Assembly (NCBI RefSeq): GCF_003073045.1
Contig: NC_037590.1
Location: 1,116,001 to 1,180,000 of the forward strand
Source of the DNA: Pomacea canaliculata
Lineage: Eukaryota > Mollusca > Gastropoda > Architaenioglossa > Ampullariidae
DNA: 64,000 bases
Direction of reading: 5' to 3'
Shown: one piece after another, positions 1-64,000 of the stretch
Layout: every line of letters starts with the position of its first letter
How positions within the stretch are numbered: position 1 is the first letter of the stretch
Program-made: the position numbers and the translations under genes
Notes under the pieces: generated by a model
Told to the model about the DNA's origin: nothing
Databases searched by the model: none
The model's input: the letters and a program-made list of their open reading frames with translations, nothing else

Positions 1-707
1 CACTCGGACGAAATGTCGCTAAGGCTTATCAGCAACTGAGTCCTTGTATTTGGACACGTGGTCTAAATATAACATTTGGCCACATCAAGACCTCCTCATA
101 AATAATGTGCTCTATCTATGACACTCTCCTTCCTTACTGTTTGCTTCCCTGCTTCCTCTTTGTGTCTTCTATGTTTGTCTTTAACTACTTATTTGTCTGC
201 ACACCACTGTCTCCCTCCGCCCTCTGTATGCTGTCTCAAGCTGAGAGCATGCTCCCTAGTGAGCCAGACTATGATACTTAAATCACACAATTATTGTTAA
301 CACTGCAAATAATGTTGTCATGTCCATATGAAGTGAGCTTCAGCTGTTTACTGTGTTGTGTTGTATCAGGACACAAGGAGAGACTGAGAAGTAAACTGTT
401 GACTTTGCCCACAGTTGTCTGCACGCACAAGAGTTGCCCCCAGTGCGTAGTAGCCTGGGTTCCCACCTCGCCATATCTGACCCGCTTTTTTGTCTGCGGC
501 CACATGCTGTGTGGCTGGTTGCAGTCGCTCAGCCTGCCAGCCCGAGGGAGAAGACAGACGCCACATCTACAGCGATGACACCGTCTGCAGCAGTTGCTTC
601 CCTTGTGAGACAGACATGCGCCGTGCGGGGGCTTGACTACGGCTGCTGCACGTTGCTGCACGGCACACGGGACACGCAGCGCGCAGCGGATGGGCGGTGG
701 AAGGAGC
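1..707. other. Upstream flank of ABAT
   Basis: No gene was recognised here. The reading frames on both strands are short and lack family motifs. The tract immediately before the ABAT start is G+C-rich, as expected for a promoter or 5' UTR, but no TATA box or clear initiator can be placed. An upstream in-frame ATG at 690 would add six residues to ABAT. Confidence 0.4.
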
Positions 708-3700
708 ATGGCTGCCAGATTGACACTAGACGTGGGGCGAGTGCTGGGCAAGGCTGCAAGCCGCTGTGGTAAGTGCAAGTGGCATGTAGCTTGTACACTG
801 CTGGTGTTTACCGCCCGCCGAGCGTCGCTGTGTACGTTGTGTTTACGTTGCTGTAGCTGTGCGTCGGTGGTGTGGTGGTGGTGGTAGTGGTGGTGGTGCG
901 GCTGGCACCCTCACCTGCACCAGTCGACAACGAGAACTCTTCTGGCCTGCACGGTGTCAATCGAAAGGCTCTGAAGGGAGCCAACATTCCGTTGGCGACT
1001 CGTTCATTTGTCCTTTCGGACGACGCATGCACCACTTGCTGAAATGTTAGGCACGCAAGTGTTCACACTATGAGATGCACACTGTGTGTGTGTTCCTCCC
1101 GCTGAGCTCCAGCCAGTTAAAACTACAGCGCTCACTCACTGGTTTTCATAGGAATCAGTTTTAAAGGTTGTTCTGCCGAAATGTCATGCTAATCGTGGCT
1201 GTGCTACTCGAGATACCGTAGCAGACACGCCATGACCACTGAGCACGATCACAGTGACAACATTAGCACCGTGACCACTGAGCACGAGCCCCGTGACGTG
1301 ACCACTGAGCACCGTGACCACGACGTTGACCCCGCGGCGACCCTGGCACATCCCTGATAGCTCAGTGGGAAAGATGCCGCTGCTGCAGCCCATGGCAGCA
1401 CCCGTGACACAGACTCGACTGTTTACCAAATGCCACAGCTCAGCGTGTTGACTATCAGATGACTAACGATAGATGCTCAGTCTGTTTATGTCCCGCTTAA
1501 TCCGTTTTGAGGTCGTTGCATACGTCACGGTGTTGGGGAGGTATAAGGTCACTGGCCACGTGTATTCTAGACATCTACATTTATTACTTTCTTGTAAAGT
1601 ATGCGGAGCATAAAATAGTGCATTTTCAAGCGGGTATTTATAGCAAGGGTGCCCGGGTGTTTTGTTACAACTCTTTCAGCTGTGGTTGTATTGTCAACTT
1701 TCGTCATTATAGTTTATTTATTAGTGCAGTCAGTGTAGCGAAACAGTGAAACACAGAGACTATTTAAGTCCCTTCTCTAGCTTGACACGTTGACAGAGCA
1801 TGCTGGGCAATAGGGGCACGACGTTTTGGATGAAGACCATAGCCAGCCACCCAACCACTCTCTCGCTCTCTTATAGCACTCTGCCGTGCTCCCCATGTGT
1901 TGTGGGTCAGGAACTGGCTGACGGCTTCTTGTACTTCGGTATTTTCTTCTCAGCAGTTACTTCGTGTGGTGGCAACCCACAATCCCGGAAGGTATTATTG
2001 CTCGCCAAATAGAAGAAACGTGGGCATTCAGATAAAATGAAATCAATATCAGACCTCTTCTTTCGAACCACTCTTGCCACTTGAAAACTATTTGTAATCA
2101 GAGCGATGCCATTTACAAGAGAGCTGAGAGGGTGGAATGATAACCATAGTCTTTAATAATAAAATGGAAACTTAAATATAATAAAGCGCAATATCTCATC
2201 CAAAGGCGGACTCACTGCACTGAACAAGATCACACAATAGTCACAAAGATTTAGAACAAAGATGTATAATAAGTTAACAAAAAAGTAACAAAGATGTGGA
2301 GCAAAATAGTAATAAAGATGTAGAATACAATAGTAACAAAGATGTAGAACAAGTTAATAAATAGCAATAAAGATGTAGGACAAGTTAAGAACTAATAACG
2401 AAGATGTAGGACAAGATCACAAAATAATAACAAAGATGTAGGACAAGATCACATAATAATAACTAAGATGTAGACCAAGATCACAAAATAATAACCAAGA
2501 TGTAGAACAAGATCACAATAATAACAAAGATGTAGAGGACAACGCCAGGACTCGCTGCGTTCCGACAGTAAAGGGAGATCACTGTAGATGTAACAGTAGC
2601 GACTCCAGAGAATAAGCTCAGTGACATCAGGAGAATACTGGGATGATATTGAGTAATCTTGAGAATATGAAGAAATGTTATCACATTATCACAAGAGGGT
2701 GATCATCACTTCAGTTTACTGACTGCAGCTCAAAGTCGCTACCGAAGCGAGTGAAGCAGACGGAGCGGAATCCAGCAATAGATCTAAATAGTTCGCACTT
2801 CAAAATAACATTTTATACATCATATACGTTATATACATTATACATATACATATATACAAACCTGTTGCAAGCCAGAAGACGAAGAAAACACAGCAGAAGC
2901 TCATGTAAACATGAAGGTCTAATACTTTTATCCAAATTGAAGCACGACAACAAAACATAAACAAAATCAAGGGGAGGCCATCCCCTCAGCCAAGGGACAG
3001 AACTCTCACCTTCGTGACATGAATTGTGTTACCAACAGTTTGGTAAATATTTACCCGCGTGTAAAGTTTGCAAGATCTTTGCCCCGTTGTACAATTTGGG
3101 AATCTCCCCAGTGTGCAGTCTGGGAAATCTTTGCTACGTTGTACAAAAGACCTTTAGTCCCTTCGCCTGGTAGCGACAGAGAACATGAGTGGTTCACCAT
3201 GTCTATTGAAGGCAGATCCTAACCCCTACAGTCCTTCATGCCTGACAGTCCGACCTGTTAAGTTGTGGCGTATGCCGACGTGCTCCTCACAGTCTCCTAG
3301 TCTACCATGCTGACTTCCTGTCTGCAGGCTCGTTGCGATGTCTGTCCACGTCGTGCCAGGTGATGTCACGGGAGCCGGTGCGCCCCTCCATGAAGACAGA
3401 AGTGCCGGGGCCCAAGTCTCGTCAGCTACAGCAGGAACTTAACATCATTCAGGTGACATCACACTCACTTAAGACGTGCAGATTGTTTGTAGCCATATGG
3501 TAGCAGTAAGACAATAGAAGTGCAAGTATTCAGTTTATGGTTATTATCTTTATTAATGCCGTGTGGAGCTTATAGACATCTAGTCAGTAGACCATGAAAG
3601 TTTGCATTAGGTAGCGTAAGTGACGTTGTGACATAACAGTCTATCTGCCTCCCCTTCAGATGCCATCTACCAAGCCCTTTATTTAAAAAATTTACAGGGA

Positions 3701-6700
3701 ACTGTCCTGTTTCTCTCAGTCAGCTCTGCTTTTAAGCAACTTTTTTTTTCTATTGTACTGTTGACAAACAACTCTTGCCTCGGTCGGCTCTGCTGACAAA
3801 CAAGTGTCTAACTGACAGGAGGCCGGCGCGGTGCAGTTTTTTGTTGACTACGAGCTCAGCAGTGGCAACTACATTGCGGATGTCGACGGAAACATCATGC
3901 TGGACGTCTACAGCCAGATCGCCTCTATCCCGCTAGGTACTGTACACCTTATATCTATCTCGCTAGGTACTGTACACCTTATATCTATCTCGCTAGGTAC
4001 TGTACACCATGTCTCTATCCTGCTAGGTACTTACATCCTGCTTGGTACTGTACACCTTGTCTTTATCTCGCTTGGTACTGTACACCTTGTCTCTATCCCG
4101 CTAGGTACTGTACACCTTGTCTCTATCCTGATAGGTACTTACATCCTGCTTGGTACTGTACAGTGCCTTTGTGTCGCTAAGTATTACACACCTTGTCTCT
4201 GCCCCTCTAGTTACAGTAAACGCAGATTGCCTGTTCTGCTAGTAGCCTATATGTCATGTATGGTACATTTTGTAGTATATGTGTCATGCATGGTGTGTTG
4301 AGTGGTATGTGTGTCATTTATGGTACTTTTAGTAATATATGTATCATGCGTGGCACATTGAGTAGTATGAGGGTCACGTGTGGCATGTTTGATAGCATGC
4401 GTGTCATGCGGGGTATGTTTAGTAGTATAAATGTCATGCAATACCCATTAAGTAGTTTATGTGTCATGTATGGCATATTTTGTAGTATATGTGTCATGCA
4501 TGGTACATTTAGTGGTATATGTGTCCTGTATGGTACATTAGCAGTATTATGAACTAAGAAACAATTTTAACAAATCAGGTGCAAGAAAACAGTAACAGTT
4601 ATGACTGTGATGACAAAAATTAAATATTGTTTACAGTGGACAAATGTAGCATGAAAATAAAGTAGTAGTAGCATCTAAGTGACACTGAGTGGGGGTAGAA
4701 CACCTGTAGAATGTAAGTGGCACTGAGTGACTGACTGGCACTGAAGTAGAACGCCTGTAGACTGATGCTGTGCCCTATTTCGGGGAAAGATTAGGTTGGT
4801 TTAGGGCCAGAGTGCTGTAACCTAAGAAGCCGTATCAAATAATGTAGTCTTTATCTGAGTGTGTGTTCAAGTTCCCAGGATTTTTCTTACGTCAAAACAG
4901 GACACACCACCACCACCACCACCACCACCACCACATGCACGCAGCGAGAATGAGAACACAGCTAGAGAGTACAGCTGACACAGTTTGTTACAATCATCTT
5001 ATCTGTGATGGATGTTTGTTCTCTATACTTTACAATCAGAGTTTTTTGACCTAGCTGTGACATCAGCATATGGCATAGACACCCAGTGTGGGAGGGTGTA
5101 GGTGGGGTGGGGGTGAGAGATGTCGCCATGTGTCTTACACTTGCTGCTGAATTAGCTTTCTTACAGGGTTTTCCTGACCACTGACATATTGTCCCAGCTA
5201 TTGCTATCAATAACCACTTACATATTGTTCTGACTAGGACTAACAACCACTGACATATTGTCCCAGCTATTGCTATCAATAACCACTTACATATTGTTCT
5301 GACTAGGACTAACAACCACTGACATATTGTCCCAGCTATTGCTATCAATAACCACTTACATATTGTCCTAACTAGGACTAACAACCATTGACATATTGTC
5401 CCAGCTATTGCTATCAATAACCACTTACATATTGTCCTAACTAGGACTAACAACCACTTACATATTGTCCTAACTAGGACTAACAACCACTGACATATTG
5501 TCCCAGCTATTGCTATCAATAACCACTTACATATTGTCCTAACTAGGACTAACAACCATTGACATATTGTCCCAGCTATTGCTATCAATAACCACTTACA
5601 TATTGTCCTAACTAGGACTAACAACCACTGACATATTGTCCCAGCTATTGCTATCAATAACCACTTACATATTGTCCTAACTAGGACTAACAACCACTGA
5701 CATATTGTCCCAGCTATTGCTATCAATAACCACTTACATATTGTCCTAACTAGGACTAACAACCACTTACATATTGTCCCAGGTAGGACTAACAACCACT
5801 TACATATTGTCCTAACTAGGACTAACAACCACTTACATGTCGCCATGGGAAGCAAGTCAGTATACGAGAGTTGACAGTGACGACTGTGAAGACAGATGCT
5901 GGAAATGAACTGTCAGAAACAATTTTAACTGTTTAACGGTGCACTAGATGGTAATGCAGCTTGAGATGTAAAGGTGCCTCACCCCCTAAAGAGAACTGAG
6001 CAGTCAGACAATGAAGATGAGTTTGTGAGAAATAAAACTTGTAACAGTCAATGGCGAGGCTTCAGGCATCGTGTACAACCGATAGTTTATCTTCTCGACC
6101 TTTCTGTTGACAGGTTACAACCATCCAAAGGTCATCGAGGCTTTCAAGGACCCCAGTAACCAGGCATGAACGATACTCTTCCTCTTTCCTTTCTCTCTAC
6201 CTCCCTCTATTTTTCTCTCACTCCTTGGCATTTCTCAAAGTAACTATTGTAAAATCTTCTTTCTGTAGTTGCCATCAAGGTAAAGAGGTTTTTGAGTTTA
6301 TTAATTAGGTTAGACTTGACTTTTTTACTGAGAGTCTGGATGAGATATGTTTTCTTTCTCTTGACAACTTTGAGAACATTTGATGTGATGTTGACTGTGG
6401 GGGGGGGAGCCACCGGCAGCTGCATGGCTGTCGTCATCCGGGTTCTTGCATCTTTAGTTCAACAACACTTGTCGGCATCGCCACCAGAGAATTTCTCACA
6501 GACGAGGGTTGGGATGGCCCGATGTTCGCACGCAGTCCCTAATCCATATACGTCGCTTTATTTCCCTTCTTCTTGAGAATCACTTCACCTTTGACCTCTG
6601 AAGTCTTATTTAGGACATAATCCTAGCTGGCAACATGAGTATTATAACCACAATTACATTGACAAGGAGCAGCTACAACATCTATTTTGCACTGTACATT

Positions 6701-9700
6701 TCTACTCAGAGTAAAACCAAGCAAGACTTGGGAAGTAAAGTTTGATAATGTGTTTGTGTGTGACCTGCAGGCGACCTTTGTCAACAGACCTGCCCTCGGC
6801 ATGTACCCACCACGTGACCTGGTGGAGCGGCTACACACCACCCTCATGTCGGTATGTGTCGGGGACCGTCACTTTAAACACAACCTGGACTTTACAACTT
6901 TTAAAATGTAATGTCTGTCTTTTACCTTAAGAATGAAGCCTGCTACTGTGAACAATAGACCTCTGTGTGTGAAATGTATAAATATTAAAGTAGGCAAATA
7001 TCACATCAAGAGTTGTGTCTCCAGATTCTACATCGCCCGTTTCATCGATAATCATGAAGGGATTCAAAGGAGAGAAAGCAAAAATCTTGTTTGCAATACT
7101 TTTGTAAATAAAATATTCGCAAGAAACAGAGACTTGACTTGAAAATGCTGTCAGTTTTTATTTTGTACATGAAAACTACAGAAGCTCGTGACGCATGTCT
7201 AACTCCTTCGAGGACAAACCATGTGTCATGTCCCGGCTCTTGCTCGGGTGTTCGACCCTATGAAGAACTGATTAGTACCCGAGGATGTGATGAGTACCCG
7301 GATCTCACAAGATGGAGAAATAAAGAGAAGAGACGATGGAAGCAATGAATGCTGTGTTGCAATTTTCTGTAAATATAGTATAACAGCACAGAAACATAGA
7401 TTAAGCTAGTTGTCTCTATGTTATCTTTTGCTCCTTACTAATCACAAATACATGCACGTGTATGCTCACTGTAGGTGGCGCCACCTGGTATGAAGCAAGT
7501 GCAGACCATGGCGTGTGGTGCTTGCTCTGTGGAAAATAGTCTGAAAGCCATGTTCATGACCTATCAGGTACCGTTTGCAGATTTTATTCACTTATCCCTG
7601 TCTCAGTTCTGCCCCTCAGTGTAGTGCGGCTGTCAGAGGTGGGAACCACGTGATGTGAACCACGTGACTGCTTGATGTCGCTTTTTGTCTAGCGACGACG
7701 ACGAGGAGGACAGCCCCCGTCAGCCGAGGAGCTGACCTCCTGCCTCAAGAACCAGCCCCCGGGGTGTCCAGACCTGTCGGTGTTGTCCTTTAACAACGCC
7801 TTTCACGGCCGGACCATGGGTGGGTACCCGCTGACTTCGCTGGAGGCTGTTTCCTCCTTGTGTGTGATGCAGACATTGTTATCTCTTTATTTTAGGATCG
7901 CGATGACCTATTGCTTTAAAATGATTTGCGGCAGGATGGTTACGAACCAGCTAAAGAGTACCCCACCGTCTACCCTGTGTTACTATGAAATCTCTGCTCT
8001 GTGTGTGTGTGTGGAGAGAGATCAGTGTGTTTGTGTTTGTGTACAACTGTGACAGCTGTATTTTTATTTTCTGCCGACAGGAGCGCTGGCCTGTTCACAC
8101 ACCAAGTGGGTTCACAAGCTGGACTTTCCACAACCCGACTGGCCGGTGGCCGACTTCCCGCAACTCCGCTACCCACTGGAGGAGTTTTCCCGCGAGAACC
8201 AACAGGAGGAGCAGCGCTGTCTGGACAAGGTCAGTCTGTGACATTAATCATAGCCTCCAGAAGTGACCCAGAGTTCAAATCTGTGGCACGGAAAATTTAT
8301 GTCACAGCTACAGCCAGTGGAGGTTGGGAGGGATGGGAGTGAATGTTAATTAGACACAGTGAGAAATTGAGCTTTGAGTGCTCGCGTATTTCGAACGTAA
8401 GGGTTACTACTCGCTCTTACTTGGGCAACTGCCATGAACTAAATAAGATCATCTTCCCTCCAGGTGGTCTTTAAGGAACACTCTCAATGGTCTGTAAGGA
8501 AGTCTTCAAGTAAAATATTTATGATTCTGTCGGCAGGTTCGTGATCTTGTGCACACGTGGAACCGCAAGGGTCGTCCTGTGGTCGGCATTGTGTGCGAGT
8601 CCGTCCAGTGCGAGGGAGGAGACAACTTCGCCAGTCCAGCCTTCTTTCAGGGCCTTCAAGATATTGCCCGGGAGGTAAGGCCGTAATGTCAGGACTCTAT
8701 CAAGGTATTGCCCGGCTGTAATCTCCTGTCGGTGCCTCATTGTTTGCCATCATGGTTATCACCGTCACGTGGTTTGTCTGGCAGAACGATGCGTACTTGA
8801 TGCTTGACGAGGTGCAGACCGGCTGTGGCATCACGGGAAAGTTCTGGGCTCACGAGCACTTCAAGCTGCGCGAGCCTCCTGACGTGGTGCCGTTCGCCAA
8901 GAAGATGCTGACAGGCGGCTTTTACTACCGGGACGAGCAGAGGCCGACAGAGGTGGGGACCATCTCCTCCTGCTGCTTTACACGATATAGACGGTCACGT
9001 GACCTCAACCTTCCTGATTACCTTCCCTTCTGTCACCTCACTGACATGTCGTACTGACAGCAAGTTGTCCTGTTGTTACCATGACATCCCTCTGTGTTTG
9101 ACACAAATGTCTTGTCACTGTCAGTGAAGTTGCCAGGTGTCTTATTTACACAAAGGTTGCTATTTGCCGCATGTCTCTGTCATGTCGTTGCCCTGTCATG
9201 ACATTGCATCCTACTGTCCTGTCGCCGTCACGACCTTTGCTAGACTTGGCAGTTGACTGCTTTTTATTGCAGGCGTTGCGGATCTTCAACACGTGGGTGG
9301 GCGACCCGTCCAAGCTGTCGCTGCTGCAGGCCGTGCTGCAGGTCATTCGGGAGGACCGGCTGCTGGACAGGGTGCGCGACACTGGGGAGTACATCCTCAC
9401 GGGGCTGGTCAGCCTGCAGGTCAGTCTCCACAGTGTGCACGTCACCCTGACCCCCACAACTCAGCTGTCGTGGGCGTGTCACATGAGTAGATGGCTTCTA
9501 AACTCTCTCCCTTGGAATGACAAATTCTTGCAGACAGGTTTTCTCGCATACTCGAAATTGCACGTAAACAAACAGCAACAGGTGTAAACAAGCACACAGC
9601 TACAGATGCGATCTTGAAAGTAGCAACAATGGCTGAACGATTGACCAAGTGTAGTTTTTGTTTTTGTTTTTTTGTAACCATCGTGTAAGATTGGTTTCCC

Positions 9701-12189
9701 TGAGATCTACTTCGATAAATATGTCCGGACATATTGTTGTACTCGGATGCGCCTCGGTTACAAGATGTGTGTGAGTGTGTGTGTGTGTGAGAGAGAGATA
9801 AAAGTGTAGGTGGGTACCTCTTTACACCAAAAGAATGTGAGTTGAGTCTTAACTGGGTGTCCTACTCGGTGGTCTGGAAGCCAAGTGTCACGATTATGTG
9901 GAAAAGACATAATGAGCAGACAAGAAAAGGTTACTTAAATGGAGGAGGAAGAAGAAAGTGGATGAACACCGAACGACAATGCACAACACAGTCAGACTGT
10001 ACCCTCACAAAGTACTAGCAGTGACACATAAGCATTGACACTTAACCTAAATATTTAACCTCGAAGGCTGATATCTTCCCTCCTGCTCGCCTCCATCCTG
10101 CTCGTCATGTGTGTGTTGTCTGTACGTCTGCTGCTGTCTCTCCCTCCCCCACCTTCCTGCTTTGTACGTGTCTCTCCATACTTTTCCTCCAATTTTATGT
10201 ACAGATTGTGGAGGTCACAACAGGTATGGGTCAGTCATGTGCGACCTTGGGTTCCCATTCCACTGATACCAGAGTCTGATTAGTCATGCAATGAGTAGTC
10301 CCTTCAGGTCACGTGGTTACCTTGTATGGTCATAAAGCCGTTTGCAGTGCCAGCTGTTAGACTGGCGCATGTCAGGTGACCTTTTAGGGTCAAGATGCCC
10401 TTATGTGGGCACCTACACGGACCTCCCTCTGACCCTGTTGAATAATCTGGTTCCCCATCAGTCCACAGCTACTGTAGCTGGCTACAAATTTTGTAGCTTG
10501 TAGCTTAGCCAGCTACAAATTAAAAAAAAGTAGCTTGTAGCCGTAGCTACATTTTAGAAAGTAGCCGTAGCTTGGCTACATGTTGGCTACTTTCACGACC
10601 ATTCGTCGACAGCGTGTCAGCAAGACGACGACAGCCACTGCTCTCACTGCTCGGTGTGTTGACAGCCAGACACCACGTGTCTCGCGCGCTCAGTAACCGG
10701 AAGTACTGTGTTGTCCAAGTGGCGGGAGCGGTATTTTGTTTCATTTGAAAAACGAAGATGGACGTACCCATCAATTTCCAGCCTTATTTGAAATTTTTTA
10801 CATTTTGCGAAGCCACAAAATGTGGGTATAGTTTCAAATGCAAGAATTGTTGAGAGATTGTTCAGTCTGGCAGGACTTATCATGACAAAGCTGCGCACTA
10901 GGGTGCCAGACAGCAACTTCGAGGCCAAAGTTCTGGTCAAATTCAATTCCATGAAGGACTAAAAGAATGTAGATTTGTTTTAAGGTTACCGGTACACTCC
11001 AAAAATTAAAATCCATATTTTAAATATCTTTAAGGGTTTTTAAATATAGAGTAACAAAATAACATAAATATAGCACTTTAAAACTGTTTTTGAGTACCAA
11101 AAGTGAAAATTGTGACTTTAATCAACGTTTTTGTTTCAAAACGTACAAGCATTTAAAAAACAAATTTACACAATACCGTAAGTCACATACCAAAGGTTTT
11201 GGATTTTTTTGTAAACTAGAGGCACTGATAAGAAAACTGATGCATAAGGCGTTTTGATATCTCAAGATTTCTAGGAGATATAAAAAATCAGACATGGTAC
11301 CCCCCGACTCAGTGTGAATGTGGCAATTAAATATTTAGAAAATATTTAGAAAAATGTTAATTTTATCAAAAGTAATGTTTATACCATATTCTCAAATGCA
11401 TCACTTTGTAGCTTATGCATTTCTAAACAAAATTGCAAAATTGTACTGCTGTAGCACAAGCCAATCTTGAGAAATATGTTTTTATAGTTTAGGACTGGAT
11501 GTCAAAAACGACAAACAGAGAAATTCAAGCTTAAAGATTTAAAATAAATATATCTTGTATCAGATCATTTTTGAAAAATATATTTCAGTGTTTATATGCT
11601 ACATTTGACATTACTATATAATTAAAGTCTATTCTAGTATGCCAGGACTATACTTTTCACCCTATCAGCTTTTGGAAACAATTAGTTTGTGTTCCTTTCT
11701 TTGTTTTATATAATTTCTTTTGTCACTAAAACAGGATGAGGAAAAAGATCCAGAAATGTTTAATATAATCGTAAAATACGTGTACTTATTGTGTGAAAAA
11801 GGCCGGGGGAGGAAGGGGGCAAGGAATGAATGAAAGCATTTATGGATTCACTAAATAAAATTGTCGGTATATCGCAGTTCTCCGTTTCATTATTATAATA
11901 AAAACTTTGTAAAGCAAGTAATAGTGTTTAGTGTGTATGTTTGATGTTTGTGTATGTTGCTACAGCCAGCTGGCTACAGCTAACTTGTTATAACATCACG
12001 CTTTTAAAAGAAGCCAAAAGAAGCTGGCTACATTTTAAAAGTAGCCCAAAGTAGCTGGCTACTTTTTGAAAAATTGTAGCTGTAGTGTAGCCGGCTACAT
12101 TTTGAAAAAAAGTAGCTGTAGCCTAGCCGGCTACAAATTAAAAGTAGCTTGCCCATCCCTGTCAGTCCACTGCATCTTCCTTGACAGAC

Positions 12190-12222
<33 letters not shown>

Positions 12223-12572
12223 GACTATAGCCCGTGATGAGCACAAAGGTCGGCGCAGACTCTGCCAGCCTCTAGAAGTGCACAGGTCGCTACACCAGCA
12301 GCCAGGTCTTTGTGTTTTCCCGTGCATTTCCCGGGAGTCAGTCGCATTATTTTGTTCCAGAAATCCTTCCCGGGTGTGATGTCTAACGCCAGAGGTCTGG
12401 GTGGACTGTGCTCTGTGGACTTTGCTGACACCGCCACCCGAGACAAGGTCATGAGGACGATGCGCAACAAAGGTAACATCGTGCTTGTGTCATCGCCACA
12501 AAGCTGTCTGGCCACCCGCTTGTGCCACCCACATAGAACCACGTGGTGTACCCATCATTCCATTGCAGCAGC

Positions 12573-12605
<33 letters not shown>

Positions 12606-14584
12606 TTGATACAGTGCACTTCCCCGCTGAGCTATGAGCAGTGTGCACAACACTAAAATACAAAAATGGAAAAAGCGACGTGGCTTTATTAAAAATTGGA
12701 TGGTTTACCACTTCCGCTGCTGTGATAAAAGTCTGTGTTTGATAAAGTTTTGCGGTCCAAATTCGAGAAAGTGTGAAATTGCTTGATTTCGCCTTCCTTC
12801 AGAAAGAATTTCACTTGAGCTCTTATTCCTCTGGACCTCTCAAGTCCTTGTCATCCTGCACAGCAAGCAGACTGCGGAAATACGAGTAAATCCACCGACA
12901 CACTTCGAACAGATTTGACTAAAAGCAAGGGGAGAGGGGTGGGATGGGGTTTCTTTATCCTCCGTTGTCATAAAGACTAAAAAAACAACAACAACAACAA
13001 AAAATCGGCCCGCTGCTGTGGCGACGATTTTACGAAATTCGGAATCCGGACACGTGAGACGGGAACAGGTCTGGGATTGTTCCTGGGTTTCTGTAGAAAA
13101 GAAATTTAATTAAAGTAATGCAGATAAAATTGCACCCAGGGAAACGTCTCAACAAACGGAGGGAAATGCAGACACCAGCTGTTGAGCGGTCGATGGACAA
13201 CGAGTGGTCGTTGTGGCCGCCTTGCTGGCGTCATCGCCTTGGAGGTGGGAACCGCCGCTGGTGGCGCTGCTGTCGAAAGCAATTTGCAGCGATGCTGGTG
13301 GTGGGCATGGCCGGCGGATATTAGCACCAGTGTCAGCAGAGACAACAGAGGATTGGGGAGAGAAGATTCTGGTGGGTTGTAAATCCCTGATCCCTGGACC
13401 ACCCGCTGTCAATAACGGCTGTCTTCACTCAATAGTCAAGGGGCTGAGGGCCAAGGGAGAGGGGAGGTAGCTGAGCAGATGACAGAGAGGGGGGGGGAGG
13501 AGCTGAGCAGACGACAAGGAAGAGAGATGATTTAATCGAATACTAGCTAGAAAATCGAAAAGATTCAGGGTTAGATTGGAGAACTATCGGACCTGAGAGA
13601 GGAAGAGAGAACTCAAACTCATCAACAAATCCTGAGAGAGAGACTTAAGGGGGAGTTGGAGGAGAGAGAATTTAATCTACTGGAAGTGGACAAGAAACCT
13701 AACGTGTCATTGAACACCATTTGGTGAAAGGTGGAAGTTTCGGACCAGGACCCGGGTGCACAACAGTCCAAGGCAGGTCATTTAGGCCTAAACTTGTTTT
13801 AGTTCAAAGCAGGATTCTCACAAGCGTTTGAACAGCAATGTCTTACACTAGCTGAGCGCAGTTTAAAGCAAGATGAAACTGTTTACATGCCGATATATAT
13901 ATATTGTTTCCATCAGCACATTAAAGAGTATGAATAGCGGCTTCTGAAGAAAGCAGAGACAGAATACTATTTTCATCAGCAGATGATAATAATCACATAG
14001 TCTGTGCGATTCCAGTGTCTGTTAAAATATAGTTGGCAGGTGCACAGTGTCACCCGGGGTAGATGATCGGTGTCTGCAGTCAGTGTGCTGGTGTTTGCCG
14101 ACAGTCTGCGGTCAGTGTGTGTTGTCAGTCTGCAGTCAGTGTGTCAGTATTGTTGACGGTCTGCAGTCTGTGAGCTGGTGTTTGCTGTCAGTCTGCGGTC
14201 AGTGTTTGTTGCCAGTGTTTGTTGTCAGTCTGTAGTCAGTGTGTCAGTGTTTGTTGTCAGTCTGCGGTCAGTGTTTGTTGCCAGTCTGTAGTCAGTGCAT
14301 TTGCCGACATTGTGCCCATGTCTGTGGTCTGTGTGAGGATGACCTCAGTTTGCATTGCTTCACAGACCGCAATTAAGCACTGCTGTACAGGTGGGAAATG
14401 TTGTGACAGGTGTGCGACAGTCTCGGGGTGTGTAAAACTGTATGACTGACTATTTGTGACAGGTGTCAACGCTGGCAACTGCGGAACCGTCTCCTTGAGA
14501 ATCCGACCGACATTAACCCTCAACCGACAGCAGGCCGACATCTTCCTGGACACCCTACGGACAGTGGTCAGCAGTCTCAAGTAA
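708..14584 (+). CDS. ABAT: 4-aminobutyrate aminotransferase, mitochondrial (13 exons, complete)
   Basis: PLP-dependent GABA transaminase: converts GABA plus 2-oxoglutarate to succinic semialdehyde plus glutamate in the mitochondrial matrix (GABA shunt). Exons read from splice sites and frame: 708-768, 3328-3452, 3819-3936, 6114-6163, 6771-6851, 7475-7567, 7693-7819, 8081-8229, 8537-8674, 8785-8952, 9273-9419, 12361-12472, 14463-14584. They total 1491 nt, or 496 aa (human is 500). The N-terminus is Arg/Ser-rich without acidic runs after residue 8, as in a mitochondrial presequence. Visible motifs: MACGACS keeps both Fe-S cysteines (the Ser of human CGSC is Ala here); FHGRTMG carries the substrate Arg; QCEGGD; LDEVQTG with the PLP Asp and Gln; AKKMLTGGF with the Schiff-base Lys; RIRPTL near the C-terminus. 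All exon phases join cleanly. The exon 4 donor is GC rather than GT. The start at 708 is chosen for the presequence; an in-frame ATG at 690 is the alternative. Third positions are often G/C, unlike GTPBP1 next door. Confidence 0.95.
2230..2540. repeat. Minisatellite, about 31-bp unit, ABAT intron 1
   Basis: Degenerate A-rich tandem repeat. The core is AACAAAGATGTAGGACAAG, followed by ATCACA or TTAATA variants. About ten copies are visible; those toward the 3' end are the most alike. Confidence 0.8.
3931..4204 (+). repeat. 30-bp minisatellite carrying the exon 3 splice donor
   Basis: The repeat begins inside ABAT exon 3. Its first unit holds the real exon end, CGCTAG|GTACTG, at 3931-3942. Further units follow, mostly 30 bp and twice 18 bp. 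Eight later copies keep GTACT at the donor position (GT at 3967, 3997, 4027, 4045, 4075, 4105, 4135, 4153). A tenth degenerate unit reads CTAAGTATTA. All nine donors share one phase and the frame stays open through the whole array. Confidence 0.9.
4250..4549 (+). repeat. 30-bp minisatellite, ten units, ABAT intron 3
   Basis: Ten successive units of 30 bp with the pattern TGTGTCATGYATGGTACATT then TAGTAGTATA, with moderate divergence between units. The unit is unrelated to the donor-bearing repeat just upstream, although the length is the same. Confidence 0.88.
4905..4934. repeat. (CAC)n microsatellite
   Basis: About ten uninterrupted CAC triplets within ABAT intron 3. Confidence 0.9.
5165..5840. 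repeat. 69-bp composite minisatellite, ABAT intron 3
   Basis: About eight near-identical 69-bp units, each made of two related half-units. One half holds CACTGACATATTGTCCCAGC plus TATTGCTATCAATAA; the other holds CACTTACATATTGTCCTAAC plus TAGGACTAACAA. Extra single half-units occur near 5455 and after 5760. Because 69 is divisible by three, the minus strand has a long open frame of hydrophobic 23-residue repeats. It lies antisense in an intron and is not called as a gene. Confidence 0.92.
6161..6168 (+). other. GC-AG splice donor of ABAT exon 4
   Basis: Exon 4 ends AACCAG and the intron starts GCATGA. The next exon (6771) continues the conserved FVNRPALG motif in frame only if this GC donor is used. 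The nearest GT, inside CCCAGTAACC, would shift the frame. Confidence 0.8.
10466..12161. mobile_element. hAT-like DNA transposon remnant, 1.7 kb, ABAT intron 11
   Basis: Flanked by an 8-bp target duplication TCAGTCCA (10458-10465 and 12162-12169), the size typical of hAT elements. The right end, read inward on the minus strand, starts CAGGGATGGGCAAGCTAC; the left end starts CAGCTACTGTAGC. Both ends hold dense inverted copies of a GTAGCCGGCTACA-type motif spanning about 100-180 bp. The AT-rich middle has no transposase-length frame. Near 10790-10900 on the plus strand a Cys/His-rich stretch ([16 protein letters not shown], later YHDKAAH) is interrupted by stops and could be a decayed BED zinc finger; that is a weak reading. 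Most likely a non-autonomous or decayed copy. Confidence 0.82.
12187..12223. repeat. (ACAG)n microsatellite
   Basis: About nine tetranucleotide units immediately downstream of the hAT-like element, in ABAT intron 11. Confidence 0.85.
12573..12650 (-). repeat. SINE or LINE 3' tail with (ATT)n
   Basis: On the minus strand the sequence reads CAGCGGGGAAGTGCACTGTA, then TCAAATTATTATT and more ATT triplets. The GGGGAA..TGC..TGTA..ATT pattern matches the end of the SINE at 34678-34936, so this is probably a truncated insertion of a related retroposon in ABAT intron 12. Confidence 0.5.
12651..14049. other. ABAT intron 12, no gene seen
   Basis: Intron sequence with small frames on both strands and purine-rich low-complexity patches around 13470-13680. 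The open stretch pair near 13100-13470 overlaps on both strands without recognisable protein features. Confidence 0.5.
14050..14310. repeat. Degenerate minisatellite of GTCAGTCTGCGGTCAGTGT type
   Basis: Repeated TTGTTGTCAGTCTGCGGTCA and CAGTGTGTCAGTGTTTGTTG motifs, with irregular unit lengths near 17-35 bp, shortly before the final ABAT exon. Confidence 0.75.
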
Positions 14585-14710
14585 AGTGCATCATCAAGAA
14601 AGCTTTAGCCTCCGGTAGCCTGCAGTCGCCAGTAAATACCTTCCTCCACTAGACCCGCAGTCAGCGAGGTCAAGCCTGGTGCAGACGACAGCTCCCCTCT
14701 CCACCCTCTT

Positions 14711-14758
14711 AATAAAGGTCGTCGATCCCATCACTCACCAGAAACTCCGGACAATAAA
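14711..14758 (+). promoter_or_regulatory. ABAT polyadenylation signals
   Basis: Two AATAAA hexamers (14711-14716 and 14753-14758) lie 127-174 bp after the ABAT stop codon. They are the only well-placed candidates before the AT-rich spacer begins. Confidence 0.65.
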
Positions 14759-17700
14759 GCGGTTTATAGGAAAATCGTTTGGTGGAAATTAAGTTTCAGA
14801 CAGACCTACAATCTGTGTCTGAGATGGTGGGAGTTCATTGATAATTAATCAGCCTACAGTTTGCACTCATGTGTAGAATTAAATTTATTCAGTAGTAATT
14901 GGAGTTGTTGACACTGGAGTCGTCAGCAGTCAATAACGTTTTTTAATATCATTTTTTTGTCAGTCATTATTGGGATGATATGGTAATACGGTGTTTCATC
15001 GATTGTATAAAATTGCTCTCGTCTTTTATAGCCTTTGTTGTCATGTCCAAACTCAGTCCGTGTAGCTAGCAGCTGGCTTTTTGTGTTCCAGCTGAGTAGA
15101 ACTCATTTTTTATTACAATGAACAGACCCACACAGGTGGTTGTCTCATTTACTCTTGTCATAAAATAAGTTTTGTCTGCTATAATTTTGAAAGTTTTGTA
15201 CATTGGAGTTATATTTTGAATCTTTTTTAAGCATACACTTACTCAGAAAATGTGCATCGTAAAAGCGTGGAACCTGCCAAATGCAGGTTTAAGATCACAT
15301 TTCTTTCCAGCAAGTCCGTAAGCTTCTAGTCTTTCAAATATCTCTGTCTCCAGAGACTTTTCATGTAAGAAGCACCAAACGCAATACTGTGCGCTCAATG
15401 CCGCATGATCTTGAAGCCATGTCTCCATTTATTAAAAAGATTTTCCAAGAGATCAGGCGAATGGTGACTTCATGCTTTCCTGTCTGTGCTTGCAAATGCA
15501 GTCGTGCTTGATGCATGGACTGACTATGTATGAATTTGCGATGGACAAAAGGCTGACAGCAATGGTACCTAGTGAAGGAATGCAGTCAGGAATAGCATGT
15601 CCTACATCACTAGGGAAGGCTACTGGAGGTCTAATAAGTATGTAAGTGTAGGATATTGGTTCACTATTTTGTTTTTCTCTCTCTTACATGTGCTTGTGCA
15701 CTCAGGCACACAGACATGCAATTATTTTATGCACACCTAACTCTAACCCATATACAGCATGGACATAAGACTATTTTTATTCTTTAATCATTTGAATGTG
15801 TAGAGATGAATGGGACATGCAAGAGTACTCAGACAGTGTCATTTCAAGTACTTATAAAATAAGTAGCTAACCCTTTGTTGTTAGGTAAGTTTGCATCATC
15901 CCTCTCCAACTTATGATCCTGAATACAGTCAATGACCGAAAACAGTTTATTCAAACATAAGCCTATACACATCCACACCACACCACTGCCAGTCTTCTAC
16001 TATTTTCCTTACACATAATTTAAACCAGTTTCCATTAAACTGACAAAACTGAACAGTCAAGATCCTTTTGTTGTCAAACCGGATGACTAAATCACAATAA
16101 CAGGTAAACCAAACTCTGCAGGCATGTGGTACTTAAAATATAGGGTGAACATGCTACATGCATAAAAAAAACAGCTTCTTGAAGACTAACATAATGGTCT
16201 CTTGCTGTTAAATATGTTGGGGGAAAAAACTAATAAGCTTTGAATCAGGATCCTGAAAAACAACGGGCATAAATCAGTACATGCACCCCCACCCCAAAAT
16301 TTTCTTACAATAAGGTCTAATTGTCTTCGGCTCACAATTAAAAACAAAAATCTGACAACTACAGAAACAGAAACACTCAAAATAATCAAATTTATGCTGC
16401 CATATTGACTTTCAGAACATATCAAAACATTACTTTCTCAACTCTTATAGTGAATTTCTTGTTATGCTATTATAACTGACATCAGCAAACACACCACACA
16501 AATCTCAAAAGACAACCCCCAAAAGTTGTAATAAAAATGATTACAGAAAAGCATAAACCTCCCATAAAGAATTAAAAAGAAACAAGTGATCAATTTTTAC
16601 AATTCACCATAATCAATAACACAGGGCATAAGTAGGGAACTTAGAGCGATCTTACAGTCATCATACCCTGCACATGGCCAAATCACACGCGGCCTCAGTA
16701 TAGTAACTAGGAAAACATGCTGTGGTATTACAAAAATGTCTCTCATCATAATCTATTGTTTCCAGTGAAAATCATTGTTATCAACTGGACTAAATGATCA
16801 ATGACTGATATTATCCTCAATATAAATGGAAAGCAAGATGATGCTTCCTTTTTTTTTTTTTCTATTTTTGACTAGTCTTCCCCCTCAAACAGAGCTGTCT
16901 TTGCATCATGCAAGACTTTGTATTGTTGACAAGCTGCTGTGGAAGGGTGAGAAACCACAACTTGCAGATAATAATTCCAGAACAGCTACTTCATCTCCAA
17001 AACAAGTTAGTGGTTGGTTTTATCTGCCATAAGCTGAACAGTAACACCAACTTTGTGACTTCACTCAATACAGCTTACCAAGAGGTACAGCAGTTAAAAA
17101 TGGATTGGTTCTATGTAACACTGCTCACGAGGAATTGGAGAGGTATCCAAATAACATGGCAAAAGCACAAATGATATCCCAAGTGATATAAGTCTCATAC
17201 ACATACCAGAATTTAAAGATCATTTTCCAAGTTTGATTTTATGGCAGGAATTGCCTTAAAAAACCTACAGAATCGCTAACTTTTCAGGAAGATAAGAAAA
17301 GCTGGGGAAAGACACTGTTTAATTTGATCCTTCATTTAAAACCCATTATCATTATGAATGAACAATAAGTGTGAAGGTTTTGCAAAAGATTACATCTGGC
17401 ACACCACATGTTTATGATGTCCTTACCTCTTTTGTCATTGTTTGTTTTCTATCTTGGCAATGACATGGCCCTACATATAATGGATATTTTACGTAGTCTG
17501 CGGATGTGTAGTCTGATGTGTAAACAGCTGTGATGCAAGCTCGGTGACAGCACTGCTAGTGATGCTGTCTGTCTGCCAGACTTTTACAAAAAAAAAAAAA
17601 GGAATTCCAAAGGAAAGGTACAAACACCCCACAACACTGAAGTTTTAAAGAAACATCTCAAACGTCCAACTCTCTCTACATCCAGTGTAAGAAGGTATGA

Positions 17701-19097
17701 AAGCAAGTTCCTTTTCAACTCTAAGGTTTGTATAAAAAGTGTATATGGACTTTTTGTTCCAATGTTTACATTTTACTGGTGTCAGATCTTGATTCCCTAA
17801 AGAGAAAAATTTTAACAAGCCCAAAGAAAACTGTGACAACATTATATACGGCAATTGCGCATCAAGCATGGTGTCAGGACTCCAGTGTGAAGCAGCAAAA
17901 TACACGCTGTTTGTTTTATTATCACATGGGCAAAACCAAGAGCCAAACCAAGAACTGGCATTACAGACTTTAAGGCTTTAGGTCAACTATTGGTCAGCAT
18001 GCTAGGATTCACCTCTTCCACTCTAAAGCCTTGAAGTAGGCCATTTACTCATTTGCAAGCATAAAGCTGCATAATGTTTTGTACAACCACAAAAAACCTC
18101 CTTAGAATAATAGCAGAATGAGGAGCTAAGTTGATAACTGATATGTACTTGTTCCAAATAACAAATCCAAGGTGATCACCGTTAAGTCCAAGAAAATATT
18201 TTACAAGCAAACCATAAATGCATCAATGCATAATCTTTTTATCCACCGTCTGTGATTTACAACACCTACAAACCACAGAAAAGAAGAAATTTATTTGGTC
18301 TTTAATAAATATTCATTTCCAGCCATGAGAAAATAGAGTTTTCTAAGTTTTCTCAAACACTACACAAAATAAATAGATGAGTTGTCTGAAATTGAAACCC
18401 CTGATTTGTTTGGACAACCAACATTAACCACCCCTTGCTGTTTTTAATGGCATTAAGCATTTCATCTGTTGTATTTTTAAATGATAAACAATTAAATTAT
18501 TTTGAAAACCATGCTAAAATCTAGCCATTTGCTGCTGCCTAAAAAAAACCCCTCCAAACAGCTGCTTGAACAGTTAACAATTTTTGCTACCTCAGATGGT
18601 CAGCTGCTTGAACAGTTAAGGATTTGAAGTCAAAATGACTGCTGCTACAAGGTAGGGGAACATTAGAATTCAAAAGCCGTATTTAAAATATAAAAACAAA
18701 TTCAAAGTCTAAAATCTTCACACACAATAATCTTTTCCTGCATGATTCAGTCCAAGAAGCTTTATGTGACCAATTGCAACTCTTTAGTGCACAAATGTAT
18801 TAGTGATTTTTTGGTAATCATTTTAATAAAGATTCTCCTTTTGAAAACTTTCACCTCTATCCTTTTTTTTCCAAGTATGAATAATTTCCTTAAAAGAACT
18901 TTTTATTTTGTTGTTTTAGTTTTTCGTCTTCCAAAAGGCAACCACAAAAGCAGCCAAAGAGAAGGGCTTCCCTTACCATCCATTTCCATACAAGGCAAGA
19001 CCTTGAATTACAGTCAGCACTTCAAATACACCCATGGCAACCCCAACACAACAGAGAGGAAATGTCATGTTTGATGCTGCTTCATGCTGCCTCTTGC
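14759..19097. other. AT-rich spacer between convergent ABAT and GTPBP1
   Basis: No coding gene was recognised. It must contain the GTPBP1 3' UTR, which runs leftward from 19097. Minus-strand AATAAA signals occur at 18902-18907 and 18290-18295. The small minus-strand frame at 15243-15428 shows no family motif. Poly-A/T runs occur near 16850 and 17586. Confidence 0.45.
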
Positions 19098-22000
19098 TTA
19101 GGATTTGCTGGAGGAGGTGGGTGGTGTGATGCTGCTGCCTGGGGGGGCACCTGCAGAAAATGAATGTGAGATGTTCAAAGACGTTGGAGGCTGGGGTGGG
19201 GCCACAGTGGAAGGAGTGGTACCGTTGGGCATGCTCACTGGCTGCAGCACATTTTCCTTGTAGGCATCATAGTCACTAGCAGATTTCTGAGAACGTCGGT
19301 TGCGCTTGCTCGGTTTCTGTGGCTCATTCTGAGGATTAAGAGGATGCTTTGTTTCCTGCTGTGCCTTTTTTGTGGCACGCTGCTGCCGCGTGTTCTGAGC
19401 CACGGCACTGACATGAGGGAACAAGTTGGTTATTGTGCCAACTGCTTTTGTGCGACCTTCCCGAAACACTAGACGCATGCCCATTTTGAGATACTCAGGG
19501 TTCTTGATAAAGCGGAATCGAACCATGGCTTTGTCACCAGTGCGCAAATGTGGTTCTGTCATCTGAAGGATGGTAGCTGTTTGCCGCACGCTGCCCACAT
19601 GCACTGGGGACATAAATAACATGGAAAGCTTTTTAAAACACAACATTCACAGTTCTTTGAAAATAACTCTGGGACATGTTTACACAGAAAGATAAAAGGA
19701 CAGGCAAAAGAACTGAATACTTTAAACTTCATATCTTTCCTAGTCAGTCTTCCGATTCAAACTTTATACAGTTCCTTTTACACTTCCTCAAAGCATGTTT
19801 TGATATGGTTAGCTTTCTTTATTACCATAATAATCAAAACAAAAACAGGTGAACAAAAGTGAGATAAAGAAAACAAGAAACAGATTCTCTCAGCTAAGAC
19901 AACTATGAGCTCACTATCAGCAAAACAAAGACCTCAGTAAGGTAATTCTAGAGAAAAAGAGAGAGTGAAGAAGAATGAGACAGTGCAACATACTGATGCA
20001 CACAATGTACAAATACTGTCACATACTGACAGAATGTGAGGTTAATGAACACAACTATGCACAAGTACTGCTACTGTCAGCCTACTCACCCATTGCCTGA
20101 TAGCGTACACTGATGGTGGTAGGGTGGTGCAGTACTAAAATCTCACCCTCAAACTCCCAGCATGCCTTTGGTTCTAGTCGGGGTGAGACCATCACCATAC
20201 CTTTTCGTATTGTGGACCTCTTGATCTACATTTAACAGAAATGCATACACAACTTTGTTTGTGACAACTGTTTTAGACAGAAATGCAGAAATGCACACCT
20301 TGTTCAGCACCATGCTGTAACTACTCTTTTCTTCTGCTTCTTTGCCATTATATCATAATCTAAGAAATCAAGTACATTATTCATGTACAGACTTATTATG
20401 TCACCCTCTTCCAAGTTTCGATCTCAACATTTACGTAGATATTCAATTAGCTTGGATGGTTTAGACATTCTCTTAGTCTACACTTTTTTTTTCATTTAAT
20501 GTTATCATTTGTACTCACAGGTCTGCTAAAACAGTTTTGTTTTAAATGTAAGTGACCTCACTTGTACCTTTTTGAGGGCAAATGATGCTGTCTGTCCTCC
20601 ACGGACCTCCTTGACAGGCATTCGCTTTCGGTGGATGGATTTAATGACAATAGACTGAAACTGGCCAAGGGCATCTGGCCCCAGGAGAAGTGTGTCATTA
20701 AGTCTGATGAAGCCTTGCAGCAGTGTGCCTGACACCACTGTTCCCACACCCTAGGCAAACAGAATTACTGTTGCTGAAGGTTAGGATACTCAGCAATTGT
20801 AGTAGCACAGAACTATTGATACAAAATACTACTTTGACCCTAATGAGTTGAAATGCAAAATAATAAGCATGCAACTTAAATTTAATTTGTTAATGTCATA
20901 CACAATCCTACATATGGATTACTTAGGCTAGAATCTGTTTCCATAATATGTACTATCACAAATTGCATGATTTTTAGTTTCCTTGTTTGTATCAACATTC
21001 AATGATGCAAAAAAATGTTCAGATGAAAGCAGTATTTCATTCTGACCAGAGTCAGCATGATGTTTGAGACTCACAGGCACTGAGAATGTATCATCAATCT
21101 GAAATTCAGCAGGTTTGGAAATATCACACTTGACTCGAGTAGACAAGAGATTCAGGAACATTTTTAGGAGATCCAGATTTTCCCCTGTTACATTCGACAC
21201 CTGGAACACGGGACACATCCTGCAAAACACAGCACCTATATGAATACTTGACGAACGGAATATACTCTGCAGGTAATTCATCCTGGATGTTTGGAATAAG
21301 AGAAAGATAAACTCTGAGACATGCAGCACCATTACATGAACACTTGAACAACAAGACATCCACTGAAGTCACAGTGTTTAAGCAGCTAGAATATTATAGA
21401 GAAACTCCAACAACACACAATGCCACTGAAGGACTAAAGCACTGGCAATATGTGTGAGCACACAATATTGGAATGTTGTCAGTCTCTGAATACTCAAAAT
21501 ATTGAGAATTCTTTGGTAACTTTTAGCAGCAAACTGCAAACTAGCAGATACTATAGCAGTTTTCAATATACATTCTACACAAATATCTGAAATAAGACAC
21601 CTCCCAGACATAAAGAAAAAGTTTGTAGGCTAGAAACCTAGACAATGGACTGCAATAAATTTCTCTACTGAAACCTTTTATCCCACAAATACACAGTAAA
21701 CTAAAGTTATGTGAAATTGAACTATTGTATTTTTTTTTTAAAAGTAATGAACAATAAAAATTTGGCAATATATGCTCTTGTGATGATGATAAATATTTGT
21801 CAACTACTAACCTTTCAGAGGTAAAGTTTGTGGCAGAGCAGATGACATCATCCTTGTTCTGCACAATAACTGGAATTTTTCGACAACCAGGGGACTTGAG
21901 TATACGTGTTAGGAGCTTGAGTGTCTCAGCCATGACATTAGGTGGACACATGTCAACTTTTGTTACAACTACAAAAACAGGAACATTCAAGGCCAATGCC

Positions 22001-25000
22001 AAACCAAGGTGTTCTTTCGTCATACCAATGACACCAGCATTGGCACCAATCTGAAAATGAAAAGTAATGGTAGCATTAGTGACGCCAAATTACATCATAC
22101 ACACTCAGCATTTGCACAAATCTATGAAAAGAGAGATCATTGATTTCAAATAAGCTTTATTACTGCAGCTGAAAGATTTTTAATTTCCCGGAAGTACTTC
22201 CAGATAAAAACTTCTTAACAAACTTAAGCAAAATAAAATGATTAGACCATATCTAGGAGAGTAAACATCATGGCATCAAAGAAACTATAGAACACAAGAG
22301 TACTTGCAGGCAACATAAACAAAAGGTTTATTTTTAGTTATCTGATCTTGTTTTAGATCCATAGGCTATCAGACACATCTCATAAATAACAGCAGCTGAA
22401 ATATGTAAAAGACCAAATATGTTAAACATAGACAATTCTCACCATTAGCATAGCAAAGTCTGGGGCATGGCCTGTCATGCCAAAGACAGTGGTTTTCAAG
22501 TACCGTTCATGGCCGGCCAAGTCAATGAAAGTGACCACCTGACACCAAAGATAAATACTTCATAACATACTAAATCTTTTCACGAAAAATACATCCAAGA
22601 AGCCACATGGTTTCAAGAGCAGTTGTTCTTCTCAAAGGCAATAATTAGTCTTCAACTAGCAATATATAACACATAAAAACTTGATCCAGAAAATAAATCA
22701 ACTCTGGTGTTTTTCAAAATCATAATTATTATCATGAGAAAGTTTAAAAACAGAAAAAAATCTGCAGCATCACTGAAAGTACCAGACATGTTCTGAAACG
22801 CAAAAAAACAAAAGCAGACCTTTCAGTCTGACAGAGGGGAGACAGCTCAATGCCTGCGACCAATGATGCAGTTGCTCAAAACAACGGAAACTTCTTAACT
22901 GTCAGATAGCCTATTTACCTTACCCTTTCTTATTTTACTGACATGTCTTGAATGCTCATGCAAAAAAAGTTTTAGATTTGTCTTCTTGTACCTACTTCAT
23001 TCTTAACCTGGGGAAATCCTATACACACTTTTCTAAATATAATAATAAAAATAAGTACTTTTATATTATTCGACACCCAATAAGGCCCAATGCAATTTAT
23101 AATCCTGATACACGCCTCCCCCTAAACCAAACATCTCATAAAAAAATACACAAAAGACACACACATATATTTATGCAAGCTACATGAACATATACAATCC
23201 CTCACACACACACAAGCCATACAGCAATGGCAGTCTCACAGCAAGAACATAAAATTATACACTGCACATGCAAATGGAGGATTATTAAGGAAAATTTGGC
23301 TCTTGCCCTCCCCACTTGTCTCACTATCCTACCGATGTCTGCCTACCTTGGTAGCATCCTCACAGATCTTTATCCAGTCCAGATGCCCATGATCAGGTTT
23401 GTTCACCACGTTACCACAAGCATCAAATCCCAAGATGTCGTTGCCAACACTGCTTGTCCGACCAGACTCTATTTCATGTTTATGTCGGAACAGCTTCTGT
23501 CGTGCAAAGCCCCGGCCATTGTCAAGTTCTCCATGTGTCAGCACCCCAAGCAGAGTGCTCTTTCCTGCATCTACATTGCCAACAACTGCTACTCTGGACA
23601 ACATAAAAATAAACACTTGCTTTGAAAAGGTCATCTCGTTAAATTTCATCACAAATACATTTCACCACATTTACACATGCTAAAAAACGTTTTACCTTCT
23701 TGATTATCAAAGTATTTTGAATTCATTTCTCATCTATTTTGAGATGATTTTTGATTATTTTCCTAAAGTACACACTGAAGTGAAAAAGTGAAAGTGCTTG
23801 TCCTACTACAGGAGCCTTTTACGGTGCCTTCTTATACGAGAATGTCATCATGACAGAATATACACATGCCTAAGTCACTCAATCAAGCTAGGGCATATAT
23901 CCTAGTTTGACACGTTTTACAAACTGACAGACTGTGTCATACCAGACAGTATGATATCAATCATATTGTTTACCTGACTTCCATAAAATCATGAGGTTCC
24001 AACTTTTGCCGCAATAGGTACTCTGCAACTGTACCTTCTTGGGCTGTTCTCTCCCGCAATAATACACACTCCAGACCAAGAGATGAAGAGATGCTGTGCA
24101 GGGTGGCCACTGATGCTTGATAGTCATCTGGTTTTAAGCCAGCCTTCTCACCCTCTGAAAAAATAAATAAAATAAACAAATTAAAAACGTAAGTTGTTTT
24201 TTTTTTTCTTTTACTGATTTTTTACTTTGAAACCCACTCTTTCTCACTATCAAACACTTTTAGTGTGAAAAAGCTCAGTGGAAAAGCTGAACTATTTTAA
24301 AGATTTTGCACTCTGAATAAAGAAATTTAAACTTTACAGATTTGTTATTATATCCAGGCCACTAAACCATTTAAATTGATTGCACGCCCACCACAGAGTG
24401 AACAGTTACTTTGTACAATCCTTTACCTAAAAGGGAGACAATTTGGACCTATGAAGGTCATTTTGAATTTGCAAAATACAGAGCACTTTACCTCCTGTTC
24501 CAATTTCATAGATGGTTTCTCCTTGTGCATCCAAGACACGGGTTTTGATAGTCTCCACCAGAAACTCAAACTCTTCACTGCTGGGGCTGACGAGCACCAT
24601 CTAAAAAAACAGCAAATACAAATAAATATTTTCTAAAAATGATTTATATGAAAATCATCATCCCAACAAACATCTCACTAAATAAGTTAATCATCTTGGG
24701 AATTTATAAACAATCAAGAAAAATAAGATGTTAAGAAAAATAAGATGTTAAGAAAAATAAACTCTTCTTTTAGATGGAACAGTATATTATGGCCTACGAT
24801 ATGGAGCAATACATTATGGTGGCTAACAGGATTCTAAAGATGTAAAAAAAATAAGGGATACATATACTGTAAATGTGTATGAATGTGAGGCAGAACTAAG
24901 CAGCAGTAAAACATTCATGCATGCTCTTACATACATACTCTTACATAAACACACACATACATAAACACACACATACATAAACACATATAATACTCTACTG

Positions 25001-25113
25001 ACCTTTCCCATAGGACTGACCACATCTTCATCATCATCATCAGGGCCAAACAGCCCTCCCCCATTTTCTATCATTGGAGAATCCAGCTCATTAAACTCCA
25101 TCATTCCTGCCAT
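19098..25113 (-). CDS. GTPBP1: GTP-binding protein 1 (10 exons, complete)
   Basis: Translational GTPase of the EF1A/Hbs1-like superfamily; in mammals GTPBP1 is linked to exosome-mediated mRNA decay and to ribosome surveillance. Exons on the minus strand: 25113-25003, 24600-24492, 24154-23974, 23593-23347, 22538-22443, 22050-21812, 21219-21075, 20750-20568, 20225-20090, 19603-19098. They total 1953 nt, or 650 aa (human 669). The P-loop GNVDAGKST lies at residues 139-147, DLAGH at 222-226 and TKVD at 278-281. EF-Tu-like domains follow, with [16 protein letters not shown] (exon 8) and [14 protein letters not shown] (exon 10). [16 protein letters not shown] and the start of exon 6 match GTPBP1 better than GTPBP2. 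The tail is basic and Ser/Pro/Gln-rich. The acidic first exon ([11 protein letters not shown]) is shorter than the human N-terminus, so an upstream start cannot be excluded. Third positions are A/T-rich. A head-to-head JOSD gene lies 3.2 kb away. Confidence 0.95.
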
Positions 25114-28100
25114 TTTGCTTTTCTCTGTTGGTGCTAGTAAGGGAATGGTTTTTTTTCTTTAAGAAAAGTAAAGCTTTTAATTTGGACCCTTTCTCTCTGG
25201 CTAGAAACAATTACTTTGCAATTTATTTTAGACTGCTCTAGAAAAGATTAAGCTTCTCTTTCAAAAGATACTGCTTTAAAATGCAACTGGTTGGTTTTAT
25301 GTAATCCTCTAGTTGAAGTTGTGGTGGGACATAAATTCACTCAAAGTGAAACCTATTTCTGCCATGATATTCGTAAAAGCATTTTTATCCACTGTTCCAT
25401 TTGCCAAGGCTGCCTGAAATGCAAGAATCAAAAAAATGACATGGATGAAAAAGGTATAAAAATATATGTGTGTGCATGCAAGCACCTGTGCATGAATATT
25501 ACTGACTCAAATCAACAATTTTATTCATGAATGATGTGTAACATATATAACTATGTTTAAAGAATATGATGAGAGCTAAATTCTAAGGACTGATTATAGC
25601 TACTACTTTGAATAGTAAGTTGTGTCTCATTATTAATCTTCAAAACAAATCATTTAATGAAGCTGTTACTTTACTTTATTGTTCCTTTTAAAATGCTGTA
25701 CTTTGACCTAGCATGTTTGCAAATTGTAGCATTTCATGCATCTCTTTGCAAAATTTTACCTTAACCATCTCTTCCTGGTCATGAATATGGAGTGTAAACA
25801 GTTTAAGTTTGAAATCTGCACGCATTAACATTTCTGTGAGCAGAGAGATGATGAACGGGGTTATTCTGGTTTAGGTAGGGGAGGTAAGCCCAATAAATTT
25901 TTATCCTATTTCCATGTTACCCCTTTGTTAAGAAATGTGTAATTTGCTCTGATTTATTAGCACTAGGCAACCTCTGGTTTTGAAAACCTGGGAAAAGTAT
26001 CAGCATAGCATTGTTCACAATAGTTTCACTAGTTTATTTTTATTTCCAGATATAAAACAACAGAATTATATACACAAAGCAGCACCAATATGGAGTGAAT
26101 GTGAACTGAGACCAATTAAATAAGCATGAACCTCCTTGAACTGGTTATATAATGGGCTATACACAACAGACCCTATATCTAATTTTTATGCTAGCAAAAG
26201 TGATCAAATATTATCTCTAGTAAATGACTGATAAACAGCATTTCTAGTAAATGACTGATAAACAACATCCCTAGTAAATGACTGATAAACATCTCCAGCA
26301 AATGACCTTCCATTGAACTAATCAATGATCAGATTTAATTGACATATTTATAAATCTGTTTCCCATTAACTATAATAATAAATCCTACGTGCGCACTGCC
26401 ATTTTCGGTCTATTTCACTATGTTGGTGCAACTTCCTTCAAAGTCTTCCCCTTAGCTTTGATAAATTACCTTGATCATATTTTCTCTACTAATAATATTC
26501 ACATTGTAGCTTTACTATGATAACATTGATTTTAATGTGGTGTGTCAACATGAAATTAAGCTAACTTGACACAATTTAAATCTACGCATACGACGTAAAC
26601 AACGAAAAGCTTAGACGTAGATCTGACAGCTGTTAAACGAGAGACTTCTTTTTTTTTAAATCACAATATGAAATGGTCTATTTCTGACTAAACGCTTCTC
26701 GGTGATATTAACTGTAAATAATTTGTAAACGATTACTTTCGTTAATGAAAGTAAGACAAAGGTAAGTGACTTAATGACTTCGCAATGTGCGGCTTACGCG
26801 AAGGTAAACTAGAAACGTGTCAATGAGATTACGTCTGCTGTTGCCGCGTAAATACACCAGAAGAACCAGGCAGCAAGATTTCTGCGCTTAAATATGAATC
26901 AAATGCCTGAAATTATTACGTACTTGCCTTTCACATATTTGCCGTTTGTACGATTTATCACAAATGCGAGTTTAAGTGATTCCTAGATTTCTGTGTATTA
27001 ACAACTTCCAAGTAAATTCAAGCATTCCTCCAGACGGTGTTCCAATCTTAGCTGTGCATAAAGACGATCGCGACCAGAGCGGTGTCAGGAACCCCGTTAT
27101 TTATACCAAGTTTTCAATCCTTTACCTGATGCAATCAGTAGGAAACTCGGTCAGAGTACCTAGCAGTGCAAAAGTACAGACAAAAGTAACTTTGTTGGTG
27201 TCGTTACGCCGCTGTGTCGTCATAGGTCCAAAAGCGGAACCCAAATTTATGGAGCAGCTTCGAAGTAAATTATCAACTTATTTAAAATGAAAGAATAAAG
27301 AAAGAAACACTCACTCGTTACATATGTCAGTTTTGTTATTTAACTTGCTTAAGTTGTTCATTCGTATTTTACAGACACTTCTCAAAGACTTTGAAAAGAC
27401 ATTTAGTGCGAGTGTCCTCAGATGACTTGTCGCTCACTTCCGGGAGAAGGTAGATAAGTGATGGGCAAAGCCACGGACGTATATTTAGTTCGTGGCTTTA
27501 CTGTACCAGCAACCAGGGCAAACCATGTAACACAGCAGAAGACTGAAGGTACCAAACCAGCTCAATCTTCTTCTGAAATTCCAGCTGATATTTTCGTGGC
27601 ATTATTATGTCCCAAATATCTTCAGATAATGAAGTACGTTTTCTTCTGATTTATTTATTATTTTTATATATATATACAGGTAGTAAGTAAATCATCTTTG
27701 CTATATGAGTTTTATGAGAAATCTGTCGAATGCAGTGAAAGTTAACGTTGGACCCTTTCTCCGTTTTGGAAATGTTCGAGTTAAGCTGTTTATATTTAAA
27801 ATGGACTGAAGAAATGAAGGAATAACAGATGATTACACATCCAATGAGCTGAACTTCTCAAAAATCTAGTAGGTTGCAATTGGGTTTTTTTACCAATGGC
27901 TGGGTACAGCTCAGTGCAAGATGCATTTCCCCAAATCTGGATACACACCCTCATCATCTTTTCTCTCTACACACTTATAAACATCACCATACACGGAATA
28001 CACGATAAACTGTTCAGGATTGTACATGGGTACCTTTCGGTTGTCAAGGCTTCAACCAACGAGAGACCTGAGATCATATGTTAATTAAGCCTATCAGCTG

Positions 28101-28326
28101 TCAGTGTACAAGCATGATATCAGGAGTTTGACCTAGTAAACAATAGTGAGAAATGTCAATAAGACCTGTTTTATGTGTGTTTGTAGGCAAGAGAAATAGT
28201 ATGTAAACAGGGTGGAGCACACAGATAGGTGACTGCATAGACTGGTGTATGCAACAGAGGTGGCACCAGTCAACCAAATAGTTTGTGGAACATGTTATGG
28301 GGTTACAGCTGACACACTGCAGCCAC
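25114..28326. promoter_or_regulatory. Shared upstream region of GTPBP1 and JOSD1
   Basis: The two start codons face away from each other across about 3.2 kb. A candidate JOSD first exon carries ACTTCCGG (ETS-type site, 27437-27444) and ends in a plausible donor GAAG|GTAGAT at 27449/27450. It could splice to the acceptor CACTGCAG|CCACATGG at 28322/28323, just before the JOSD start. Short frames such as 26976-27290 show no protein motif. Otherwise the sequence is AT-rich. Confidence 0.5.
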
Positions 28327-30977
28327 ATGGAGACACGAGAGCCAATCCCTGTAGAGGGGGTCTACCATGAGCGTCAGATGAAGGAGCTGTGTGCTCTGCA
28401 TGCACTCAACAACCTCTTCCAGTCTGGCACTGCCTTCACTAAGAAAGATTTGGATGAGATCTGCGTCAAGTGAGTTTTTCCTTATGTTCATGTACCTCAC
28501 CTTATATTTCTTGCTCATATCTGGATCTTATCTAATCCTTTGTGCTTTTCCACAAAGCTTTACGAAAGAAAATGTTATTGCTAGAACTAACTTTAAGTGA
28601 GCAGTAATGAGGATGCATATTGAGTTATAGTTGCGTTCCATACAATAAAGGTCAAAAGAGAAATCACTTAAAGATTACTAAAACAGCATTTTCAATCCTT
28701 TATACTGCAGCAAAAGAATAAATTTATCTTACAGTCTCACTGTTTTATGTGGGGAAATACTTGTGTTAGATCCATATTACTTTTGTTTGCAGGTAGTCAT
28801 ATATAGATATATATGCATGTGCTGACATTGCATGGCTCTATAATCACACCTGGTTTCATAGCTTAAGCACGAATATGTATATGTGGACTGATGTCTGCCA
28901 GGACCAAAGCTTAGTCTCTTGCGAAGTTCTCAACTGTTAATCTCGGCGAGACTAGAGCATGAATTTGACTAAACCTGAAGCTTTGTACACACCAGCCTTG
29001 TTCTAGTAGTTAACTAAAACAAAATCGTCTGCAAGTTGGCCGTTGATACAAGTTCGTGGTTTTAGCCATGAGGAACTTTTTTTTAATACAATTTTTAGTA
29101 TATTTATTTGTCTCTGTATGCACTAAAGTAGAAAGTAAAAAGGAAAGTTATTCTGACTAGTACTCCGTTTTAAAATTGATTTAGAACTGGCAGAATTACT
29201 TCATAAAGAATTAGCTTTAACTGGATACACAGATCGCACCATGGTACTTTTCTTATGGATATATATATGTATTTATTTGATCAACATTTAAAAACTTTTT
29301 AATGTGAATGATTAACACATATAAAATCAGTATTGACGTTATCTTGTTTGCAGACTGTCACCGAACGCTTTTATTAACCCACATCGCAACATCCTTGGCC
29401 TTGGCAACTATGATGTCAATGTCATCATGGCCGCATTGCAAAAAAAGGGATATGAAACAATTTGGTTTGACAAGAGGAAGTGAGTCTGTTGTCAGTGTTA
29501 TTTTTTTTTTAAACTGAGAATCCTTTCATTGTTGCTGTTATTCGCATGAAGTATACTCTTATGGTAATTATTATGGTGTGAGGAAGCAGATTGGAAAAGA
29601 GCTACAATGGTCACCTAATACTTTGTGCGGCTTACTAAAGGAGCACTTAGATCAGTGGTGAAGCATATGCACATTTATTTCACTACTTTTGTCATCCTGT
29701 ACAAATATTGTGTCTGTGTTTATAGCTGTCGTCCTTTACAAATTGTGTCTATGTTTATGGGGAAAGTGAATTTAATTTTTCCATCAGTCAATTCAACTGG
29801 TATGAGTTGATTCGACAATAGCCCATGGTCTATTTGACCACAACTCTGTCAGTTCAACCATTGCCTACGGCTGATTCGACCAAATCATTTATTATGTAAT
29901 TTGGCCACAAATAAGTGAATTTTAATGTACTCCTTTTTTGTCTTTGGTTGATGCACGTCAATCTTGCTTTTGTGTGTGAGAGAGAGAGAGAAGGGAGGTT
30001 AGATCCAAATTAATTTAAATCAGATTTTTAACATCCTATTTTTTAACTCTTTACACTTTTATTTAAAAAAGCATGGCCATGAGCTGTGCAGCTGTGCCAT
30101 GCCAATTGTTCTGCTATTGCTTAAATTAACCAAGGAATGTTTTGTTTTTGTTTTCTTGCTCGTATATAGATATTCACACGTCACATCTAACATCGCGTAC
30201 TTTCATTTGATAACAGTAGTGGCTGACCTACATATATCATGTGACTAATTTGTATAGAAAAAATATTTTGTTGACATTCAATGAGCAACAAATGTGTTAT
30301 TTCACTAAAGAGTAACTTCTGCTTGGTGGTCGAATGGACAATGGCTGTGGCCAAATCGACTCATGATCATGGTCGAATCAACTCTTGTGTGGTCAAATCA
30401 ACTGGTAGCCATGTTTATAGCTGTCATCCTGTACAAAGCATCTTATGTTGTTGCTGTGGATTGCACAATGAGTTTTTTATTATACTGTATGTGGTACTTG
30501 CATTATTCATTATCTTGTAGAAAGTTTAGCTTGTAAGTGATTGCAGTAGTACTTATTTCATTTGATAGTATTTCATCTTTAAAGACACGATTTGAACTGA
30601 GGTTGATAAATATTTATTGCAGAGATGTGGGTGTTCTCGTTGTTGAGAATATCATGGGTTTTATCCTCAACACTCCCACGGACTATCGGCTAGGATTTGT
30701 TCGACTTCCATTTCATCGCAAGCACTGGATAGCCATCCGCAAAGTAGGGGACTTCTTTCTCAACCTTGATTCAAAATTGGACAGTCCTGAAATGATTGGT
30801 GGTCCAGATGATCTAGTGACCTTTTTGCGACATGAGCTGCGAGAAGGAGATAAAGAGTTATTACTAGTCGTGGATGCTAGAGTCAGTGAAGCCGCTTTGT
30901 GGCGAAGAGACAGCCTGACCTTAGCTCAGCACACTAATCATTTAATGAATGGGTCTGATGAATTGAACAATGTTTGA
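28327..30977 (+). CDS. JOSD1: Josephin-domain deubiquitinase (3 exons, complete)
   Basis: Cysteine protease of the Josephin (ataxin-3/JOSD) family that cleaves ubiquitin conjugates; vertebrate JOSD1 acts at membranes and JOSD2 in the cytosol. Exons: 28327-28469, 29354-29479, 30623-30977, giving 207 aa against 202 for human JOSD1. The Josephin fold spans almost the whole protein. Catalytic residues by alignment to ataxin-3: Cys22 in [10 protein letters not shown], His124 in RKHWIAI and Asp139 in [23 protein letters not shown] (exon 2) and DVGVL...MGF (exon 3) resemble JOSD1 more than JOSD2. The ATG sits in CCACATGG, just after a possible acceptor at 28322, implying an untranslated first exon. 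The last 25 residues are an acidic, Asn-rich tail without clear counterpart. A pre-duplication JOSD1/2 ancestor is equally possible. Confidence 0.93.
28885..29068 (+). repeat. Dispersed repeat, copy A (JOSD1 intron 1)
   Basis: Shares collinear blocks with 50873-51050, for example CTAGTAGTTAACT against TTAGTAGTTAACT, GACTAAACCTGAAGCTTTG against GACTAAACCGGAAGCTTTG, and ACACCAGCC. It contains the perfect palindrome AGTCTCGGCGAGACT. The family is unknown; it could be an old MITE or SINE. Confidence 0.7.
29759..30410. mobile_element. MITE-like inverted-repeat insertion, JOSD1 intron 2
   Basis: A 652-bp block flanked by ATGTTTAT (29751-29758 and 30411-30418). Removing it restores a simple tandem repeat of about 36 bp (ATTGTGTCTRTGTTTATAGC then TGTCRTCCTKTACAAA), visible at 29692-29758 and 30411-30440, so the flanks look like a true target duplication. 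The ends carry imperfect inverted repeats rich in GTTGATTCGACCA motifs. No coding capacity was seen. Confidence 0.65.
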
Positions 30978-33780
30978 AGAAAAATATCTTTTCTCATACG
31001 TTGTTGGATGTCAATCATGCAAACTTCTGGTTTGAACCTCTCCATACAGTGTTCTTGAGGAAAGTGAGTGATGATAAGGTTGTGACTTACTTCATCTTTT
31101 TTATGCTTCTTAAAATGGCAGCATTCATTTGCCTAAAATGGACCCTACGTAACTATTATGATAAAAAGAATGGTAAATGGAGCAGCCAGAGGGGATTAAT
31201 GATTGTGTTGTGTGTAGTTCTCAAGAAGTCCTTCAGTAATATTATGTCTGGGATCCTACTGGAAGGCCAGATCATGTAATACTCTATGAACAGAGTATTG
31301 AGGGGTCTTGAGTAGTAATGATGATGTGATTGTACTTACATATCTGAAAAGTAGAAACCTCCCTTGTCAAGAGCCACCATTATGATGATAAATTATGTAC
31401 ACAGTCAAATAACTACATTTACAAGACAGATGACCAGGGAACTCCAAACTGAAAAGAGTTAATAGAGTAAAATCTGTGGTCAGCATAAAAGCTAGTCAAA
31501 ATGACACTGACAAGGCAGTTTCTGCCACAATCTACTTGAATAGTGTTTTCATTGTGTATAATAAATGAGTTTCTAACTGCTTTCACCATAGAAAACTGGT
31601 GTGCCATATTTAGGTAACTCCTATTTTGCAGTGAGGTACTTTCAAAAGGATTAGTCACATATTTTACTGAAAAAAGTATTATGAAACATTAAACTGAATA
31701 TACAAAGTGAGCGTTGGTTGACTCCAAACAAATGGTTAATCTCAAAACAAGAAATTCAGAACAAGCTCAGTTTTAAAATGTCAGATTATTTATGTTATGA
31801 ACAATACTCCATAAAAGAGAAAATATAAGTTATTAAAAGTTAATATTTACTTTCTTAAAATTCAAAGAAAGATTATGGGAATTATTTGGCTTGTAATATT
31901 CCCAGTTAAGTTGCCTTCAGGAATTTTAATCAAGCCTGCCTCCTACCATCCATCAACTTCGGATCTATCATGGAATATGTATATGATCAGATTGAAATTG
32001 TTTGTTACAGAGACAAGTTATTAGTCTTTCCAGCAGATATTCCAGAGAGAATAAACTGCATAATATTTTCATCAAAATTGATCCTCTCATTTCCTTACAC
32101 ATTTCAAAACTAATATTTTAACCACAAACAACAGCATGGTTTAGCTGTACTTTCAGATGAGAGACATAAGACACTACATTTGCTTAATTTCAGTCTCATT
32201 TTGCCAGCCACCCCTCAGATCAAAGGATGTAGTGAGATATAATGATCTTTGTACTCTGCACAAATCCATAGAGCAACAGGTCTTGAGCAAGTCCGAATGT
32301 TTGTCCCAAAATATGGTCAGAGTGATAGGTGATTACCATGTGCAGCTATACCTAAAATGAAATGAAAATGACTTTATGCATAATGCATACTTCTTCCAGC
32401 TGCTGCTCATTTTCTCCTACTTAAGAAGAACATTCATAAAAGTTCAGTTATAAAATGTTTAACACTTTGGCATCTCAGCTCAATGATTTCCAACAAAAGA
32501 TGTAGTAAGGGAGGGAAGTAGCTGTAGAAGTGTGGCAGATGACTGGTTTGTCTGCCCTAATTGTTGAGATCTGACTCTAACAGAAAAGGCACCACCATGC
32601 TGTTATTGTGTCTGGAAGTAGGTCACTTACATTTTTTTCTGAGGGCTGTCTTTTGTCAGAACATGGCAAAAACTCAGGGAGCTTTTCATGAATAGCAAAA
32701 CCAGTTTGGTGCATCATATGCAACAGATTATTTTCTGGATGCTATTTTTTTTTATCTAATAACTATTCAGGGGACACAATGATCTGCCTACCTGTTCATT
32801 CATTTCATTGTTTTGGTCTTACCATGGCATTGGCAACATTTTTACATGGTGATCAAAAGATGAGTAGCTATTTTATATTTTACTTTATCATCTTTTAACT
32901 TATGTTTATTACCATTTTTAAGGAACTAGAAATGTTTTGAAGCAGTAGGTAATGTCCCCCCAATTTCCATCCTATTTGCTGCTAGTCAGTGTTTTTGTTC
33001 CCTAGTGTGCATTGGACAATGTATCAAAATTTTTGTCAGAGTGCAGAGACTTGAAAAATGTTTCCTACAATAAATGTTTATTGGAGGGATATGGCCATAG
33101 ATTTGATCTGTCTTGGAATCTTGTAATCATGTGATTTTCTGTCTGTCGCTCTTCTGCAAAATATTTAAGAAAACATTGTGTGCATTGTGAATATCTGAAG
33201 TTATTCATCCATTTACTTATTCACTTTGTATTTATTTTCAATTATTTTATTACTTCAGAAGGTACTCTCTAAATGTCTTCAATTTATCTCTAAACATTAG
33301 TTTTACTTGAAATTATGTAAAGCTATTATTGATATCTCACCAAAGCCAACAGGATTTTGAGATGCTTTTAGCCTTCTTCTTTTGAGTGGCTATTCTGGAT
33401 AAAAAAAATAAATGTTCATGGAATGAGTTTTTTTCCAAGCATGTATCTCACAATGACAGCAAAGTGTGTGGTTAATGTAGATTGAAAATATCTGTGACTG
33501 GCTTCATTTTCACTCTCTTTTTAGAACACTTTTGCCTTTGGTTTTAAAACTACTTTTATACATTTATCCACATCTATCCAGGGCACCCAAGACTTTATTT
33601 CTGATATTAGGCTATGGATGACCCACAGTAAGTTAAAACTAAATGACAAAATAGAAGCTTTTATTTTTTCAAAGAGGAGAACCAGAGTTTACACTTCACT
33701 GCCTGTTTCTGTTCTGGTAGGCGAGGCCAATGTTTTTTTGTAGCTTCAGCACGTAACTTAGGTTACATAATGTCTGCTGA
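30978..33780 (+). other. JOSD1 3' UTR and AT-rich downstream DNA
   Basis: No further gene was recognised. An AATAAA at 31560-31565 is a candidate polyadenylation signal about 580 bp after the stop. The remainder is AT-rich, with small frames lacking motifs. Confidence 0.45.
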
Positions 33781-33789
33781 CATGTCTCT

Positions 33790-34560
33790 TGATAAACACG
33801 TTTCTTCACATCTGTCATCCTGCATACTATGAGCTCCAGAAGATCAGCTCCATTCACCATATTCTGTCCATCTCAACCACCAAAATTCTCATCTGCTCAT
33901 TTGTTTTGTCTAAACTAGAACTACTGCAACTCTCTTCTTGCTGGCTGTCCACAGTCCCTCATTGATAAGCTTCAGAAAGTCCAGAACTCAGCTGCTCATC
34001 TCGTTTTCCGGACTCACAAATGTGAACATGTCACACCACTTCTTCACTCTCTTTATTGGCTACCAGTTAAAGCTACAATAGACTACAAGCTCTCAACTCT
34101 ATTCTATGGATTCGTTGAAGGCTCCTCCCCCTACTACTTTACTGAAGTCTTGTCTGTCCACACTCCTGAGACTCCTGAATTCTGTCCTCCCTCCCACAAA
34201 GACAGACATACGGACAGCTGACTTCCTCCCTCTGTGCTGCTAAGCAGTGGAACTCTTCCACATCACATTCGTCACTCGAACTACAAGGCTATGTTCTCTG
34301 AAAACATATCTGTTCACAAAGTAATATCCCTGAAATACTATCATTAACTCCCTGGCAAAACTGTCTGTCATGTTAACCATCAGGTACAGCTCCAACTGTT
34401 TACAGCATCCTTCATACTATCATCCATTGCTTTACATTCTGTGCCTGTACGTATTTCACCATCCATTATCTGTTCATTTATCATTGCGCAGTGAGTGCAA
34501 TCTATCATGGTCGTGGTGCTGCACATTATAAATATCCATTATGATTATTATTATTATAAT
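33790..34560 (+). mobile_element. CR1/L2-type LINE, 5'-truncated 3' end
   Basis: Translation, with frame changes, gives the C-terminal part of a non-LTR reverse transcriptase: ISSIHHILS, YCNSLLAGCPQ, DKLQKVQNSAAHLV, HVTPLLHSLYWLPV and IDYKLSTL, a series typical of CR1/L2-clade ORF2. The insertion ends with ATTATAAATATCCATTATG and then ATT-rich repeats at about 34535-34560, the usual tail of this group. It is broken and lacks everything upstream of the last reverse transcriptase segment. Confidence 0.82.
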
Positions 34561-34677
34561 TATTTCTGTGAAAATTCACTGAAAGTGTTTGTAGAGCCTC
34601 CCTAGCTTTCCATTCTTTACAGAGACAGATCCTTGTTTTGCTTTGTAAGTTATGTTGCACTTTTTTTAACGATCCAT

Positions 34678-34936
34678 GCTAATAATAGGATTTACATAGC
34701 ACATTTCCCCACATGGAGGTGAGCTTGATGCACTTGTGGCGGTGGGGGTGGTGGGAATTGGTGTTTTACATGGAGCCAGCAACTAAGGTTATATCATAGC
34801 AAGGCTGTCAGCCCTGTAAACAGATGCCACCTGCAGAGAAAGAATTGCATGCCCTAGTCAAGAGCCGAACCCAGGACAGTCAACCTCACTGTATTGGTGA
34901 CAGGCCCTAACCATTGCACCGCTGGACTGCCACTTA
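34678..34936 (-). mobile_element. tRNA-derived SINE
   Basis: Read on the minus strand, the head has a box A-like GCGGTGCAATGGTTAGGGC and a box B-like GGGTTCGGCTCTT, spaced as in a tRNA. A body follows, and the end TGTGCTATGTAAATCCTATT then ATTAG. The tail resembles the CR1/L2 LINE end at 34530-34560 (ATTATAAATATCCATTATG), suggesting the SINE was mobilised by such a LINE. Confidence 0.75.
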
Positions 34937-35640
34937 CAAGGGTGGGGGTGGGGGGCAGTAGGGAATGAAGCCATATGATAGAGACATCACACTCAAGTAG
35001 AATATACATACACTCACATGCACAGTTCAGAGTATCGGGAACATAAAGGAACATGTAGAATTATGATGGAGAAAGGAACAGTCAGGATCAACTAATTATA
35101 GTAGGTAAACTGATTACAGTAGGTCATTCCAAAAGAGGTTTTAAGTCCAGACCATAAAGCATGCAACATCTCTGTTGTATGGAGAGACAGAGGCAGGGCA
35201 TTCTAAATACTGGGACCACAAAAATGAGTGACAGCTGAACATCTGCAGTCTAATATGTGGGACCGTAAGAAATCTGGCACAAACAAAGCAAACTAACCCA
35301 CCAGGTCAGCACAACAACACAGGTTCAGAGATATGGATTGAGGTGAGACCATGAACAACAAAATAACAAAGAATGATGATCTTCAATTACAGCCGGAGCT
35401 GACAGTGCAGAAGTGGCGTGACATGATCAGCCTTCCGCTTGCTGAATATAATGTGAGTAGATTGTTCTGATCTCTCTGGAATTTATCAAGCAGGTGGTCA
35501 ATGCAACGTAGCAGGAGCAATGCAAATTCCAACATAAGCTGCTTGGTGGAAGCAAGAGAAAGGCGATGTGTGTCGTGGCTGATTCTGTGCAGTGCAAGAA
35601 AGATGGACTCCTTAATCGTTTTCACTTGGTGTTTGAACAA
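34937..35640 (-). mobile_element. Degraded LINE reverse transcriptase 3' fragment
   Basis: Minus-strand frames show TKQLMLEFALLLLRCIDHLL then DKFQRDQNN (near 35400-35560). Farther on (35230-35130) they show NALPLSLHTTEMLHALWSGL then KTSF. These match the LDYCNSLL..DKLQ and WNALPLSLR..FKSGLKT segments of CR1/L2-like ORF2. Several stops and frame changes are present. It is a separate copy, opposite in orientation to the LINE at 33790. Confidence 0.68.
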
Positions 35641-35802
35641 TGGAATTCACTTCTAATATAACTAGACAGCCTATATCACGTGTAACCCTGTCTAAAAGTA
35701 TACCTACTTCCCTTTGATTTACAGTTTTGATTGCTTCTGTGATAAAATGGTGGTTTAAAAGATTTGCTTTTTTTTCCTATTTGTGCCTCAGTGAATCACA
35801 GC

Positions 35803-36339
35803 TCAGAAATGCATGAAAAGATAAAAAATTAAAGCCTTCATATCTGGTTCTGGCTGAAGAATTTTTTCCCTGGGATGCGTGATTCGTTTATTGTATTTCC
35901 TACATTTTGTGGGCTGGATATCTCTACTAGTTCTCCACTCAACCTTCAGGCATTTGTAAAGCTTCAGTGAGAGCTTTTGGTTTGATGACAGGGCAACTTC
36001 TCTTTTGGCTTTCAGAACTCTCATTTATAGCCTTTTCCCATATGACTTCATTATTTCATTAAGATTTATAGCCTTAGCTTTTTTTAAAGTCTGATCAAAT
36101 ATTTTTTGTTCTTTGCTGAAATTTTTGTCTGCTTGGTTTGGCAAAACTGATTTGCTTTGCTTTAGAATGCCTGTTGATTCCCATAATATTCTGAGTTTCA
36201 CTTCACCTCCCATGTAGTTCAAGCCAAGGTCTCGTGGAGGACAGCAGTTTGATTTAATCACCTTGCATTGCATGCTACTGTTTTGTGCATTTGAGATGCA
36301 CTCAGAATTGCATGGAAGGTTGATTATTCTTCCATCCAA
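35803..36339 (-). pseudogene. Two adjacent open stretches, unidentified
   Basis: Two consecutive minus-strand frames, 36339-36025 (104 aa) and 36024-35803 (73 aa), are in the same phase and separated by a single stop. Composition is protein-like (Lys-rich, with segments such as VLPNQADKNFSKEQKIFDQT and LKAKREVALSSNQKLSLKLY) rather than low-complexity. No family was recognised. It could be a decayed retrocopy, part of the neighbouring LINE material, or an exon with its end at the stop. Confidence 0.3.
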
Positions 36340-37059
36340 TTATTGTGCATCTTTCTGCAAGTAGGTTTTAAATCACCTGGCGAGTGGACTGGAGTCATAC
36401 TTTCTTCTGCAGGTGTGTTGTTGTACATGTTAAGGAATGTGGTGATAGCAAATGTTGCAGGATATTTTAGAGCCTTTTCAGTTATGTACTTCATTCTATT
36501 ATCTTAAATGATTTATTCTTATTTTCCCTTCTTTATATCAGAGAATATTTTTAAAGGACAGACCACCAAGCTGAGTTAGTATCTAAATTTTGTGTTAGGG
36601 TTGTACAGAATGCAGGTGAAGTAGATATTCACAACCCATGTGTAGTTATGTCTGCCTGGTGTTCTTTATAGTTATGATTTCAATGTCAGAATATTTGAAA
36701 GCTTACTTATGCCGTGTTTTTTGTTTCAGATATTCTGTATTTTGTCTTTTGTGTCAAAACACTTTATAGACAACACACACGCACACACTTCATACTCATC
36801 TTCATGCACAGGCTAGAGCTATATCCTTTCCAAATTGGTCGATACTTTATGATGTAATATAAAGAGAAAAGATTCAGAACAAGTCAAGCATGTCACTCAA
36901 GCAAACAATTCAGGCTTAATCAGTGATCCATTCAAAGCTCATTAGGCAAATAGACACATTGGCAATGCATGCTGATTAAGAGAAAAAAAAGACCCACAAT
37001 CATATCAGTGAAGCTTGTATTACCACCATACTGCTCCTACAACATACCCTCCTGTGGTG

Positions 37060-37320
37060 CAAGATACCATATACAACCTGTTGTCGAGTTGTACAAGATG
37101 TCCTCGACATCTATCATGAAATTGTACAAAACATCCTTCACATCTGTCATCAAGTTGTGTGACATACAGTTTGGCAATAAAGTCATTCAAGACATTTTGC
37201 AGTCTTTCATCAAGCTATACACCGTATCCAATTAATCAAGAGCTCACATAAGATTTGTACAACCTGTTGCCAAGCTATATAAGTCTGTTATCAAAGTGTA
37301 CAAAACGTGTACAATAATCA
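37060..37320 (+). repeat. Degenerate repeat with TTGTACAAGATGTC motifs
   Basis: Imperfect units of roughly 40 bp alternate variants of AGTTGTACAARAYRTCCTYS and ACATCTRTCATCAAGTTGT. The region is otherwise intergenic. Confidence 0.55.
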
Positions 37321-37913
37321 CAACATAGCTAATACATGTGTGTGTCTTGTTAAACCGGTTTAGGGTTATAAATTCAAAATTATAAATTCAATAAATTCAA
37401 ACGTGAGAGATGAGGCGGCAGACAAAACAATTATAGCTGCATCAGAACGAATGTAAATAACTTGTTTACTATGTTTACTTTAGTAGGTAAACTTTATCAG
37501 AATTTCTCTGCCTACCACTAATCTAAGTTTATTTCTGGCATAACTGGAGAGTGGTAGAGGAGGTTTTTGTCGCTGTCTACCCAACTGTACCCGAAATTTC
37601 AGCCCCTTGACTGATTGGAGAGAGTGTTGGGCCCGTTACTTGTGGAATGTCAACATTGCATCTTTCAGCCTCTCTTTGCTGGCTGCCACATTTGTGTGCC
37701 TGTCTTCAGCGCTCAAATGTTTTCCAAGTCCCAGAGGAGACGTCCTCACAAATATATTGACTGCCGATGATTAAAAGAAAACAAGAAGGAGGAGGGTTTT
37801 TTTTTTACCCCTTCTTAGAAATCCACGCACGGGAGGGTCAGCCTGACCTGACAAGACCTGACCCGTCCAGTCGCTGAAACAACCTAATGGCCAGTCATAA
37901 GACGATCTAGATT

Positions 37914-37953
37914 TTTGTTTGTTTGTTTGTTTGTTTGTTTGTTTGTTTGTTTG
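37914..37953. repeat. (GTTT)n microsatellite
   Basis: About ten uninterrupted tetranucleotides. Confidence 0.9.
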
Positions 37954-38267
37954 GATGAGGTGGCGGTTCGTGCATGTAAGCGTGCAGACAGGACAAGCTG
38001 CATGGTGGGATCACGTTGAACGATTTTCCACAGCAGCCTGGCAGCGCCATGCCAATGGTCTTAGACTGACAGGGACATTAAAAACAACTTTTACAACTTT
38101 TTACAAACTTAGAGAGAGAACACGACATGACATGACTTGACATGACACAATGATATACGATATTCGCCTGACAGACTTTGCTTCCCATCCTGAGGCTGAC
38201 GCTCTTTCTTCCTCTTCCTTCTTTGCTTTTGTCTGTTATACTGTTTGGCCCTTTACTGGGCTTGTCT

Positions 38268-38402
38268 GACTGTGTGTGTGTCCGTGTCATGTCTGTGTCA
38301 CGCCTTGTGTCCGTGTCACACCGTGTGTCCGTGTCATGCCATGTGTCCGTGTCACGCCGTGTGTCTGTGTCACGCCTTGTGTCCGTGTCACACCGTGGTC
38401 CC
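38268..38402 (+). repeat. Minisatellite of GTGTCCGTGTCACRCC type
   Basis: About seven to eight units of 16-18 bp, all variants of CGTGTGTCCGTGTCACGC. Confidence 0.82.
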
Positions 38403-41103
38403 TGGTCAGACGACGTTTCCCGTGACTACCGGAGTGAACTAACATAGACATCTACTAAACACCCTAAAGACACATTTATATACAGTAGTTGACATCACTG
38501 TGTTCTACACACAAACTGTGTGTCATCAGGCGGTTGCCCGTTTCTGTAACCTTGACAGAGATTCACGTGCCAGATGAATGAATACATGTTGGGGAGGGTC
38601 AGTTTACAAAAAAAAAAATGATAATGGATGGTTAGAGTAGACAAAAACTTGGCAAAATTATTTTTCTTTCTTTGTGTGTCTTCACTTTATTCTCCTTTGT
38701 AAGCCCACACCTTGATGTAGGCTGACACACAGACAGACACACAAACACATCGCTGTTAGCACCCAAGACAAGCAAAAACCTTTTTTCCGAACAAAAGTAG
38801 TCTGGTGGAGATTGCAGAGATTTTATTTCCCTTTCAATAAATATATGATGACCAGAGGTCAGTGTCCGCTGGCAGTTCCTCCACCTCTCGTATTCAAGCG
38901 GAAATGAATTAGCCGGCGGTGTGCGACCCCCACGACCCCCGACATCAGGTGAGCATCAGTCAGTCGGGAGGGTGGAGAGCAGTTTCCACGACCTCCTGTC
39001 CTCAGTCTTGCAGGGTGAGGTGGTGTTTCCGTCAACACTCTCAGTCTCCGGTGTACACCACACTTTCTTGAGGTAAACATTGCGGCCAGAGTGGCGCGCC
39101 GACATCAAAGGGTGAAGATGTCAAGACGAATATGAGAGAACGGAGTGGCAGACAGGAGACATTGTTATGCCACACACACCACAACACGCTAGCTACACAG
39201 ACCACACTTTCTACCATTGTTGACGATTTCCACTTTAGATGACCTCAGTCCTCGGTCTGGCATCAAAGGACAGTAACCATGGTAACAAACCACTGGTAGA
39301 GCAGTAACACTAAGTGACAAATCACTGAGAGTAGCAACTGCTTTCATCGTTGGCTATGACAGGCCTGCTGGAAATGTGCAGAGGGACTGAAAACAGCGGA
39401 TTCACACCTGAGACAAAACTGATTTATTTATTTGTTGTCCCTTTAGCGACTTGCTGATTTCGCATATTTTTGTTGAACAGACAATCTTGGGAATATCTTT
39501 GTGGTGTCACGCTCACAACATCCAGTACAAACTGAGTGTAAACAATACTGTAACTGAGGTGAGAAATATTTTAGCTGAGGGTAAACATTGTTAACTGGTG
39601 TGTTAGCATTTTAACGCGAGAGGTGGCATGCGCATGCGCGCGTGTGTGTGTGCAGGTGTCTGCCAGTGGGTTCCATGATGCTCCTCTTGTGCACCTGTGT
39701 TTGTGTACAGCAATGGCGTGCTTGCACGTGCAGAGAAGAATGTGGGCAACTGAAGTAGCCACAAACCTGAGGACACCTGGACTGGTGGGTTAGGCCTGCT
39801 GCACATTTTGCGACAAGTTGCATGAAAGGGATGGTCAAGAATTCAAGTCTGATGTCTGCCACACAAGCTTGGTGTCTGTCCTCCATTGCCCACGCCCTTT
39901 CCTGCCCGCAGCAGCAGCAAAAGTATTGGTCTGCACTTGTTCGGATCAAATTTTGCGAAAGAGAAATGATGTTGGTGAGATGGGTTGGACTGATTATCAT
40001 CTTTCATTCGACAAAGTCAGACCGTCTATGTGGAGCTTCAGGCCTTGCCCCCACCTTCATCCTCCCCAACTCGTAGCGAGGCTGAACACAGAGCTGAATG
40101 GCCGCCAATGAAGGAAATAATTTCGCCATTTGAGGGGAAGCCATGCCTGCAATGTGGCCATCGTGCAAAAATCTGTTCTCGAAAATGAGCCTCATTCAGT
40201 TGAGGAAGAAGTGGATGAAAGAAGTATGTTCAGAAAGGCCACTGTCTCTGATCCCTCTCCACCTCTCAGCCTAGCAACTGGAGGGGAAGCTGCTGCCTCC
40301 CTGTGTGCAGTGATGCCATCAACTCTGCCTTCAACACTTTCCAAACCTTTCTGTCGGGCTTTCCTTCATCTTCATCTGCGCGCGGAAGCTTTTCTGGGGT
40401 ATACCGCGAGAAAGGCATCGTGCTGACATCACCTTTGGTGTGTTTTATATAAAAACCTCTCTTTCTCAGACTGGGGCGGGGGGCTGATCGTGAACAACAT
40501 ACAGTTCAGTCCGACACCCTCTGAACACCCTAAACAGTCTTTATTGTCAGACGACAAAACTGCGGGAGAAGTAGGATGAGAGAGAGGAGGATAGAAATAG
40601 CGATGAAGTTAGCCAAATAAAATCAACAAGTCACCTGACAGTCTATCAGTGTCAGTGTCAGCCACTGATTGGTTATTTCCGTCACGACAGAAATGTCAGA
40701 AAGGTGGCAGACAAGAAAACTGTGTTAGGCTCACTGTACGGAGCTCATTGGGAAGGACATCACCAGGGAGGACTGACACGCGCGGGCTGTAGGATACCTG
40801 TGTGTGTGTGTGTTTGTGTGTGTGAGAGAGAGAGAGGAATAAATGTCACATGACACTCAGTATATTGAGGTTTGGTGATATCTTCATGAAGTTAATGAAG
40901 AATAAATAAACTTTTAAAAAAAATCCGTGACACAAAGCAGATGTTGAAAGCGTCGGTCACCTCCCTTACCCTCGCGGTCCACCGAGGTGGGACAAGGGCA
41001 TCACTGTCTGCACCTCGGTCGTCCGACACAGCAGAAGGTCATGACCCCAACAGGAAGTGCAGTCGGGGTCATCGCTGGAATGGCGGGACACGGAAGTGCG
41101 TCA
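38403..41103. other. Intergenic, no supported gene
   Basis: Frames at 39611-40000 (-), 39818-40111 (+) and 40004-40195 (-) overlap one another and show no motif. A GT microsatellite with GA tail lies at 40800-40837. Around 39624-39640 there is a GCGCATGCGC-like, NRF1-type palindromic stretch (GGCATGCGCATGCGCGC). Confidence 0.4.
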
Positions 41104-42883
41104 TTACCTGGCGAGGTCGTCCTGCGTGACGTGCTTGATCATGTCCTTGAGCAGACGATAGCGCTGGGGCATGAGGTAACGCTTGGAGTGGTCGTAGCTG
41201 GCCTCCAGCTGCTGGATGAGGTCACGTATGATGGAGCACTTCCGCTTGACCTCCCTCAGCTGCTCGGTCTTGCGGGCGTTGTCCTGGCACACGTCTTGCC
41301 TCGTCATCTCTACAGTCAACACAGTGCACAGAGACTGTAGTGAGACTACACACTGCACTACACTACACAGTACTATACTACACGCCACACTATACTACAC
41401 ACTGCACCACACTACACACTATACTACACTACACTACACACTGCCATACACTACACTACACTACACTACACACTATACACGTCTTGCCTCGTCATCTCTA
41501 CAGTCAACACAGTGCACAGAGACTGTAGTGAGACTACACACTGCACCACCCTACACACTATACTACACTACACTACACACTGCCATACACTACACTACAC
41601 TACACACTATACACGTCTTGCCTCGTCATCTCTACAGTCAACACAGTGCACAGAGACTGTAGTGAAACTACACACTACACTACACACTACACACTACACT
41701 ACACTACACACTACACTACACTACACACTGCCATACACTACACTACACACTATACACGTCTTGCCTCGTCATCTCTACAGTCAACACAGTGCACAGAGAC
41801 TGTAGTGAAACTACACACTACACTACACTACACTACACACTATACTACACTACACTACACTACACTACACACTGCCATACACTACACTACACACTATACT
41901 ACACTACACTACACTACACACTATACACGGCTTGCCTCGTCATCTCTACAGTCAACACAGTGCACAGAAGACTGTAGCCAACTACACACTGCAAACACTA
42001 CTACACTACAACTACACACTGCACTACACACTGCCAACAGGCGCGATAAACACTCTTAAAGATTAAGAAGAGACCTGTAGAGGTACTGTATATTGTAAAC
42101 AAGAGACATCACACATTAATCATGACTGTTCACAGTATGAAACAGAGAAATGAACAGCGTGAACACTGATGTCATCCCCCCACTGTCTAAATATAGCCTG
42201 CTCGCTGATGTCCGCTCACTATGACTGTTGGTGTCAGCTCACTATGACTGTTGATGTCAGCTCCCTGTGACTGTTGATGTCAGCTCACCAGTTTACCGGT
42301 TCATTATCTCGATGTGCAGGGAGGCCGGCGGCGACTATTAGTGTGTTTGTGTGTGTGTTCATTGAGACGCGACTGATGTACGCATGAAGGAAGAGCCGAG
42401 TGTGGCCGCCATCTTGACAAACATGGACTGCGATCGTCTTGTCTGCTCAGCCATTCTGTCAAAAATTAAAGAATTCACCACAACCCTCACTGAACCTTAA
42501 CCTCAAGCCTCACCCAAACAGAAAGCTGTCGTTGTCACAACCATCAGGGACAAGCCCGACTCCGTGGTTGCGACTACAGCAGACGACTTCTGGAGGTTGA
42601 TTTGTTTTTGCACGAGGACACTTGCCGTGTGCTTCCTTCTCCTCTCGGACAATCTGTCTTCGCCTTTGAAAGTCTATCCGCTGTGTGCATGTTAGGAGCC
42701 ACTTGATATTCTGACAGTTTAATGTTGTTACTGCACCACTTCTCGTTCCTCAGAGAAATATTCTTTAGTGAAACGAAGAAAAAAATCTCTGGGTAGCATC
42801 CCACTTCTTTTTGTTCTTGATGCTGTTGTCTGCTGGCAGGATCTTCACCTCATTAGGTCCACATGCACACACACACACGTACA

Positions 42884-42931
<48 letters not shown>

Positions 42932-45900
42932 ACACCACACACACACACACGTACACCACACACACACACGTACACCACACACACACACACACACAGACTA
43001 TCTGCAGGACTAAGTGAAGCAAAACGCCAAGCAGCAAAAGGAAGTAAGAGATAAAAAGGAAAAAGAAGTCAAAGGCTAAAGGTCACTTTTTGTCGCAGTG
43101 TCAGGCTGCGGTGGACTCTACAGACAAGACATCAACTAAGTTGTGGTGTAGTGTCCAGTGTCTCAGTGTCGGTGCCACGTGACCACACTAACAGCCAGGG
43201 AAGGAGGGAAAAGAGGAAAGTGGCCAACACAACGTAGTATCATTTTAAAGACATTTAGGCTTAAACCACTTTAGAGAATCAGTTTCATAGACGCACAGCG
43301 CACAACCCACTTTTAGAATTGTTTAAAAACTAATTTATTTTATTATTTTAAATAAGACCAAACTGCTCGATCCAGACTTTCGTTCCCTTCAACACATTTT
43401 CGTATAAGTAACACATTTATATGGCATAGAAGCAATTTTAAAAAAAAATAAAATGTGCTTATTGAGAACAGTTTTAAGTTTTAGAATCAATCGTGCTATG
43501 CACGTAGCCCCTGGCCTCGGGCTTGTGGAGGAACGAGGGAGGCGGAGGGTCGTCACGTGCCCTTCGGGTGGATCTGACGTCTGAGGTGTTGTGAAGACAT
43601 GTTGTCGTCCGCACGCAACCCCCAGCAGGTGGTCAAAACAACTGGCCACCACAGTGACAGCCCTTTGCCTCCGCCTCCACCCCCAGGTTGGCTCGCAAAG
43701 CTGCCGCTCGATGGCCGAGCTTTTCGCTTCTCTTTGTGGAATGAGGTGAAGAACTGGATTCTTCAGAATCAGAGAAGGTACTTAGCCTTTCCCGGGTACC
43801 CACCCATGGCTCGAGCATGCTCTTGCTGCCTGCACACACTTAGCGCCTGTGAACCTGCTTGCTGACCTCGAGTCACGTGCCACAGCTCCAACTCGGAGTT
43901 GGAAGGCTGCCGTGGCTTCTTGATGCACCTTCGACCTCGAGGTGCCTCTCCTCCCTCCACACGTGGGTGGGCTGCAGGCTGTGTGTTGAGTATGGGATCT
44001 CAAAAACGATCCTTACTGTAGAGCCGCTGATTGGCCAGTTGACAGGGTATTGTAGTCAGACGCTGATTGGCCAGTTGACAGGGTATTGTAGTCAGACGTT
44101 GATTGGCCTGTTGACAGGGTATCGTAGTCAGATGCTGATTGGCCAGTTGACAGGGTATCGTAGTCAGATGCTGATTGGCCAGTTGACAGGGTATCGTAGT
44201 CAGATGCTGATTGGCCAGTTGACAGGGTATCGTAGTCAGACGTTGATTGGCCAGTTGACAGGGTATCGTACTAGACTGAACCTACTTAAGCAGGCAAAAG
44301 TTCGATCATCAGTTGGGGCCGATCATCCGCCAACCAGGGCAACTCTCACTCTGTGTGTGTGTGTGGTGATATATGTGTATGTGCATGTCAGCATGTGTGT
44401 ATGCTTGTGTGTTTATATGCGCGCGAATATGTGTATGTGGTGGGAAGGGGTATTGAAACGGAGAAAAAGAGGGAAAAGATGAAGACATGTGTTACTGTGC
44501 TGTCGCGAGGCCGCAGCAACATCAGGAGACAGAAACGACATTTGTCAACAGTTCACTCAGCAAATATTCGTCGATGTCTTCTTCCTTTGATGAAAAGGAC
44601 AAAATGCTGACATTTGTACTCGTGGAGGAACGAAAGTTACTAATTACCGACTTCACAACAAGCGCCGACAACTCCAGCTGTCGTGTAACGTGCACTAAAT
44701 GCAGTCAGTGCAGGGGAGATTATTCTGATGGCCAAGCGATGAACCTAGTCAGCGCCTGCCTCAGTCTCCATCAAACATCTCATTTATGCCACGATCGAAT
44801 GCTGGGAATTGTCAGGGGCATTCATTTGTTGGTGGGAGGGAAGGTGGGGAGGGTGGGATGCTTGTGTCAGCTTTGTTCCTCCCAGCAGTTGTCTTCTCTT
44901 GTTGCGTCTTCCTAATCCACCTTTACCCGTCCCACCACCTCCCCCTCCCTTCCATCACTTTTGTATCAGAATTTTTAATAGGTTCACAGTTTCGTGCACA
45001 CAGATACACAGCAGTCCACACCTTTATGTGTTTTCAGCTCATTCTCCTCTCTTCTCCACATTTTATTCACTCCCTCACTCACTCCCTCACTTACTGCTAC
45101 AGCGCTCTTCTCGCCGCTTCTGTCCCTCCACGTGACTGGCGTACTCCTTGCAGCCTTGGGCAAGCCCCACAATCCCTTGCGACGACCCAGTCTGGTCTGG
45201 ATCCAAGCGGATGTGAAGAACTGTTCTTTTGGCCATCCCCTGCAGGCAAGAACACGGAAGCAATTTTTTTTTAAAAGCGAAAAAAAAAAAAAAGGAATTG
45301 TGAGCAGGTTCGTAGCTCGGCAATGCACTTACAGGATCTACTGGCAGCAAAGGCGCAGCCAGTCTGTGGGAGAGATTTGAAATGTTGAGCCACTCCAATC
45401 GATTACAACCATTCAATATTGCAGCAGCAACATGATTGTTGTGTACACGTTAAGGCTCGAGGGTTGTGTGTACTGGGCAATCTGGACAGACTGTGTGATT
45501 GACAGATTGAGTGACTGGACAGATTGAGTGATTGACAGATTGAGTGATTAAACAGACTGTGTGATTGACATTGAGTGATTGGACAGACTGAGTGATTGAT
45601 AGATTGTGTGACTGGACAGATTGTGTGATTGACAGATTGAGTGATTGACAGACTGTGTGATTGACAGATTGAGTGACTGGACAGATTGTGTGATTGACAG
45701 ATTGAGTGATTGTTTCATTAAACAGACTGTCCAGGTTGACACGAGGCCTGCCAGTGACTGTACGCGAGGGCAACTCACTGCACACTGACGTCACCGAGGT
45801 CCATATCTCAATCACACGTGCAAGTGATGGACAATAAGTCAGCTGTGTGACATTATGCTGAGTGTGTATGTACAACACATGAATGTTACACACACTGGTG

Positions 45901-48176
45901 CCACCGCCATTGCTACTCATTACAAATGTCGCTTGTCTTCTCTCGCCGCCTGACGATCAAAGCTAGAGACCCAGTCACCTTCTACAGGTGTGCTATCAGG
46001 GCCCGTATTCATGAAGCAGAGGTAATGCTACCCCAGGGTTAGCTGAGAATGCATTGTGGGATCATGTGAGCTAGTTGATCGGCGGATAATGTAGAGGTCT
46101 CACTTACATGCTGAGTGAGTCGGTAGCTGATGAGCGACAAGCAGACTGACGCACGCATGTGCGACTGTACCTCAGACTCACAACTCCGGCCTCAAGACGA
46201 GCTTACTCGTGCAAGCGTACACAGAGACTAAGTTTACTCACCCAAACAAAAGCAAAACAGCAACATACACAACACACACGACATGAAGAGAGGGAGGGGT
46301 TATGTTGTGGATTTGTCTGCCTGTACGTATGTCCGTCTTCCCATGGGTCCACGTGTGTGTGCGTGTGTGTTCACCCGACGTTTGGCACGCGCGTGATTAG
46401 CGCAGACCGTGCTGCTCTTCTAGTCCAGCTTTGTGTGTCAGTCCATCAGGAATTAAACTGTCCCGAGACTGCCCACGCCCAAACCTCTGACTGTTGATGC
46501 TGACGGATCACACGCCGTGGGGTCAGGAGTGAGTCCCCCTCCCCTGGGCCCCCGCTCTGCTACCCCTTCCCGTTCCTTAGGGGGGGTGATCTCCCCTGTT
46601 CCCTCCCCATTCTCCCTCCCTGTTGTTTGATCTCGACAGCTCCTCTGTTTCTCGCGCCTTTGTCGGTCGCTTATCGATTTTCACTTTGAGCGATGATTGA
46701 TTGGCTTCCAGGGAGCAAAGCGTTTTTCACACGAGCGTCGCACGTGCGTGCAGCCCTGGGAGGACAGGGGTCACCGTGGGTCAGTCTGCACCACGCCCAC
46801 TGCAATCGGGGGGGGAGGCGGAGGGGGATTTGTGACGTCATCGTCAACGCTTCAACCCAACGTCACTGTTCTCCCCGAGAAACAACCCTTGACCCTTGAC
46901 ACACTCCACACTCCACACATGGTTCAGGGGTCAGGAGTTAACACGTGCTCTGTGTGAAGACAGCAACTGAAGGTCTTCATTCTAAAGACGCCAAGAGTCG
47001 CCGACACATTTACATCCTGGCATTTACGAACTCATTAAATGTGTTGTAAGTTTGTGATGTACAGGAGCAGCATGGGAGTAGATAAGCAAACTCGGGTATT
47101 GTGTGAAGTCAGTTTGTGATGAGGGTCAGAGTTCTCTGACTTCTTGTTGTCATCAGAAAAAGCCAGCAGCCATTACATCACACTACAACCCATTACATCT
47201 CATTACATCACATTCCATTCCATTACAACACATTACACCCCATTAAATCACATTACATCACACTACATCACATCACATCACATTACAACACATTACAACA
47301 CACCACCACAGGACAGGGAGCGTCTTTAGAGAAGGAAAGACGACATCGCCACCACTGCCGTACATGTAAATACCACGTGTAAATACCCGGACAGTATGCA
47401 TACCCTCTTCGCAAACAAATGTACAATGTAGACAAACATAAAGACTATTATATACACTAGCTTACACACCCATACACGAGCGCACACACACATACACACA
47501 GTGTGTTTCTCCTTCCGTCTTCATGTGTCTTAATGAAACACAAACTACTCCATCGTGAGCGGGATGGTGGGCTCTACCCATCGCACTTCATTGTATCTTG
47601 TAATAAACAATCCACTGGGTAGGGCGAGAACAGTTGGAGTAATTCCTCAAATTAAAACAGTCTAAGGGTTAACGGGTACTATAGTCTGCAAAATAGCAAA
47701 AAGAAATGAAAAGATGGCTCACTTGTAGCACTGCAGGGGAATTCTGACAATTTTTATATTGTTTTCTTATTGTTTTCGCGAGTGAAAATAAGTGGTACTG
47801 AGAGGTGACAGTAGTTAGCGGGTGTAAATAATTCACCTGCAGCTTTGGCGGAAGCGGACAAGTCCCTGCGGGTGCAATGTGTGGAGGTGTGCACACCTGG
47901 CTGGAGGCAATCTCTCACCTGCAGGTGTTGGCAGCTGTCGGTGACGTGGATGCTGTGAGAGGACACCTTGAGTGAGCGACTCACCTTGAGACGCTGGTAG
48001 CGGCGGAGAGGGTCAAGGTCCTTGGCGGCCTCGTAGTCACGTGACAGCTGCTCCACCACCTGCCGCAGCTTCTTGTGCTCGCGCTGGGCCGCCTCCAGCT
48101 CTGACGTCAGAGCCTCGTTCTCGCGCCGCGCCTCTTCGTTGGCACCGGAAGCCATCAGGAGCGAGGACAGACTCAT
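41104..48176 (-). CDS. Small coiled-coil protein, unknown family (2 exons, predicted)
   Basis: Exon 1 is 48176-47985: 64 residues starting MSLSSLLMASGANEEARREN, continuing with Glu/Lys/Arg-rich heptads and ending RRYQRLK. The donor is AAG|GTGAGT. Exon 2 is 41307-41104: 67 residues starting MTRQDVCQDN, again charged and helical, ending QDDLAR and a TAA. The acceptor is TGTAGAG|ATG, and both sides are phase 0, giving 131 aa. Similar composition, predicted helices and clean splice phases are the case for a real gene; I recognise no family. Exon 2 ends GCCAG|GTAATG, a good donor, so the apparent stop may be intronic and the protein longer. A second donor 18 bp downstream in exon 1 (AAG|GTGTCC) would add six residues. 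The 6.7-kb intron holds the satellite that copies the exon 2 acceptor. Confidence 0.55.
41289..42035. repeat. Satellite of CTACA repeats carrying copies of an exon acceptor
   Basis: Five copies of a block of about 50 bp (ACGTCTTGCCTCGTCATCTC then TACAGTCAACACAGTGCACA then GAGACTGTAGTG) start near 41290, 41478, 41612, 41755 and 41925. They are separated by stretches of CTACA/CACTA repeats with a shared TGCCATACA element. The first copy is the real acceptor and first codons of exon 2 of the coiled-coil gene; the rest lie in its intron. Spacing is about 135-190 bp. Confidence 0.88.
42861..42996. repeat. (CA)n microsatellite with GTACAC interruptions
   Basis: Long ACACAC tract broken four times by CACGTACACCACAC, which suggests internal duplication of an interrupted unit. 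Confidence 0.92.
42997..44009. other. Intron/intergenic, no gene seen
   Basis: No supported gene. The overlapping opposite-strand frames at 43600-44000 are shadows of G+C-rich sequence without motifs. An AT-rich patch lies at 43320-43450. Confidence 0.4.
44010..44275 (+). repeat. 36-bp minisatellite, seven units, each with an ATTGG box
   Basis: Seven units of 36 bp: TGATTGGCCAGTTGACAGGG followed by TATCGTAGTCAGATGC. Each unit contains ATTGG, an inverted CCAAT, so seven such boxes are spaced exactly 36 bp apart. The frame is open because 36 is divisible by three; there is no other sign of coding. Confidence 0.9.
44276..45479. other. Intron/intergenic, low-complexity patches
   Basis: No supported gene. 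It contains a GT-rich stretch at 44350-44440, CT-rich stretches at 44930-45110, and an oligo-T/oligo-A pair at 45263-45293. Confidence 0.4.
45480..45725. repeat. Minisatellite of GATTGACAGATTGAGT type
   Basis: About seventeen units of 14-16 bp alternating GATTGACAGATTGAGT and GACTGGACAGATTGTGT variants. Confidence 0.85.
45726..47159. other. Intron/intergenic, no gene seen
   Basis: No supported gene. Near 46000 the stretch GGGCCCGTATTCATGAAGCA looks like the edge of an interspersed repeat. The rest has short frames only. Confidence 0.35.
47160..47312. repeat. CATTACATCA simple repeat
   Basis: About fourteen imperfect decamers of CATTACATCA/CATTACAACA. Confidence 0.85.
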
Positions 48177-50872
48177 CGTTGCCACACTCCCGACCGCGAA
48201 AACAAAATCCTGTTCGGACAACGGCTTGAGGATCAAGTCTTCAGTTGTGTTTATTGTTGTTTTCTCCTCATGCCACGTCGCTGGTCACTTGGTGTCGCGG
48301 GGCTCGAGAGACGTTCTCCTGTCCTGACACAGGTACCCGATACCTGTACTTGTCAGTCGCCCTGAAGCCAAGGTGTGAAAACTAAACTTCGACACGAAGC
48401 ACAGCACAGTTTGAACCTCGACCAAATCAAAGGCGGTTTCTAAATTCTTTTCGCAGCTTTCGTAGAAGAAAAAGGTTTTAAGGTTTATAGTTGATCTTTT
48501 GGCTTTAATTTTTTTTTATAAATATTCCTTACATGGCATCGCTACGTTCACACTTTGGTGAAGTTAACTGCGAGGATTAGACGCCATATGTTGAGAAAGA
48601 TTGAAGCAGTTCACCCACAGACCGCTGCTAGTGAAGATGAAATATTAGTCTATTCTCTGCGCTGAGACGGAGACGAGTGAATCCTCACGGTCCGGGGGTC
48701 AAGAAAGGTCAAGGATAGGTGTCGCCCCCTTCACATCGTTTTGACGGAGATCCGAACAATCGTCCGCGAAAGCCGGCGAAAAGCCACAACAAGCATCCGA
48801 TAACACCAGCAAGCGCGACACCACTGCACGACGGTGGCGGCCGTCGCCGTGGTTTGACCAGCAGGCGCCGCAGCAGCGACCAGAGCCTACAGCCTGCTTC
48901 ACTTTATCGACCTCAGGAGGGGGCAGAGAGTGGGGAGGAGGACAGGGAAGATGCTGCGATGTCAGGGGCAGACCACTACAGCATCAGACTTGCTCCTTGT
49001 TGACCGGACCTTGACTGTGTCACTCTCACCTTCACGACACTCGGGTACCTCTCCAGACATCAGGGTGTGTATCCTGGAGAGCTTAACATGATGTCTTCAG
49101 TCTGTCTTTCTGGTAACCGTTTGTTTATAGTCCCTCCTTCTCTCTCTCAAGTTCCACTCTGTAGCCTCACTCGTCACTCACTCACTACTTGTGTTGGTGT
49201 GGCTGCTGATGTTGTTAATGTTGAGTCTGAGGTGTGCACGTGGCAGTCAATGCTTCTGCAGCTGTTACTAGTTACAGGTGCGCACGACACTCAGGATGAG
49301 CTTCTAGAAACGAAAGGCAGCGACTGGAGGCTGAGTTGCTGTTCACTCCAGAAGTGGAAGGCCATGTTACCAGTGGTGGCCAGGAGAGAGTTGTCTCCAG
49401 GTGAGACGTTGCCCTGCTGTCTCTTGGCGAGAAAACACTCACCAGGCTAGCCTGGAATGTTCCAGCATCTTATTGTTTGATACTATTTTGAAATTTGTAA
49501 AGAACACCAGCTGATCTGCATTTTTCAATTCGATGAATAAGTTTTTAAAATGCTAAAAATCTCAGCTTTTCTACTTTTTTTCAACATTCTCAACTTTTGT
49601 TGACTTTCGGAAAATCTGGTTCTTCGTTTCTAACTGTATTTAAAGTGGTTGGACTGAAAATGTTAGATTGGTCTCGTGTGGTAGGTCGGCAGAGCGGGCA
49701 AACAACAACAAATTCTTTCACGAAGGAATCGTTCCCCCACCTTTTGATTCATAATAAAACACAAATAGAGGAAACAAAGAGGAGTCGGATAACAAGAGCT
49801 GAGATTATCGTGACTTTGCAGGAAGACGAGTCAAGAAAACCCAGAAGTCCACACAAATCTTGAAGTAGAAATTCTTTGAACGATTGAAGTTATCCACGTA
49901 TGCAAGTGTAGTGTGCGTGTGTGTGTGTGTGTGCATGTGTGCGTGTGCAATCTGTTCATGCTAACTTTTCTGATCACATTCTGGACTGACATTCAGTCCT
50001 CTGACTCCACCAAGAGAGAGACCGAGAGACCCGTCGAGGCCAGAGACCGAGAGACACTGTCCAATCAAAGTCAGTTCCAGGCCGTTCGGTGACCTGTCCT
50101 TGACCCTGTTCGGCTTTTTAGCTCAAGGCTGTTTCCGGGTCAGGGGTCAGAATGGCTCCAGGATCTCACTGGCGGCCGCAAACAAATCCTGGCGGCGTCG
50201 AACAAAGCCTTAGAAACATCATGCACCGAGATTTCGACGCACGTGCGGGTGTGCTAAACTCCATCCAGTGCCAGTGTGTGTGTTAGTGTGTGCAAGTGCG
50301 TGTGCGTGTGCCAGTGTTTGTGTGCGTTTGCCAGTGTGCACCTAACCACCCACGGTCCTTAGAAGCCGTTAGAATGTTGACCTCAGAGACCGGGAATAGA
50401 AACCATGACAATGACCATCTGTGTTGTTATCGTCTGCTTCAACGACAAAACCTCTGCCTACAGTTCTGCCGACATCCTCGCCCCTTGCCAAACAGTTTTA
50501 ATTAGTGTTCGCTGAGTCCGCCTGACACCAATCACAACAAAGACACGAGCACAAGTCAGCAGACATGTCATCACAACTCTGACATTTAATATTAACAACC
50601 GACATGTTCAATGCATGCATCACAAAGTTTGTTCTCGCGGTGTGCAAAAATATTCAGTTTAAAGCAAATTATTCCTTAATTGCTTTTTTTCCTTTCGTTA
50701 ATCTGAAGGAAACACTGACCAGTGTGTAAAAGAAGTTTGTTAACCCTGATCTCTAATGTCTGAACTGCGCAAAAGTCACGAGGACACCACGGAAAGTGCT
50801 TTGAGGACATCAGCCACCACAACCTCTACCTTCACTGACAGTCGTTTGCGCACTTGGTGTAGGTGGACTGCT
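48177..50872. other. Gene-free stretch upstream of the coiled-coil gene
   Basis: Probable promoter and 5' flank of the minus-strand coiled-coil gene, then intergenic DNA. No family motif appears in any frame. GT microsatellites lie at about 49914-49950 and 50276-50335. Confidence 0.4.
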
Positions 50873-51050
50873 GTCTGTCTGCCGAGACCAACGCTTAGCC
50901 TCGCGCCAAGTTTCCACTGCTAGTCTCGGTGAGCCTAAACCATGACTGTGACTAAACCGGAAGCTTTGCATACACCAGCCTCGTTTTAGTAGTTAACTGG
51001 AAAACATCGTCTGCCAGCAGTCCAGTAATACAAATTCGTGGTCCAGCTGC
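50873..51050 (+). repeat. Dispersed repeat, copy B
   Basis: Second copy of the family at 28885-29068, same orientation. Here GGACTGCTG at the left edge faces CAGCAGTCC at 51015-51023, a possible short terminal inverted repeat. Confidence 0.68.
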
Positions 51051-54000
51051 GCCTACGTGTGATTACAGGTCGCATCTTCGCTATCACAGGAAGCAGTTGA
51101 GACTAAAGGACATTAAAGAAAAGAAGAGATCAGGAGCAATATCCGGTGGCGACCACCCATGACAAATCACCTGACTTGTTCGCTTTCTGTCAGAGTTCTT
51201 AGGCTTCAGTCCTAACAACCTGCGCTCAGGTGTAAATGTTGTCTGACACAAATAAATATCGCAAAAAATTGTAATATTGTAAAAATATTGAAATCGTTCC
51301 TGAAAAGTACAAGAAGCAAGAGAGTGGGAGGATTTAATAATCTGAGAACGAGGCCGACCCCCGGCCATTGGAGGAGATTGGATGGGAAGTGCGCAGACGA
51401 CATGACGCAGTTCAGTGACATGTCATGGCGAGTGGAGAGGACGAGGCAGCAGATGGCGGCTCCTGTCTATGTCGGTGATGGACACAGTTTCTCGTCAACT
51501 TTCTTTGCTTCGGCTTCAGAAGAAACCTTAGCGAGAAATGCATTCCCCTGTCTTCTGCAGCACGTGCGACTTCTGCTCGTCTCGACCCCTGCTGGAGGGC
51601 CACTCGACTGAACATGAAGAACATAAACGAGCAAGAGAGAAAGAGGGAGAAAATGCATGAATAAAACCAAAATTATGTCAGCATTTAGGTAACGGGAAGT
51701 CTGACTTGGTTTAGAAACACAAATAATCAAGAATACAGGGTAAAGGAGGAGACATTCGTGGAATCTGCGACTCAGAGTCAAGGATGGAGCGAAGACGTGG
51801 CGACGATGACAGCATCAGGTGATGAAGAGTCCGATAAATTAAAAATAACAACTTCCATGATGAGAGTACAAGCGTGGATGTGGTCGAGAAAAGTGGTTGG
51901 AGTCTATTTGGGAGGAAAACAAGTTGAGGAAATCTTCGGCATGGGGGGTTGGGGAGGAATGTTCTGGAAAGCTGCGACAGCCAGACATCCTCTCGGTGGG
52001 GTGTGGGCGAAATGAGCACCCGACATCCTGCTCCGCGCTAAGAAGGGGAGGAGAGGGCGGCGGGGTGTGGTGGGGTGGGGGGGGACAGACTGCCCTCCCG
52101 TATCATTAGAGCCCAGCAGTTCTGGCTGCGGTCTGGAGCCTGTGCCGGGGGCACAAGATGTTCGGGTCACGCAGCACGCGACGAATTAGGCGCCGGGACA
52201 TAAGATGGCGGAGTCTACGGTGCCACCCGTCACCCACCCTGTGTAGTCGCATCCAGCGCACGCACGCGCACAAACACACACACACACTGGTGTTGGCCTC
52301 TCTGACTCCTTGGTCTGCCCGGTGACTCCAAGGCTCCTTGTATTTATCAATCTTCGCTGCACACGAGGGATGTATTTTCTCAAGCAGCAAAAGTTGTAAT
52401 CACACAACGTGAGAATACAAAGTGCAATATGATGAACGAGGAATGTCGAACGCAAGCCATTCATTTCGAAACGAATTCCAGACATCACCATGAAGGGCCG
52501 CCTAGACTAGAGGCCGCCTTCAACTTGACAATCCCGCGAGATTCGACCAGAGAGGACGAGAATGAAAATGTCAAACACGTGAAATGTGCAAAAAAAACAT
52601 TCAAACCCCACTCCACCCCACCAACCCCGACCGCTAAAAAAGTCTGACACTTCCACATGCAAGAAGAATAGCAAAATCCTCACTGGCCAGGATGAGTGGA
52701 GAAACTCACTGGCCACGAACACGAATACTTGACCAGTTTGTAAGCGCTTCATCTGACAATGACCAGAGCTGAAATAAGATCGAATCGCATAAGTACGAAT
52801 GCACGTGACCACAGAGCCCTCCACATACCCTCCATGTTTAACGGAACACGGAAAAAGGAAAAGCAAAAGAAAGAGAGAGAGAGCAGTTGGCAGAGTTCAA
52901 GTGACTGTAATTTCATCATCAGGCAAGCCAAGTGTCATTTTCAGCAACTGCTACAATTAGGGGTAAAAATCATTGCAGCAATTAGGAGAGAGCTTGACTT
53001 TTTAACAAAAAGTAACTTCTAAACTAACACGACTTCCTAACCCTTCTGATCACCAACAGCTTTTTATCCCCGCCCTGCCTCTACATCCGGACACTTCCTC
53101 TGTTGAATCCTCCCACAGACATCAGACATCAGACCACAAACATCAGACACCTCCCGTGTGACACAGTCACTGGACTGAAGTCACATTTGACTGGCTTCCA
53201 TTGATGGCATTTGAGAAATGTATTTGTGAGACCAGGGCGTGGAGAAGTCCTTGTTCAGCTTGTGTCATCTGTGGGTAGCAGACCACTTAGCGGTGACAGC
53301 GGACACTTGCTTGACAGTAAACTGGTGACAATTAAGTCTTGTGGAAAAGTCTCAAACAGATACAAGACCTCGGACCAAGAGAAACCTCAGTGCATGACAT
53401 TTACTCAATAGAACATCAGTACTCATATGACGTCAGACTGGCGGCAGTTCTGTGATCAAAGATGGTTTAGCCACCTTCAGTGTCTGGAGACAATAGGGAC
53501 TGGCGATGACCAAACTTAGACAGATGGAGAGAGGTGAATGTAGGCAAAGGTTGACACACACACATACATCACTGAGGTGACTGCATGAACTTAGCCCTAT
53601 AGTCACAAGTCTTTCGCGACCTTTTCTCTGTCTCTCCCTTGTCAGCAGCTTGCAGGGAGCGCCAGGCATGTGTTCCTCGGGGAAATCTCGTGTTGTCGCG
53701 TGAACACTGGAGAGTACGTGGAAGAGCCTGCTCCTCACTTTTTCTAACAGTCACTAGATTAATGGCCGGTCGCTAGGCAACGCATCTGCACCACGTCATC
53801 CTCTCAAACTCTCGCTTCTCGTTCAGCCATGCGTGTGGCAACGAGGGAGAGCGAGCATATAATTATATATATTGTATGTGTGTGTGTGTCGCTGTGTATT
53901 GTAAAATTATTTTCCTAAAAATTAACATCACAATTATCTCGACCGAACCACACCCTCTATAAAAACATGTTGAACCTTTGTGTCCTCTAAACACAGAAGT

Positions 54001-54553
54001 TGTTAAAGAAGCATTTGTCACACGAAGGATGTGGCGGCAGCGAGGATTTGACCCCTGTCCACATGGGGAACACAACGACGGTGAAGTTCGGGATTTCTTG
54101 CATCTTGAAACCTCATTATCATCGTGATGCAGTCACTAGTTGATCCTCTGTTATCATGGTGAATAAAATTATAGGAAAAGCCGACACCTGGGTTTTGTCT
54201 CATTCGCACCGAAAACCCGAAACGACTTTCTGCCCCGTTGTGTGGTTGACCTCCACACTGTGTCGGGGTGTGGTGATCTGTCTTCACTGTGGATGTCTTT
54301 GACCACAAATATTGTCCTGTAACTGAAATACATTTCATTAGGCTGCCAGCAAATTGAACTCTGTCCCTGTTCTCTCCCCACGACTGAATGAACCCAGACT
54401 GACACTTGTGTTTCTCCATCACTAAAACATTTGTGGTCGTTGGTCACCAGTTGTCAGATGGACATTCAGGTCGAGGAGGATGTTTAGACTTTAGTGTTTG
54501 AAAAATAAAATCTCACATTTCATTACTTAAGCCTCTCGTCACGAACTCAGGGT
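51051..54553. other. Gene-free stretch
   Basis: No supported gene. Overlapping opposite-strand frames (51084-52390, 52507-52866, 54018-54447) have no recognisable motifs or splice context. ATGGCGG (YY1-like) occurs at 51453 and near 52204, and an X-box-like GTCGCTAGGCAAC at 53768-53780. Confidence 0.4.
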
Positions 54554-54626
54554 GTCCCCGTAGCGCAGTGGATAGCGCGCTGGACTTCTAATCCAGAGGT
54601 CGCGGGTTCGAATCCCGCCGGGGATG
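54554..54626 (+). tRNA. tRNA-Arg (anticodon TCT), intronless
   Basis: A 73-nt cloverleaf. The acceptor stem pairs GTCCCCG with CGGGGAT (outer G-T pair). The D arm contains TAGCGCAGTGGATAGCGC (box A). The anticodon stem CTGGA/TCCAG encloses CTTCTAA, giving TCT, which reads AGA/AGG. The T arm GCGGGTTCGAATCCCGC contains a perfect box B. The discriminator base is G, and CCA is not encoded, as expected in eukaryotes. A TTTT at 54635 and a long T run from 54645 provide Pol III termination. No second tRNA lies in the window. The intact stems and terminator argue for a functional gene rather than a SINE head. Confidence 0.95.
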
Positions 54627-54634
54627 AATTATTA

Positions 54635-54662
54635 TTTTGGTGGGTTTTTTTTTTTTTTTTTT
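54635..54662 (+). terminator. Pol III terminator of tRNA-Arg
   Basis: TTTT nine bases after the tRNA, followed by an 18-base T run starting at 54645. Confidence 0.8.
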
Positions 54663-56417
54663 AAGCGACAAAAGATTTATTGTAAAATACTCACTTATAA
54701 CCAAAAAAAAAAAAAAACAACTTGTCAAATACGCTTATTCGCTCTTTTACCTCCCCATACACCAACCACAACCTGCCAGACGAACACCTGAGGAAATCAA
54801 GTCATTCACCCCAGTCTTTGCTTACCAGTTCGTACTCACGTTTAATGTGACCTCTGACCACCATTTACTGTCTTTGAAGAAGAGTTAACCCAGTGAGGCC
54901 GGCTCCACCCACCGCTTAGCAGTTGCAAGCAGCACAGATAATTCTAGAGATTGTGTATGTGGGCCCAACACCTGGGTATGTTATTGTTTTTCCTATTCTT
55001 TAGCTCATTATTTTTAGCTGCGAGTTTTTAAGGATTAAATATTCTACTTATGCTGCTGAATGTGTTTTTATTTACTTCATGGAAAATCTACAGTTGTTGT
55101 GATGTGAACACGTTCGTCTGCCACCGCGAGAAGAAGGACGACCTGACCCAGACAGGGGACACAATCGCGATGAAAGTGAGGTGACGGCGACGCCCTCTAG
55201 GTGCTAATGGCGTCAGTGTGAACACATTTCACGCTAATGACAACACCAACAACGCCCCCAGCACCGGCGCCAGACACGACCTCAGCTGCTGGGTGGACTC
55301 GCCGACGACCACCCGCCACTTAGCAGTCAGGGGAGACAACGCCGTGTCAGCTGTGCTACAGCATTATCTCCCCTTGGCTGGAGGAAGCGCCGCGGACATG
55401 TCAATAGAGGTGGACACGTCATCAACTCGCCAACAGGTCCTTGGGATGTCTTCATGCACTGGGGAGTCCTTGAGGAGGACACAGGGGCAGACATCAACGG
55501 GTGTGGGGTGGCGGGTGGAGACAGGGTGGGAGTGGGGTGGGGTGTGTGCGCGTGCACACGATGCGCAGCTTGATCAGCGCCGCAATGTATGGGGTGCCGG
55601 GTGCACCATGTTTTGACATGAAAACGCGGACCTGTACAGCACCGGAATACAGTGCGCATGCGCCGGCTCCCACTCGCTGTGTGTGTACCCGGACTCTGTC
55701 TCCATTCACTGGGAGGTGCGCCGCGATCACACGAGAGAGTTTGGCAAACTCGTGAAGGAGAATCCAGCAAGAGTGATCTCACTCACGGAGACAGCATTGG
55801 AAACTGTGCACGTGCTGGGTACCCCCACCCTATTGCACACCTGTCCGCGGAGGCAAGAGCGCAGTCCAACATGGCAGAAACGCCAGAAAAACGACATTCA
55901 GCGCTCGGAACTCGAACAGAACACGAAGGAAGGGTTCAGTCAGCTCAGACAAGTGTACTGTGTAGAGTCTCTGACACCTTCTCCTTCTGATGATGACGAC
56001 GACGACGATGATGGGGCAACGTAGTCAGACTTGATGCCATTACTGCGTCCATCCTTGCCGGTATGTCTGTCATCTCGCCCGTCTGCTTGCAGCACTGCAC
56101 TATGATGGAGAGGTTGAACCAGAGCGCGCTATGGTGACCTCGCTCTGCGCGGTTCGCTAATCTGACGTCACGGGTCACGGGTCACGCTGGCTCGCATTCT
56201 CGCGTTCAATCAGATAATGAAGGGAAAGCGAGGAGTAAGTCGTTTTGAACAATTTATTTGTTTAAACACGTGTGTGACTTGTTTCACGACAGCAGAGCGT
56301 CTTCTTCACTCGACGGCTTCTAGCGGAGATGTCAACGTGTGATGACGTGAGGGCGAAGGTCACGGCTTGGTGTTTTCCCCATGTTTGTAATTTGTCTTGA
56401 GTGTTCTGTGACGTACT
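54663..56417. other. Gene-free stretch
   Basis: No supported gene. The opposite-strand frames at 55218-56024 overlap each other and show no motif. A GCGCATGCGC element (NRF1-type) lies near 55653-55662 and a short GAC/GAT triplet run at 55993-56013. Confidence 0.4.
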
Positions 56418-56430
56418 GTGTGGCGTACTC

Positions 56431-56531
56431 TCAGTGACGTACTCTGTGTGTGTCAAACTCTCAGTGACGTACTCTGTGTGTGTCGAACTCTCAGTGACGT
56501 ACTCTGTGTGTGTCGAACTCTCTGTGACGTA
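56431..56531 (+). repeat. 30-bp repeat with TGACGTAC
   Basis: Three to four units of TCAGTGACGTACTCTGTGTG then TGTCGAACTC. Each carries TGACGTA, a CRE-like core. Confidence 0.85.
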
Positions 56532-56639
56532 CGCTTTGTGCCCTACGTGTTGAAGCTGCTGCTTCTCGGACCTTCATGGACAGTCAGATACCAGCTGGAT
56601 CTTGCACTTACACAGGAAGTTGGTGCAGCTGTATCTGAG

Positions 56640-57010
56640 GACTGTATCTGTGGGCTGTATCTGTGGGCTGTATGTGGGCTTGTGTGTGGGCTGTATGTGG
56701 GCTTGTGTGTGGGCTGTATTGTGGGCTTGTGTGTGGACTGTATCTGTGGGCTGTATGTGTGGGCTTGTGTGTGACTGTATCTGTGGCCTGTATGTGTGGG
56801 CTTGTGTGTGGGCTGTATGTGTGGGCTCTATCTGAGGGCTGTATCTGTGGGCTCTATCTGAGGGCTGTATGTGTGGGCTTGTGTGTGGGCTGTATCTGTG
56901 GGCTGTATGTGTGGGCTGTTTGTGTGGGCTTGTGTGTGGGCTGTATCTGTGGGCTGTATCTGTGGGCTCTATCTGAGGGCTGTATGTGTGGGCTTGTGTG
57001 TGGCTGTATC
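56640..57010 (+). repeat. Minisatellite of TGTGGGCTGTATC type
   Basis: About 25 units of 12-16 bp, variants of TGTGGGCTGTATCTG and TGTGGGCTTGTGTG, with CTATCTGAGGG variants. Unit lengths vary. Confidence 0.88.
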
Positions 57011-57139
57011 TCGGGAAAGTAGACGCTCACGTTGACCAATGACAGGGATTTTCACGTACCTTAGGCAGCCCCTTGCTCCATGGTGTCCATCCTACTACGA
57101 TTGTTGTCCCGTGCAAACAGCACAGCAGGATATTTATGT

Positions 57140-57461
57140 CAGATGTTGTAAGTGTGACGTATCTTGTGTATTAACAGCAGTGTATTAAACTAATATTAAT
57201 TACATGTTGTGTGTGACGTATCTTGTGTACTAACAGCAGTGTATTAAACTAATATTAATTACATGTTGTGTGTGACGTATCTTGTGTACTAACAGCAGTG
57301 TATTAAACTAATATTAATTACATGTTGTGTGTGACGTATCTTGTGTACTAACAGCAGTGTATTAAACTAATATTAATTACATGTTGTATGTGACGTATCT
57401 TGTGTACTAACAGCAGTGTATTAAACTAATATTAATTACATGTTGTATGTGACGTATCTTG
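57140..57461 (+). repeat. 59-bp tandem repeat, about 5.5 units
   Basis: Nearly identical units: TGTGTGACGTATCTTGTGTA, CTAACAGCAGTGTATTAAAC, TAATATTAATTACATGT. The near identity suggests recent amplification. Each unit again contains TGACGTAT. Confidence 0.92.
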
Positions 57462-57702
57462 CATAAGAAGACTGCGCTATAGTCAGATGTTGCACATGTA
57501 ACTATTTTGGAGAGTGTTCGTGTGTGTGTGTCTAGGAGCTGCAGGATATCAGGGCAAAATAAAATAAAAAGAAAGAAAAAGGAAGACTGAAGAAAGAAGT
57601 GGTCGATATCTAGCCATTCACTGGCAGTTATTTAGTTCCAGCCGATATATCATACCGCCGACCTACTTATCGACCGCACGACCTGGCCTCTGCTCGACCC
57701 CG

Positions 57703-58345
57703 TCTTGTCTCTCTCCATCTTGTCTCACACGGTCTTGTCTCACATAGCCTTGTCTCACACAGTCTTGTCTCACACGGTCTTGTCTCACATAGCCTTGTCT
57801 CACACAGTCTTGTCTCTCTCCATCTTGTCTCACACGGTCTTGTCTCACATAGCCTTGTCTCACACAGTCTTGTCTCACACGGTCTTGTCTCACATAGCCT
57901 TGTCTCACACAGTCTTGTCTCACACGGTCTTGTCTCACATAGCCTTGTCTCACACAGTCTTGTCTCTCTCCATCTTGTCTCACACGGTCTTGTCTCACAC
58001 GGTCTTGTCTCACACAGTCTTGTCTCACACGGTCTTGTCTCACATAGCCTTGTCTCACACAGTCTTGTCTCACACAGTCTTGTCTCACATAGCCTTGTCT
58101 CACACAGTCTTGTCTCTCTCCATCTTGTCTCACACGGTCTTGTCTCACACGGTCTTGTCTCACACAGTCTTGTCTCACACGGTCTTGTCTCACATAGCCT
58201 TGTCTCACACAGTCTTGTCTCTCTCCATCTTGTCTCACACGGTCTTGTCTCACACGGTCTTGTCTCACACAGTCTTGTCTCACACAGTCTTGTCTCACAC
58301 AGTCTTGTCTCACATAACCTTGTCTCACAAGGTCTGGTCCACACG
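57703..58345. repeat. 15-bp minisatellite with higher-order pattern, about 43 units
   Basis: Units are CTTGTCTCACACGGT, CTTGTCTCACACAGT, CTTGTCTCACATAGC and CTTGTCTCTCTCCAT, arranged in recurring blocks of four to six units. The 15-bp unit leaves long frames open on both strands (up to 236 codons). These are products of the periodicity, not genes. Confidence 0.95.
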
Positions 58346-58491
58346 GTCTTATCTCACCACAGACCTGTCTCAAATCCGCGGTCTCACTAAAGAATAGGTT
58401 GTAGAGGAAGTGCTACTCCCCCTGTGAGAGGAATCTGTTCTCTAGTCTTTCACTGCTTGTACGCCACAGACTTGGTTCCTTCAGTTGACCA

Positions 58492-58525
58492 CAACCACCA
58501 CTACCACCACCACCACCACCACCAT
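58492..58525. repeat. (ACC)n microsatellite
   Basis: About ten ACC triplets with one interruption. Confidence 0.88.
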
Positions 58526-61500
58526 TGCCCTTTGGGATAAATAAAGTTGTAATCTTTTGATTACCCAACTTTTTGTTTTTCGCAGTAGCGACGTTGACGT
58601 CACCTGCCCTGGAGCCTCTCTCTGGGAGAACCAGACTCGTCTTTAAGGTTAAATACAGAAAAGTCTCGGCGACAGTTCTTCATTCCAGGACGGAAGGAAC
58701 TTGTTCCCTTGAGACTTGCTCCGGAGGCGCGTACACAGCTGTCTTGTGTGTGTGGCACATAGTTACACGGCATTGCAGCTGCACGTCCACTCCCTGCCTC
58801 CTACCAAGTCCCTCTCCTGACCTGTCATCATTTAGCACCATGCCAAGCTCAACAACTTTCATTCGTAAACAGCAAGAACGTGCGAATAAATTTATATTTT
58901 AATTAATCGACTGAGAGCCCTTGAATGTTGGAGATGGCCACTTCTCGATAAATGCAGCTGCTGGGAGCTGTATGTCAAAGTGAAAATGGAGGGAAAGTAA
59001 ATGATGATAGAAAAGAAAGGTCAGCAAGCTGTGTTCCTTTGTAAAAACTTTCGTATGACCTTTCCCATTTCTGTGAATGCGTTCTTCACTGCTGCGTTCA
59101 GGTGTTAATCATACTCGAACTCACTGAACACTCCTGGAAAGTTAATTGGAGTGGCTTCCTTTGGGACTCAACGTGACTGTGAACGTTCACAAGATTCATC
59201 GTGTTCAGAATACAAGATTATACCTTGGCCTTCACAATACACTTTGTCATTCAGAATACAGGATTACATCTTGTCGTTCAGAATACAGATTGTATAGCGG
59301 GAGCTTGTTCAGAGCAGCGTGTACCGCTGATACTACTTGTTCCCAAGAAAAGACACTTGTGTCTGGGAAAGAAAAGAAAGGTCTTTTGTGGATTCCTAGG
59401 TCGGCTGAGTAGTGGATGAAGAAAATAAAAAGAACACAACGCGAGGTAGAGATGAGACAACGCACCCGGCAAACGAGAGCTAGAATTTTAGTGGAAAGTT
59501 CTCCTTGGGAACTCCCGTCCTCTCCCCTGGCTCACCCAAGAGGACCGGACTGACTGGCGCTAAGGTAGGGCCGCGGTGTTGGCCTGAGTGAGGGACCTGG
59601 TCAGTCCGGCTACATTACATATTGACATGGACTCCAGCACTTTCTGTTTTGTATTTGTCTGTATCATATGTCCGTGTAAATGTAGCTCTTGCGACCAGAT
59701 ATACTTGTTTATAATCCAGAACAAAACGCCGCCATTTCTCTGAATTTTTTTCTGCACGAGTCTTTGCCCCCCATCCCGCACTTGTACCCGCCCCCACCCG
59801 AGTACGATGACTTAAAGAAGAAACAAAAAAGAGCAACTCCGGACAAGCAGAAAACTGAACAAATTAGTTTCGATACTTGATACTGTGACACTAGCGTTGG
59901 CATGCTTGCTCACTCCTCATGATCAACTTTGGGATAGGACCGTGGCTCTGGTGGAAGTCCCAGTACCCTCACCAGGCCATGCTTGGCCACCTTGTCATAC
60001 ACTGGACTCGGGAAAGCCTCAAAACTTCATGACTTCAATGAGGCTTGAAAGCTGTACATGGCAGCTAATAAAGTTCTGTATTGAAGACCACACCATTTAG
60101 TTCGCAGTTTTTTCCCTCAGAAACAAATCACTGGTAAGAAAAATATATATTAAAGTGGTAACATGAAAGTCTGCTAGACTCCCCCTCCAGCAATTCATAA
60201 TACTAGCATGAGACAGGTGGTCACCGAAACTTCGTGTTGTTCACCAGCCATTTGAAAGCATCTAAATATAGTTATGAAGCAAAAAACTCAATGAAAGCAC
60301 GATTTTTTATCTCAGGAGTGATAGTGATAAAGCAGCGGCAAAAGTGTTCATTTGCCTTGAACTCTGGAGACAACAACTTGCTCCACACTTAATGACTGCA
60401 GTCCTGGGTGCGAACTGTAGCCATGTTTAAACCTATATCCACATTTATAATTCTAGTTTATATATAGAAGCACATAGCTTCTTATTTTACTCAGGCAATT
60501 CCCCATCGCTATGCATTGTGGAATACAGAATAGTGAAAGTTTCTTACTCTTTTATTCTGAATCCTTGTTTGTGTATACTCTTGTATAGATGTCACACATT
60601 AAAACAAAACTGATCTGGGAGTTTTCTATTTTTGTTTAAAGGCTTTGGTGCAAATCTGATTAAGAAAATCAGTTTCCTATCACAGCCGCACCAACACATA
60701 CTACATGGCCTAAGGGCATGACAGACATTCTATCCAGATAGTAAAGCAGTAGTAGAAGATATTTGACACACAAGCCACTCTTGGGCAAGAAAATTCATTT
60801 TTTTATTCTGTAAAATGAGAAATATGTTTTCTTATTCCTCTAAGGAATCTTAATCCTAAGGAGACAGCAAAAAATCCCTCTAAACTCGGCTCTTTTCATG
60901 TTACATAATAAACCTAACAGACCCGTAACTCTCACAAATTCCCAAATTCAGATTTTCAGCATTTCTACACAGCAGATTAAGTTTATGAGTTTCAATCAGC
61001 TTCATCAAAAAAAAAACTTTTGATAAAATTTAAAAAAAAAAAGGTTCCTGACATTTACAGATGTGCAGATTGACCAGCATGCAGTTTCAGAGCAAAATTC
61101 CACCTGTTAAAAACACGACCAACTAAAATCTTTACATCTGGTCATGAGCATCTACGTTGCAATAGTCACATGACTGACTACTACATCAGTACATTAATGC
61201 AAGCTGCCAACAGATTTTGAGGAAATAAAACTTACTATAGCTTTACTTAAATTTCTCACAAAAAACAAAATATGAGGGACCATCCTGTCTGACAATTTCA
61301 TAAACTCACTTTCCATATATTGATGCACAAACATAGTAATTTCCTTGTTTTCCTGTAGCTAGCGCTTTTAGTGTTTGTATCTCAATAAAAGATGAAATCA
61401 TCTCTTGGTGAAGATGCAATTTTTAATCAGAGAATTCCTGGGCACACCTGCAGGTACAAGATCTGATCTTTGTTTTACAGACAGCTGTCATTAAACTCTT

Positions 61501-61729
61501 TGTATAAGCTGTAACTGATCATAGTAACTTATTCCAATTTCTATGTTTAATACTTTCAATCGCTACCTCTGCATCCGATGTCAGTAAAAATAGATCACGC
61601 TCATTACAGTCATCAAGGCAGGCATGATCAATAGTTGTTGTTCTTGTTTTTGTCATACTTTCCTTAAAGTGTTGACCATCTTATGTGCCAGGCATCAGCC
61701 TCATTCCACTACATTACTTAAAAACTGCT
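58526..61729. other. Gene-free stretch, then 3' flank of the CCAR1-like gene
   Basis: No supported gene. Base composition shifts to AT-rich at about 60.1 kb. Sequence from there toward 62.9 kb probably includes the CCAR1-like 3' UTR (minus strand), but no polyadenylation site could be assigned. Confidence 0.4.
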
Positions 61730-62052
61730 GTTACATGTAGCACACATACCCTGCTGTTACATGCACCACACAAACTGCTGTTACATGTATCATACAATGC
61801 TGTTACATGTACCACACAAACCCTGCTGTTACATGCACCACACAAACCATGTTGCTACATGTACCCCAGAAACACCACTGTTACATGTAGTACACATACA
61901 CTGCTGTTACATGAACCACACAAACTGCTGTTACATGTATCCTACAAACAATGCTGTTACATGCACCACATGAACACTTTTGTTACATGCACCACACAAA
62001 CATTGCTGTTACATGTAGCACACAAACTGCTGTTACATGTAGCACACAAAAA
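61730..62052. repeat. Minisatellite of CTGCTGTTACATGTACCACA type
   Basis: About thirteen units of 18-28 bp, each with the core GCTGTTACATGYACCACACA. It lies 0.9 kb beyond the stop of the CCAR1-like gene, so it is probably in that gene's 3' UTR or flank. Confidence 0.85.
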
Positions 62053-62927
62053 CACTACAGTGTTAACACATAAACATATTATTTAATGTCTTATGAGGTG
62101 AACAATATTAACAGTTCATACACTTGCTTGACATGTTTGCATCTAAGAACTAGAGCCCATTAAGAAGAGCTGTAGTCTAGATAAATTTAAATACTTTTGG
62201 ATAAACATTTAATACAATGTCCAGTCTCTAAAAGCACCAAAACCTCACAGTATTCGCATCAGGTTTTCAGAGACTATTTTTGGCAGAAGAACCTGGCACC
62301 AACAATAGAGGACTTTATGACTCTGAACATGCAACACACAAGCACATCTGTCTAAACACACATGGATTTAGCACCCACCATCTACAAACGACAGCAGCAG
62401 CTTCTTACATTTTGTCCTGAAACACATTAACATGAGCCTTATGATTTTCAAACCTATTATTCTCAGAGAAAATTTTAAACTGTTAAAATATGGAGGCATT
62501 ACCTCCTTTTTAAAGCTGTGCAGAAATGTCTTTGATTTTGTAAGTAACCTCCTCAGGATGCACTTAAGATGGCATATTTGTCAAACAAGTCCACCTCGAC
62601 ACTTGAACTGCCATCACGTAGTAAATACCTTGGACACAGTGTCTTTAAAAAGTCTTAATCGTGGGCACATTGTGCACTGCATCTAAAGGTCACATATTCC
62701 AGATTTAATATCCACAGACTCTGTAACCTTGCCGTCTTTACTGACACTTTTGAGAACATCACAAACCAGGTGTCTTGACATTGAAGTCAGTGTTTGCAAA
62801 GTCCTTTTTCTTCTCAAACTGGATTATAGTTGAGAAACAGGCACAGGCAGAAAATGATATATTCCTTCGTGTATTTTCTGAAGATCTGAGTCCAGACCAT
62901 GCAATGACAGACTATCGTCTGCACAAG

Positions 62928-63781
62928 TTAAATCTTCTCCTTTTTCACACTGACTGGGCTAGGATCTTTCCGTTCACGTTTTTTGCTTCCAGCATCGCCA
63001 GCCTTCTTTTCAGAAGATTCAGAAGCTGCCACAGGCACAATGGAGAGGACAGAGAGAGCCTGCTGCAACATACCCTTGGTCTCCCCAATAGCCACCTCCA
63101 GCTGTACCTGTTGTGTTTCCAAGGCAACACGTCGGCTGACCTCGGCTTGCAATTTAGCCTGAGTGCTAGTGAATTCATCTCTGGCAGCTCGTACTGCTGC
63201 TTCCTGGGTAGAAAGGTTCTCCTTCAGTGCTTCTGTCAAACCCAAAGAGAGTACCTTTTATGGTGAATGTGTGTCCTAAGGTAATCAGAGCAGTAAGTAA
63301 ACTGAATTTTTGTATGTTATATTAAGCAATGTAGCTGAATTTCAATCTTTAATAAGCATTCTGGAGGAGAATGTAATCTTCAAAGCTCCAAACAAAATTA
63401 AAAAGTTAGGGTTGCACAAGCAAGCAAGCAAGCACTCATGCACAGCTAAACATGCACACAACTCCTCTCATAAAGAAACATTCAAATATGATACTTAGAC
63501 AATGAAGATGAAAGAAATGAGAAGAAGCAAGCTCACTAAGTCTAACTCACCCAGTTCAACAGCCATGTCTGCCAGTCTGTTCTCAAGGAGAGCACAGGAC
63601 TTGTCGCTTCCCTCCAGTTTCTGTATCAAGCTTTCAAGGTCTACAACCGAGCCCTTGTACCTGACGAACTTTCCTTCCTCCCTCCCATTGTCAGCAACCT
63701 CCACCACCTCTCCCTTGTTGCCTGACTCGCGGTCTGCCACACGTCCTGCAGTTCGCACTGCCACCAGGTAATCCGAGTTAC
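62928..63781 (-). CDS. CCAR1: CCAR1/CCAR2-like protein, last two exons (partial)
   Basis: C-terminal end of a nuclear coiled-coil coregulator of the CCAR1 (CARP-1) / CCAR2 (DBC1) family. Exons: 63781-63551 and 63232-62928 (stop TAA), joined in phase 1; acceptor TTTGCAG, donor CTGG|GTGAGT. The visible 178 residues contain YKGSVVDLESLIQKLEGSDK, aligning with the conserved LLQKLEKSE segment near the CCAR1 C-terminus. A long Glu/Ala/Gln-rich coiled coil follows, then MLQQALSVLSIV (compare NLSTVMDEIHTVL in human) and a basic Lys/Ser tail ending VKKEKI. The rest of the gene lies beyond the right edge; phase shows two bases of a split codon at 63781. Family assignment rests on this one motif block and the coiled-coil layout, so CCAR1 versus CCAR2 is not decided. 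Confidence 0.72.
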
Positions 63782-64000
63782 CTGCAAAGTTTACAAACCA
63801 CAGTTTTTATTTTCAGCACTATCTGAATCTCTCTCTCTCTCACAAACACAGATCCATGTATACAAATGTAACCTATATGATGTTTCCTTTCTGTGGTTAC
63901 ACAGGGGTGTGCCAGCAGTGCAAGAAATCCCAACACAGAGAGTACATTTTTTAATACTTTAATTTGTTCCTCCATAGAATGGCAGAGGGTGAAACAAATT
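63782..64000 (-). other. Intron of the CCAR1-like gene
   Basis: Upstream of the acceptor at 63782. It includes a CT/GA microsatellite-like stretch at 63825-63841. The open frame across it shows no similarity to the family. Confidence 0.5.

Follow-up and report, generated by a model that had tools for sequence, protein, structure and literature searches.

In Pomacea canaliculata, the boundary between the third exon and third intron of a GABA transaminase gene (ABAT) is repeated nine times in tandem, an arrangement that is far beyond chance. We interpret this array as most probably a minisatellite of the kind termed a mirage in amphioxus, in which the transcript is spliced chiefly at the native junction (first intron base 3937) and the additional junctions are near-neutral. 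The array was analysed within a window, the whole stretch of 64,000 nucleotides from positions 1,116,001 to 1,180,000 of contig NC_037590.1, and coordinates below are those of the window.

The gene lies on the + strand, with a start codon at 708 and 13 exons. These exons were joined by hand into a protein of 496 residues without any insert, which matches the TIGR00699 profile at 576.9 bits, above the cut-off of 567.15, over profile positions 4 to 463 of 464. By sequence, then, the gene is a eukaryotic GABA transaminase. When exons 1-4 were aligned to the pig enzyme (1ohv), there was no gap where exon 3 meets exon 4. The features of this region, all on the + strand, are listed below; a slash marks a splice junction here and in what follows.

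3819 to 3936, +: ABAT exon 3, coding, ending in phase 1 (CTA G/), placed by its frame and its homology to pig 1ohv, with an acceptor (aactgacag) before 3819
3924 to 3936, +: 13 exonic bases, TCTATCCCGCTAG, encoding S-I-P-L-G by alignment to the pig S-I-P-I-G; the unit took its left part from here
3924 to 4218, +: tandem array of 30-bp units and two units of 18 bp across the exon 3/intron 3 junction, from Tandem Repeats Finder and a listing of the units
3937 to 6113, +: ABAT intron 3, phase 1, 2.2 kb, defined by its junctions
3937 to 4044, +: block 1, 108 bp (30+30+30+18), identical to 4045-4152 at 99 of 108 positions
4045 to 4152, +: block 2, 108 bp (30+30+30+18), identical to 3937-4044 at 99 of 108 positions
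4153 to 4218, +: junction copy 9 and two degenerate copies, from the unit listing
6114 to 6163, +: ABAT exon 4, with a GC donor after it, from its junctions and donor scoring

The donor of intron 4, at 6164-6165, is apparently GC (CAG/GCATGA) and of poor consensus; no in-frame GT donor was seen nearby. It could belong to a true GC-AG intron or reflect a base difference in the assembly.

The alignment to the pig enzyme, the TIGR00699 match and the unit listing bear out the gene, the exon 3 boundary, the phase and the nine copies given in the original prediction. That prediction also placed the start of the repeat in the last codons of exon 3, and Tandem Repeats Finder begins the array at 3924, within the exon by exactly its last 13 bases. 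The first intron bases of the nine junction copies are at 3937, 3967, 3997, 4027, 4045, 4075, 4105, 4135 and 4153, from which we recovered the same eight spacings as had been proposed (30, 30, 30, 18, 30, 30, 30 and 18 bp), all multiples of three. Six of the nine copies read TAG/GTACT and three TTG/GTACT, and one phase is common to all. A degenerate tenth copy at 4181 (GCTAA/GTATTA) lies 28 bp further on and is out of phase, and an eleventh at 4211 (CTCTAG/TTACAG) has lost the GT. The left edge of the array is sharp; before 3924, only 6 of 24 and 8 of 24 bases resemble the unit. Together with the 108-bp higher-order duplication and the decayed right edge, this is typical of minisatellite turnover. 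The frame was said to contain no stop up to 4301; it is indeed open, but the first in-frame stop after exon 3 is a TGA that itself occupies 4299-4301. It is not clear that the in-frame and open character of the copies is meaningful, since two of the three forward frames are free of stops over 3924-4160, including one besides that of ABAT, and since among the eight spacings only about two lengths, 30 and 18, are independent, the four-unit block of 108 bp being itself duplicated.

The unit was derived from the gene in which it is found. On its left it consists of ABAT coding sequence, S-I-P-L-G aligning with S-I-P-I-G of the pig enzyme, and exon 3 is thus the source of the repeat. The 13 exon bases recur in the copies at up to 13/13 identity, with an identical 13 before 4105. 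A 24-base unit pattern searched with up to 3 mismatches against the genome (440,159,624 bp in 24 contigs) had at least 6 matches, a lower bound as are all counts in this search, and all 6 of the matches listed were in the junction array; the same search gave no reverse-strand match, and a reversed-pattern control also gave none. With a 521-bp DNA query, the locus itself and one 75-bp match (87%) were found, the latter inside a neighbouring array at 4240-4551. The unit therefore spans an authentic exon-intron boundary (3936/3937), coding by homology on its exon side, and the copies descend from the boundary of their own locus.

These are the properties described for the amphioxus mirages of Adh3 and the globin genes BflGb6 and BflGb9, where an exon-intron boundary has been duplicated in tandem in the manner of a minisatellite, many of the copies bearing AG/GT (PMC3087553, in the part available to us). 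The snail array likewise duplicates an exon-intron boundary, and that of BflGb9 too is a 3' exon boundary. Unit lengths in amphioxus are 10-72 bp for Adh3 and 150-160 bp for the globins, and the same report describes these arrays as unstable in length with regular splicing kept (PMC3087553). The snail array differs in its occurrence in a mollusc gene, in its 30-bp unit and in its nine in-phase copies. It is a further case of a known kind, distinguished by its in-phase units and by the acceptor-like character described below. A related arrangement is the Rogers model of intron gain, as in the potato RdRp case, in which duplication across an exon-intron boundary likewise multiplies AGGT (PMC4974935, as far as seen); the snail copies, in contrast, sit within an existing intron.

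We suggest that the array began with the tandem duplication of a segment made up of 13 bases from exon 3 and 17 from intron 3, and that it then grew through slippage or unequal exchange, with the 108-bp four-unit block also being duplicated. Since the copies come after the native junction and would be spliced out with intron 3, they should be mostly harmless; low-level use of some may perhaps occur. The number of copies probably varies, and the 108-bp duplication is suggestive of such instability. By analogy with the amphioxus mirages and with the human CBS VNTR, it is likely to differ between individuals. The latter, c.1444_1467+7(16_21), is a 31-bp repeat polymorphic at 16-21 copies (PMC2630376, seen in part). 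By its name, the CBS unit holds 24 exonic and 7 intronic bases and so, like the snail unit, a donor junction each, but 31 bp is not divisible by three, and polymorphism is documented in CBS.

Donor strength was scored over 720-14600 from human donor frequencies, not from a species-trained model. On this scale the native donor at 3937 scores 2.44, the lowest among the 11 GT donors of ABAT, the next being 4.06; the GC donor of intron 4 scores 1.54. Copies 4027 and 4135, at 3.63, score above the native donor, and the three TTG/GT copies, at 0.44, below it. Among the 1034 GT dinucleotides of the scanned region, 405 reach 0.44 or more, 200 reach 2.44 or more and 124 reach 3.63 or more. Every junction copy is thus predicted to be a poor donor, yet the native site has no clear advantage over them. 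Given its weakness and the higher scores of two copies further along, 3937 need not be the sole donor in use, and leaky use of 4027 and 4135 is possible. Two out-of-phase sites just downstream, at 4293 and 4305, score 7.55 and 6.80 by the same frequencies. Sequestration of the donors in RNA structure was considered and rejected, as the segment 3900-4190 folds no more strongly than its shuffles (z -0.11, with 88 of 200 at least as stable).

The original prediction suggested that the choice among nine in-phase donors, each joined to exon 4, could create ABAT length variants, or else that the copies might be decoys. The added residues would number 0, 10, 20, 30, 36, 46, 56, 66 or 72. In keeping with length variants, none of the nine copies is out of phase or interrupted by a stop, and 4027 and 4135 outscore the native donor. 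Alternative splicing was reportedly described for the CBS VNTR by Lievers in 2001, which we count in favour of this reading. Against it, the score of the three TTG/GT copies is one that well over a third of the GT sites in the region reach (405/1034), and a forward frame other than that of ABAT is equally open. Nor was any signal of coding constraint or reading-frame selection seen among the six full-length units, although the data are few: their 13 differences from the consensus fall at codon positions 1, 2 and 3 in the ratio 6/4/3, and comprise 3 synonymous and 10 non-synonymous changes, raw counts with no neutral expectation alongside, from differences that are non-independent, two of the six units being identical. 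Any insert would also split a conserved stretch, falling between the counterparts of pig Gly78 and Tyr79 in the alignment. This point is six residues after pig Ile72, counted on the pig alignment, and Ile72 is listed among contacts in a docking study, in the part seen; inserts would be expected to enter beside the active site. When a 72-residue insert was placed in a partial protein of exons 1-6, the family match was obtained only as two separate stretches, and large inserts at this position are likely to be harmful. With weak donors, no sign of coding constraint and an insertion point at Gly78/Tyr79, the claim of length variants found no positive support, and we regard such isoforms as unlikely.

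The copies also have an acceptor-like side. In the six AG/GT copies, the pyrimidine fraction at -20 to -5 is 0.69-0.81, compared with a mean of 0.47 over 941 AG sites, of which 5.3% reach 0.75 or more; for the 11 true ABAT acceptors it is 0.44-0.81. Each AG/GT copy is therefore shaped like a dual-specific site and could serve as donor or acceptor. We examined 70 arrays (32 in the window and 38 in 200 kb elsewhere, taken as 20 stretches of 10 kb), and only the junction array has at least four pyrimidine-preceded AGGT sites on either strand; one other has four AGGT without pyrimidines. The precedent for a tandem array of dual-specific sites is human polyubiquitin UBC (PMC10809524, seen in part), which shares with the snail array tandem AG/GT at unit boundaries and a period divisible by three. 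In the snail, AG/GT stands at the unit boundary, behind a pyrimidine tract, in six of nine copies, the other three being TG/GT. The units of UBC, in contrast, are whole coding monomers, and use of its sites was demonstrated by RT-PCR (PMC10809524), whereas the snail units are mostly intronic and their sites are candidates.

Two readings build on this character. In the broader one, the array would be an intron-edge counterpart of polyubiquitin, where stochastic AG/GT splicing yields either an in-frame ladder of ABAT proteins or silent recursive intermediates, over a range set by the repeat number of the individual, and where the sliding of an intron boundary has been caught in the act; we hold this to be quite improbable. 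In the narrower one, the six AG/GT copies would act as both acceptor and donor for recursive splicing, with stepwise removal of units and an mRNA that is unchanged if 3937 is used first. The pyrimidine fractions, the rarity of such arrays and the UBC precedent all speak for it, but the donor scores are low, the introns implied are just 30-198 nt, and an intron of 2.2 kb needs no ratchet. The pyrimidine richness, moreover, may simply come with the exon-derived part of the unit, and the copies are non-independent. Recursive splicing of this kind is in our judgement very improbable. That an assembly artefact inflated or reshuffled the copy number is scarcely credible, even though one draft genome carried a faulty assembly of the amphioxus BflGb6 mirage (PMC3087553, part seen), since an artefact is unlikely where the units are non-identical and form a higher-order block at 92% identity, and where the array, at about 300 bp, is short relative to the PacBio reads of the P. 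canaliculata PacBio/Hi-C assembly (PMC6129957, part seen).

As a probable mirage-like minisatellite, the array is of interest chiefly with regard to intron evolution. Such arrays offer natural experiments on donor choice by the spliceosome where near-identical donors stand side by side, on possible shifts of intron boundaries and on intron birth. All junction copies here are in phase, and splicing at any one of them would yield an in-frame product that could be counted. If the splicing machinery passes over the copies, as reported for amphioxus, this would be a clean case of tolerance; if they are used, it would be an unusual polymorphism of protein length. Resequencing data for P. canaliculata exist, with 173 genomes (PMC11417965, in the part consulted).

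The surroundings are rich in minisatellites. Arrays of period at least 12 make up 9.2% of the window (5,913 of its 64,000 bp), versus 1.8% of the sequence sampled elsewhere (3,663 bp in 20 stretches totalling 200,000 bp); the window is 1.1 Mb from a contig end. When the eight arrays of ABAT were placed at random without restriction, a donor was covered in 84% of trials and an exon edge in 92%; with at most 13 exonic bp allowed per array, these values were 9% and 17%. Both nulls used 7660 as the start of exon 7, later put at 7693, which shifts 1 of 24 edges and no donor. The position of the array is mildly unusual under the restricted null and ordinary under the unrestricted one and, in view of these trials and of the minisatellite-rich surroundings, a minisatellite at a splice site is not very surprising.

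Several other repeats were seen. The array at 4240-4551, just downstream of the junction array, also has a 30-bp period but is more diverged; a search for a common origin of the two gave a best rotation of 14/30 identical (shuffle P 0.17), which does not establish one. A 69-bp tandem array at 5177-5838 in intron 3 contains many CTAAC branch-point-like words and a strong donor-like site at 5783. Well-preserved arrays lie at 44025-44270 (36-bp unit, 6.8 copies) and at 57702-58372 (15-bp unit, 44.7 copies, with a 150-bp higher-order period). Elsewhere in the window, open frames at 20526-24600 on the - strand, by their appearance to the eye, presumably belong to a GTP-binding protein gene, and those at 28282-29500 on the + strand resemble, again by eye, what we take to be a Josephin-type deubiquitinase.
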